From Hydractinia symbiolongicarpus (lineage: Eukaryota; Cnidaria; Hydrozoa; Anthoathecata; Hydractiniidae): a stretch of 64,000 bases of DNA. Every line of letters starts with the position of its first letter. Position 1 is the first letter of the stretch. A program made the translations under genes and the position numbers. The stretch covers positions 27,369,851 to 27,433,850 of the forward strand of contig NC_079877.1 of assembly GCF_029227915.1 (NCBI RefSeq), in the 5' to 3' direction. The notes beneath the pieces were generated by a model. That model worked only from the letters and a program-made list of their open reading frames with translations. It had not been told where the DNA came from and ran no database searches. Below, in pieces: positions 1 to 64,000 of this stretch.

Positions 1-118
1 CAACATTAAAATTCATATGACTTATCTTCTTCATTGTCCTTCTGCCTAAGTGGATATTTTTGGCCTTACCTACTAGTAATTAAAATATTGAATTATCTTA
101 AACCTATTACTTTTTTAG

Positions 119-3009
119 AATGCAACTGCCATGGACACAGTGATGAATGTGAATATAATGATGAAGTTGAACAAAGAAAACTTAGCTTGGATATTTATGG
201 AGTTTATTCTGGTGGTGGTGTTTGTAAGAATTGTCAACATAACACTCATGGAATCAATTGTGAAAAATGCAAACCATTTTTCTATCGCCCTGCTGGCGTA
301 AAAATCACTGACGAAAATGCTTGCCAAGGTATTGCATTATAATGTGACATACTTTGTGTGAAAATATTATTTCTTACAGATGCATTTTATTTAAATTTTT
401 GTTTTAGCATGCAACTGTGATACTCGATTTTCAACTGGGTTGTGTGCAGAAGAAACTGGTCAATGTGAATGCAAACAAAACTTTATTGGAAGATATTGTG
501 ACAGATGTAACAAAGGCTTCCACACTTTCCCAATTTGTAAACGTAAGTTCTCTTTTTGTACATAAAATATTAAGTTTAAACATAAAGGTCCTTGTTATTT
601 ATTACCAATGCTTTTTTATCTTAAGCTTGTGAATGTGATGTCAGTGGTTCTCAAGACGGTGAATGCATTCCTGATAGAGATCTTGGCTGCAGATGTAAGG
701 AAGGATACACTGGGTTTTTGTGTAATGAATGTCGCCCTGGTTATTTTGGCTTTCCGGACTGCAAACGTAAGTCTTCGCTCAGATTGTTTTTAGTTTTGTT
801 TGCAGTTTTATTTATTTTTAAATACTTATTAAAAATTTTGTATAGTTATTTATTGGTCTTTTCTTACTTTTTTTAAAAAGTGAGGTTGCATGTTTAAAAA
901 ATCAAGGATATTTGGTAAGGAAGAAGACCAGAAAACAAATGAGATACTGTTGTTGTAGTTTTTATTCACCATAATCAATAATCTACTAAAATGTTTTAGA
1001 AATAATTTTGTATTTTATATATTCAGCTTGTGGGTGCGTAACACGATCTGGAGCAATTGATAACAATTGCAACAGAGCTGACGGAAAATGTAGATGCAAG
1101 AATGGGTATGATGGAAGACAATGTCAGGAGTGCAGCGACGGACATTTTAATTTTCCAGTGTGCAAAGGTTTGTGCTACATTAGTGTTCCCAAAAGAGTAC
1201 CATATGACTTAAATTGTATGTTATTAAACGCTACATTTTAGATTGTGGCTGTGATCCAAGAAAAACTGTTGACTCAATTTGTGAAAAGAAATCTGGAGTT
1301 TGTCAATGTAAAATTAACTTTGAAGGAGCAAACTGTGAAAGATGTGCACCTGGATTTTATGACTACCCAATATGTCATGGTAAGTATAACTATTTTTTTT
1401 CATTCTACGTCCAACATAGAAGTTCTAAAGTTTTTCTCTTTAAATTGTAACTTTTGGAAAGAAAAACGCAAATTTCTTTTTTTAAAGTAGCTTTTTACCC
1501 ACAAAGTTGAAGCAATTGTCACCATAACTTTCAAATGCATGATATTTACATTTTTATTTTATCATGCAGGGCCAAAATTATGACAATATATATTTGATAC
1601 ATGAAGAAAGAAATTGTTTAACACATTTATTTTTATTCTTATAACCATAAAAAAAAGTTACTTTTTTGCTGTTGTTAGCGTTTAGTTTTTTGAATCACAG
1701 TAAACTTTTAACATCAATTTATGTTATGTTGTTGCAAAAGACAAGACACAAAATAATGCCCAGCTATATCTTTAAGCAGAATGCAATTGCCAAAAGGGGA
1801 AGAATTTTAAATGGTATACATATCATTTTATATACCTCTTTTTAGCATGTGACTGTTCATCTGGAGGCTCTTTTTCACAAAATTGTGATGTTAACAGTGG
1901 ACAATGCCCATGTCGTCCAAATTATGATGGCTTTAAATGCCAACGCTGTAAATCTGGTTATTATGGTTATCCACAATGTACATCGTGTGAATGTAATAAT
2001 CAAGGATCTCGTTCTCCTGACTGCAATTCTGAAAATGGTCAATGCAGGTGTGCATATCCTTATGTTGGTAAACAATGTGATCGTTGTCAACCTGGTTTCT
2101 ATGGATTTCCAAATTGTAAACAATGTAATTGTAATCCAGCTGGAACTGAAACGCAACCTGGTGGCAATATTGGTGATTGCAGCTCCAACAATAATGTGAG
2201 GATAAGATTTGTTATTTTTATATGAATGTTTTAATGAGTAATAATACTGACATTGGCTTATCTGTTATAATTATTCTCCTAATTTTTTTGAATGCACGCA
2301 TCCTACTTGCATCCTTATATTCCTTTTATTTCTAGTGTGATTGTCTTTTTTTGTGTAAGTCATTTACAATTTATTTTATAGTGTTCAGGATTTTGCATTT
2401 GCCATTTATAAAATGCCTATTTTGCATGTGGTTTGTGTGTGTTTCGTACACTTGAAAGGTAGTAACAATAACACTTTTTTTTTAAAGGGACAATGTGTGT
2501 GCAAACGCAATGTGAAGGGTTTGGAATGTTCAGCATGTAAAGCTGGTTATTATAACTTGAAAGAATCAAATCCTGATGGATGTTCAGGTATGACTAGTTA
2601 GGAGTTACACCATTTACATTGGAAATACTTATGTACTGTTGCCATTCCATAAACGTAGGATTCCATTTTCAGGTTGTGGGTGTGAACGAAGTGGTTCTAT
2701 AAATGGTTTGCTATCATGCTCACAAGGTGGACAATGTAAATGTCGCGAGTTTGTGAAAGGATCAAATTGTAAAGAATGTGAAGATGGATACTTTAGTTTA
2801 AAGGATTCAAACTTGTTTGGTTGTTCAGGTTTGTGACAATTTTTTTTATCAAGTCTTTTTGCCTTCAGTTGTCTTTTAGCTCTCATTGTTTAATTGCTTG
2901 ACATTTCAGGATGTGATTGTGATAATGGTGGTTCTAAAGATGTTGTTTGTTCAAAATCTGATGGACAGTGCAAATGCAGAACAAACGTTTCTGGCAGAAA
3001 ATGTAACAG
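119..3009 (+). CDS. LAMA: Copy A: LEa region, laminin EGF-like repeats
   Basis: Exons 119-328, 408-542, 626-766, 1027-1167, 1242-1379, 1846-2195, 2488-2587, 2673-2828 and 2910-3009. Each carries the eight-Cys laminin-EGF pattern, with typical endings such as CxRCxPGYFGFPxC. Most exons are phase 1 to phase 1 and hold about one repeat each, the classic unit for exon shuffling; 1846-2195 holds two and a half repeats and ends in phase 0. The first exon reads CNCHGHSDEC after a split codon, the normal second-repeat signature. These repeats form the rigid rod of the short arm. The last exon ends in phase 2, leading into the LF domain. Copy B has the same nine exons with identical lengths. Confidence 0.92.
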
Positions 3010-6000
3010 GTAAAAAACCATTTTAAGAATCTGTTTTAAGAATTTCAAACAATTTAGTGATTGACTCCCCATAAATTATTGATAATAGCGCAAATTGCAA
3101 GTTTTACTTCCCAACCTTACACCACATTCAAGCTGAAATGGAAGATGGTGTCACACCTGATGGTGATGCAGTTCGATTTGATTATCAAGAGCAAAAATTT
3201 CCTGGATACACATGGAAAGGTTTTGTATTGCTTAATGACATCCAGGTATGCATTTTTCTTATGCCTAATTGAGCATCCTCATCTCAGGCTTTTGTCATTG
3301 ACTTTTACAATTTCCGAAAGTATTTTTGATTTGCTGAAAAACCTTTATAGTCAAAACTTTAATTAAACACAAAATGCTCATAATTATAAAAGCCTGAATT
3401 CATGCTTTAGCCAACTGTTATTGCAACTATCAATGTACCAAAGAAGTCCAAATATCAAATTATGTTAAAGTATGTCTTGGATCAAATCGCTCCTGCCAGA
3501 GCACAACTCTCTGTGTATAAAGAAACACCAGGTAAAATTTTGGTTTTGAATATGTAATTAGGGCCACGTGGTTTTATTTTTTAAAAGATGTTTGAAAGTG
3601 TGTGTTGCCAATCTTATTTCAATTTCCATTGTTGTTTTTCCAATTTTGGATGGAAAGGTGAATTTATTACATCCAATTGCATTTACACATTTGTACTTGC
3701 TTTATAAACACTTTTTTTTAGAACAAAGTCGTCTAATGGGATTAGCAGAATTTGCATCAACACAGAAAGGAAGAGGATTCACAAGTGCATATACCACAGT
3801 GAAGGAGTCTAATGGCAAAAGTTTATACTTTCCATTAACAGCAGGCTCTTGGAAAGTCAAACTTCAAGTTACAGATTCCACAGTTTATGTGGTTAGTTTC
3901 ATCTTATTGTTAAAGTCAACCAGTCGTTTGTTTCACAATGGGAGTTTTTCCTAACTATGCCTAAAAGATATAAAACATAAACAGATAAAGCAGTTAACAG
4001 GGACTTACTTCCTTGCATGTGTCTGACAACAAAATGATATGGTAAACATGTAGATAAAATGTAAAATCCAAGTTCAGTTTGTGTACCTAAAATTTTACTA
4101 ATACTGAATCATTTAAATAATTTTTATTCTATACTGAGTCTATTTATACATTCTAGGATCATATCATACTGTTACCTCAAGAATATTCAGATGCTAATGA
4201 ACTCAAGAAGTCTGTTCAAACACCTTGCGAAGTTAATAAAAAAGAAAAGTTTTGCAATCTGTACCAATATGTAACACTTCAAGATTTTACGAAAGTTGAA
4301 GCAGAGAATCCTGGAAAGACAAGACAACGTGATCCTTTGCCATCTCTTTTTAACAATACTGCTATTCTATCAAAATTAGATTACAAAGCTATGGTACTGC
4401 TAACACCTGAAACTGTAAGAAGTGTTTATTTTTTTATTTTTTTTTAATTTTAAATGTTTATTCAAGATGGAATAAAATCAAACAAACATATATATTTATG
4501 CAATTGTTTTGCAGTTTAGATGCAGCTTTGTTTTCATTTTATAGATAAATAAAAAAAATATCATAGCATAGCATAGAGCATTCACAAATATATACAGACT
4601 GCATGTCCTTATGCATATATTCCTAATTTAGAAACAACTTGATATATTGGTTTCTGTACCAAAGCCAGGAAAATATGTTGCTGTGATCCAGTATTATCAC
4701 GATTCAAGTGTGACCAAGTATCTTGATGTTTATATCAGGAGCAGAGTTAAAATTCAAAAAGGAAGGGCATGGCTGTCTAAATGCAGGTAATACATGAAAC
4801 AAACTGTTTTCTATTTCATTCCTGTCTCGGATTGAAATTTGTAAAAATATCTCATCTTACGCCAATAAACTTTTGTACTGTAAAATGCCTACAAACGGAT
4901 TTTTAATGGGTTAAAATAGCTAGTGATATAAGAATTATTGAACGTTTTAAATAAAACTCTTGTTGTTTTTCTTGTTATCAAATAACGATTTAGAAAGAGA
5001 GTTCAATTTTACATTTTTAAAGACAATAAAACAACTTCTCGTTTCTTCTAGATATTCCTTCGGTTGTCGTCAAGCTGTTTTAGAGTCTAACTTTCATGGT
5101 GTTGTCACATTTGATTTACAAACTACAAGAAAATATTTAATGACTATGATTGCTCGACAAGGTGCAACTGTGGGTTTGGTTAGTAATTTATTATTTTATT
5201 CAATGCATTTAAATTAACATACAGGGTTGTCACACCTTAAAACTTGTTAAATGTCCTCTAAAAGTGGATTCTTAGCAAGTTTCTCCTCAAATCCACTCAA
5301 TTTACTTTTATAACTTGTCACATGTTTTACCTCCAAAACACTTTATGAAAGTACAGTCGAAAATTTTCATTAAAAGTCCTTAAATTGTGTCAAATAAACT
5401 TAATCTCATGTATTTTATGAGTTTGTCAACAAGTCATGCTAAACCACGCACATAATCTTCAAACAGCAAATAACAAATGCAATTTATTCTTATTAACTTA
5501 TAATCCTTGCTACAATTACTCATTGATTATATAGCGTAATTTTAAAATTTGAATGTTGATTATTGGGTTAATCTTTTCTTGCAGGATTCTGTTGTGCTAA
5601 TTCCCTACGAGAAGTGGAGCATGGATTATGTTACTCCCAAGCTATACTGCACCACTAAGGATGGTAAATGCACAACAAATGAATACACATTCCCAAAGGA
5701 TGGAAAGGTTATAAGATCAGATGAGGAATCTAATGATCCTGTACCAAGCTATGTCTTGGACCCTAACATAAAGGTTACATACTTGAGACCTGGAGCAAAT
5801 ACTATGGATATGGCTAGTAGGTTATTGTTTGATATTTTGTTTGGGTTACAGAAGTAAGAACTAAAGTAGTGTCAAAGCAAATGTTATTTACATGTCGATT
5901 AAAGAATGTATCCCTTACTGCTCTGATACACCCCTTGAATTATTGCTTCTTCTCTTGTTGGGTAAAATGTATGTACAAAGCTGTAAAACTCAAAATGGTG

Positions 6001-9000
6001 TTGTGTGTAAAATATTTTACAATATTTTACAATGTTATGGGCTTGCAAATACTTACAAGGGAATTAATTAACTAATGTTCACAAGAAATTTTTTACGATT
6101 AAAATTTAATTTTTGCGAGAACTGATTGTTGTGAAGTAAACAAGTCGTAATATTTTGCGAGAATTGAATTAAGGACTTAAGAAGGCATAAAGACTGCTGA
6201 AGTTGAAATTCCTGTTTATATTAAATGCAGTTAGGTTAATCGCTAGAAAAGAATTGGTGCAAATCGTTTTTCAAAAAGGAAAAAAAAGGTCAAGTTTTGC
6301 AAGATATAATTTCTTTAAGCGGGTTTTCCAGTATTTTTGTGGGAATTATTTTTCGTAAATTGATAAAAACTTCTACAATACGTAACAAATAATCCCTGCA
6401 AATATTAATTCCCTTGAGGTAATATACACTTCGCATGCTGTGTTAATGAATTACTTATCTGTGCAATACAATATCCATTTTAGATATTGCTGCTGGAAGA
6501 TATCATATCCTCATCCATTACTATCAACCTAACCATCCATCTTTTACCTCCAGAGCTACCCTATATTCAGGCTCAGGTTCCGGTCTTCCAGGGGATTTAC
6601 ATTTTCCATATTGCCCTAACCCGAATGGATGTAGAGGAAAGGTAAAGGGATCTTATGGCAGCGATGTATATGTTTTTGAAAGTGGGACAGCAAGATTCCA
6701 ATTTCATATGCCAGTGGAAAGAGATGCTTGGATTGTAAGTACTTTTTTGATTTTTGATAAAATTGGTTTCGTTTTAAAAGATCTCTTAACCCAGTGATTG
6801 TAATTTCTTTTTAGGAATACATTTTAATAGTACCAGAAACCTCAGCTGACTTATTATCTTCCAACTTATATAAAGCAAAACCGTTGCAATTGTCCAAGGA
6901 CTTCCAGCAGCAGTGTGGTTTGGATGATTATTATGTCAAACCTGATTCAACAGGTTTCTGTCGTGACAGTGTCTTCAGCTTAACAACAGCGTTTAATGAT
7001 GGTGTATTACCATGTAATTGTAACTCAGAAGGTTCTATTTCAACTGCATGTGAATGTAAAACCTTCGGAGGTCAATGTCCATGCAAGGAAAACGTGATTG
7101 GAAGAACATGTTCCAGATGTAAAATTGGTTATTATGGCTTTCCAAACTGCAAACGTAGGAAATTTTAACTTTTAAAGATATTTAGCAACGTAAAGTGTCT
7201 AAAGCAAGTGATACATGGTCTATTTGTCAAATTTAACTTGTCATATTCAAATGTTGCGTTCGAAAGTGACAGACAATACATGATCTATATTTTTATGTAC
7301 ACAATCAAATTTGATTATGTATTACCCAGTTGTGTTTTATCCAACTGGTCGGTTTAGAATTTCATTTTACAGAGTGTGTTTCGTTTCATTTTTTAAAGCA
7401 AATTTAAAGAAACCAATTCGGTCAGTCTGAAAAGGAAATTTCTCCATTTTAAATTTTTGAATTCGACAAATTGGATTCAACATAATCGATAGCCACCTTT
7501 AAGACTTTTTACTGCTCTAGAAATGTTTTCCCAATTTAACCTGTTGTATGTTTCTAACAGATAAAATAGGTTAAATTGTTTTCTGCTGTGACACAAAACT
7601 CGTTAATCAATATACTTTTCCAAATGCTATGATTTATATTACATAATTACTTTTTAGCTTGCAATTGTTCTAATTGTGATGATATTACGGGCCGTTGTAC
7701 CTGTCCACCAGGAGTAATTGGTGAAAAATGTGATCAATGCAAACCAGGCACATTCGGGTATGACCCTGTTATTGGATGTCAGCCTTGCAATTGCGATAAG
7801 CAAGGAACTGGTATGGATGACGCTGTTTGCAATGTCATTACTGGTAAATGCCCTTGTAAAGAAAACTTTGGATCTCGAAAATGTTCATCTTGTGCTCCTG
7901 GCTATTATAACTATCCAATATGTAAGAAATGTGAATGTTTTCAAGGTGGAGTGACTGATGAAAAATGCAATGGTAAAACTGGCCAATGTTTTTGTCAGGT
8001 ATGATTCAAGTTTACACGATGGTTTTATAAGATCATTGCAAGTGTTCCATTTTTTCCTTTTAACTTATAATCAGCACAATCATTTTAAAATGATGAAAAA
8101 AATCAAAAAGTGTTGAGTTTACAGCTAGGGAGAGAAAATTAATTTATTTGTTATTCTTTCATTTTGAAATTTCATGTCTCACAATCTTCTCTACTGTAAT
8201 TCCTTTTTTTTGTCCTAAATCATTTCAAGTATACCAAGGTATATGTTTTATCAAGAAAGTTTTGCTTACATCATTAGAAAAATACGAGGACAATCTCAAA
8301 GAGGTTAATAAAAGTTTTTTATTTTTAAGTAAGAAAGGTAAGAAACAATTTAAAAAAGAACTAGTTAAAGGATAATTTTCAATAACACAATTCATCTGGA
8401 TAGATGCTTTAAAATTAATTAATTTGAAAGAAACATGTATTTTTACTAAAAAAATAGGATTTCGGTGCATGCAAACAAAGTTAAACTTCTGGCTTACTAC
8501 TGCTATTCCAACGTCACTTTTTATCTCAACTTGTTTGTCAACAATATTGACAGCTTATGGTTTGCTTTGCTTTGTAGGAAAATGTTGTTGGAGCTCAGTG
8601 TAATGAATGTCCTGGAGGATTCTTCAAAACAGAGGATCCGAAAAGCAAGGAGTTGTGTACAAAATGCTGGTGTCAAGGCAGATCAACAACCTGCAAAGAA
8701 GCTAAGCTATACAGGTGTGTCTTTTAGGGTTGATTTATAAAAAACTACCAGTGAGTTAGTCATTGGGATTTTGGTGCAACCGATCTGATTTCAAGAGCAT
8801 TATGTATCTTTTTCCATGTCTGTCAAACTTATTAAAACATCAGCACGAGTCCCCAGTATATTTTAACTATGCCAGTGTGATAATATCTTATCAAAGTAAC
8901 CAGCAAAAAATCAAAGATACTCTGTTAGTGAAGTGTTATTTTAAAAAGATTGATACAGATTTTAACCTGCGGAATGTTTATGTTAGTCCAATGTTTTACT

Positions 9001-12000
9001 TCCATTGTATCTCTTAATTTTTCTCGTGTTATATTGTTTTTGTTTGCATATTCTTAGAGCCGCTATCGTTACTGCAACAGCTGGTTGGAAAGTGTCTCTA
9101 CCAAATACGCCTGTGAAAAATGTTAGTCCTGCAAAATTTGCAGTTGATTTGACCAATCATGATTTCAATCCTCAGATAGATTCAAAGAGTCCAAACATAA
9201 TCTACTGGATTGCGCCAGAAGAATTTTTGGGTGATCAAGTAAGCAGTCTTCACTTGTTGCCTTGTTGTTTTGTTTTGTTTGCTTACACATATTTGGAATT
9301 TGTTATTGTTTTGTCGTTTTTTATAGTCTGCGTCTTATGGTGGAGAATTGTACTATTATTTTGAGTACACAACCAAAAGCGGTGAAACTCAGCCACTAGA
9401 TGAAATTCCAGATGTATTTATAAAGGTACAGTTTTCCTATTTTTATCATTCGATGCTTTTAACAACTAACTAAACTGCACAAAACTTTAAATTCTTATTT
9501 ATATTTTTAACAGGGTTCTAAGAATTTAATTAAATCTAACAAAGAAGTATCCAGATCACCGGGAGTTGTACGTAGATTCAGCGTTAGATTGCACCAGGTA
9601 TGTATTGTTAACAAGAAATGAGATGAATATGTCTGGTGGAAGAAAACATTTTTTACACGTTAACACAATCAGAAAATTCAGTTATTGCTTTGGGTGAGGT
9701 ATCATTTTTCAAGCCATTCGGTTTTTGATAATTGAAATATTCTGATTAATGATTTTTTCTCCCTTCATATGAAATTGTCTGTTGTGTATGGCATTTGCTT
9801 TGTTTTTCTTTATAAATCATCTGTTTTTTGCAGTACTTTCTTAAAGAATGTGGTCAATTTATTGTCTTGCCAGTAGTTGTGATTACGTGCAGTAAACATG
9901 TAGATTAATTGTGGTCGAACCAATGCTCATTCCTGGAAATATATGTACATGCAAAGAATTAAAATATGTATGCATTCTTCATCTTTGTAATACTTTAGAA
10001 CGATTGGTCACTGGAGGATGGATCTTCTGTAACGCGTGAGCAAATGTTATCTGTTCTCTCAAGAGTTGAAAGTCTCCAAATTCGTGCAACACATGACGCC
10101 AATGCTGGTACCTCAACTTTATGGAACATCACAATGGATGCAGCAGTACCAAAAGGATCAGAATTGATATATGGAATTGAAAACTGTACCTGTCCAAGTG
10201 GCTATGCTGGACCTTCATGTTCGCAATGTGCTATTGGTTACACAAGACAAAAAGATGGAAACTGTGGAAAATGTGAATGTATGGGTAAAAGCAATGTTTG
10301 TGATACTGAAACTGGAGCTTGTTATAATTGCACTGGCAACACACATGGTGAGAGAATCTGTTTCAATTAAGTTAGTAACAATAACAGAAGTCTAGTTTGG
10401 TTTAAACTGATGTGTGCTTTCACGTGGTTGTTTTACCACTGATTGTGATGTTTTGTCCTCACCTTAGACAGTCATGACCAAAAAAATTAGTGATTAAGAT
10501 GTCAATTAAAAATTACATGTACATAGAGAAGTTGCATTTGAAAATTCTAATTTAGGTGATCGTTGTGAAAAATGTAAACCAGGTTTCTATGGTGATAAAT
10601 GTAAACCATGTGAATGTCCGGGCACGAAACCAGGGAACAATTTTGCTGACTCATGTGGTCTTGACGTTTTGTCTAGTCAGTTAGTATGTCAATGCAAGAA
10701 AGGATATGCTGGTCTCAAATGTGAAAGATGTGCGGATGGTTATTATGGCCAACCCAACGTAACTGGTGGTAGTTGTAAACCTTGCTCATGCAATGACAAC
10801 ATTAATACGAATCTAACAGGTAAGATAAATTTATATTCTATAGCTTTTTATGTGTTAGATAGTATAAATGTGGAAGTTATTGTTAGCACTTTTTTTGTTA
10901 GGTAATTGCGATTCTGTCACTGGAGAATGTTTCAAATGTATTAAAAACACAGTGGGAGAACAATGTGAGAAATGTAAGCCTGGTTATTATGGAGATGCAA
11001 TCATAAAGAAGAATTGCGAGGATTGTCAATGTAGTCTTTGTGGATCTGATGATACTCCTTGTAACCGTACTAATGGTCATTGTTACTGCAAGAAAAATGT
11101 TGAAGGTGACCAATGTGAGCGTTGCAAGGTAAAAATGTGGGCTCCGTTTTTGTTGTTGTTGTTGTTGTTTGTGGTGATAGTGTGATGAAAAAATAGTATT
11201 TTAATTTCTGTAATTGATAGCAATCTAGTTTAACTTTCTAAAGCATATATACATTTAACTTCAGCCAAACACATGGAACTTTAATGCCTGTCAAGGATGT
11301 GAAGATTGCAGTTGTGGTGCTGCTTCAGAAAGTCAACAATGTGATTTGAAAACAGGACAGTGCAAATGTTTAAAGACTGTTATGGGAAAGAAATGCGATT
11401 GGTGCGAATTGGGGTATTATAATTACTCATTAACGGGCTGTCAAAGTAAGGATATTTATTTATTTGTCTGCTCATTTAAATGTCTAACTCCTTTAGACAT
11501 TTGAGTTTATGACATTATTGAGTTTATGACATTACAGTCTTGACTTGTTACACTAAAAATGTATTTCAGATAGTGCAATTTCCGACCACATAAATCAATA
11601 TTTAGAGATTGCATGCAGGTGCAAAGGAATTTTGTTTCATGTTTCACTAATTTCTTTCATTTGCAGAATGCGATTGTGGAGGAAAATTCTGTGATGTAAA
11701 AACTGGAAGCTGCGATTGTGGAATACTGGGAGAGAAATGTACACTGTGTCCACGTGGTTATATTATTGAGAATGGAAAGTGTGTCGAATGTGATAATTGT
11801 GTGCAAAATATTTTAAAGCGTGTTGATCGATTGATTCATAACGTTACAGAAATAGAGATTACGGTTATTCCAGGATCGATCAGCAATTCTTCTTTGGGTG
11901 ATATCAATTCTACTTTATTCAGGTAGGCTACAATCTGTACTGAAACAAATGAGGTATAAGATTGAAACTCCAGTTTGATTTCTGTAAGCATTTGCTGTTT

Positions 12001-15000
12001 TTTACTTGGAATTAGAATCTAAAGTAAATTGCACAAATGTCTATGTAGAAAGGCCTTCCTACTTTCTACTTCACTTGCACAATTTTATGTCATGCTTAAT
12101 GGAATTATTTATAAAAGGTGATAATGCCATAATCTAATTGGAATTACATTCGAAAAATTTAATTGGTGGAAGGAAAATAATTATGTAAAAGGGAAGAGGC
12201 AAAAAAAAAAAATAAGTGTTGAAGAATAACCCATATTTTTAAAATGTTCCTTGTTTACAGTTTAACGCATTCTTTAAAAAACAAACTATAGCAAATTTCC
12301 TTTTTTAAATTTTGTGGAATTGAAAATTTTGTGGAATTGAAAGTTTTTATTTTGTCACCAGATTAACAAAAAAAGCCAAAAAATACGAAGATGATCTGGA
12401 AGTTTATAGAAAGGCTATTGGATTTGGTAAATACAGAGGAGCAGATGGAGACATGGGTTTCAACGATGTAGAATCATTTAGAGGTTGCGAGTTTTCAGTA
12501 TTACCTGACGTCGTGAAGACTACTGTTGTAAGTAATGTAACCTCCAAAGTGTCGACGACAGCGTCTGCAGAAGCGCGAAGTACCACGCCAGTATCAATGG
12601 ATAAGGACACAACAACGAATGTTCTTCAAGAAATCACGACACCAGTTTATGAAAAGGCAACAACCACATCAGAATTAAGTACCACTGAGCCAACCACGCA
12701 GGAGACAACAACCAATTCAAATGAGGAGACTACAACAGAAGCTGTGTTTGGCCCGCTGCAAGTCGAAACAACAAAGGCTACACTTCTACGTAAGAAAAGA
12801 GGAGGTGCTAATTCTACAACTGGTAAGTTGGCTTTGCTTCCCTAAAAAATCATGGAAATATATGGAATTATTTTCGAAAAATTGTTTTACCTATGGTTTA
12901 TAGCCTTCATTTGTAAACTGTTTTTGTTTCTTAACTTTTTATTATTTTCGTCTTTTAAACCTCCCGCAATATCTGATCTGGAAAATAGTATATGAAAAAT
13001 ATATGGTAATTGCAGTGGTCCTTTCATCTTCGTTGCTAAGTAAACTTGTGATCATCTTATTTTCAGATCACTGCCCTGCTTCGCTGTCCACTGTTTTGGA
13101 TAAAACCGACGACAAGTTTGACGTAATTGAAGTAAAGGTGACAAAACTGGAAGAGGACGCCTATGAGGCAGTACAAAATGCAACCAGAACTAAGGAAAGA
13201 GCCGAGGAGCTGTTAAAATCAATAAAAGACTTTATGGATGAATTTAATGGTAGCTATAACATATTTAAAATTTGCTGTAGTTGGATTTGTTTCTCTTTCG
13301 ATTTGAAAATCTAATGGCAACAATGACTAGTTTTGTCATATAGCTGTTTTTAATTTCATATTTGCCATGTTTCAGAAATCATGTCTTTTGCGAACAAGAC
13401 CCTTGGTGGAGTTAAAGGCGTTGGCACTGATGCGAATGCATCTCTCGTTGAAGCTGAAAAAATCTTGAAAGAATTACAAGAAAGAAACTTTACAACTGTA
13501 ATGGCTAATGCTACTGAAGAAAAAGAACTTGCATTGAATGCTTCAGCTGTCTCTAAAGAGATGCTAAAACAAGCTAAACACGTTGAAGAAAAAGCTAGTC
13601 AGTTTAATAACACTTTCAAGGACTTAGTACAAGCATTTAGGAATTTGAAAGCAGCCAGCAGAATAACTAAGGCAAATGCAGACAATGCAAGTGATGTTGT
13701 TGATATGGCAAAGACAATCGAATATAAGGTAAGTTTTATTTTGTTAACTTTTATTTTGTTAACGATGTTGAGTATTTGTTATTTTTTATATTTTTCGTCT
13801 GTGCAGTCACTGATTGATGAAGCTGAAAGAATAAACCAAAAAAATAAACTGACCTTAGACGAGGCTGGAAACATTTTTATGATGGCTAAAGAAGCCTTTA
13901 ACCTAGGTGAAAAGGCTTTTAATGTAAGTTTTGATTATTTGGTTTTTATTTTTTTACATTTCGTTTGTTTTCCTAGGTAAAATATTGTCACTTTGTGTTA
14001 AATTTCTTTCCAGTTGTTAAACAATAAAACTGGACCACTGGCTGATCTGATGGTGGAATTGCGAGAATATGTCGCCAGCTTAAGAAGAGATTTGAAGATG
14101 GCTGAAAAGCCAGTCAATGATTCTGTTGTTCACGCGAAAAATCTTCGTGATCTTGCAGAGAAATTAAAAGACCTTCTCCAAGACACTAAAAAGTTTGCAG
14201 ATGCTGCGATACGTGCAGCAAAAGTCTACAGTGAAATTGTAGATGCGATATACGAGGCGCTTGCAGCAGCTAAAATGGCCAAAAATACTTCTATTGAAGC
14301 TGATCTCATGGTATGTCTCGAACGATTAATGATTTTAACATTGGCTTAGCATCTTGAACAGGGTACATTTTTATGATTATGTGTTCTTTAAGGCAACTGA
14401 TGTTAAAATAGACGCAGGCATAAGAAAATCGAAAAGTGAAGAAGTAAATACCAGGGCTTACGAGCTTGCCAAGGATGTCGAAAAAACTCTGAAGTTCTCC
14501 TTGAAAGGGGTTAAAAAACGAGCTGGAGAACTAAGAAAAATGCGCGAGACTATTCAAGGACGTATTGGTCAAGTGAATGACGGTCTGCTAAAATTTAACA
14601 AGGAAAAGGAAGTTGGTAAGTGCATGTCAGCTTCAAATCTAGTATGCAACAAGACACGCTGGTGATACCTTTTTAACTGAAATAATTGCTGTAAAGTAAC
14701 GAAAAACGAAATTATATTATCTTTATCTCTTCGTCGTCTGAATTTTATTTGATTAAAGCGATGTGACTCTTTAAATTCCCATGAATCAATGAGCTCTGAG
14801 GTTTGATATATCAACATTCTATAATGATGCTGATTATGTAATAAACACTTTTTTGTTGGTGTGGTTTTGCAAGTGTGCTAGTGAAGAATTCTAATAATGT
14901 TATCATAATTCTAAGCTGGGATTAACTTGTAGGTTTTACATTTCTTGCTACGTTTACTAATTATACATATTTTCTGTTGCTGGTAGGTGAAAAAGCGAAA

Positions 15001-18000
15001 AATGTTTCAGAGAAAGCAGGAGAAGCTTTAGATGGTGCAAAAGCTGGCGAGGATGTGGTCCAAAATGTGAAGGTTCGTTTTAACTAACTCACACGCTATT
15101 CAACTTCTATCTTGTTTTTACTTGTTTGTTGCCTAAGAGCGTTCCTTAAGTGCATAATCATTTGATTTCACAGGAGCAACTGGACGAGGACAGAAAGATA
15201 ATTGAAGATCTGAAGAATGACATTTCAAATTTAAATGATCTGATCAAAAAAGTGGCAGACAATGTGACGAAAATTGAAGAAACCATTCCAACTTTAAATG
15301 CTACCATTCAAGAGGTCAACCAACAGCACGATGCTATTGACGAGATTCTGAAAAACAATATCACCAACAATATTGACTATGTCAAATACTTGATAGACAA
15401 TGCACGTTTTATTTCCGACAACCTACCATTGACAATGCACATCAATAAATCCACAGAGCTGATCTTGCCTACCCCCAAAGAAGCACTGGGTCCGTCTATT
15501 ACCAATGAACTATCTATGGTATTTGCTACCAACGATAGTGGCCCTCTGTTATTTCTTGGGAACAGTGATGATTCCAGCAGAAGAAGACGAGCTACTAGCA
15601 ACGATGATGATGAATTTTTATCGTTAGAAGTGTTGAATAATACTGTTGTGTTTAGAGTAAAATTGAGCACCGGTCCTGTGATGGAGTTAGTGAATCCACA
15701 TTACATCAAGTATTCACCTAAACTCCAAGATTATTACAGAGTTGTTGCTACAAGGTAGAAAAATGCTAAATTTGTTTGTTTGTATGGGACAAATTATCGT
15801 AAAAAATGAGGATAAAAAATTAATTTGGAGGTTCACTGGCTTTATTTAATTGTTGAAGCCAAATCTGACGCTGTTTTGTCATAGTGCGAAGATAAACGGC
15901 GTTTTATAAAGAAGCTTTATAGGTTCAGTCTGGTCCCCTTACCATTAAATTATTTTTAGCAAGTTTCCTGTCAATCTATCAATTTAATTTTCTCAGTATT
16001 TTTGCGAATTAGCAGTTAAAGGTACATATCAACTCAGTCGAGAATAGTGTATAGTTCCGCATATGATGCGGGTGGATTTTGTATCAACATGTAGTATTAC
16101 TTTTTAAAGGAATGTGTTCATTTCAGTGCGTCTTCACACTTTTGAACTTGTATTTTGTTTCGGGTTGCTGTTTTTATAATTTAGTTGGTTTGGAGGGGGA
16201 AATTGTCTAATACTAGTTTTTGTGATCCGAACAACTTTTTCTTGTGCGTTTAGAACATTTGCCTATATGAGCCTCAAGGTTTCCGTTTTTGATGATCGAG
16301 CTAATGAAGTGAATGCGACATTTGTAGAAAATATTACAGCAATAGTATCGCCATTGTTGAATCTTGACATTAATACTAAGTTGTATGTTGGGACTATGCC
16401 TGCGGGAAAACCTTTGCCAGCTTCAGCGTTTAAGTCAGGAAGAAGTTTTAATGGAGCCTTAGACGATTTAAGATTTAATGGAAAGGCAATTGGGCTATGG
16501 AATTGGAAAGTGAGTGAAATATATTGGTTATTTCTGCGCAATGTTATTGCTTGTTTTTCTTTCTTAATTTTTACATAAAGTTTAAGCACAGTAAGAAATT
16601 ACATTTATCTGTAGCTTTTTTATAGTAAAATTACATTGGTTTTTGAGCTTAATGGCTAGAGTGCCTTATTAAATTGTAGGAGGTGGCAAGTTCGGTCGCC
16701 ACCTACAGCCTTCATGCAGATGGCAGAAACGTCAGACTTTTCTGTACCTCTAACACTCTAAAACCCTTTTTGAGTTCCTCCTGGAAACAAACAGACAGAA
16801 CATATCACTCATCTATTTTTGTTTTGTTTTTACTATCTAAAGGAAGCCAAGAATATTGACGGCGAAGTTCGGAAAACAAGACCTTCCAGTACTGGTAGCT
16901 ACTGCTTTAACGGCGACGGTTACGTGAAGATCCAACCAGACAACTCTATGCAGGTCGATCGCATATCCATCAGGTTCGCGACCATTGAACCTAAAGGTTT
17001 GTTATTCCTCGGTGTATCCAGACCTCGTATTATCAATGGCGTCGCTGAGCAAGAACCGACTATATTTTATGCGCTTGAAATGGAAAAGGGCTATTTGGTG
17101 AGTAAATTTGACTTTGGGAATGGCTACGAACGTCGCGTGCACGATAAAAATCAACTGCCTGTAGATGATGGTAAATTGCACAGTTTCAGAAATAAAGCTA
17201 AATTGAAGGACATAGCGAAAAATAAAAAGGGTTTTATGAGATTCGGTATTGATGTTGAGAAGATTAAGAAGGATAATTATCAAATGATGATCAGCTTCGA
17301 GGAGAAAAATACCTACGTAATCAATGAAGTGTATCTTGGTGGAGTGCCCAAAAGAGCAGAATTACCTCACGAGTATGTGTCCTTTTTTAGTGGTTGCAAA
17401 AAAACAGAGACCTGAAAACATGAAATACGAATTTTTGGTTCTGAAAAAACAATGTGGAAATGTTTCTTTTCACTGAAAGTTTTTATTTCACCGATAATGT
17501 TTATATTTTTTTGGGATTGTAATCAATTTGGTCAATGTTTTCACAATCTTGCGCAACTATGTTTGTCATTGAAAGATTTCAACATTTTTTAAATATTTTT
17601 GCTGTAGAAACAGGTGTTGCTATTCAAGTAGTGTAACAAGGATGAGTTAAAAAACACGCATGTGGCTAACACACTAATATTTATTTAGTGACATCACAAC
17701 ACAAGGTTTTATAGGATGCATTGCTAATGTTACCGTACGTAAACTTACCGATCCAAATAATATAAAGGAGGGGAACAATTTCAACGATGACTTCAAACTA
17801 CCGGTAATATATATTTTACATCCATTTCTGATTTACTACAATGACACAAAAAACACTCGGTCCTTTTAATATTTATATGTTTCTATTAAACAGATTGGTC
17901 ACACTGCATCATTTCCGTTGCCTTCGTCCTACCTTGATGTTTCTGCGTGTAACTTGGAACCAGGAGCAACTTTCGGGTTTGCTTTTCAAACTTACCAAAA

Positions 18001-21000
18001 TGATGGTGTCTTAGTTCATGCAGCTGGCAAGGTAACGTTTATTTTTAAAGATAGCTCCGCATTAATATATGGTCTAGCAAATAAAGGTATTGATTGATTT
18101 ATTAGGATTCTGTTTTGGATATGATGTTGATTGATGGTCAACTTAAGGTTGAAATTGTCGTAAGCGGATCTACTGTTACATTAGTGAGTAATGTAGCAGG
18201 TGGACTGTCAGATGGCAAGTGGCATGCTGTCTCCCTTTATCTAGAAAAAGTTAGGTAGGATTAACTTTCTATAAATCTGTAATTCCGTACCAACACCAAG
18301 TAGAAGGACTTTTTCGCTAAATTTAGAATCCGTTCAGCTTTCAAAACAATGGATTTTTATTATTGAGAGGAAAAACAAAGATAAAAATGTGTATTATTAA
18401 TAATAATTTTTTATCTTAGCATTTTACTTTACCTTGGCACCGACGAGGGATATGTTAAGTCATCATCAAAACTTCCACAGCCAGGGAAAATCATACTCAG
18501 TGGTAATATGTCTTTGGGTGGCATGGATGGTAAAGACGGTTTCAATGGCAATCTTCGTCAAGTGTATTGCTTGAACAAGTAAGTTTAGCCGCTGTTAAAG
18601 TCACATTCATGTCCTTTAATTGTTACCTTAATTTGATATTGTTTTTTTATCCTTTTTTTTCAGAGAGATCGATCTCCATAAATCAAGTCTAAAGAATGGT
18701 GCTAAATTTGGGGTTTTAAAAACACTTCCGCCAATTAGGTTAGCACCCTTAGCTACTACACCCAACCCTACAACGGCACCAGTAACAACCATTATTCCAT
18801 CCCCTGGAGGAGCAGCTGATACAACCACTAACAAATTGGCAACCACTGCTCGTCCAGAACAGGTAACTAGCACCACGGCTACTTTTATGATGACTGTAGG
18901 CACAACAAGAGAGGTAGAGACTACACTGGCAGCAACGACTGAGATTGCAACGGAAGCAGACACAACAGAAACGGCAACCACAGAAGAAATCACAACAGAA
19001 GAAGCAACAACGGAAATGTTGACTACCGAAGATACAACCACGGTAGGACTAATCACTGAAACCTCAACCGAGGAAGCTACCACTATAACTTTTCAAGCAA
19101 CTACCACAACACAAGCAGTAACAACTACAGCAGTGACAACTGCCAAATCCACTACTACGACAAATCCCACCACTACCACTGCTGAGGAGACCTCCACCAT
19201 GGCACCTACTACCGTAGCCACAACAACACCCCTACCATCCTCGTGCAAGGCAAACATCCCAAAACCAGTTAAAGATTCGATTGGTTTTGGTTTTGGCGAA
19301 GGAGGAGAAAGTTATGTAGAATTTGGCATCAAAGCAGGATCACTAAGCCAAAAGTAAGTTGTTCTAATTTTTACTACGCTTAATATTACAGATATGTGTG
19401 CAAACCTTTTTTTTTAAAAATATATATTTTTTTTTGCGAATAATTTTTACTGAATGTTTTAAAATTTCCACTTTAAGAACGTTATTTTAAAAATGAAACC
19501 AAACATAGCTGCTAAACTTAGAAAACATACTTTTATTTACAAATCTTTATGATGCTTAATAAACCCTGTGATTTATTTCTACTCGAGGAAGTAGATGTAG
19601 CAAAAAAATTTCAGGGATTTTGTATAAATATCACTGTTTACTTGATTCATGTTTCAGGAACAACCTAAATATCGAAGAATGAATTGATTTCCTTTTGTTA
19701 CAGGTCGAAATTTGAATTTTTCTTTTACACATTGGAACCGAATGGCATATTATTTACTGTTAGCATGAAGAGAAAATTTGATTACGAGGCTGTTTATTTA
19801 AACAACGGCAAGATAACATATGTATTCAATGCCGGTGGCGGCTCCAAGCCTATAACAAGTTCAGCAACATATAATGACGGCAAATGGCACAAAGTATCAA
19901 CAAGTCGCTCAAAGACAGCAGGTTTGACGTTAATTTTTTTCTTTTTATGATAGCGTTAACTGTTACACTGAAATATAATCGACTGATTTTTTAATAAAGA
20001 TGATAGGCTAACGTTAAATTTGGCGTCTTCTTCATTGCACTTAGCGTGTCCCTTAAATCGAACAATTTGACTGAAACCAGTATAAATGAATTTATTTTAT
20101 GTTTTGAGTTACGACAACATGTTCCATTAAGTATACTTATTCTTTCGTGAGTAGTGGTCTCATAATGAAACCGCTATTCACGTCGCTAACTTGTTACAAT
20201 AAGTTAACACACTCCCTCTCGAAAGTCTATTAACATTAGCGAAAATGCATTTTCTTTACTATCCAATCAAACATTTGGAAACAGTAAAAGATCTAACAGC
20301 TGGAAAATGTTTAAGTTGTATTTTAAAACGCAGCTTACTGTGCTGTCGCTAAACGATTCAACCACCAGAAAATGGGGAATAAATAAAGCTGTCACAATTG
20401 ACCGCAATGAATTAGTTTAAAAACACACGATTAACACGCGTTAGGTGACTGAAACTGTTCCCAATATAATGTTTTTCACCATAAGTTGTGTTAGTACATA
20501 TAACTACCTCAAACACGTGCTATTCCTTTTATGATGTTTTTCACCATATATTTTGTTAGTAAACACAACTAGCACAAATACGTGCCATCCTTTTACGATG
20601 TTTTTCACTACATATCTTATTAGTACATGCAATTAGCACGTATACGTATTTGCTTTATTAGGTTTTTTGGCCGTTGATGATGGCGCCGGTATAAAAGGGG
20701 AATCACCTGGAACTCAATCAAGTGTCGATGGCATCACTAAAGTGTTTTTCGGAGGGTATCCACTCAACGAGGATGTCCCTGATAGAATTCCAGTAAGTTG
20801 GGCAGGGTTGTCATGCGTTAAAGTCTCTTTAAAGCTCGTCTAATCTCCTCCAAAAGTTGATTTTTTGGCAAATTTTTTTTTAAATCTCCTGAATTTTCCT
20901 TTTGCAAAACTAGTTTGTCACAATCTTCGTATTTTTAAAATGTATAAAAATGCAACACCAGTGCAGAAATTCTTCACTGGTGGCGTTACTTTTCAAATCT

Positions 21001-22438
21001 TTTAAAGTATTCTCAATTTTCTTATCGTCAAAGCTCCTCAATATTTCCAATCAAAATACTTTCATCTTATCGAAAAAGCTTAAAAATTCTCATCTAAGCT
21101 CTTTGAATCTTTTCAAATTTGATTCTGCAAAAGGAACAAGAACCTTTTTAGTAAAGTTGACGCTAATAAATTTATCTTAATTACAAAAATTCGGTTTCTT
21201 CCCCGCCATTTGTTTTACTTGGCGAGGTGCTTTGAATTCCTGTCAACTGCTACCTTAGTTTTTAACAACCATTGGTACAATATCTCATTGCTTTACCATT
21301 TCGGATACTTACGGGGGATCATAGCAGGGAACCCTCCTTTCTACAATGCCTGTAGTGTCACGGTAAAGGGTTAAGATCTCATCTTACAAAAGAACCTTGT
21401 ATAGAATCTTTTATTTACTTATTTATTTTTCTCATTTAAGAAATCCAGTTTAGTTGCACTGAAGGGTGGCATGAAAGGATTTAAATTGTTCGATGAAGCT
21501 CTCTCACCAGCTTCAACTGAGGGAATAACATCTGGCTATGATGGTTTGGGGGTCACTAACGCAATATCAGTTGGAGAGATGGGTGGCTACCTGGTAAAAA
21601 GTAAGTTTTAAACCCACCATGCTTTTTATTTTCCGTTGTATCTGTATCAGAAAATAGCTTGTAATATGCCTTTTTTGTCTGTGCATTTTAGTGGGTTTTT
21701 TATGTTTTTGAACGTTTCGGTTGAGTATGTTTATATAAGAAATAATACTAGTTTTAGGTATCTTGGTACTTGACAGATTGGATGCTCATATTTATCTTCG
21801 TTATTAGCAAAAAGTATAATTCCTTGATTTTCATTTTTAGAAATTACCAAGATTGGCAAAAAATTTAAGTTGTCTTTGGATGTCAGATCACGCGGCAAAA
21901 AAGGATATCTCTTTTACTCCTACGGTGGAGGTGATTGGTTATTACTACGCATCAATGATGATGGAAACTTATTTGCGGAGTGCAACAATGGAGGTGGAGC
22001 TTTCAGTGTGGAAGTCAAACCACCAACTTCCATCTGCGATGGAGCGTTTCACAGTATACTGCTTGTGAAGGAAGAAAAAACGCTAACGTTAAGTGTTGAC
22101 GGTGCAACGAACATTCACACAACAGGGAAATCGTCCTCCTCCGCTGATACAAACACATTATTGTATTTTGGTGGTGTACCAGGTACAGGTTTCTTTCAGA
22201 GGGTTTTAATATAGGGTTCTAAAATAACAGTACAGCAAAAACTGTACGGAATCATTTAAAAAGTTTTGGTATTTTAATTCGAGATATTTTTATATTTTTA
22301 GACGATCAAAAACGAAATGACTACGAAAACTTTTCTGGTTGCGTTTCCGCAGTTAAAGTAAATGATTCTCCTGTGGATTTTTCAGTTGGTGCAACCGTCC
22401 ATGGTGCATGTATGCGTGGATGTGCCGAAGACAATTAA
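119..22438 (+). CDS. LAMA: Laminin subunit alpha, copy A (5' partial, alpha3/5-like)
   Basis: Secreted basement-membrane glycoprotein chain that would form a trimer with laminin beta and gamma. The visible part begins inside the LEa repeats and runs through LF, LEb, L4, LEc, a Thr-rich insert, the coiled coil and LG1-LG5 to a TAA stop at 22436-22438. I place 48 exons, all with AG acceptors and GT donors and all joining in phase; they sum to 10727 nt, about 3574 residues. Signal peptide, LN domain and first LE repeat should lie upstream, because the homologous part of copy B uses five further exons (988 nt). Domain order and Cys spacing match the alpha5/LanA class, including the LF (IVb) region that short alpha chains lack. 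Bases 1-118 read as intron. Exon coordinates are given in the domain entries below. The exact family assignment within alpha3/5 is an inference. Confidence 0.93.
3089..7012 (+). CDS. LAMA: Copy A: LF domain (laminin domain IVb)
   Basis: Exons 3089-3245, 3411-3531, 3722-3891, 4157-4414, 4632-4786, 5052-5178, 5585-5816, 6484-6734 and the first part of 6815-7154. The segment opens with FYFPTLHHIQAEMEDG and closes with FCRDSVFSLTTAFNDG before the next LE repeat, both hallmarks of the large globular IVb/LF region of alpha3B and alpha5 chains and of insect LanA. It makes up about 580 residues. The donor at 5816/5817 was chosen (GTAGGT, phase 1) because it keeps the 232-nt exon length of copy B; a second GT a few bases downstream breaks the phase. 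The molecular role of LF is poorly defined in the family; it sits mid-way along the short arm. Confidence 0.88.
5817..6483 (+). repeat. Intron with MITE-like inverted repeat
   Basis: This 667-nt intron of copy A contains CAAGGGAATTAATTAAC near 6057-6073 and its approximate inverse AATATTAATTCCCTTG near 6400-6416. The two ends bracket about 360 bp with internal T-rich segments such as TTTTTGCGAGAA. This has the form of a small non-autonomous DNA element. No coding capacity or clear target duplication was found by eye. Confidence 0.35.
7013..8714 (+). CDS. LAMA: Copy A: LEb repeats
   Basis: The second half of exon 6815-7154 plus exons 7658-7998 and 8578-8714. They encode LE repeats beginning CNCNSEGS, CNCSNCDD, CNCDKQGTG and CECFQGG; the last exon starts a repeat (CWCQGRSTTC) that is interrupted by the L4 domain, as in other laminin alpha chains. 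All junctions are in frame (phases 1, 0 and 2). Intron 7155-7657 (503 nt) and intron 7999-8577 (579 nt) show nothing I recognise. Confidence 0.9.
9058..10184 (+). CDS. LAMA: Copy A: L4 (laminin B, domain IVa) domain
   Basis: Exons 9058-9238, 9327-9425, 9514-9597 and the first half of 9999-10347. The sequence shows the L4 core: IYWIAPEEFLGDQ, then SYGGELYYYFEY across a splice junction, followed by LHQ-NDWSLEDG and the strand with LQIRATHDANAGTSTLW before the next LE Cys. The first exon is 54 nt longer than its copy B counterpart (181 versus 127 nt) and adds 18 residues between the opening W-K-V strand and the IxYW strand. L4 domains are inserted inside an LE repeat and form a beta-sandwich globule. 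Confidence 0.9.
10185..11790 (+). CDS. LAMA: Copy A: LEc repeats
   Basis: The second half of exon 9999-10347, exons 10556-10819, 10902-11128 and 11265-11445, and the first half of 11667-11922. They encode about seven LE repeats with the expected Cys spacing, including the motif NNFADSC typical of the alpha-chain LEc region and closing motifs such as CERCADGYYGQP. The final repeat ends CPRGYIIENGKC just before the coil-start motif CDNC. Intron 11446-11666 is unusually similar to the matching intron of copy B. Confidence 0.9.
11770..12822 (+). CDS. LAMA: Copy A: coil start, Thr-rich insert and furin-like site
   Basis: The end of exon 11667-11922 and exon 12362-12822. ECDNCVQNILKRV is the CxxC start of domain II, where laminin trimers are disulfide linked. 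The helix continues as KKAKKYEDDLEVYRKAIGF and then RGCEFS, after which about 110 residues become Thr/Ser-rich with repeated TT and ETTT runs. The exon ends with the basic motif LRKKRGG (12786-12803), a good match to the furin rule R-x-K/R-R. The next exon resumes the coil with a single Cys. A mucin-like stretch at this point is not part of the usual laminin plan. The matching exon of copy B is 921 nt longer. Confidence 0.87.
13067..15433 (+). CDS. LAMA: Copy A: coiled-coil domains II/I
   Basis: Exons 13067-13249, 13376-13728, 13807-13923, 14014-14310, 14393-14615, 14987-15072 and the first part of 15174-15754. Translation is rich in A, K, E, L, N and Q with heptad-like hydrophobic spacing, for example KTKERAEELLKS-type and AKHVEEKASQFNNTFKDL stretches, and has several N-x-S/T sites. 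The region is about 515 residues. This region forms the long arm with beta and gamma. All seven exons keep frame; the matching exons of copy B differ only by 3 and 24 nt in the first two. Confidence 0.9.
15434..18742 (+). CDS. LAMA: Copy A: LG1-LG3 globular domains
   Basis: Exon 15174-15754 from MHINKSTELILPTP onward, then 16254-16509, 16843-17372, 17689-17803, 17894-18031, 18106-18254, 18420-18578 and the start of 18664-19353. Each LG domain shows typical strands such as GPLLFLGNSD, SGRSFNGALDDLRFNG, GSYCFNGDGYVKI, GFIGCIANVTV and DGKWHAVSLYLE. LG1 carries a run of four Arg, RRRRA (15579-15593), inside a loop just before EFLSLEV, a furin-like motif within the domain rather than between domains. 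LG1-3 normally bind integrins together with the coil tip. Confidence 0.9.
18743..19238 (+). CDS. LAMA: Copy A: Thr-rich linker between LG3 and LG4
   Basis: The middle of exon 18664-19353 (690 nt). After LKTLPPIRLAPLATTPNPTT the reading becomes strongly Thr-rich (TTEITTEEATTEMLTTED and similar) for about 165 residues, then ends at the conserved SCKANIPKPV start of LG4. A flexible, probably O-glycosylated spacer between LG3 and LG4 is known in laminin alpha chains, where it is also the usual region of proteolytic processing. No clear R-x-K/R-R motif is visible inside this linker. Confidence 0.87.
19239..22438 (+). CDS. LAMA: Copy A: LG4-LG5 and C-terminus
   Basis: The end of exon 18664-19353, then 19704-19921, 20662-20792, 21441-21600, 21841-22182 and 22302-22438. 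LG4 has FEFFFYTLEPNGILFTV and KWHKVSTSRSK; LG5 has KKGYLFYSYGGGDWLLLRIN, then VPDDQKRNDYENFSGCVSAV and the final Cys in CMRGCAEDN before TAA at 22436. LG4-5 of alpha chains bind dystroglycan, heparan sulfate and sulfatides. Parts of these exons are almost identical in DNA to copy B. Intron 19922-20661 contains a 64-bp tandem repeat. Confidence 0.92.
20466..20645. repeat. Tandem repeat, about 64-bp unit, three copies
   Basis: The unit begins ATGTTTTTCACCATA and includes TTAGTACAT and a CACGTGC/ATACGTG element. Copies start near 20468, 20532 and 20596 and are imperfect. It lies in the intron between the LG4 exons of copy A (19922-20661) and ends just before the acceptor. Confidence 0.6.
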
Positions 22439-24191
22439 AACGCGCGATTGAAGGACATTTTAGGTTTTTAAATTTTAAAACATAGATTTCAAGTCGACGT
22501 TAGCTTCGATAGGATAAGAAAACAAACGTTTTTAACCTTCAGTGTGGATTTGAAATGACTAAAATTTAGTAATCATCAGTCTTTAGTTTTTTTATACATT
22601 TTTATCATTTTCTTACTTGTTTATTTTCAAACCATTTCAAACTCTCTCAATATTTCATGAATAACTCGTCCGGTTACATCATCCTAGTAACCGAAACAGC
22701 ATCGAAATAACATTCAAGAGTGCTCAGATCAGTTTCCACATATTTCAGAAAAAGCGCCTGAACAGCCGTGTTCGCGATGTATAAAATACGTTCACATTAC
22801 ATTTTGCATCATAATTACCTTTGCTCTGGGTTTGATTTGGTTTAAACATTAACGATATGCTTACAAAAAATGGAGTGTATATTTAGATTGTGTGTGATAG
22901 CAGATAATACTTGATTTAAAGTTGGTTTCGATGAACGGTACATGAACTTATAATAACGTGTAGTTTGATCTGTGGAATATACGAAAAAATACTCCAACTT
23001 TTGTCGTTATTATTTTTATTACTACTATTATTTACCCAGGATAGTCTTTTCAGTTTCTTTACGAACTGTTATCAATGAGGGTCCTGCGAAGGGGGTCCTA
23101 GTCCATTTAAAGCTCCTATTTGGGCCACGAAAGGCATACAAGCGCAACAACCGCTTAACTAGACAACCGCCTAAGATATCCATCCTATTCTCATGCTGAA
23201 CGTTAAGCAGAAAGGATTGATTCACACTTTTATAGTCTCTGGCATGACTCGGTTGGGGTTTAAACCCAACTTTTATAGTCTCTGGCATGAGTCGGTCGCG
23301 GTTTAAACCCGAGACCTTTCGCACTTGAGGCGAACGCCCTACCACAAGGCCACCAGTTGCCAAGGATATGATGGCAAAAGCAAATTTATAAATTCGCAGT
23401 AGAATAACTGTTTCCAAACTTTTGTGGAATCTTTTCCAATCGCAACGTAGCTTATTAGCTCTATCTTTACTAGAACAATTTAATTGTTGCAGAATCTAAT
23501 CTAGCTATCCGTTACAGCACATTGAAATTGTCACTTCTTCATTGACGGAAGTTATATTTTTTTCCTAACAAAAAATGTGTCATGACTGAATTAGAGTGGA
23601 GGATACTATTTACAAGTTTTAGGCTGGACAATATACGCCTTAATGAACCCATGTTTGAGAAATGGGTATCAGACAATGTATTTGAAAACAGCTTTACAAG
23701 ATATCACATGTGGATGTGGCAACTTAATAGTGAGATATAAAATAGGGACGTTAAAATAAGTGATGAAGGATCTTAAAATATATAGATTCAGATGCTCGTT
23801 TTTGCCAACAAATATATAAAATGTTCTTGTATTTACACTACACAGTCTTTCTTATCCTAAAAATACTTTAAGGTAAGAAATTATTGCGGAAGAAAAAAAT
23901 GTAGAATTAAAGATTGCAAATTCGGCCAAAACACTCGCCGAATTCGGCCAAAACACTCGCCGCTCCGAACGCCCGCCGCTAACGAAAATGAATGTCGCCT
24001 ATGAGTATAGACGACGTTAAACAAAATCTTATGCGAACTTTGCAAATGAGACGCCTTAAGGGGGCGTAAAAAAACCTGACTAACAGTTTAATTATCGTTT
24101 GATTTGTAACCTCCAACTTTTATATTTTTTTATTTTAGATAGTTAACTAGTGGCAAAACGAAGAAAATGCATTAATTTAAGTTATCATTAA
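22439..24191. other. Spacer downstream of laminin copy A
   Basis: AT-rich intergenic DNA holding the probable 3' UTR of copy A (no clear AATAAA seen close to the stop), a SINE-like repeat (23200-23357) and a perfect 22-bp tandem duplication around 23919-23962 (unit AATTCGGCCAAAACACTCGC plus CG). I see no other gene here. Confidence 0.6.
23200..23357 (-). repeat. tRNA-derived SINE-like element
   Basis: Read on the minus strand the segment starts TGGTGGCCTTGTGGTAGGGC, resembling a tRNA A box, and continues to CGGGTTTAAACC, resembling a B box, about 40 bases later. This is the usual spacing of an RNA polymerase III promoter in a tRNA-derived SINE. It is followed by a roughly 43-bp unit (TCATGCCAGAGACTATAAAA core, plus strand 23227-23268) that is repeated, with a second GGTTTAAACCC in the duplicate. 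There is no clean tRNA cloverleaf, so it is called a repeat rather than a tRNA. Family name not known to me. Confidence 0.5.
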
Positions 24192-24842
24192 AAACGATGT
24201 ACCAGTGGAAATAACATAAATATTTTTTTTTATTCTCAAGAATACTTTTATCATAAGCCACAGCTAATAATAATACCGTTATCGCATAAGATTGTAAACG
24301 GCGGTTTGGCGGTATTGATCGTAATATTGCATATAACCATCATCACTGTTGTCTCATCAAAACCAAATCTTCGCAAGATTAGGTCTCACCAATACATTAT
24401 CCACTTGTGCTGCGGTCACATTATGATAGCTGGAGGAATTCTAATTGGTTTTATAACAGTGACAGATTTGTTTACACCTGTGTCATATTTGCACATCAAT
24501 CTTGGTCTGATAGCATTGACCATGCATCGTTTTCTTACTATACAAATTCCATTCAGATATTCCAATTGGAGAAAGGAGAATTATATTTTGGCTCTCCTTT
24601 GGTTTGCAACTGTTATGGCAACAGTATATGTTTTTTTAACGAAACCGTCAACAGAAGAGAAAGCGTCAACACAAAGCAATGACAATACCATGATTATGTT
24701 CGTAATTATCACAGCAGTTGTCATCTTTATTCTGACACTTTCCAATGCGTTACTATTTCATACTGCTAGGAAACAGTTATATAGCATTAAAAAGATGCAG
24801 ATTGCGTTGAAAACAACAGAATCCAAAGCAACAGGTAAATAA
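24192..24842 (+). pseudogene. Rhodopsin-class GPCR fragment (TM1-TM5)
   Basis: An open frame without an ATG near its start encodes about 215 residues. VNGGLAVLIVILHITIITVV fits TM1 with an altered GN motif, SHQYIIHLCCGHIMIAGG fits TM2, HINLGLIALTMHRFLTI fits TM3 with M-H-R in place of D/E-R-Y, the W in NYILALLWFATVM fits TM4, and FVIITAVVIFILTLSNALLF fits TM5. The frame stops after KATGK with no TM6 or TM7. A donor-like ACAG/GTAAAT occurs at 24835, so a further exon is possible, but no TM6-TM7 coding is visible downstream to 25800. Gene fragment or pseudogene is the safest call; ligand unknown. Confidence 0.55.
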
Positions 24843-25826
24843 GGTTTAGACACTTTACTTAAAGAAAAACAACCTTAAATTACATTTGATTGCATTAGGG
24901 ATATCATCTGTCTCAAAACATCAGTGATTATAATAGATACCTTTCCCGAATTATTAGAATTCTGATGTTTTTACTTTATATAATATCCAGAAATAAGATT
25001 TATCCTAATAAATAATAGTTTGTCTAAAAAGCACAGATGGAGAATTAATCGTTGTCACAAACTTCGTTATTTGCACTATTATTTTTAGAGTTTTAGAATT
25101 TATCTTTTTATCAGGTGGGTTTCAAAATACTTTCTGACACAAAGTGTCAAAAACAGCCGCGATACATGAAGCAAAATATAAAATTGAGATAATTATTTCG
25201 TGATGTCATGTTGATTATAATTTATTTTACGATTTGTGATTTATTTTCACATTTATAAATTCATCGCCAAGAAACGCATCATGTTTCAACACGTAAACAG
25301 TAAGTGAAAGGAATCAGACAGTTTCACATCTGTTTTGGTTTTGTTCTGACAATGTTTTGGCATAGTCTTCTCCAGTGATAGCAAAGTTTATGGCTTCTTA
25401 TATGATTTTTGCATGGATGATAACTGTTTAACTTTTAATTTAACTCTCTTTCCGATGGGTTGATTTTTATCGGGTTAAACAAAAGTTTAAGGAACATTTG
25501 TCAATCAATTTTCTGCAAGATCAAGACGAAGCCAAACACACACAGCTTGAATGGCACAAGTCGCACTTCCACAAGCAACAGTATTGCTGGGATAGCATGA
25601 GGATATATCAGGCCATTTTTTAATTGCTGCATATATTCTCATTGTCAGATGTGGGGCATCACGTAGATTTGAATAGGACCTTCAAAGAGATGTTTTGTTG
25701 TATTTAAGAGTTGTTATTTTTCGTGATTGGCTTGCAAAGATCTAAATAAAATATCGTCAACTTCTGTTTATATCTACTTTTGCTCATACTATCACTTCCC
25801 AATGTTTTTATTCTTCATGGCAGATG
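24843..25826. other. Spacer between two GPCR remnants
   Basis: AT-rich, with no open frame of interest on either strand and no recognisable GPCR C-terminal exon. Nothing else supported. Confidence 0.5.
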
Positions 25827-26640
25827 TCAAAAGAAGTTTGATATTTTTTTTCTTAATTGAGGAGTACCCATAATGCATATTATTGGATCTAATACACAGT
25901 TACAAATTGTGAAGATGTGTGCCCAAGGGAAAATATAATTTTTCACGAACATATCAATTAGTATATTGGAAATCACTTCCGCAATAATACCAGGTATAAA
26001 ACATAGAATAAACGCACAAATAATCACAGTTATCTCCTTAAAAGAACGCTTGAAACAAGTTTGTCTATTTTCATTCCGTCTTTGTACACATAAAATAAAA
26101 GAGATCAGCATGAAGTATAGAACACACCATGTAAGAACGTATATTTTAATAAATTCGGGAAAAATATAACCAATCACAAGTGACAAAATTACGCATAATA
26201 CCCTTGTTATGACTGTGACCTTCTCGATTATTATACTATTCGTTCGTTTTTTGTGTGAAAATGGTTTTGAGATAGCAAGGTGCAAGTCGACAGTAATGGC
26301 GGTAATAGATGTTAGTGACATGGTCGTAAACATAATTCCAAACACGATTTGCATTTTTCTTATCTCGCATTTTTCGTTTAGCGATTTCGTGAGACGGACA
26401 ATTGTTGACGGAAGGACAAATAACATGTACAGGAAATCTGACAACGACAATAACACGTAAAGTGTTTTTACTGCGTGTGTTGCTTTCACAGTAACAGCGA
26501 ACAAAAATATTCCATCGTTGCGATTCCAAGAAATCCAACGATTATAGCAAAAATCTCTAAAAAAAGAAATTTCTCTCCACTGATATATGATGCAAGATTT
26601 CATAAGGCGTATCAACGCATGCAAATTTCCTCATGCTGTC
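25827..26640 (-). pseudogene. Rhodopsin-class GPCR, frameshifted at the 5' end
   Basis: The minus-strand frame 26624-25827 gives 265 residues with TM2 (LYVLLSLSDFLYMLFVLP), TM3 ending TAITVDLHLAISKPF (D-L-H where D-R-Y is usual), TM4, TM5, TM6 (IICAFILCFIPGIIAEV, Pro present) and TM7 CNCVLDPIICIM (DPIIC in place of NPxxY). TM1 is split: a hydrophobic stretch EIFAIIVGFLGIA lies in another frame around 26515-26565, and a likely ATG (M-R-K-F near 26632) lies in a third. Two shifts within about 120 bases, one beside a run of seven A/T, point to a pseudogene or, less likely, sequence errors. Convergent to the GPCR fragment at 24192. Confidence 0.6.
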
Positions 26641-27816
26641 GTTGTGGTCCATTTTTGATTTGTTGATTTTCTAGACTGAAAAATTGCTTTTCACAGAGGA
26701 AAAACAATATTTTTTATTGCTATTTTTTTCTTTATTTCACTTCCGCATACGGACATATAGCTTATCTACAATAACAAAAATATCATTTCCAGTTTTACAA
26801 ATGACTTTTTCCTTGATCAATAGATCTATGTTTCTGCACCTGTTGCACCTGTATGTTATATTTCTAGTTATACTTATATTTTAGTTATATTCTTCGCAAA
26901 TATTATATATACAGTCGAGTTCCGTTATCTCTAACTTTTTAAGGAACCAGACAAAAAATTCAAAACGGCGATTTAGAGCAATGCTACACGTAACTCTAGC
27001 GGTAATGTAACTTAGTTACCGTAAAAGGGGAAGAAGAGCCAACCGTTAGGATGGAATTCTCAAGGACGTTAAAACTTCTTGTTACCTTTCTTACTTACTT
27101 ACTCTATCTTGAGGGCGTGCCCTATTTTCACTATATACATGGTGTTTTATAAGATGGCGTAAAATCAGGGCGCAAATGTCCAACTGAGCAACAAAAACAT
27201 GGTTCATCGTTTTTAATGATAACCTAAATTAATTTAAAACCAATAAGTATTATATCTCTCCAAACTAAGACGAAAATGTTTACTTTTAGCCGTAAATATG
27301 GGAATAAATATGTGAATTTAGGGCAGCAAGGTAATTTCACTATATCCATTAATTTGCCAATAAAAGTGATATCAATGGATATGTCAGATATTTAGATTCT
27401 CAAAATAAGGTTGTTGTGCTTAGGCAAAACTAGGCAACAATTTTGGTCGTTTTTAGGGATTTCCTTATGAACTTTAAAAGCTCGTTATTTGCTAAACGAC
27501 AGCGTGTAGTTAACGAGTCTGTTATGATAACATCAATGTAATTTGACATTTCTGGCCACGAAATGTCAACATATGTTTTTCCGTTTGATAGTGCAAAAGG
27601 TTGATAGGAATTAAAAATCGTGAATTTATGGAACATGCATTTCTTATGAATCAGCAATTGGTGTACACTGTACTATTATTACAAAAATAACTGTTAGCTG
27701 TTTTTTTTTGTTTAAGCATTAACATATCATTGCAAATGCATTTTATGCTCTTTAAACACCTTACTTAGTGCGGTGAGTGAATTTAAGGACCATTTTTTTG
27801 CTAGATAATATCGGAC

Positions 27817-27912
27817 AACCTCGTCCCCACGACTTGTCTCTCATTGGCGCTGCACTTGTTGTCTCGCCGTACGATATACAAAAGAAGACAAAAGGTCCTG
27901 GGATGGAGGTTT
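27817..27912. repeat. Short inverted-repeat element, CTCGTCCCC type
   Basis: The left end AACCTCGTCCCCACGAC and the right end GGTCCTGGGATGGAGGTTT are imperfect inverses about 96 bp apart. The same motif recurs at several other places in the window. Confidence 0.4.
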
Positions 27913-28211
27913 ATTCATGGGCCTTTTTTCCCTTTTTGTTGTTTTCCCACTTTGGGATTTCGAATTTCGAGACAAAAATACACCGAAGAAAGGAAAGATT
28001 GAAATGTTCTAACGCCTTACGTCCCTTAATTTTCAGGCCTTTTTCTCAAACCTTCCAAACTAAACCACTTTCTTTAAAATTCCTTACGGACGCAATGACG
28101 AAAATACTGGTTAATTTATAGGACAAAAACTATCAATTTATTGCATAATTGCATACACATGGCACCTTTCTTTGTTTTAATATTCCTTAAAAATAAAGCT
28201 AGGTCGCTGCC

Positions 28212-28276
28212 AAACTCGTCCCAGCGCCTTCGCCGTTCAGTAAAAAAAAGAGGCAAAAGGCGCTGGGGACGATTTT
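28212..28276. repeat. Short inverted-repeat element, CTCGTCCCC type
   Basis: AAACTCGTCCCAGCGCCTT (28212-28230) is matched by AAGGCGCTGGGGACGATTTT (28257-28276), an almost perfect inverted pair with a 26-nt spacer. It could fold into a hairpin and looks like a miniature mobile element. Confidence 0.5.
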
Positions 28277-28414
28277 GAGGTTGTTGCGTAGTTAGACCAA
28301 TTCCAAATATCTTTTTTTTTGTCATTCTTAGTTTCGATCGGAGGTTTTTGGAAATCCTTTTTCTCCTAACCCTGATCGTGCTTTAATGTAGAAGAATAAA
28401 TGCAACTCGAAAAA

Positions 28415-28500
28415 CAAAAACAACAATAACAACAACAACAACATCAACAACAACATCAAGATCATCAACAACATCAACAAAAACAACACCAAAAACAACC
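28415..28500. repeat. CAA/CAT-rich simple repeat
   Basis: Run of AACAACAAT and ATCAACAAC units, imperfect, about 450 bp upstream of the copy B start codon. Confidence 0.75.
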
Positions 28501-28898
28501 GTGAAGCTGACTATGCACATATTTTTAATATCTCGAAAGGAAAAAAAGAAGAGAAAAGTGACAGACCGGTTATTTCGCTTGTAACGTCATACACTAAATC
28601 CGGAGTTCATCTCCTTAAAAACGTGTCTATTTTCACCACAGCTTCCACTAGCCTGTTTACGTATATCATTTCAATTGTTGACGAGCTATTACTGCAAAAA
28701 CCAAACTGCCGTTTGAAAACAAAAGAAAGAAAAAAAATGCATCGAATGAATAAAAAAAAGCCAAAAGAAAAACAATTATTAACCTTAATACAAACAAGAA
28801 CAAGAAACCTCTTCAGCTCCTTCATATAAAAAAATTCTTCATGTGTTTTGTCATTTAACAAGAATACAGTAAGAGAAACAACTTACAACAATAAAGGC

Positions 28899-28905
28899 TA
28901 TAAAA
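28899..28905 (+). promoter_or_regulatory. Candidate TATA box of laminin copy B
   Basis: TATAAAA lies 54 bp before the chosen ATG at 28959. If used, transcription would start near 28930 and the 5' UTR would be about 30 nt. Not distinguishable by eye from chance in AT-rich DNA. Confidence 0.25.
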
Positions 28906-28958
28906 TTGTATCGCTACAGTGTTTGGAAGATCGTTTTGTTTGGACATTACCAACAACG

Positions 28959-31900
28959 ATGATTCTATTCCTTGCGCTGCTCAGTGCAGTTGCATGCCAG
29001 CAGATTTTACAACCATCCTTCTTCGACATAGCGAAGGGGAAAAATATCTCAGCCACAGCCACTTGTGGAGAAGATTATACTCCAAGAAAGGACGATGAAA
29101 AAAATGAATTATATTGTACGCTGGCTGGAGTTCAGGGAAAATTTGGAGTTGGTGGATTAAGTTGTAGTTATTGTATTCCTGGTGACCTTGGATCAAGTAT
29201 CGACGGGAAAGATTCGAAGGATCATAACATTCGAAATGCTAATGACGGTTCAAACAGATGGTGGCAATCTCCACCTTTATCAAGAGGATTGAAATATCGA
29301 GAAGTCAACATTACCATTGATCTTGGACAGGTATAGTTATTTTGTACTATGTGCAGCGACCTTAAGCACCAACGAAAAATTATTTCATTCGAAACACAAT
29401 TTAATTTACAAAGTTTTAAATTCAATTTAATGTAAGAATCAAAAAGTATTATATGATTATTGCTTACCTCTTTAATTGCTGTTGTTATTGCACGAATGAG
29501 GGCCTGTGAACAGGGTCGCGGTTCAAGTAAAGTGGCCTCATTTAAGCTGGACAACTGTTTAAGCATAATGTTACTAAGATAAGCAGATAACTCACTCTCG
29601 TTTCCAGGGAGAGATATATGGGAGAGAGAGCGAAGAATATTTGTTGCTTTTTTCTTCCATACCATAAAGAAAAATCCCTGGGAACAAGAGCGCAGATTGT
29701 TTAATTTAGGTATCTAAGAACTTAGAGCCCGGATCTCCTAAATTTTATCCGGTTTGGTGTGTTTAAAAGTAGCAAAAAAGCATTGTTGGGCAATCCCGCC
29801 TATACTGGCAGCGCGAATAGTACACAATCATTAGCCCGACCGCAGTATAAGAAAAAGCAAAAAGAGGCCCTGAATACGAATTTGATTGCTGGGAAATTTA
29901 CATGAAACCCTAAAAAACTACTTGTTGCGCTATTATTCTTACCATGATGCATCATGTTACTACTCAATAATCCAATGTAGTACTTGTGAATGCTCTTAAA
30001 GGATGCCATGGGGACGAGGTTGGTAAAGGTAGCTATTTTGTAGTATAAAGTAAGCAGCCACAAAGTTATTCGTCTGGAAAGTCCATGGTGTTTACCTGAA
30101 ATTATCATATTTGATTACCCCAATGAATGTGTCACGAAATAACACCTGTCCTTAAATATTCATCCTAGCTTTGTTTCTCGACACTGAGAAGTTTAAAGTG
30201 CGTGTGTCTAATATGAAAAAAGCGTAAATATTTGTTTGGGGGTACAATCGTTCTGAACAGGATTGTAGTTTGTTTTTTTACCAAATTTTATTGTATAAAC
30301 AATAAAAATACTCTAGTTTTAACAAAAATAACTAACCACATTTTTCAGAGTGCAACAACACTGCTTTTTTCTAATTTTATTAACATGTTTATTAACGCTA
30401 TAGGGCAAAAGCTCACACTTTTTTGTTAGCGTTTTTACACTGAAAAATCAGAGATCACTCACACTTAAAAATCAGAGATTTTCTCCAAGTGCACACGCCC
30501 CATCAAAAAATAAATTTTTACCCCCCCCCCCCTCCCCCTCTTCCCCAATTTCATCGGCTACACAATTTCCACGTGACCAACCTTTTTGTTCAGTAGTGTA
30601 AACAATTACGTCATAATTGTTAAAACTTCCGATTAGCAATCAAAAAAACAAACAAAGATTTTAGTACCCAGAAACATTGTATCGTTACATCAGCTTCCGA
30701 AAATAAACATGAATCATACAAATAAATAAAAAAAACTAAGATAAAAAGGTAGATGACGATTGTTTCGTCCACAATACAGGATTGTTTCTCCATGTACATT
30801 AAGAACTAAAGTCTTCAGCGGAAAATGTTTCGGCGTAAAAACTTCAGCGGAAAAACTTCCGGACCCATTTTTTTATTTCACTAGCGAAAAAATTTTCGCA
30901 CAAGATTTTTTAACCAAATTTCAAAAGTAATGATTTTAGGAAATGTCACAAAAAGAAGGCTAGAAGCATTAATAATGCACATATATTCAATCAAGATCTA
31001 AAAAAGGGTCTTCAGAATCTAACTTTATACTATAGACCCCTCTCGGCCAAGTGTAAAAATAACGGAAATTTTTATTGATTTTCTGATCACACCCTATATA
31101 TAATTTCTATGCACTGGTCCTTTTTTTAAAAAAAAATTGGAAAAACTAAAATTTTCGGACAAAAAAACTTTCGGCAGATACAAATTTCGGACGGAAAATG
31201 TTTCGGACGAAAAAAATCCAAAAGTTTTTCCGTCTGAAAATTTTCGTTCCCAGGGGCTATTTATATGAGCCGGTTGGCGGGCTGGCCGGTTTACCGAAAT
31301 CTCGCTTGTTCCTCATTTCCCTCATAATTTGCTGGCTCGGTAGGCGAGATCTCGTTTCTCAGAGGCGGGATCCCGGTAGGCAGGATGAACATTTTCTCAT
31401 ATAAACTGTCACAAAGCGGGTTAGCGGGCAGGCGAAATGGTTTATTACTATTATGCTCAACTAATTGAAATCTTTTGTTATAAAAAGTATTTCTTTTGTC
31501 CTACATTATTTATTGTTTTAATTGTTCAGAGCCAGCCCTCCTAACCGAAGTAGTTTTTTTTCAATACAAACACAAGTTAAAAGGCCATCCCGGCAAGTGA
31601 GGCATCCCATTTGCCGAGGCAGCCGCCTCCATAAAACAGCCCCCTATCGGAATATTTCTCTTTTTTTTCAATGTCGGTGCACATTGCGTTTAGCGGGAAA
31701 ATTTAAAAACGTTTGGAAAACATTTTTTTATTTTTTTTCAGGCGCTTGTTTCCTGGCAAAATAAAAGCTTGGGTAGCTCTAACACCAAATATTTGTGACG
31801 TCCTCTTTAGTTTTAGCATTACTGCTCTATTGTTGTCAATTTTTAAGCTAGCTAGCTAGCTAGCTAGAACTTTCAACATGTTTTCCTTAACAAATACCAT

Positions 31901-34900
31901 CAATTGTTGTGTTTTTATAAAGTTCTATTGTATTGTAGCTAGCTATATATAAAGGTTATTTGAAGAAACCCTTTGCCATTGCATAGCATTTATTTTTCAT
32001 GGCAATCGACTACAATAATGTGATATAATTAAAGCCATCACAACTTCTTTGTCGCAAAAAATGCAAAGCTGCGATTTTCTCTGAGTATATTGTCATAGCT
32101 ATACATTGTCTTTCTCCGTCAAGTAAAGAAATAAACGCAAGGTCCACAACCCTAAAACTAATGCCTATGTGCAATGGGAGCAGGATTGCAATTGGTCAGT
32201 ATTTTATAAAATAAGGCAAAAAACATAACATGTTGTGGTGATGTGCACAAAACATTTCAGGAGGGTTTTTCGGATATTCTTTGGGTATTTATTTCAGTTG
32301 TTTCTTTTTTGCATGAAAATTAAGGACAATAATGGAAGGTTTGAAATTCTTCTTCTTCTTCTTCTTCTTCTTCTTCTTCTTCTTCTTCTTCTTCTTCTTC
32401 TTCTTCTTCTTCTTCTTCTTCTTCTTCTTCTTCTTCTTCTTCTTCTTCTTCTTCTTCTTCTTCTTCTTCTTCTTCTTCTTCTTCTTCTTCTTCTTCTTCT
32501 TCTTCTTCTTCTTCTTCTTCTTCTTCTTCTTCTTCTTCTTCTTCTTCTTCTTCTTCTTCTTCTTCTTCTTCTTCTTCTTCTTCTTCTTCTTCTTCTTCTA
32601 TTTGTAAAAACAGGGTTTTATTTATCTTAGGCGAGGCAAATAACTTTAAAGCCATTTGCTTCTGTAGCCTAATCCCTTTATGTTAAAATGAACAGGAAGA
32701 CGGGACGTCAGTCTGCCATTTTGCCCTTATTTAAAATCCATACGAAAAATGACAACCTCCCAGTTCATACTTTGAAAATATGTTCAACTTTCAATTTTGT
32801 ATTTTAGTCTTTTCATGTGGCCTATGTGATTGTTAAAGCAGCAAATTCACCAAGACCAGGAGTTTGGGCATTAGAACGTTCTAATGATGGAGGAAAAACG
32901 TATTCACCATGGCATTACTTTGCGCCAAGCTCTGCAGAATGTAAACAATATTTTGGTGTTGATTCATATCTACCAATAGTACGAGATAACACAGTTCTGT
33001 GTTCAACCGAATATTCACAAATCCCACCATTTCAAAATGGAGAGGTATGCATGATGCGATCTTTCTGTATATAATTATTTGAATGTTATATAAATTTCCA
33101 GTTGAATAATTATAATTTAACTGTACAGTTAATAAATCAACTTTTATTCTTCTAGATTCACATTTCTCTTATTAATGGACGTCCTGGGTCTTCCAATTTT
33201 TCTTATAGCACAACATTACAGGTAAACCTGTCAATAAGCTAAATTATTTTAACATTTGATGCTTTTCTTACAAATAAGGTTTCAGTTAAGTTTCTCATCT
33301 TCTTTTGGTCTTTCAGGAATGGATCAGTGCTACAAATGTACGCCTTAGACTTATAGACATTAAAACTTTATTGACTGATTTACTTCCTCTTTCACTCGAT
33401 GATCCATCTGTGACAAGAAGGGTGAGTATATTATTTATTACTCCAGTACGGGCCACTTAGTTCATAACCAAATGCTATCAAAACTTCAACTTTCCACACT
33501 GAGTGAGAATTTCAATAAAACCAGGACAGTGTTATTAGAAGGAAGCATTTAAAAAAGGGGACATCTACAATATCATTATATTTGTGTGAAAGTAAGTTTT
33601 TTGTTTTCAGTGTACAGTACCGCTTGAATGTAATTTTACGTGTACGCGGGTTTTACAACATAATGTAATGATTTCATGTCTACATAAAGAACCTTCACAT
33701 ATCTTTTGTTTGCACACGAACTTGATTGCTTTCTATTGTTATCGTTGTGCGCGAGTCATATCAATAAGATTTGATGAATCCTTTTGTTGTTACATGTAAC
33801 AAAATGCATGTTATTGTTTAAAAATGTTGAAGATCGTGACTGCTATTAAAATATATTATTTTAGAAAGAAACATAGCAAAGGAACATAGCATGTTAAAGT
33901 TAAATCGTTCAATTGATTTTGTGTTATTAAAATTCTTATAATATTTAAAAGCCATTTAAACCTTTTAGTAATATTTCTTTAGGCATATTTATTAACATGC
34001 TAAACTTTTAAAAGTTCTTTTTACAAAAAGCAAAATTTAACAACGCAAACAGAAAAACCTTACTTTCAGGACTTTTCCCTTCATGATAAGATTTCGAAAA
34101 AAAATTAAATTTCAATACCGAAGAAAGAAAAAATCTATAAATAAAACTTTTGACGTTCTTGATAGATGAAAACACTCATTGCGAGAACATTTTGTTTTTG
34201 CAATGCGATCTAAAAAAGCATTGCTATTGTCGTTCTTTGCTGTTTTTCGTTCTTAAACTTTTAAAACACGGTCTAAAACAGCATTTCTATTGCCGCTTTT
34301 TGTTCTTAAACTTTTAAAACTTGATCTAAAAAAGCATTTCTATCACCTCTTTTAGTTCCTAAACTTTTAAAATGCGATCTAAATAAACATTTCTATCGCC
34401 ATTTTTTGTTCTTCAACTTTAAAATGCAATCTAAAAAAGCTTTTCTATCGCTGTTCTTCGTTCTTATATTTTTATAATGCGATCTAACAAAGCTTTTCTA
34501 TTGCTGTTCTTCGTTCTAAATTTTTTAAAACCGATCTAAAAAAAGCATTTCTATCGTGTTTTAAAAATTTATAAACGACTGGTTTAACATTGCCGTTCAT
34601 GAGTAAAAACAATAGATACTTAAATCTTTGTTAAATTTTATTTTCTTTCGTTGATCTCTTTTGTTAAATTTTATTTTCTTTCGTTGATCTCTTGACGACT
34701 ATAGCAATTAAATACAACAATGGTACACACACAGTTTACACCAGCTAATTAAATTTCACAAACAAGACATGAATTCTATTGATATCAAGATGCAAAAATA
34801 GCTCATGTATATATTTAACAATAGGTTAACAATAACAACAAAATTTCTGATGCTACTGAAATCTCATGCAAAGGTGATAACTATCGCGTACATGTAAAGT

Positions 34901-35240
34901 TACATTCGAGCGAATGGTATGCACTGCTGTGCACAATTTTTGTCTATTTTGATACTTCTGAAGTGAATACAGTATTGCTTGAAGTTATCATTACGTAAGC
35001 TTTAGATAATGTCGGGAGTTTCTTTTTATTATTACCCTGTTTTTATCAGGTAGTTACGTGAATCAACATTGGAACTCGTTTTGTTGTTGTTTATGTTTTG
35101 AAATATAACCAAAGCTTTAAACTGAACATTTGGACTGGCCTCAGGAAGAAAATCAGCAAACATAAGTGCAGCCCAATTTCTTTAGAGTATACTTTTAAAT
35201 TTCGTATTTAGTATTACTACTCCATTAAAGATATCTCAAT
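28959..35240 (+). CDS. LAMA: Copy B: signal peptide and LN domain
   Basis: Exons 28959-29330, 32808-33044, 33156-33221, 33317-33421 and the start of 35212-35419. Typical LN motifs are seen: LYCTLAGVQGKFG, SNRWWQSPPLSRG, VNITIDLGQ, then HVAYVIVKAANSPRPGVWALERS, FQNGE-IHISLINGRPG and YYYSIKDISIGGRCMCNG, which leads into the first LE repeat. LN domains of alpha, beta and gamma chains polymerise into the basement-membrane lattice. The first intron is 3477 nt and holds a long TTC tract; the fourth is 1790 nt and holds a 53-bp minisatellite. The equivalent exons of copy A are off the left edge. Confidence 0.94.
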
Positions 35241-38200
35241 TGGTGGTCGTTGTATGTGTAATGGCTTTGCAGACGAGTGTAAACCATCAAGTACCGTTGG
35301 AAAATATGAGTGCAATTGTCAATACAATACTGAGGGTCCAAGATGTGAGAGATGCAAGGAAGGATATGTTCAGAAAAGATGGCGTCCTAGAACAAAAATT
35401 GATAGATTTCAATGCGAAAGTAGGTTGTTTTCTTTAAGTATTGTGTTAAAAAAAATTAATTTTTGTCACATGCACAGACAAATCTAATTTTTGTAATAAT
35501 TCGAAGTCATTAGTGTTTTTTTCTTTCTATATATTAAAATACTAAAATATATGATTATTTTTCTTATTTTGTTTCACCAAAGAAGTTAAGGGCCTTGATT
35601 GAAAAGCTTAGTATTTTAGTAGAGGCACTGCAGCTTTTTTTTAGTTTCATTATTGTGCCAGCAATGAAATCTGATTTATAGAATGCAACTGTCATGGACA
35701 TAGTGATGAATGTGAATATGATGATGAAAAGGAACAAAGAAAACTCAGCTTAGACATTCATGGAGTTTATTCTGGTGGTGGTGCTTGTAAGAATTGTCAA
35801 CATAACACTTATGGAATCAACTGTGAAAAATGCAAACCGTTTTTCTATCGACCTGCTGGTGTGAAAATCACTGACGAAAATGCTTGTCAAGGTATTTTTC
35901 AGATTTCAAAATACAACTGACATATTTTATTGATGTCTATATAAAAAATTGATGTTGATTAAGCAATTCTATTTTTATTTTTACCATATTTTAAAAGTAT
36001 TGTTAGGCTTTATGTTTCAAATTTCGGTTTTATAACAATATAGTATAATATAAGAAAACAAATTATTAATATTAAAAAATGTAGAAGTTGGTCCATAAAA
36101 ACTAAAGCAAGTATATTACATTCTGAATGGGATCATTATCTACAATGCCTGGTAAGCTAGCTGTCCTTTCATTATTTACGTAAAATTTTCTGTCATGGAA
36201 CAAAATTGTAATTTTTTTTTATTGAAATGATACAATACAGGTTTTTAGAATTTTTTTCTGTAGAAAATACCTCTTTCTTTAAGAGTTTTAAAAAAATCCT
36301 TAAGGAAACTCAGATATTTGTTTATTTGTTCTTTTAGTTAAAAATTAATGTTATTCATCTCTAGGTTCATAAATTCACTTACAAGTGAGAGTAACAACCA
36401 CTAAATTTTTAAAAAATTTTTAACATAGATTTAAGTTTTATTTTCTGTGTTTTAATTTGTTTCTTCAGTTAAATAAAGCACATTAAACCTTTTAACTTGA
36501 AAAAAAGTTTGCCTTTCATTTTCAATTCAGATTCTATTTATATACTTGGGACAAATAAGCCAAGGTTTTTTGGTTTAGTTATAAGATCCAGCTGTTGCCA
36601 GTATATATGTTGAGTACGTTATTTGGCTTTTATTTTTTATTCAATAAAGAGTTAATTAAATAAAAGTTACCAAACATTGTTTACCCGAATAAACAATTTT
36701 TTTTTGTTTTAGCTTGCAACTGTAACACTACATATTCCTCCGGGTTATGTGCAGACGAAACTGGCCAGTGTGGATGTAAAAAAAGTTATGTTGGAAGATA
36801 TTGCAATCAGTGCAGAAAGGGTTATCACATGTTTCCTAATTGTAAACGTAAGTACTTTGTAATTGTTTTTGTGCACGTGGAATTTGTAAATCCCATTTTA
36901 CAATATCAGCTGGTATGGGTAACAATGTGATTCTTTAAAGAGAGTTTGCAACATTTTTTATCAAAGTACTGTAAGATACTGTGACTTTAACGAACGATTT
37001 TTGGCAGAAGTTTTATTTGGAGAACTTCACAAATTCTGTTATGTTTCAAGAGATAATATACAGAAATATTATAACAAACACTTGACACAATGGTTAAAAG
37101 TTACTGTGTGTTTCACAAATTTCTTCTTATTCTGTAAAACCTCTTTACCTTAGCATTGAATGATTTACATACATGGTTAATTATGACCGTTTATGACATT
37201 TTTTGTCAACAACAATACCAAGAAATGTGTGACTTTCGATATATTCCATTATTACATGTTGCATTGGGTTTAAAATTTATTTCTCAAAAATATTAGAACT
37301 TTCGTTTTCCCTGGGTGAATTACCATACCATTTAATTTTACCAATTAATTTATTAATTCATATATTAATGTTTACACTTAAAAAACAATACTGGATGTGG
37401 ATAATTTTTTCCTGAAAAGTATTTTTCAGTGACCTACTACATCAAATTTATTTCAAATTATAAATGACTTCTAGCTGTATATTCAGATATTAATAAGAGA
37501 ATCAAATTGCATCCTTGTTTAATTAACAAAAAGTTTGAATATTATAAATTAGTGGATTGAATTAATTTGAAGAATAAAGTGCACTGTGTCATATTCCACC
37601 AGTGGCTAGAGCCAATAGCTAAATCAGAATTGTTTAGTTTTTGTTATTATTGTGTAGCTATAGCTTACAATAAGAAGCTGATTAGACCACTAAAATGTTT
37701 TAATTAATCTGCCATCTATGTCAATTCTTATTTGCTTAAAGAGTCGATAAAAACATTGCCTGCTAAGCTATGTGAAAAAAATACTTATAATCCCTAACAG
37801 TAGTCTTATGCTTCGCTTGCAGCTTGTGATTGTGAATTGAGTGGTTCTCAAGACGGTGAATGCATTCCTGATCAAGATCTTGGCTGCAGATGTAAAGAAG
37901 GATACACTGGGTTTTTGTGTAATGAGTGCCGTCCTGGTTATTTTGGATATCCCAAATGTAGAGGTACATTTACATTTTGTTTGAATAAAATATTTATTTT
38001 CAATTTCACACCAGTCTTTATATTATTAGATTAATTACTGTACAATTTTAGCTTGTCAGTGTGAAACACGATCTGGTGCCATTGATAATAACTGTAATAG
38101 ATTGGATGGAAAATGCAGATGTAAAAATGGCTATGATGGAAGAACATGTGACAAATGCAAGAATGGACATTTTGATTTCCCTTTATGCAAAGGTAAAAAT

Positions 38201-41200
38201 TTTCAGCTATACAAAATATTAAACTACTAGTGTCAACTTTCTGCAGACAAATCCACAATATGTGTAAATTTATTTTTGCCAAAAGGTTTTTGTTTATTTT
38301 ATCCAAGCCGGAGATACTGCTTTTGATGTACTGTTATTTTTTTCAGTACAACAGTAAAACTGGTCAGTATTTCTTTTATTAGCAGACTGCATCTAATCTA
38401 AAGTATAATTGTTTTATGTAAACCAATAAAATTGAAGTCGTTTTTTAAAGTTGTTATCCGCAAGTCACAAAGGAAGGGAAAAAAAGATGTTCTAAGAGTT
38501 TTGGAATTCGTTATCGTTCAATTTGAATTAGTATTTTGTGTTTGAAAGAAAAAGATGGTTTTGGTCTTGTGTGCTATAAAAACCTGTTCTTTATTTTTTT
38601 GCGTTTTGCGGTGCCATTTTAGTAACGGTTAGTATGGCTCCATACAAACCCCAACCCCTAAAATTTTTCAAAATGATATAAACCACTGGATAAGATAACC
38701 TTTAATGCAAATGTGACATATTCTTTAAGGAAAGCAACGTTTTATGTTTAAGTGCTTTTTCTGTAGGGTGTACCTGTGATCCAAAAACAACTGTTGATTC
38801 AATTTGTGATAAAATATCTGGAGTTTGTCAATGCAAAACCAACTTTGAAGGACCAAACTGTGATAAATGTGCACATGGATTTCATGGATTTCCTTTGTGT
38901 CAACGTAAGTTTTACTTTGCAACAAGAGTTATTTTATTGTTGTGCTTGAGTGACACTTATGCTTCTCTTTAGCATGTGACTGTTCTTCTGGAGGCTCCCT
39001 TTCACAGAATTGTGACATCAACACTGGACAATGTCCATGTCGACCAAATTATGAAGACTTCAAATGTCAACGCTGTAAATCTGGCTATTATGGTTATCCA
39101 CAATGTACATCTTGTAAATGTAATAATCAAGGATCTCGTTCTCCTGACTGTAATGCTGAGAATGGTCAGTGCAGGTGTGCTTTACCATATGTTGGTAAAC
39201 GTTGCGATAGCTGTCCATCAGGCTTCTATGGTTTTCCAAATTGTAAACAATGTAATTGTAATCCAGCTGGAACTGGAACGCAATCTGGCGGCAACATCGG
39301 TGATTGCAGTTCCAACAATAACGTAAGGAATAAAATATTTGTGTAATGAAAAGGACAAATTGATATTTTATTTTGGTATTTTTGCCTTTGCTGATTGTAG
39401 AATGCCTATTTTTTGCATGTGTGTTTGTGTTTGCATGTTGTTGCATTCTTATTAGAAATTATTGTTTAATGAATTAAAAACAAAGTTTTATTTATTTTTA
39501 ATAAAGGTATAACAACACTTTTTATTCCAAAAGGGTCAATGCAAATGCAAACGCAATGTGAAGGGTTTGGAATGTTCAGAATGTAAAGCTGGTTACTACA
39601 ATTTGCAGGAATCAAATCCAGATGGATGTTCAGGTAAAATATTTATACAGGGTTTCTGATTTTAGGTTTTTGTAAAGATTTATATAGAAGATTTGTCAGG
39701 AGAATCAGGATGTGTTATTTTTGCTTAAAGTCTGAATTTGTTGAGATTATTTGATTAATTCACAATCTTTTTTGATTTTGTTAAAGACATATCACAATAA
39801 ATTTAGGATTTTTGGTTCATTAATATGAATCTTAACACCAATATAATTTAAAGGAACTATTAAATTGACACGAAATGGGGCAGTAAACTCTCTGTGGCTA
39901 TTTTTACTAAGTGGTATCCATAGTTCATAATCTTGAGATATAAACTCAAGTCATACTTCCTAAGGGCTTTAAATCTAAGGCTTGTCTGTCTAATTCTTTA
40001 GATTTGTGAAAGTGTTGATAACAGAATTTGTTAAAACTCTCACTGTGACCAAAAAACCTTTTCGTGAAAAGAGCATAATTTTTTTTCGCCAAGAGTCTTT
40101 TGCTATAATAGAAATAATTTTTTCTCCACTTTGTCCCTTATTAATTGAAAAAAAATATTGAATTTTATTTGCTGGACTTGCTATTACATTAAACATTTTA
40201 TGCTCTGATTTAAAATTTCCACCTAAAAATAAATGCAATGTTATAATTTTAGGTTGTGGGTGTGAACGAAGTGGTTCTATAAATGGTTTACTATCATGCT
40301 CAGAAGGTGGACAATGTAAATGTCGCGAGTTTGTGAAAGGATACAAGTGTATAGAATGTGAAGAAGGATATTTTGGTTTAAAGGATGCAAACCTGTTTGG
40401 TTGTGCAGGTTTGTTGTTTATCTTATGATGCTTTTTTGATGTTGTTTGTCATTTTCTATTACTAGTTTCAATTATTCATTTCAATTTAGGTTGCCATTGT
40501 GATAATGGTGGTTCTGTAGACACTAAATGCTCTAAAAACGATGGACAGTGCAGGTGTCGACCAAATATTTCAGGAAGACAATGTGACAAGTAATATTATT
40601 TCTATTTTAATTTTATTGATGTACATGCTGCAGAGTATTTAATGTTTATAACTCTTACTCATTCAGAGTTGATTGCAAGTTTTACTTTCCAACATTACAT
40701 CACATTCGAGCTGAAATGGAAGATGGCGTAACACCTGATGGTGATGCAGTTCGATTTGATTACCAAGTGCATAAATTTCCTGGATACACATGGAAAGGTT
40801 TTGTCTTCTTCAGTGATATTCAGGTCAGTAGTAATTCATGCTATTTTTGGCGACCATGGTATTTTTTAAATCAGCCTTTTTGAAATGGCTCAAATATCTT
40901 TGACTTTTGAAAATGGACCTGCCAAGGGAAAAAATTCTCTTGTATTCAATTGGTTTTCCTAATACCATATACTGCAAAAACTATCTGTAATAATTTTTAT
41001 TATTCTTGACTCCTAAATGTATAACGTTATAGCACCTCATATTTTGCTTTTCCTTCTTAATGCTTTATATGTTTTTTGGTGAAATATTTGCTTGTAATTT
41101 TAGCCTGCTGTTATTGTTTCTATTGATATTCCGAAATCGTCAAAGTATCTAATCATGTTTAAATATGTATTGAATCAAATTGCTCCGGCTAAAGAGCAAG

Positions 41201-44200
41201 TGTCTGCATTTAAAGGAATCACAGGCAAGATATTTATGCATAACAATCAATTTCTTAATAAGCATCAAGGTTTTTATACTTTATGTTATAATTGATACAT
41301 TATTCTCTTTAGACCAAAGCCGTTTAATTGGATTAGCAGAATTTTTATCAACGCAGAGAGGAGCAGGATTTACGAGTGCGTATACCACAGTAAAAGAATC
41401 AAATGGAAAAAGTTTGTATTTTTCATTGACAGCAGGCTCTTGGAAAATTAAACTTGAAGTTACAAATTCCCCGGTTTATGTGGTATGTACTACAAGTTCT
41501 GTTTTATTAAAATCTAGGTTATAAGAACAGTAAGACTGATATTTTTCCATAGTAAGAATGCACTTAACGTGAACTCCTTTCTACTATCTACAATTTCTAA
41601 AAAACATTATCCTTATCAGTTTTTTCCTTTTTACTAAAATACGTGTTTTTAGAATAACTTCATTGCTTCCAATCACATAAATTATCTATTTTGTAAATTT
41701 TTTCACATTATATATTTTGTGTTTCTTCTTATCAATATAATTTAATTTTGCAACTTTTTAGAAGAAAAGACATGAACATTTCAACCTAAAAAAAACTGTT
41801 TAAAAACTTGCAGATCTAGGCTCAGCAGAAATTTGGACTTTCTTGTAAAAAATTACAGAAAATTGCTTATTAAGTTTAGCAATTTAAACTCAATGTATAA
41901 TAAATTTTTGCTTACATTATTTTAAGGACCATGTAACAGTAATCCCTCAAGAATATTCTGATGCTAATGAACTTAAGAAGTCTGTTCAAACACCTTGTGA
42001 AGTTAATAAACAAGAAAAGTTTTGCAATCTGTACCAATACGTAACACTTGACGATTTTACGAAAGTTGAAGCAGAAAATCCTGGAAAGACAAGACAACGT
42101 GACCCTTTGCCATCTCTTTTTAACAATACTGCTATCCTATCAAAATTAGATTTCAAAGCTATGGTATTGCTAACACCAGAGACAGTATGTATATTTGTAT
42201 GTTTCACATTTTTTGTAAGTTTGTGGACTATACTTTATTTTTGTGTTTAAAATAGTCCACAAACAAATAATTCACTTTGTGAATCTGTATCTAGTTAGGA
42301 TCAAAATTGGTTGAGTTTGGATAAGGCTTGTGTGTTTGCTGCGAGTCTAAAAGAGTTTTCAATATTTTTTTATTCATTTTGAGGAGAGAAGAGATCACTG
42401 TGATTTAAATTTTTTTTATTCTGGTAAAATTTTTTGACTATTATTTTTCTACACAAAACATGTGTCAAAAAAATTTACGAGGCAGTAACTCATGATAAAA
42501 TAATTATAGTAATTGAATAGAGGTCAATTATAAAAACTTTGATGCATAAGGAAGGGCAGTATTCTAAGTATTTATATTGTGCTGTGAATAATAAAACTTA
42601 ACACTTGAGGCAACCTTTGTTTCATAGTAAATTTTTTTTGTAGAGACGACTTGACATGTATGTCTCAGTTCCAAACCCAGGGAAATATGTTGCGTTGATC
42701 CAGTATTATCACGATTCAAATGTCACAGAGTACCTTAATGTTTATATGAGGAGCAGGCACGATACCCAAACAGGAAAAGCATGGCTGTATAAGTGCAGGT
42801 ATGTAAGTTTGGTTTGTACATGGTGCATGTAATATCCTTCTTTCTATCAAAACAATGAGAAAAACCTAAATGAGAGGGGGTGAGGGGGGAGATAAATTAA
42901 AAAATGAAACTAGCTTTATACTATGTTGCAGGAAAAAGCAGCTATTTTTCATAGTCATTTTCTACAATTAGAAACTCTTTTTAAGTATTCAATTTGAACC
43001 TTTTTGACAGTAAAATATACTACAATTCGCATGGAGAATCGAAAGATTGTTTTATAAGGAAGCAATAACTATACAAACTACTTCTGTATTTGTATAATAT
43101 GAATATGAATTGTTGTTTTCGTTGTTAGTGCTCTCAAACTTTTGACTGTCTTTAACTTGATCTTTGTTTCAATCACAAAAACCAAGAAACTATTTTGTAA
43201 CGTCTTTAACTAGAAAAAAATGTACAAAATTTACTTTTCTAGATATACGTTTGGTTGTCGTCAAGCCATTTTGGAGCGTAACTTTCATGGAGTTGTAACA
43301 TTCAATATGGTTACTGTCAAAAAGTATTTGTTGACGTTTGTTTTAAGAGGCAATACGAATGTTGGATTAGTAAGTTTTGTACAGATTTATATTTTGGATC
43401 TTTGTTGCCAAGTTTAGTCCTTCTTTTACATAATGCTTCCTTGGCACGTTGGTCTTTGATTTTCAAACATAATATAACTTGTAATGAAGTCAGTTTAACC
43501 TAAAGTTTTATTTCCACGTGTACTTTATTTACCACAGGATTCTGTTGTTCTAATTCCCTATGATCAATGGCATTTGGATTATGTAACTCCGAAGATGTAC
43601 TGCACTACTAAAGATGGTAAATGCACCTCGAGTGAATACATGATTCCTAAAAATAGCAAGAAAGTAATATCAAATGATGGGACAATTGATGCTGTACCTA
43701 GTTACATCATTGACCCTAATGTAAAGGTTAAATACTTGAGACCGGGAGTTAATTTCCTTGATGTGCAAGGTAAGCCTACTTAAAAAAATAAGAAAAGGAA
43801 AAGATCTTTAGTTGTTGTTGTTATTGATGTTGCTTTTCATCACCTTAAATTTGTATGATTTTAGATGTTGGAGCAGGCCGGTTTTATGTCTTTATACATT
43901 ATTACCAACCAAATCACCCATCATTTTTGGCAAAGACTACTTTATATTCTGGTTCAGAAGCTGGAATTACTGGAGAAGTACATTTAGCATTCTGTCCTAA
44001 CCTTAATGGTTGTAGACAAAAAATTAGAAGCTCCAATGGTATTGATGTATTTGTCTTTGAGAATGTCAAATCAAGACTTCAGCTAGATATTGCAGCACAA
44101 CGAGACGCATGGATAGTATGTGTTTTTATAAGCCATGATGTATTTTTAGACTTGCCTATTACTTGTTATGTAAATTTTACTGTTTCTTCTTTTTAGGAGT

Positions 44201-47200
44201 ATCTATTGATTGTACCAGAGAACTCTTCAGATGTAGCATCTACAGCCTTGCATACCCCCAAGCAACTGCAACTGTCAAAGGACTTCCAAGAGCAATGTGG
44301 TTTTGATCATTATTATGTCAAGCCTGATGCAACAGGTTTCTGTCGTGACAGTGTCTTTAGCCTAACAACAGCATTCAATGAGGGTGCATTACCATGTAAT
44401 TGTAATTCTGAAGGTTCTATTTCAACTTCATGTGAATGCACAAAATTTGGAGGTCAATGTCCATGTAAGGAAAACGTGATTGGAAGAACATGCTCCAGAT
44501 GTAAAGTTGGTTATTATGGTTTTCCAAACTGCAAACGTGAGTTATTGTTTTTTTACTTTCTTGCAGTATTTGATTGGTATTGTTTTGTCAGACATTGACT
44601 CCCCAAATATGTAATAATTTCAGGGATTTTGTTATCATCAATATACGTTGCCTTATTTATTACATTGTTATTCAGCTAACACATTTCGGTTTTACATGAG
44701 TTTTTATTTGCAATTATTTATGTTGTTTTTTTATTTTGACTAATAAATTTCACCACTGTTTTTAGCTTGCAATTGTTCTAATTGTGATGATATTACGGGT
44801 CGTTGCACCTGTCCACCAGGAGTAATTGGTGAAAAATGTGATCAATGCAAGCCAGGCACATTCGGGTATGATCCTGTTATTGGGTGTCAGCCTTGTAATT
44901 GCGATAAGCAAGGAACTGGTACAGATGATGCTGTTTGTAATGTCATTACTGGTAAATGTCCTTGTAAAGAAAACTTTACATCTCGAAAATGTTCATCTTG
45001 TGCTCCTGGCTATTATAACTATCCAATATGCAAGAAGTGTGAATGTTTCCAAGGAGGAGTGACTTATGAAAAATGCAATAGTAAAACTGGTGAATGTTCA
45101 TGCCAGGTTAAATTTTTTTTTGCTTCACAGCATTTATTCTGTGCATTTAAATTATAAAATAATTTTCTCACAATTCATACTTATCTTATTGGGTGGTCAC
45201 ACCCAAAGCTGCTGAGTAACCCAAGAATAGAGACAATCCCTTAAACAGCTTAAAATTTGAACCCACAATATTATTGCACCTAAAGTCTCCTAAAATCGTT
45301 TATCCTGGCCTATTTTTTGTTCACAGTATTAATTCTCATCATGTTTAAGAAATTAACTAAAACTTGATTATTGTCAACTCTTAAGTTCCTCTTGTAACTT
45401 TGATCCTAAACCTTGTCCACTAACTCTCCTAAGATTGACAATGCATATATGCTGTTTTGGATTAACCATAATAAAACTGTCATCATTTTACGCTTAGGAA
45501 GATGCAGTCGGCGCTCAATGTAATGACTGTCCTGCAGGATTTTTCAAAACAAAAGATGTGAAGAGTACTCAACTTTGTACGAAATGTTGGTGCCAGGGAA
45601 GATCAACAACATGCAAAGAAGCGCAACTGTACAGGTAGCTCTTTTTGTCAAAGTGTCAAGTCTTAGTGTCAAAGTTTTAACCTCAAAATGCTAACATGTA
45701 ATAGTATCCACACACCATTCTAATTAGCACTTCTTAATTTGGAATTCATGATCTGACATGTGTTTTTTACAATAACATTAGAGGGAAGAAATGCTAAAAT
45801 TGTGAATTTTAATATGAGATATTTATTTCTGGAGTAGCGTGGCCTATTGGAGTTCTAAATTGTTAATGTACTTTTGAGTCTTAATTTGCATGGAAAATGT
45901 GATTTCTGACATTTTTATCTATAATTATAAGTGAATATACAAAGAATTAGGAGAACTAAACAAACTCTCAAAAGATATCAATGAGCGGATATTTATTTCC
46001 ATAGATCTACAATAGTTACTGCTACAGCAGGATGGAAGGTTTCATTGCCAAATATACCTTCCGCCTCCCGTAATCCAAGTAGTTCAAACATCGTCTACTG
46101 GATTGCACCAACAGAATTTTTGGGTGATCAAGTAAGTAAAAACTATAGGTTTTCCTTAGCACTGAGTATATTATTACTAATGTTGTGCTACATACTATTT
46201 TTTCACTTTAGTCTGCTTCTTATGGTGGAGAGCTCTACTACTTTTTCGAGTATACAACTAAGAGTGGTGAGACCAATATTCTAGATAACATCCCAGATGT
46301 TTTGATTAAGGTTAGTGTATTATTATTTCTTTAGAAAATGATATTCAGCGCTGAAAGTACTGGGATAGTTTACTCCTTGCTCAATTTTTTTTAGGGTGAA
46401 GAAATATCTATAAAATCCACTAAGCAAGTTTATAAATCACCAGATGCAGTTCATAGATTTCGAATAAGATTGCACCAGGTAAGAATAATAAAAATTTAAT
46501 ATCTTGTATACTCGTTGGTTATTGTCAATTTTTCTGACCGTGAATTTTTGTGATTATTTTAGAACTACTGGTCACTCAAGAACGGTTCAACAGTGTCACG
46601 TGAACAAATGCTTTCTGTTCTCTCAAAAGTTAAAAGTCTTCAAGTCCGTGCCAGTCATGATGCGAATGCCGGCACTTCCACTTTATGGAATATAACTATG
46701 GATGTAGCTGTGAAACATGGAACTGAATTAATATACGGTATTGAAAATTGTACTTGTCCAAGTGGCTATGCTGGACCTTCATGCTTGCAATGTGCTGTTG
46801 GTTTCACAAGACAAAAAGATGGAAACTGTGGAAAATGTGAATGTTTTGGTAGAAGCAATGTTTGTGATACTGAAACTGGAGCTTGCTATAATTGCACTGG
46901 AAACACTTATGGTAATCACGGTTTATAGACATGATTCTCTTTTCCTTTTTCCATTTCCCATTTTGAGCCTAATTGTTAAATTAATATAGCCATGATTTTT
47001 CTATTAAGGTGATCGATGCCAAAGTTGCAAGACTGGCTTCTATGGTAGTAAATGCAACCCTTGCGAATGTCCAGGCACAATGCCAGGTAACAATTTTGCT
47101 GACTCATGTGGTCTCGACGTTGTGTCTAGTCAGTTAGTATGTCAATGCAAGAAAGGATATGCTGGAATCAAATGTGAAAGATGTGCGGATGGTTATTATG

Positions 47201-50200
47201 GCCAACCCAACGTAACTGGTGGCAGTTGTAAACCTTGCTCATGTAATGACAATATTAATACAAATTTAACAGGTATGTCGTGGCGCAGATGTTTTTGGAA
47301 ACCAAATTTTTATTTAAAGTACTGGTATTTTTTATCAGCATGTTGTTATACTTCTTTATGTAGAAAGGTTCAGTTTCATTTAAGAAATAATCAATAATTA
47401 GATATCGTAATTATATTGTAATTATAGGCAATTGTGATGCAATTACAGGCGAGTGTTTTAAATGTATTATGAATACCCATGGGCCTAAATGTGAGAAATG
47501 CAAGCCTGGCTTTTATGGCGATGCTGTTACAAAGAAAAACTGTAAGAATTGCAAGTGCAGTCCGTGTGGATCAACCGTTCAAACTTGTGACAAAACTACT
47601 GGTCAGTGTAATTGTAAAAGAAATGTCGAGGGTTCTCAATGCCAACGTTGCAAGGTAAAACATTGTACATTTTACCTTGGTTGCGCTTTTTTATTCCTTT
47701 TGCACCAGCGATAGTTTCCTTTGCCCAATTCAAATTCAATATTTTCTTGTTTTCAGCCAAACACATGGAACTTTAATGCTTGTCAAGGATGCGAAGATTG
47801 CAGTTGTAGTGCTGCTTCAGAAAGTCAACAATGTGATGTTAAAACAGGACAGTGCAAATGTTTGAAGACTGTTATGGGAAGAAAATGTGATTGGTGCCAA
47901 TTAGGATATTTTAATTACTCCTCGGAGGGATGCCAAAGTAAGAATATTTTATTTGTCTGAAGAACTCAGTCAGATATTTTTGAATTAATGTGTAGAAAAT
48001 TATTCAAGCTGGCATTAGGATTTTGACTTATTACACTTACAAATGTAATGCAGATAGTGCAGTTTCTGACCACATAAAAACAATTTTTACACATTGCATG
48101 CAGGTGCAAAAGAAGTTGATTCATGTTTTACAAATTTCTTTCATTTTCAGAATGCAAGTGTGGAGGAAATTTCTGTGATGTAAAAACGGGAAGCTGTGAT
48201 TGTGGAATTTTGGGAGAGAAATGTACATTGTGCCCGCGTGGTTATATTATTGAGAATGGAAAGTGTGTCGAATGTGATAATTGTGTTCAAAATATTCTAA
48301 AGCGTGTCCACAGTCTAACTAAAAATATGACAGACATTAAGATAAACATTATTCCTGGCCCAGTTAGTAATTCATCCCTGCAAGATATTAAAGATGACAT
48401 AATAAGGTAAAAAATCTTTGAATCAACTATAATATTTCTCTTCAGAATATTTGGGTAACTAATAATTCTAATGTCTTCATGACAATATCCTACATAGTAC
48501 ATAATTATTTACTTTTTTAAGAAAAAAAGGTTTTTATGACATGCAACTTTTTGCATTAATAGATTGGTAAATAAAGCGAAGAAGTATGAAGATGATCTGG
48601 AAGTTTACAGAAAAGCTATTGGATTTGATAAATACAGAGGACTTTATGGAGACATGGGCTTTAATGCTGTAGAATCATTTAGAGGTTGTGAGTTTTCATC
48701 TTCACCTGGTGTACCGACTGCTAAGCCTACTACAACTAGACGGTCACTGTCCTCATCGGAAACCCTAACCATTCCTACTGATGATAGGACGACTACATCT
48801 AAAGTTACAACCAAAGCAGCAGTATCATCTGAAGAGACAACTAGTAATGGCTCAGATCTAGAAACAACTAAACAATTCACAACTCGCATCTCCAATGTTA
48901 ATGTAACTACTTCAACACCAACAGGCAACAGAAGCATCACTTATTCTACTAATGTAGCAGTAACCAGAAAAGCCACAACCTTATCGGGCACCTCTGTAAA
49001 ATTGACAACAAACACCTCTCCATCATTCCCTGACGAGGAAACCACAACTAACAACGTTATAGAAACAACATCAGCGACTTCATCATCAACAACAAGACCA
49101 GAAGTTACTACCAGTCAAAGAACTGTGGAAACAACAACCAAATCTATTGAACAAACTACAACTGAAATAGTAATTGGTCCAATACGTCAAAGTAACGTGT
49201 CTTCAGAGGCAACTAAAGCAACAGAAATAACTACTACAAGGGAAGATAGCACAGCTAATGCTGCCACAAGTACCGCTTCAAGAATTTCATCTGCAGGAGA
49301 TACTTCAACCAATAAAAATCTGGAAACGACGACTGCAGAATTTACAACTAGTGCATCTGAATTTACAACAACTGCAGCTGTATCAGTATCAAATGAGGTT
49401 ACATCAACAAAGGGTATTACGACATCACGATTAGATATATCTACAACTATCACAGAAGGTGGAACAACGACACCAGAGACAAATGCATTAGCATCATCAA
49501 CTGACAGAGAATCTACTACCGCCGAAGATTTAGAAACGACAGCAGATCAAGAGACAACAACACCAGCTGCTCCATTATCAACTACCCCTTTTGAATCAAG
49601 TACGCCAGATTTTAATTCAACTTCAGGTTTAAATTATACCTCTACTTCTGAGGTTATCTCTACAAGTAATGTTTCGCCCACTTCATCCTCGTTTGATAGT
49701 GAAACAACAACAAACACAGTTTCACAAACAACGCCATTCCCTGAATCCGCCACAACAACAACAGCAGAATTAGGTACAACTGAAGCAACTGTAAAGGAAA
49801 GAACAACAACACTGGCAAGTAATCAAGACACAACAAAGGATATCGGTGAAGAGACCACAACCGAAGCTGTTATTGACCCATTGCAAGCCGAGACAACGAC
49901 AGCCAAACGTCTACGTAAAAGAAGAGGTGTTGGTGCCCCAACTGGTAAGATATAATTTTCTCAGTTTTCTTACTGCTAAAGATGCCTAGATTAGTCACAA
50001 CTTAGACAACGAGTTTCAGAAACTTAATATATGTGCTTAAAACGTCTTATTTAAGTGATAGCTGTTGATAGTAAAACGATTTAGATATATATGTATTTTT
50101 GCTTGATAGAGAATAAGATAATTTTCTTGTTTATTTTATTCTATCTCGTAGCTAAGCGTTGTGGAGCATCCTTGGCAACTGTGTTGGATGACAGTGAATT

Positions 50201-53200
50201 GAAATTTAATGCTGTGCAAGAAAAAGTAAATAAACTTGAAGCAAATGCTTACCAATCTTCCCGAAATGCAACTGAAACAAAAGAAAGAGCCGAAGAACTG
50301 CTCAAATCTATCGAGAAATTAGTGACAGATATTATTGGTTAGTAAAATACTGGATTTAATTTTTACAGGATATTTTCATTAAATGAATTAAGCAGCAAGG
50401 GGAAAACACACTTTTATTGAGTAGTCATGCGTAAGATTAAACATGTTTCAACATTTGAGAAATGTCAAAAATTCGTAAATAGTATTCTACAAAAAAAAAT
50501 ATTAAAGATAATTATTTCCATTTGCTTGTGTAGTATTTATATTATTGTTGAATGTTTATCATTTTATGAACATAAAAAAGTGATCTTAAATCAATTTTTT
50601 TGAGATTTTTTATTCTGAAGTTTGCTTTAAAAATGTTTCTAAAGTTCTTCAATCAAGATGCCGTGAAAAAGAATCGATGTTAGTAAAGATCCTATTGTAA
50701 CATTTTCTCATCATAGAAAGAAAGATTGCATTTAATAACAACACTGGAACCAATGTATCTCTCATCGAAGCTGAAAAGATTTTAAAAGAATTACGAGAGA
50801 GGAACTTTACAACTGCACTGGTTAATGCTACTGAAGAAAAAGGACTTGCATTGAATGCTTCAGCTGTCTCTAAAGAGATGCTAAAACAAGCTAAACATGT
50901 GGAAGAAAGAGCTGTTAACTTTAACAACAGTCTTAAAGATTTTGTCCAAGCATTTAGAAATGTAAAAGCGTTAGGAAGAATAGTTAACGCTAATGCAGAC
51001 AATGCGACTGATATTGTTGGTATGGCAAAGACTATTGATTATGAGGTAAGGCTTGCTACCATCTGACTGATAAGAGATTTAGTCACAATTTTCGTATTTT
51101 GTGCTGAAATGTTTTTGTTATTTTTGGTATTTTTAGTTCCTCGTAAAAGAAGCCACAAATATATACAAACAAAATAATATTACATTAAAGAATGCTGGGA
51201 ATGTTCTGAAAATCGCTGAAGATATTTTTAACGTTGGGAAACAAGCATTTGATGTAAAGTGATTTTATCATTCTTCTAATCGTGTTGTTTTTAGTTGTAT
51301 ATTTTTTACTTGAGACGTAGTGATATTTTATTATTTTTTTAAATACAAATAGATACTGAACAACAAATATGGACCAATGGCTAGCCTATTAGAAGAACTT
51401 CGTGAATATGTAGCTAGTTTAAGAAGAGAATTGAAGATGACTGAAAAACCAGTCAATGATTCTGTTGTTCACGCGGTAAATCTTCGTGATCTTGCAGAGC
51501 AATTAAAAGAGCTTCTCCAAGACACCAAAAAGTTTGCAGAGGCTGCGATTCGTGCAGCGAAAGTTTACAGTGAAATTGTAGATGCGATCTACGAGGCACT
51601 TGCAGCAGCTAAAATGGCGAAAAATACTTCTATTGAAGCTGATTTAATGGTATGTCTGTTTTTATCATAATTATTAAGATTATTTTGTCTATTTCTTGTC
51701 ATTTTTTCAATTATAGGTTAATTAAATGGTACACTCCATAAAATTGTCCTAATTTTTCTTTATAACACATCTTATAGCAAAACAAATTTGTAGTAGCCCT
51801 TTTGTTGAATTTATGCGTAATTCGTGGTATATTTTGCACTTTGTTTAGTCAAAATAAGATACTGTTTGGGCTACAATAAACTTTAAACAATTCAAAAAAA
51901 ATTGTGATTAAAGTAAATTTTCCCAATTCTGTTTGGAACAGGAATTATTCTACAGCCTTGTCTATAGACCTGGTTCAATATTTTTTTAAAAATTACATGA
52001 CAAACTGTATTTTTCAAGGACATTTACTATTTACGTTTTTGGATTGCATCAATAATCACCATCAGGATGACGTAAAAGTTTAATTCAATATCTTCGTCAT
52101 ATTAAAATTTATAAGAAATACAGGTTTGATTTAATATTACTTATTCAGTAAATATCACGAAGTTTTTCGTAAGTGAGACTTACATTATCAGATAAAATTA
52201 AGTTAAACTAAAATTAAATGAAACTTAATTTTATCTGATGATGTAAATCTCACTTACAAAAAACTTTGTCATATTCAGTGAATAAATAATATTAAATCAA
52301 ATAAATCTTTTTTATTTTACTTTAAGTTTAATTTAAATTCCCAAAAGTACAGAAGTTATTACAATAAGTGTAGCAAAATATATAAAACCGAGATAAAAAA
52401 AAGAGCGTACAAACAAGCAGAAAAATATTTGTTGGAAGATTTTGTTAATATTGACTTCAATAATGTACAAACTAGGCAAACACTACGAAAGCACATGCAC
52501 TCAACACTAAAAGAAAGGGCAATGAAGTAAACAAAAAGACTGATAAACTAGTGAAGAGCATTAAAGAAACGCTAACATATTCACTGGAGGGTGTGAAAAA
52601 ACGCTCAAACGAATTAAGAGGTCTGCGTGAGATTATTCAAGGACGTATTGGTATTGTGAACGACGGTCTTCTGAAATTTAACAAAGAAAAAGATGTGGGT
52701 AAGTAATTTCTCAGACATTTGCTTGTCACCACGAGAAAACGATGGTGGTGCAAATTTATCTGTAATTAGATTTGTTGAAAGTCACTATTAAGGAATTTGT
52801 GTATAAATAGTTTTCTAGTCTATAAAATACAACCGATGTACTAATTATACAAAGTGTGACTTTAATATCTAGGCGAGAAAGCGAAAAATGTGTCTGCCAA
52901 AGCTGAGGTAGCTGCAGTTGCCGCAAATGCGGGTCAAGAATTTAACAAGAGAGTTCAGGTGTGTTTCTCTTATGTATTTTATTAAATTTATAAACTCCTA
53001 CCAAAGTAACAATATGCTAGTTCCCACGTTTATGGGGTCGAGAAAAAAGTCCAGGAAAGTCAGCCATTTTGCAACGCATGACAAAGAGAGCGGTTACCCT
53101 AGCAACTACCTGGAAGTTTTTCCTTATTATTTTAAAAAAACCACTGAGGCAAAAGTATTTATAATAAGATCATGTGCTTTTGACGAACGTCTGTTCCGAA

Positions 53201-56200
53201 ATAGATGGGTCGACCCAGCTTTAGAAATTAGTTCTATTTTGGCCGCAGGCGGTCCCTAATTGCCCACGCAGTAGATGACGTCAGTTATTTCCATCCGTTT
53301 CCAAGTTATGAAACCTCAGAAGTGCAATGCAATGACTTAATTTTAAAAATACTATTGACGGCAGTCGATTGCATTCATTTGTTAACTTTAAAAAAGTTAA
53401 CAAATGAAACATAAACGTTTTGGTTACATCAAAGGAAAAAAGAACACATCTACTTTGCCTGTCACAGAAACACTCGAAATGATATTTTGTGCCTTTTTGT
53501 CCGCCTGTTAACATGAAATAGTGAAATTATTTAGATGTGGCTTGAAGTAAAGCTGCATGACCACTATTTTAAATAGACAGACAGAAAACGGCTATTAACT
53601 TTTTGTAGGAACAGCTGGAAAAAGATAAGCAAATTATGGAGAAGTTGAGGACCGATATTAAAAATGAGAACAAGTTCATTAAAGGCGTTGAAAGTAACAT
53701 AACAGCGATAGAAAAAGGAGTTCTGACATTAAACACTACAATTCAAGCTCTGCACAAGAAGCATGCCGACATTGAAGAAACCATGAAGGTTCGTTACAAT
53801 GATGGAATCAAACTGATCAAATTTCTTTTAAGTAACTCCCTTAATCTTGTCGATCACATCAAGCTCACCATGCACATCAACAAATCTTCTGAACTGATCC
53901 TACCAACACCCGAAGAAGCCTACGATTCGTCCATTTCTAACGAAATATCAATCATATTTACTACCAACGATAGTGGCCCTCTGCTGTTTATTGGGAACAG
54001 TGATAGTTCCAGCAGACAAAAACGAGCTACTAGCAACGATGATAATGGCTTTCTGTCTTTGGAAGTGTTTAATCATAATGTTGTGTTCAGAGTTAAATTT
54101 AACTCTGGTCCCGTCGTGAAATTAGTAAATCCACTGCATATTAGCTATTCAGCTAAATTTAAGGATTATTACAAAGTTGTGGCGAGAAGGTAATGCGTTT
54201 AAAAGGTTTGATTTGAGTTCGTAGCTACCTGCCATGGTTTGAACGTTATTGTTTTGCGAGTGTGTGGTAGTTTGTTAAGCAGGTGTAATCAACCATACAG
54301 TGCTCTTAGCACTATTTTACTCCTCAAATATTTCTTGTTCTCAATTAGGACTGAAAATTACTTTTAAACTTAATAAATTTCAAAAATAAACAGTGATTGT
54401 TTCGTACTGTGCAACTTGTTTTTGACTCTTTTTATGCAGTGTAAAAAAATGCGATATTATTTTTCTTGTACGCCTTTAGGACGTTTGGTTATATACATCT
54501 GACTGTTTCTAAACTTGATCAGAACGCTTTAGAAGTAAACGTCACCACAGCAGAAGTGAATTCCACTGCTGTGTCACCACTATTGAATCTTGGTCAAAAC
54601 ATCCACTTTCTGATGGGTTCTATGCCATTAGGAAGGCAGTTGCCTTCTTCCGCGTTTGAGTCCGGACGTGTGTTCAATGGTGGTTTGGATGACTTCTTAT
54701 TTAATGGAAGAGTTATAGGATTGTGGCGTTGGAAGGTTAGTGATAATATAACTTTGTATATAACTTTGATACTACCAGTCTAAATATTTGTTTAACTTTT
54801 TTAACTACTTCACAGAGCGTAAACATGAATGAGGATGACTAATCTTAAACGATGAAGTATATTACTGTTGATTCAAATGCTAAGTTCGCATTGCACTAAG
54901 GCGGATTCACATTGTGAAAAAAAGGAGCGGTGTCGCACCACCATTACCGCGATATCTATTCACATCTGTTGTTTACAGATTTTTTCTTTTTTTATGTGAT
55001 AGAACTTTCAAAATTTATTTATATTGTGGGTTGGTCGTAAAATGAATATCGATCTTGTTTCATTTTTCGTTGTTTTTTGACGTATCTAATACTTGTTTCT
55101 ATAACAATAGCCGTTGTCTGTCTGTTTGCCTGTCTGTTACAAAAACACGAAATGCGATATATAAAGGACAGGCGACCCCGTGGATTTTTTTCGGGTTGAC
55201 GACTAGTATGTCATTAAACGGTAACTATTTCTGCACAATATATCGTTCCACTTTGTTGCTAATTGTTCAAATAGCCTATTTTAATTTTTTTTGCACTAGC
55301 ATGCGAAGCATATTGATGGTCTTGCTGGAAGAGCGAGACCTGCACCAACGGGAGAGTATTGTTTTAACGGCAACGGTTTTCTGATGGGTTATAAAAGAAG
55401 TGACAAAATGGGAGCTTCCAAGATATTACTGTCCTTTGTCACGCTTGAACCAGATGGTTTGCTCTTTCTTGGTGTGAACGCGCCTACCACCAATCCGGAT
55501 GGTACTTCTGCTTCAAAATCAAAATTATTCTATGCTCTCCAAATGCGAGACGGATACCTTGTCAGTACCTTCGACTTTGGCAATGGATTTCAAGAAATTA
55601 TTCATGACAACAATCAGGGCAAGGTGGATGATGGTCAAACGCATACCTTCAAAACAAAAAAATGGGCAAATGGTTTGTTGAGTATTTATATCGACCTAGT
55701 TGAAAAAGCCAGGAAGGCAACAGCAAAAGATAGTATCACATATCCCAAAGAATTTAAAGAACTTGAATTCAACCGATTTTATGTTGGTGGTGTACCACTC
55801 GATGGCTACGTGCCTCACGAGTAAGTTTTTTTTACGTTTTGAACCTTTTGAATCTTAGAATGTCTCACAAGAAAGTCTTTGAGCTTTAACGAGTAATTTT
55901 TTGGTTGACTGAGAATAATGTAAGAGCAATTAGACAGAATAAAATAAATCTTCATTATTACCGTTTTCTTACCTCTTTTTTAAATGCATAAAAGGTGTGA
56001 CTTTTTTCTAACAAGACACGGTTTGGTACGCTAAATATAAGTTTTCACTTTAGAAACATCACTACAAAAGGTTTCATCGGATGTATTGGTAGTTTGACCC
56101 TTATGAAGATTCGAAACATCAAATATTTCGACAATGGAAACAATTACAAGGAGGGATTTGAATTGGTAAAATGTTGTTATGAAAATCTGTGTCATTGTAA

Positions 56201-59200
56201 GCTTTACCGAGTTCGGGTTGTCTCTGTGAAAGTTAAACTCGCTATTTTGTGCACCCTTCGCGCAAAATAACAACTCGGCTACCATTTTAAAAAGTACATG
56301 GGTATTTTCATGTTAAAGTAGTTGCGTTATTAAATTTCTACGAAGAATTGTTATTACGTATTTTCCATTAGTTTTGTCGAACGTTTTCGTTACGGAAAGT
56401 TCTCTCGTGCAATTATATTTCCCAAAAAAGAAAGCAAAGCATTTTATGCATTAATATCCTGTTAATAAAATTTAATTCGATTCCAGGACGGTCATACGGC
56501 ATCCTTCCCTTCAGCTTCTTCTTATATGGACGTTCCTGCATGTAGCTTGGAACCAGGAGCTACTTTCGGGTTTGCTTTCCAAACTTACCAAAAAGATGGT
56601 GTCTTAGTTCATGCAAGTGGCAAGGTATCGTTTGTTGTTAATGAGAACTCCACGTCAATGTATGTTCTAACAAGTAAAGGTATTGGTTTATTTGTTTTTA
56701 GGATGCTGCGGTGGATATGATGTTGTTTGATAGTCAACTTAAAGTAGAAGTTGTCGTAAGCGGATCTACTTTTAAATTGATTAGTAATGTAGCAGGTGGA
56801 CTGTCAGATGGCAAGTGGCATGCTGTCTCTCTGCATCTAGAAGATGTTAGGTAGGATTTTACTTCTGCAAGGCATTACCTGGACTGTTTTTTTGCGTCTT
56901 CTGTTGATGGTGTAATCAATGTAAAATCAACGCTTGACTTCCTATAGATCAACTTACGCCCTGTTGCAAGAAATAAACTGTACATAAGTAAATGTGTCAA
57001 TGGCGTCAAAGGGCTTATTAGGGGAGGCATGAAGGGTTTCAAAACAGACAACGTTGGCGCAAGTATTGATACAAGGATTATCATTTTTACTGACATTCAA
57101 CCGGTGTGATACGCAGCCAGCGACTTCTACCGACTGATGACCCTTGCTTCACCTTGTTTTCTTGACATGCTTTGGTCACGAGCGTTACTTACTTGCAACC
57201 TTTATCATCATTTTTTTTCTCATTTTCTTAGCGCTTTACTCTATCTTGGCATTGATAAGGAATATATAAATTCAACGTCGATACTTCCTGCGCCAGGGAA
57301 GGTTATTGTTGCAGGTAAGATGAGCCTTGGTGGAGGGGCGAATAAGATGAGTTTTATTGGAAATATGCGCCATGTCCATTGTGAAAATCGGTAAGTTAAA
57401 GAACTGTTTTTTTTAGCAGAGAGAAGTGATATACAGTTTACCTGGTATGTTTTTTCTTTCTGTCTCTTTTAGTGAGATTAACTTGATAACAGCAAAGCGT
57501 TTTAACGGTGCAAAGTTTGGTCTTTCCAGATCAGTCCCACCAATTGCGTTAGTTCCCCCGCCAGTAGTAACGTCCCAACCTCAAACATTGTCTATTAAAA
57601 CTATGTCAAAAGCATCGTCTGTCGAGGGTATAAGTACCTTGGTTTTCACTACGGCCTTAACACCAACAAAAGTTATTGTACAGACAGATATGGCGACGAC
57701 TGTGATAGGAGACAGCACAGTCAAAACAACCCAGAAAACTCAGCAAGCTTCTACCGTTTCCCACACAACTACAGAAATGAAAATTACAGAAAAATTCTCT
57801 ACTAGCTATTCAACCCTCGCTAAAGATTCAACTAGCACCAGACAGCCCACGACAACAATACCGGTTGTCACCACAGACGCAGCAACCCCCTCGGAATCAA
57901 CAACAGTTGCTGAGACGACGACATCTGCAGGAACCAGAGCTGAAGAAACCACCACCACCATTCCTACCACCACTACCATTCCTACCACGACGGAAGCAGC
58001 AACCACCACCTCAACCACAACTAAAGGAACAACCATAATCGAGACCACTACCACCATTCCACCCACGACTATAACCACCACTTCATCAACCACGGCAGCC
58101 AAAACCGCACCCACACCATCTTGTAAAGGAAACATTCCAACCCCAATGAAAGATGCGATTGGATTTGGCTTTGGTGAAGGTGGAGAAAGCTATATAGAGT
58201 TTGGCATCAAAGCAGGGTCACTAGCACAAAAGTAGGTTACGAAATTTAGGCCAGTATTCGTTAGGTTCTGAAATTTTGACATTTTTTTCACTATTCAGTG
58301 GTAGTAGCCTCCTAAGATTATTATGCGTTATCCTGGTATTGATCTGGTTATTATCTGTATCTGCGTCAATTGTATCTTTCTTATTGACTTGGTTACCCAG
58401 CATTGAAGACCAGTTTTAAGTGTAGGTAAACTGCGCTACTAGAAGCAGTATACTCAATGCTGCACATCTATTGGATTATTTATAATAGAGCTTTTCCGCA
58501 ACAGTCGTTCAAATGACCACAGGGCACAGCCTATTGTAACCCATCACTCGACATTTTCTAAAATTTACTCTTCGTGATTGTAATAAATACAAGTTTATTT
58601 CCATATAAGCCAGGAAAAATACGCATTTTAGCGTGTGCTACTTTATTTAGGTCGCAATTTGAATTTTTCTTCTACACTTTGGAACCGAATGGCTTATTGT
58701 TTACTGTTAATATGAAAACACAATATGATTATGAGGCTGTCTATCTAAACAACGGCAAGATAACGTATTTATTCAATGCCGGTGGCGGCTCCAAGCCTAT
58801 AACAAGTTCAGCAACATATAATGATGGCAAATGGCACAAAGTATCGACAGGACGGTTAAAAACTGCAGGTTTGACGTCAATTTTTTCTACCTTTGTCAAT
58901 TTCTACCATTGAACATTTAAGTAGTGTAACGGCCACATCGTATCAAGTTTGCATTCTTCAATAGAAATGAAACCCCTACCCAGTTAAATTATTCTTTATC
59001 TGCAGGTCATCTAACCATCGACGACGGTTCTGTATTAAAAGCCACATCTCCTGGAACACTATCAAATGTTGATAAAATCACAAAAGTATTCTTCGGAGGT
59101 TATCCATTGGGGGAGATTGTACCTGATATAATTCCAGTAAGTTGATTTTTTTTCTATGTTTAAGCTTCAAGTGTTAATCTAATCAATGTGCAATAGTATA

Positions 59201-60558
59201 TATCGTACCCTGGAGGTTGTTATGTATCGTGCTCAGGAGGTTGTTATATGTTATGCTTAGGATGTTATATCTCGTGCTTAGGAAGTTGTTATATATCGTA
59301 CTCAGGAGGTTGTTATATTCTGTTCACATGCCATGCTTAGGAGAATATCATTTACATATATATCGTCCTTATCAAGTTGTTATATCGTGCTTTGGATATC
59401 GTTATAGGCGTTATCGTGCTTGAATGGATTCAACAGCTTTTGCACCTAAACATTCGCACCAATTCTTTTGAGTTGCAATATTGTCTTTCTTGTTTTAGAA
59501 ATCCAGTTTAGTTGCATTGAAGGGTGGTATGAAAGGATTTAAATTGTTTGATGAAGCTCTCTCACCAGCTGCAACTGAGGGAATAACATCTGGCTATGAT
59601 GGTTTGGCGGTAACTAACGCAATATCAGTTGGAGAGATGGGTGGCTACCTTGTGAAAAGTAAGTTATATGTTTTACGTTATACCGACAAGGTAAAGTGTG
59701 GATTTCCTAATGTCAGCTTTCAACGTGTGCGAATTTTAGACTTTAAACTTTATCTTTCTATGTTAATGCTTTAGACACGACTAAAGTCGGATTTAGAATG
59801 AAATTATCCCTAAAGGTTAGATCACGTGACAAGAAAGGATATCTCTTTTACTCCCACGGTGGAGGTGATTGGTTATTACTACGCATCAATGATGATGGAA
59901 ACTTATTTGCGGAGTGCAACAATGGAGGTGGAGCTTTCAGTGTGGAAGTCAAACCACCAACTTCCATCTGCGATGGAGAGTTCCACAGTATACTGCTTGT
60001 GAAGGAAGAAAAAACGCTAACGTTAAGTGTTGACGGTGCAACGAACATTTACACAACACAGAAATCCTCCTCCTCAGCTGATACAAGCTCATTATTGTAT
60101 TTTGGTGGTGTACCAGGTATGTTTTTTATCTGTTACATGAAAATACCATTATAGGGGACCAAGAGCCTTTCGCGGGACTTCACGGATAAGTCCATTACTA
60201 TTGTGACGTGGAAACTAACGTAATAATTTAAGTATAAAACAATAAATATCTGCAAGTAAAATTGAGAATAAATCAATAAATAATCTCAGGCTTTCGATTG
60301 AATACTAACGTCACTGAATTTGTCCCCTGGTCCTGCCCTTATGTTCTCTTGGGTATATTTGTAGGTATGGGGTCCTTTTGTAATAAATTATTTCCTCCGA
60401 TTTACTTTGAAAACAATTTAGACAAGAAGAAACCAAACAGCTATGAAAACTTCTCTGGTTGCATTTCCGAGGTTAAAGTAAACGACAAACTTGTAGATTT
60501 CTCAACCGGTGCGACCGTCCAAGGTGCGTCTATGCGTGGATGTGCAAATGAGAAATAA
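28959..60558 (+). CDS. LAMA: Laminin subunit alpha, copy B (complete, alpha3/5-like)
   Basis: Complete laminin alpha gene: 53 coding exons, 12618 nt, 4205 residues, all junctions in phase, TAA at 60556-60558. The ATG at 28959 is chosen because it begins a short signal peptide (MILFLALLSAVAC, likely cut before QQ); an in-frame ATG at 28848 would add 37 residues in front of it and hide the signal. Approximate residues: LN 16-268, LEa 269-819, LF 820-1375, LEb to 1582, L4 to 1735, LEc to 2070, coil start plus Thr-rich insert to 2572, coil to 3072, LG1 to 3264, LG2 to 3475, LG3 to 3645, linker to 3839, LG4-5 to 4205. Forms a head-to-tail pair with copy A. Longer than typical alpha chains because of the two Thr-rich segments. 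Confidence 0.94.
29593..29692. repeat. Short inverted-repeat element
   Basis: ACTCTCGTTTCCAGGGA at the left is inverted as TCCCTGGGAACAAGAGCG at the right, about 100 bp in all. The ends resemble the CTCGTCCCC family seen elsewhere in the window. Confidence 0.4.
31256..31410. repeat. Possible inverted-repeat element, GC-rich interior
   Basis: CTATTTATATGAG near the left end and CTCATATAAAC near the right end are inverses of about 10 bp. The interior is clearly more GC-rich than its surroundings and has repeated GGCGGG and CGGTAGGC words. Weak case. Confidence 0.25.
31846..31867. repeat. GCTA microsatellite
   Basis: Five to six perfect AGCT/GCTA tetramers. Confidence 0.8.
32347..32599. repeat. 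(TTC)84 microsatellite in intron 1 of copy B
   Basis: About 253 bp of uninterrupted TTC (GAA on the minus strand), ending 208 bp before exon 2 of copy B. Pure polypurine/polypyrimidine tracts of this length can form triplex structures. All open frames across it (poly-Leu, poly-Phe, poly-Glu) are artefacts. Confidence 0.97.
34195..34557. repeat. Minisatellite, about 53-bp unit, seven copies
   Basis: The unit contains GATCTAAAAAAGCATTTCTA followed by TCGTTCTTAAACTTTTAAAA. GATCT-like anchors occur near 34207, 34270, 34323, 34376, 34428, 34481 and 34533, giving a 52-53 bp period after the first step. It lies in intron 4 of copy B (33422-35211). Confidence 0.75.
35241..40589 (+). CDS. LAMA: Copy B: LEa repeats
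   Basis: Exons 35212-35419, 35682-35891, 36713-36847, 37823-37963, 38052-38192, 38767-38904, 38973-39322, 39534-39633, 40253-40408 and 40490-40589. About eleven laminin-EGF repeats starting CMCNGFADEC. From 35682 onward each exon has exactly the same length and phase as in copy A. The intron 39323-39533 keeps sequence similarity to the matching copy A intron. Confidence 0.92.
40667..44397 (+). CDS. LAMA: Copy B: LF domain (IVb)
   Basis: Exons 40667-40823, 41104-41224, 41313-41482, 41927-42184, 42644-42798, 43243-43369, 43538-43769, 43865-44115 and the first part of 44197-44536. Starts FYFPTLHHIRAEMEDG and ends FCRDSVFSLTTAFNEG. Lengths equal copy A exon by exon. The donor after 41224 reads AG/GCAAGA, a GC-AG type donor; this keeps the 121-nt length found in copy A. 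A GT donor at 41270 would also stay in frame and add 15 residues. Confidence 0.88.
44398..45634 (+). CDS. LAMA: Copy B: LEb repeats
   Basis: The second part of exon 44197-44536 plus 44766-45106 and 45498-45634. LE repeats CNCNSEGS, CNCSNCDD, CNCDKQGTG and CECFQGG, and the first part of the split repeat CWCQGRSTTC. Much of exon 44766-45106 is nearly identical in DNA to copy A exon 7658-7998. Confidence 0.91.
46005..46755 (+). CDS. LAMA: Copy B: L4 domain
   Basis: Exons 46005-46131, 46212-46310, 46395-46478 and the first half of 46563-46911. L4 core with IVYWIAPTEFLGDQ, SYGGELYYFFEY and LQVRASHDANAGTSTLW. The first exon is 18 codons shorter than in copy A; the loop between the WKVSLP and IVYW strands is about ten residues here. 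Confidence 0.9.
46756..48280 (+). CDS. LAMA: Copy B: LEc repeats
   Basis: The second half of 46563-46911, then 47009-47272, 47428-47654, 47757-47937 and the first half of 48151-48406. About seven LE repeats, including NNFADSC and CWCQ/CDWCQ-type Cys motifs, ending at CPRGYIIENGKC. Exon lengths are identical to copy A. Confidence 0.9.
48265..49944 (+). CDS. LAMA: Copy B: coil start, long Thr/Ser-rich mucin-like insert, furin-like site
   Basis: The end of exon 48151-48406 and the single 1382-nt exon 48563-49944. After ECDNCVQNILKRV and the short helix KAKKYEDDLEVYRKAIGF comes RGCEFSS, then about 415 residues rich in Thr and Ser (ETTT, TTTT, STTR patterns) with almost no aromatic residues and no Cys: a mucin-like, probably heavily O-glycosylated stretch. 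It ends KRLRKRRGVG (49905-49934), matching R-x-K/R-R. The coil then resumes with KRCGASLATVLDD. The insert is 307 residues longer than in copy A, all inside one exon, so it grew without a new splice site. Confidence 0.9.
50152..53871 (+). CDS. LAMA: Copy B: coiled-coil domains II/I
   Basis: Exons 50152-50337, 50717-51045, 51137-51253, 51353-51649, 52476-52698, 52873-52958 and the first part of 53609-54189. The sequence is Ala/Lys/Glu/Leu-rich with heptads. Exon 52476-52698 has no long start-to-stop frame of its own and follows a weak polypyrimidine tract (acceptor CAAACTAG), but its length (223 nt), phase and residues (for example VKKRSNELRGLREIIQGRIG) match copy A exon 14393-14615, so it is included. 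The intron before it (51650-52475) holds a fold-back element. Confidence 0.88.
51650..52475 (+). other. Coil intron of copy B with fold-back insertion
   Basis: This 826-nt intron replaces an 82-nt intron in copy A (14311-14392). Most of the extra length surrounds a long inverted repeat (52125-52301), so insertion of mobile DNA is the likely cause of the expansion. Confidence 0.6.
52125..52301. repeat. Fold-back (hairpin) element, about 78-bp arms
   Basis: The left arm (52125-52202) begins TTTGATTTAATATTA and ends CAGATAAAATTAAG; the right arm (52224-52301) is its near-complete inverse, ending TAATATTAAATCAAA, with a 21-nt loop. Arms share AAGTGAGA-TTACAT-ATCAGATA blocks with roughly ten mismatches. 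This is the structure of a MITE or fold-back element. Confidence 0.7.
53374..53408. repeat. Perfect 16-bp inverted repeat
   Basis: TTCATTTGTTAACTTT, a 3-nt AAA loop, then the exact inverse. It lies in intron 52959-53608 of copy B, within a segment more GC-rich than usual for this gene. Confidence 0.7.
53872..57535 (+). CDS. LAMA: Copy B: LG1-LG3
   Basis: Exon 53609-54189 from MHINKSSELILPTP, then 54480-54735, 55300-55820, 56054-56165, 56487-56624, 56702-56850, 57232-57390 and the start of 57473-58231. LG1 carries RQKRA (54014-54028) at the same loop as the RRRRA of copy A, so a furin-like motif is conserved there. LG2 shows GEYCFNGNGF and GFIGCIGSL; LG3 shows CSLEPGATFGFAFQTY and DGKWHAVSLHLED. 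The LG2 exons are 9 and 3 nt shorter than in copy A. Confidence 0.9.
57536..58119 (+). CDS. LAMA: Copy B: Thr-rich linker between LG3 and LG4
   Basis: The middle of exon 57473-58231. About 195 residues beginning PPIALVPPPVVTSQP, ending with Thr runs such as TTTIPTTTTIPTTTEA before SCKGNIPTPM. The exon is 69 nt longer than in copy A. Likely a flexible O-glycosylated spacer. Confidence 0.88.
58120..60558 (+). CDS. LAMA: Copy B: LG4-LG5 and C-terminus
   Basis: The end of exon 57473-58231, then 58651-58868, 59006-59136, 59499-59658, 59775-60116 and 60422-60558. LG4 has FEFFFYTLEPNGLLFTV; LG5 has KKGYLFYSHGGGDWLLLRIN and the final SMRGCANEK before TAA. The last acceptor is placed at 60420-60421 because it gives the same 137-nt exon as copy A; an AG at 60363-60364 would lengthen the exon but has no counterpart in copy A. 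Confidence 0.92.
59196..59410. repeat. Imperfect tandem repeat, about 25-bp unit
   Basis: Repeated words of the form TATATCGTGCTCAGGAGGTTGT, five or more degenerate copies, in the intron 59137-59498 of copy B. Confidence 0.6.
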
Positions 60559-63500
60559 TAGTTTTACATTTTTTTAGTATAATATATATGAAAAATCTAA
60601 TTAGTTTATATGAGTTAGTTTTCATTTTTATTTTGTGACAACCTTCATTCCCAGAAAAAAAGTATTACACGATTTCGACCTTACACACAGTTTTGTTTCT
60701 CGGATTCTATAAGGAGATCTGTTTAAAGGTAAAATTTTCAGTTCACTGTAGCAAAGTATTGTGTTTTGATTTTGCACAAGAAAGTATTTTCAACAATTCA
60801 TACATCACCGAATAATTTCGTGAAAATTATATTGTCGATTTGGACGACGTGGAATTTTTGTAAGGCTTTATTTTTAATTTGTTAAAAATATTTTTAGTTA
60901 TGCACTATTAAATTAATTATATGTAGCTTTTTATTAAAATATGTTTTTTATTTATTCTTTCATTATCAGTCTTAAATTTTCTTCATAAGGACAGAATTTC
61001 ATTCCCTGCATGTGCCGGCCTTTAATCCTATTAGCACCGGTCGAAGACGGGAGGGGGGAGGTGGAACTGGATAGTGGGAGAAAACGTATTTATTATTGTT
61101 AACGACTTTTTGGTGGGGGAGTGGGAACTTACTGCAAGAAGCTATCGACGTAAATGGTTCTGAAACCACCAATTTGAGCCTTATGTGTACTTTACGAAAC
61201 AGGTTCAACACATACTTTTGTATAATACAAGTTACGTTGTCGTAACTCAAAAGCAAAAAGTAAATTCAGATAACGTTTGGTCAGCATACAATTGAGTGCT
61301 AAAATTTTGTGACTTTTGTAGGGCTTGTAATAAAGAAAAGGGTGTTGGCAATGATTCAACACATCGTAATCATAAAAAATATGTAGTGTACAACTTTATA
61401 AAACTGACTGGAATAAACGAGGTTATATATTGGCTGTCTCACTTATCCCTCTGTTAGTTGAAGTATGTTAAATCGTTGAATGACAGAAGTGATGCTAACA
61501 GTATGGTAATGACAATGGTACTCTATACGACTGAACAATTTAACTTCCTGTGCTGTCACTTAACAATCGTGTAGGAATGCTTCAGAATTTTTCACCGCTC
61601 GGATATGCTCTCAAAGTCCCATCTTCCTCTCCAGGGTCTCTTACGGAGCGTGGCGCTATATCGAACCAACAAGGCAAATGTCCAGGTTGCTCGAATTTTC
61701 CTGTGCGAATACATATAGACAAAGAGCGTGTGGTAAATTGTATGAGTAAAAACCTCAGAGGTGTCATCTTTTTTGCAATTAAAAACGATGTTATTTTGTA
61801 AAAATAGACTGAAATAGGAAAATGACGTCATCAATACACGACAACGCGTTTCTGTTAATGTCATAACGTCTTGTTTGTTTTCACGACTGAAATTTACAAA
61901 TAAAGTTAAGAAAACAATGTTTGTATGCATTGTCTGGCCTTTTTCTGTCTCCCTTTAACATGTCTCTATTTTTAACAGATTTTTCTCAGCCCCTTGCGAG
62001 TCCGGGATAAAGGGAATCCACTATATGTATATTGGATGAAATAAGAGTTCCTTTATAAGACGTATCTCTTACATACTATATATGGTAATCGGCTACCGTA
62101 TTTTTAGTTACACCTTTGTCATGTGATGTATGCGAGATATAGTCTGTTTTATAAGTGTGTTTCCTAACATATAAGCGTTTCTTTCTTCTAGCGATTTTGG
62201 AACCTCGTCCCCAGGTTCCTTGTTTAAGTTTAAAGAAAACCTAACAAGCCCTTGTTGAGTATTCTGTAATATATCTTGTCGATGCACCAAAAGCGTTAGC
62301 ATCTTCAAAATGTGAATCTTGCTTTTGAAAGATCTGAGTTTGTTCAAGTAAAATTTTCCAATGTACCAACTTCTTTCCTCTTTATTGTTAAAATTATTGA
62401 AGTTATCTTTTAGAATATGAAATATTTTAGGCTATATGCAGCCCAACTGCAGGTCCTATCTCTCTTTTGTGACGATCTTTCGTCTGTGATTTGTTAATTC
62501 GTTGTCAGAATAAGAAAAAAAAGCCCTGGGGACGGGGTTGGAATGCAGCCGACAAAGAATTTAGACGAGTTTAAATATTTTTAAAAACATTCTCGTCCTC
62601 TCGTTTGTTGCCTGATCCTAAAACCGCCCGCCTTTAATCTGAGGACTCCTAGGACGAGATTGTTCAAAAAGTCGATTTAATAGAAGCTTTAGAAGAATAC
62701 ACTTTTGTAAAGTCAAATTTTGCAAATTTGTTTATTTCTACAGTCGAGCATTAAACCAAATACAGTCTCTCTAATGAATTGACACTCCTGACGATTTAAT
62801 AAGTAAAAAGCGATTTCATACCAGTAAAACCACGGTCAAATCCTTACAAAAGCGCATAGCAATTAGCACAAACTGAACTTTCTTACCAGCGGACAGGAAC
62901 GTAAATGCAAATGTGTTACTTTAAACATTTATTTTTCACGTGACTTGTTGCGTCAGTATCGCATTTAACTACTTTTTCCATCCACCCTAGTGCTTCTGGC
63001 ATGCATAAAAATGTTTTTTACGGGTATTTTATGCCGTACCTTGCTGCTTCACCTGTAACTTTACATTTGAGCAGATTCTTTCCCCTTGAGGTGAGCTAAA
63101 TTAATCATGGCTTAGCTAGTTAGTGGGTGATGCCTACTGCAAATCTGTTTCCTGTCGAGTTTAAAGCGGGAGAATGAGCTTCTCCAGAGATATCCACGGT
63201 ATATGAAATATGCCAAAATTTTCTTCCATGTTTTGACATCTTTAACTACCTCACCACAAGATTTTTTTAAAATGGCCTAAAGTATTTGTCAATTTTTTTC
63301 ACCGGACCTAATCGACAAAATGTTTAGTAAATGACAAAAATTAGAACCCAAACAAAAATTTAGGCCGACTAAATTTATATTGATTAAGTAAAACGTTGAT
63401 TTCTTTGTTTGATTTTGTTTTTGGTAGGAAGAGTGTCACAAAGTCGTGTTTATGTATTTTATTAAGTGCAACAATGACACCGGACATTATTCAGGACAGA

Positions 63501-64000
63501 AATAGATAATGTTGTCTACGGTTATGTTATTTTCCATTCATTGCATTTAATTGAAAATAACTTGACTTATTAACTCTGTATAACCTTCTTATATGCGATA
63601 CAAGTGTAGTAATCTGACTAGATAGTATACAGTGGAATATAAAATGGAACATAAAATTTACAAAGGAATTACAAGAAATATATAATTATTTTACTCAAAA
63701 AAGCTCACACTAAGGGCGGGTGGGTGGGTCTGAAAAAGTAACTAACGATGTGTGATATTTTCCCGCTTATTCCGTCATCTTATTTCCTTGGTCACGTGAC
63801 AAAACAAAGTGAACATTGGCTGTATCTTACCCGGTTATAAGCCTTCAATTTATGTAAAGTTGGGCTTTACATGGACACAAAATGAGATTTTAAACCGCTA
63901 TGAAATTTCGTAGTGTTTACATGAAGCAAACTGTACACGCGCCACAACTTTTTACAAAAATACAGTACACGCGTTTTCTTTTATTAGAATACACTTTATA
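60559..64000. other. Region downstream of laminin copy B, no gene seen
   Basis: AT-rich non-coding DNA. The copy B 3' UTR should begin here; the first clear AATAAA is near 61329, about 770 nt after the stop. CTCGTCCCC-type motifs occur at 62199-62219 (palindromic GGAACCTCGTCCCC-AGGTTCC form) and 62524-62541. Open frames on both strands are short and lack any recognisable domain. Confidence 0.55.

What the first reader, a model, noticed from the sequence alone, without database searches (positions are those of the whole stretch)
48563..49944. Mucin-like insert with a basic cleavage motif inside the start of the laminin coiled coil
The coil-start CxxC (CDNC) and a short helix are followed by about 415 Thr/Ser-rich residues, then KRLRKRRG, then the coil resumes with a lone Cys. 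Laminin alpha chains normally run straight from CxxC into heptads. Cleavage at the motif would separate the polymerising short arm from the coil and receptor-binding LG domains, a new way to tune laminin; alternatively the insert acts as a glycosylated stalk. Copy A has the same arrangement (LRKKRGG, 12786-12803), so the design predates the duplication.
Basis: partly seen in the sequence, partly recalled or inferred. Interest (0 to 1): 0.85.

Follow-up and report, generated by a model that had tools for sequence, protein, structure and literature searches.

The report
Mucin-like, convertase-site insert in laminin
Three neighbouring laminin genes in this animal carry a long threonine-rich stretch ending in a predicted protease cutting site, bracketed by two single cysteines, at the start of laminin's rod, which suggests a laminin chain that may be cut but held together.

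Summary
Exon 48563-49944 of gene B encodes 41 residues, one Cys, a 408-residue Thr/Ser-rich insert (T+S 44%) and RKRR|G; the next exon opens with another lone Cys. Gene A (100 residues, RKKR|G) and a third tandem laminin-alpha gene C found outside the window (200 residues, RKRR|D) share the plan: Cys at exon residue 42, the site 6-7 residues before the exon end, a PLQxETT element before it. A-C and B-C inserts align no better than shuffled sequence, so the Cys and the site are what persists. None of 131 parsable laminin-alpha-like proteins from the searches (of 182) has such a Thr/Ser-rich stretch there; the only named cnidarian alpha, a coral, lacks insert and Cys pair. Preferred reading: a convertase-nicked hinge, its halves stapled by the Cys pair, leaving a free-ended Thr-rich tail. 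Cleavage, glycosylation and disulfide are inferred. Skipping the exon would shift the frame. New variant of a known kind.

The parts
28959..60558 (+). Laminin alpha gene B, from the start codon before the LN domain to the stop of the last LG block found
   Evidence: LN exons guided by the coral protein; blocks shared with gene A; LF to LG1 model without stops; middle and LG exons not all modelled to the base
48273..48284 (+). CDNC, the coil-start CxxC of gene B
48563..49944 (+). Exon of gene B with lead segment, Cys, Thr/Ser-rich insert and basic site; split codons at both ends, 1382 nt
48687..48689 (+). Cys before the insert (FRGC), residue 42 of the exon in A, B and C
48690..49913 (+). 408-residue Thr/Ser-rich insert of gene B
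49875..49898 (+). DPLQAETT, element shared by the three genes just before the site
49914..49925 (+). RKRR, predicted proprotein-convertase site of gene B (followed by G)
50160..50162 (+). Cys after the insert (AKRC), the only Cys after the site in the modelled part (to LG1)
11789..11800 (+). CDNC of gene A
12362..12822 (+). Homologous exon of gene A: 461 nt, 100-residue insert
12486..12488 (+). Cys before the insert, gene A
12789..12800 (+). RKKR site of gene A (followed by G)
13072..13074 (+). Cys after the insert, gene A
54014..54025 (+). Second R-X-K/R-R motif (RQKR) in LG1 of gene B
   Evidence: same loop in the coral
15579..15590 (+). Second motif (RRRR) in LG1 of gene A

Best explanation
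The three tandem laminin alpha chains carry a convertase-cleavable hinge at the start of the long arm. A flexible break that many laminin alphas have shortly after the coil-start CxxC was expanded into a Thr-rich, probably O-glycosylated segment of 100, 408 or 200 residues (genes A, B, C). A furin-type convertase cuts after RK(K/R)R during secretion. The two halves stay together through the coiled coil with beta and gamma and through a disulfide between the Cys before the insert and the Cys just after the cut; the short arm also stays on beta and gamma through CxxC. The outcome is a nicked, stapled alpha chain with a free-ended Thr-rich tail at the arm/rod junction, whose length differs between paralogues and could set flexibility or spacing there. 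Shown: anatomy, conservation of Cys and site in three paralogues, absence in the other proteins that could be examined. Inferred: cleavage, the disulfide, O-glycosylation, the expansion of an older break, the mechanical role.
For: Same plan in three genes: Cys at exon residue 42, R-X-K/R-R ending 6-7 residues before the exon end, exon length 2 modulo 3, PLQxETT before the site. Insert alignments A-C and B-C score within the range of 200 shuffles (65 against mean 60.3, maximum 83; 130 against mean 124.7, maximum 157), while the lead segments are 20/42 and 19/42 identical. The site varies in codons but keeps R-K-K/R-R. A and B each have only two R-X-K/R-R motifs in the modelled LF-to-LG1 stretch, this one and one in LG1. 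The insert exon holds one Cys in all three genes, and in A and B only one more follows in the modelled part. Purifying selection A/B: dN/dS 0.13 before the insert, 0.23 in the coil after it. The copy A exon, modelled from one sequence (mean pLDDT 53.9), shows a helix at residues 3-18 and no secondary structure around the site, which is compatible with an exposed site.
Against: No proteomics or cDNA. Nothing shows that the Cys pair bonds with itself rather than with beta or gamma, and 10 of 131 other parsed proteins also have two or more Cys within 300 residues of the CxxC. O-glycosylation is inferred from composition only; proline is low (4-6%). A-B inserts align better than shuffled (109 against maximum 96), so the insert is not free of constraint and the site's persistence stands out less between those two. 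The site region itself has A/B dN/dS 0.23 on 29 codons, no lower than the coil. Whether the genome encodes a furin could not be checked.
Confidence: 0.48

Rival explanations
1. Uncleaved stalk: the insert stays intact and loops out from the arm/rod junction as a glycosylated spacer closed at its base by the Cys pair; the basic run is incidental or rarely used.
For: Thr/Ser-rich composition, no predicted structure, Cys at both ends; Thr-rich stretches without the motif lie further on in A and B and near residue 3230 of Drosophila LanA.
Against: The site is kept in three paralogues although most of the insert sequence is not.
Confidence: 0.22
2. One reading: cutting releases the polymerising short arm from the coil and LG domains.
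For: The site lies between short arm and rod.
Against: CxxC (the interchain knot in laminins, recalled) is N-terminal to the site, so the alpha short arm remains on beta and gamma; the flanking Cys pair could hold the halves.
Confidence: 0.1
3. Neutral low-complexity expansion: a Thr-rich stretch grew in a tolerant loop and does nothing.
For: Length varies 100-408 and most of the sequence is not conserved; the same neighbourhood holds a WAP domain in an unnamed laminin alpha (P0061).
Against: Cys, site and PLQxETT element kept in three old paralogues (A/B dS about 0.9-1.4).
Confidence: 0.15
4. Gene-model artefact: the exon is intronic or not spliced as drawn.
Against: Long open frame with splice signals in three genes, C read on its own and agreeing.
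Confidence: 0.03

Closest known systems
Laminin alpha chains (coral P0001, Drosophila LanA P0114, vertebrate alpha 3 and 5)
   Same: LN domain, LE repeats, coil-start CxxC, coil, LG domains; a Pro or Gly break after the CxxC in 89 of 131 parsed
   Different: No 40-residue window reaching 36% Thr+Ser within 300 residues of the CxxC in any of 131 parsed of 182; the coral lacks the Cys pair
Furin-processed laminin alpha 2 (laminin-211/221)
   Same: Proteolytic processing of a laminin alpha chain, by furin according to a title in the reference list of PMC11260871 (Smirnov 2002)
   Different: Cleaved within LG3 (PMC11260871, passages), not at the coil start
Dystroglycan
   Same: Mucin-like region beside an R-x-RR furin site (PMC4582122, passages)
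   Different: A laminin receptor, not a laminin; [quoted passage not shown]
Thr-rich LG3-LG4 linkers of laminin alphas
   Same: Thr-rich segment in a laminin alpha; in A, B, C and at the corresponding region of Drosophila LanA (assignment to LG3-LG4 by position and recall)
   Different: Other position; seen in bilaterians

Membership tests
Laminin alpha chain | N-terminal LN domain | tested here: met
   LN exons found for A, B and C; residues 15-400 of B are 57% identical to coral laminin alpha over the whole region
Laminin alpha chain | Laminin EGF repeats before the coil | tested here: met
   PF00053 35.9 bits, cut-off 21, in the piece of B tested
Laminin alpha chain | Coil-start CxxC and coiled coil (Laminin_I) | tested here: inconclusive
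   CDNC present; Laminin_I 22.6 bits, below the cut-off 34.6
Laminin alpha chain | C-terminal LG domains | tested here: inconclusive
   Laminin_G_2 15.3 bits on the LG1 fragment tested, below 22.9; the full array was not scanned, blocks shared by A and B run to 60552
Proprotein-convertase substrate | R-X-K/R-R consensus | tested here: met
   RKRR, RKKR, RKRR in B, A, C
Proprotein-convertase substrate | Exposed, unstructured site | tested here: inconclusive
   No secondary structure there in the copy A model, one sequence, low confidence
Proprotein-convertase substrate | Cleavage observed | not testable with these tools
   needs protein
Mucin domain | Ser/Thr-rich, Cys-free segment | tested here: met
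   T+S 44% in B, 38% in A, 40% in C
Mucin domain | Tandem repeats and high proline | tested here: not met
   One two-copy 21-nt repeat in B (A and C not scanned); P 4-6%
Mucin domain | O-glycosylation | not testable with these tools
   inferred from composition

The most novel reading that the evidence does not exclude
The three tandem laminin alpha chains of this animal are obligately two-piece: every molecule is nicked by a convertase at the arm/rod junction and held by a dedicated, redox-sensitive disulfide staple, with a paralogue-specific Thr-rich tail that sets the mechanics of the matrix sheet.
Probability: 0.25. Interest if true: 0.78.

Novelty: new variant of a known kind. Interest (0 to 1): 0.57.

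Why it matters
The start of the laminin rod is generally drawn as a fixed trimer junction (recalled). A protease-cleavable, Cys-bracketed hinge kept in three paralogues would be a new control point for laminin flexibility, would show that large inserts are tolerated at a definite place in the coil, and comes with a simple biochemical test (reducing against non-reducing gels).

Tried and rejected
Exon skipping: would shift the frame, as the exon is 2 modulo 3 in all three genes. Release of the short arm: down-weighted (CxxC upstream, Cys pair). Tandem-repeat origin of the B insert: one two-copy repeat only. A solved structure of the coil start: none matched the coral piece at E up to 1. Pfam: no family in the B exon at E up to 0.1. 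Literature: searches listed no paper whose title or abstract start describes a mucin-like insert or convertase site at the laminin coil start; searches found no paper at all. Only open-licence papers are held; I saw passages of four (PMC11260871, PMC12549020, PMC6079037, PMC4582122) and listings of the rest. Protein searches: one search gave 1 hit (the coral) of 63 candidates; one search listed 120 of 2161 hits; one search listed 120 of 156. Among those listed the only named cnidarians are one laminin alpha (Montipora) and one beta chain (Dendronephthya); unnamed entries may include others. Spread within Cnidaria is therefore untested. The species is not identified by any search; a hydrozoan is a guess.

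Rows dropped before counts: 28 Branchiostoma proteins (P0002-P0029, immunoglobulin and EGF domains) of 232; then 22 beta chains and other proteins, a dynein fusion and an usherin among them; of the remaining 182, 131 could be parsed at the CxxC with 350 residues following and 51 could not. One search scanned the whole length of the proteins of the first two searches for Thr/Ser-rich stretches: those it found lie near residues 3040-4100, none near the coil start. Of 154 parsed of 204, beta chains included, 9 carry R-X-K/R-R within 450 residues of the CxxC, at +38, +221, +301 to +307, +397 or +432, none with a Thr/Ser-rich stretch there. Ten of 131 have two or more Cys in the 300 residues after the CxxC, 29 have one, so cysteines there are not unique. 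The parser found nothing in the other proteins and was replaced.

Full report
Setting. The window is G000:C3:27369851-27433850 of a 480.9 Mb, 76-contig genome. It holds two laminin alpha genes on the + strand: A, whose LN start lies upstream of the window at C3:27365289, and B (28959 to about 60558). A third, C, follows from C3:27435182 to about 27478000. A 95-residue coil-start query matched only these three genes in the genome at E <= 0.001, two exons each; such counts are lower bounds. Whether further laminin alphas exist elsewhere did not complete.

Anatomy. Exons of A and B were modelled together under the condition of equal phases and AG/GT sites, so their agreement in phase is partly built in; the LF-to-LG1 stretch reads through without stops in both. 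Gene C was read on its own and has the same phases at this exon. In B it is 87 residues from CDNC (48273-48284) to the single Cys (48687-48689), both included. Then come 408 residues rich in Thr and Ser, RKRR (49914-49925), six residues to the exon end, and a Cys within the first four codons of the next exon (50160-50162). Gene A has 100 insert residues and RKKR; gene C has 200 and RKRR. In A and B the second Cys stands ten residues after the last Arg of the site.

What is conserved. In all three genes the Cys is residue 42 of the exon, the site ends 6-7 residues before the exon end, the exon leaves remainder 2 modulo 3, and a PLQxETT element precedes the site. The inserts of A and C, and of B and C, align within the range of 200 shuffles; A and B align above it. 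A/B dN/dS is 0.13 before the insert, 0.12 from CDNC to the Cys, 0.30 in the alignable part of the insert, 0.23 at the site region (29 codons only) and 0.23 in the following coil.

Comparison. Coral laminin alpha P0001 has no insert, no Cys in the 300 residues after its CxxC and no motif there, but a Gly/Ser-containing stretch at the aligned place. Of 182 laminin-alpha-like proteins, 131 could be parsed; none has a 40-residue window reaching 36% Thr+Ser in the 300 residues after the CxxC (highest 35%), against a maximum of 45% in A and 57.5% in B. An unnamed laminin alpha, P0061, has a short Thr/Pro-containing linker at this place and a WAP domain about 60 residues further on. So the region just after the coil start seems to accept inserts; 89 of 131 proteins have a Pro, GG or GxG there, a loose criterion without a control.

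Mechanism. The motif fits the convertase consensus and lies where the model of copy A shows no secondary structure, from one sequence at mean pLDDT 53.9. The CxxC knot is N-terminal to the cut, so the alpha short arm should remain on beta and gamma (established laminin biochemistry, recalled; paper searches found no text for it). The rod half would be held by the coil and, I infer, by the Cys on each side of the insert, the only cysteines between the CxxC and the end of the modelled part in LG1 in A and B (not checked through the whole coil of C). This predicts one piece on non-reducing and two on reducing gels.

Known processing. Short arms and LG domains of laminins are processed: laminin-332 is extensively truncated and laminin-211/221 is cleaved within LG3 (PMC11260871, passages). 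Dystroglycan combines a furin site and a mucin-like region (PMC4582122, passages). I know of no laminin with either at the coil start, and the searches named under Tried and rejected showed none.

Verdict. A real elaboration of laminin alpha, shared by this animal's three tandem genes and not found described in the searches made; its cleavage and function remain to be shown.

Noticed in passing
15579-15590 and 54014-54025; C3:27467651-27468328: A second R-X-K/R-R motif in an early LG1 loop in A (RRRR), B (RQKR) and C (RRRR). The loop pattern found such a motif in 5 of 101 parsed proteins (coral, a crayfish, three aphid relatives); ticks and a damselfly show one in the same context among the hand-picked lines of that call.
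   Followed up: partly
18755-19288 and 57567-58169: Thr-rich stretches before LG4 in A and B, and a longer one in C, as near residue 3230 of Drosophila LanA.
   Followed up: partly
C3:27435182-27478000 (L007-L011): A third tandem laminin alpha gene beyond the window end.
   Followed up: yes
P0061: Unnamed laminin alpha with a WAP domain inside the coiled coil (Pfam PF00095 22.7 bits, cut-off 20.8).
   Followed up: partly
24192-24842 (+) and 25827-26630 (-): Two 7TM-receptor-like reading frames between A and B; only the second passes the 7tm_1 cut-off.
   Followed up: partly
about 32343-32600: Long TTC array in a gene B intron; the poly-Leu and poly-Glu frames over it are mechanical.
   Followed up: no
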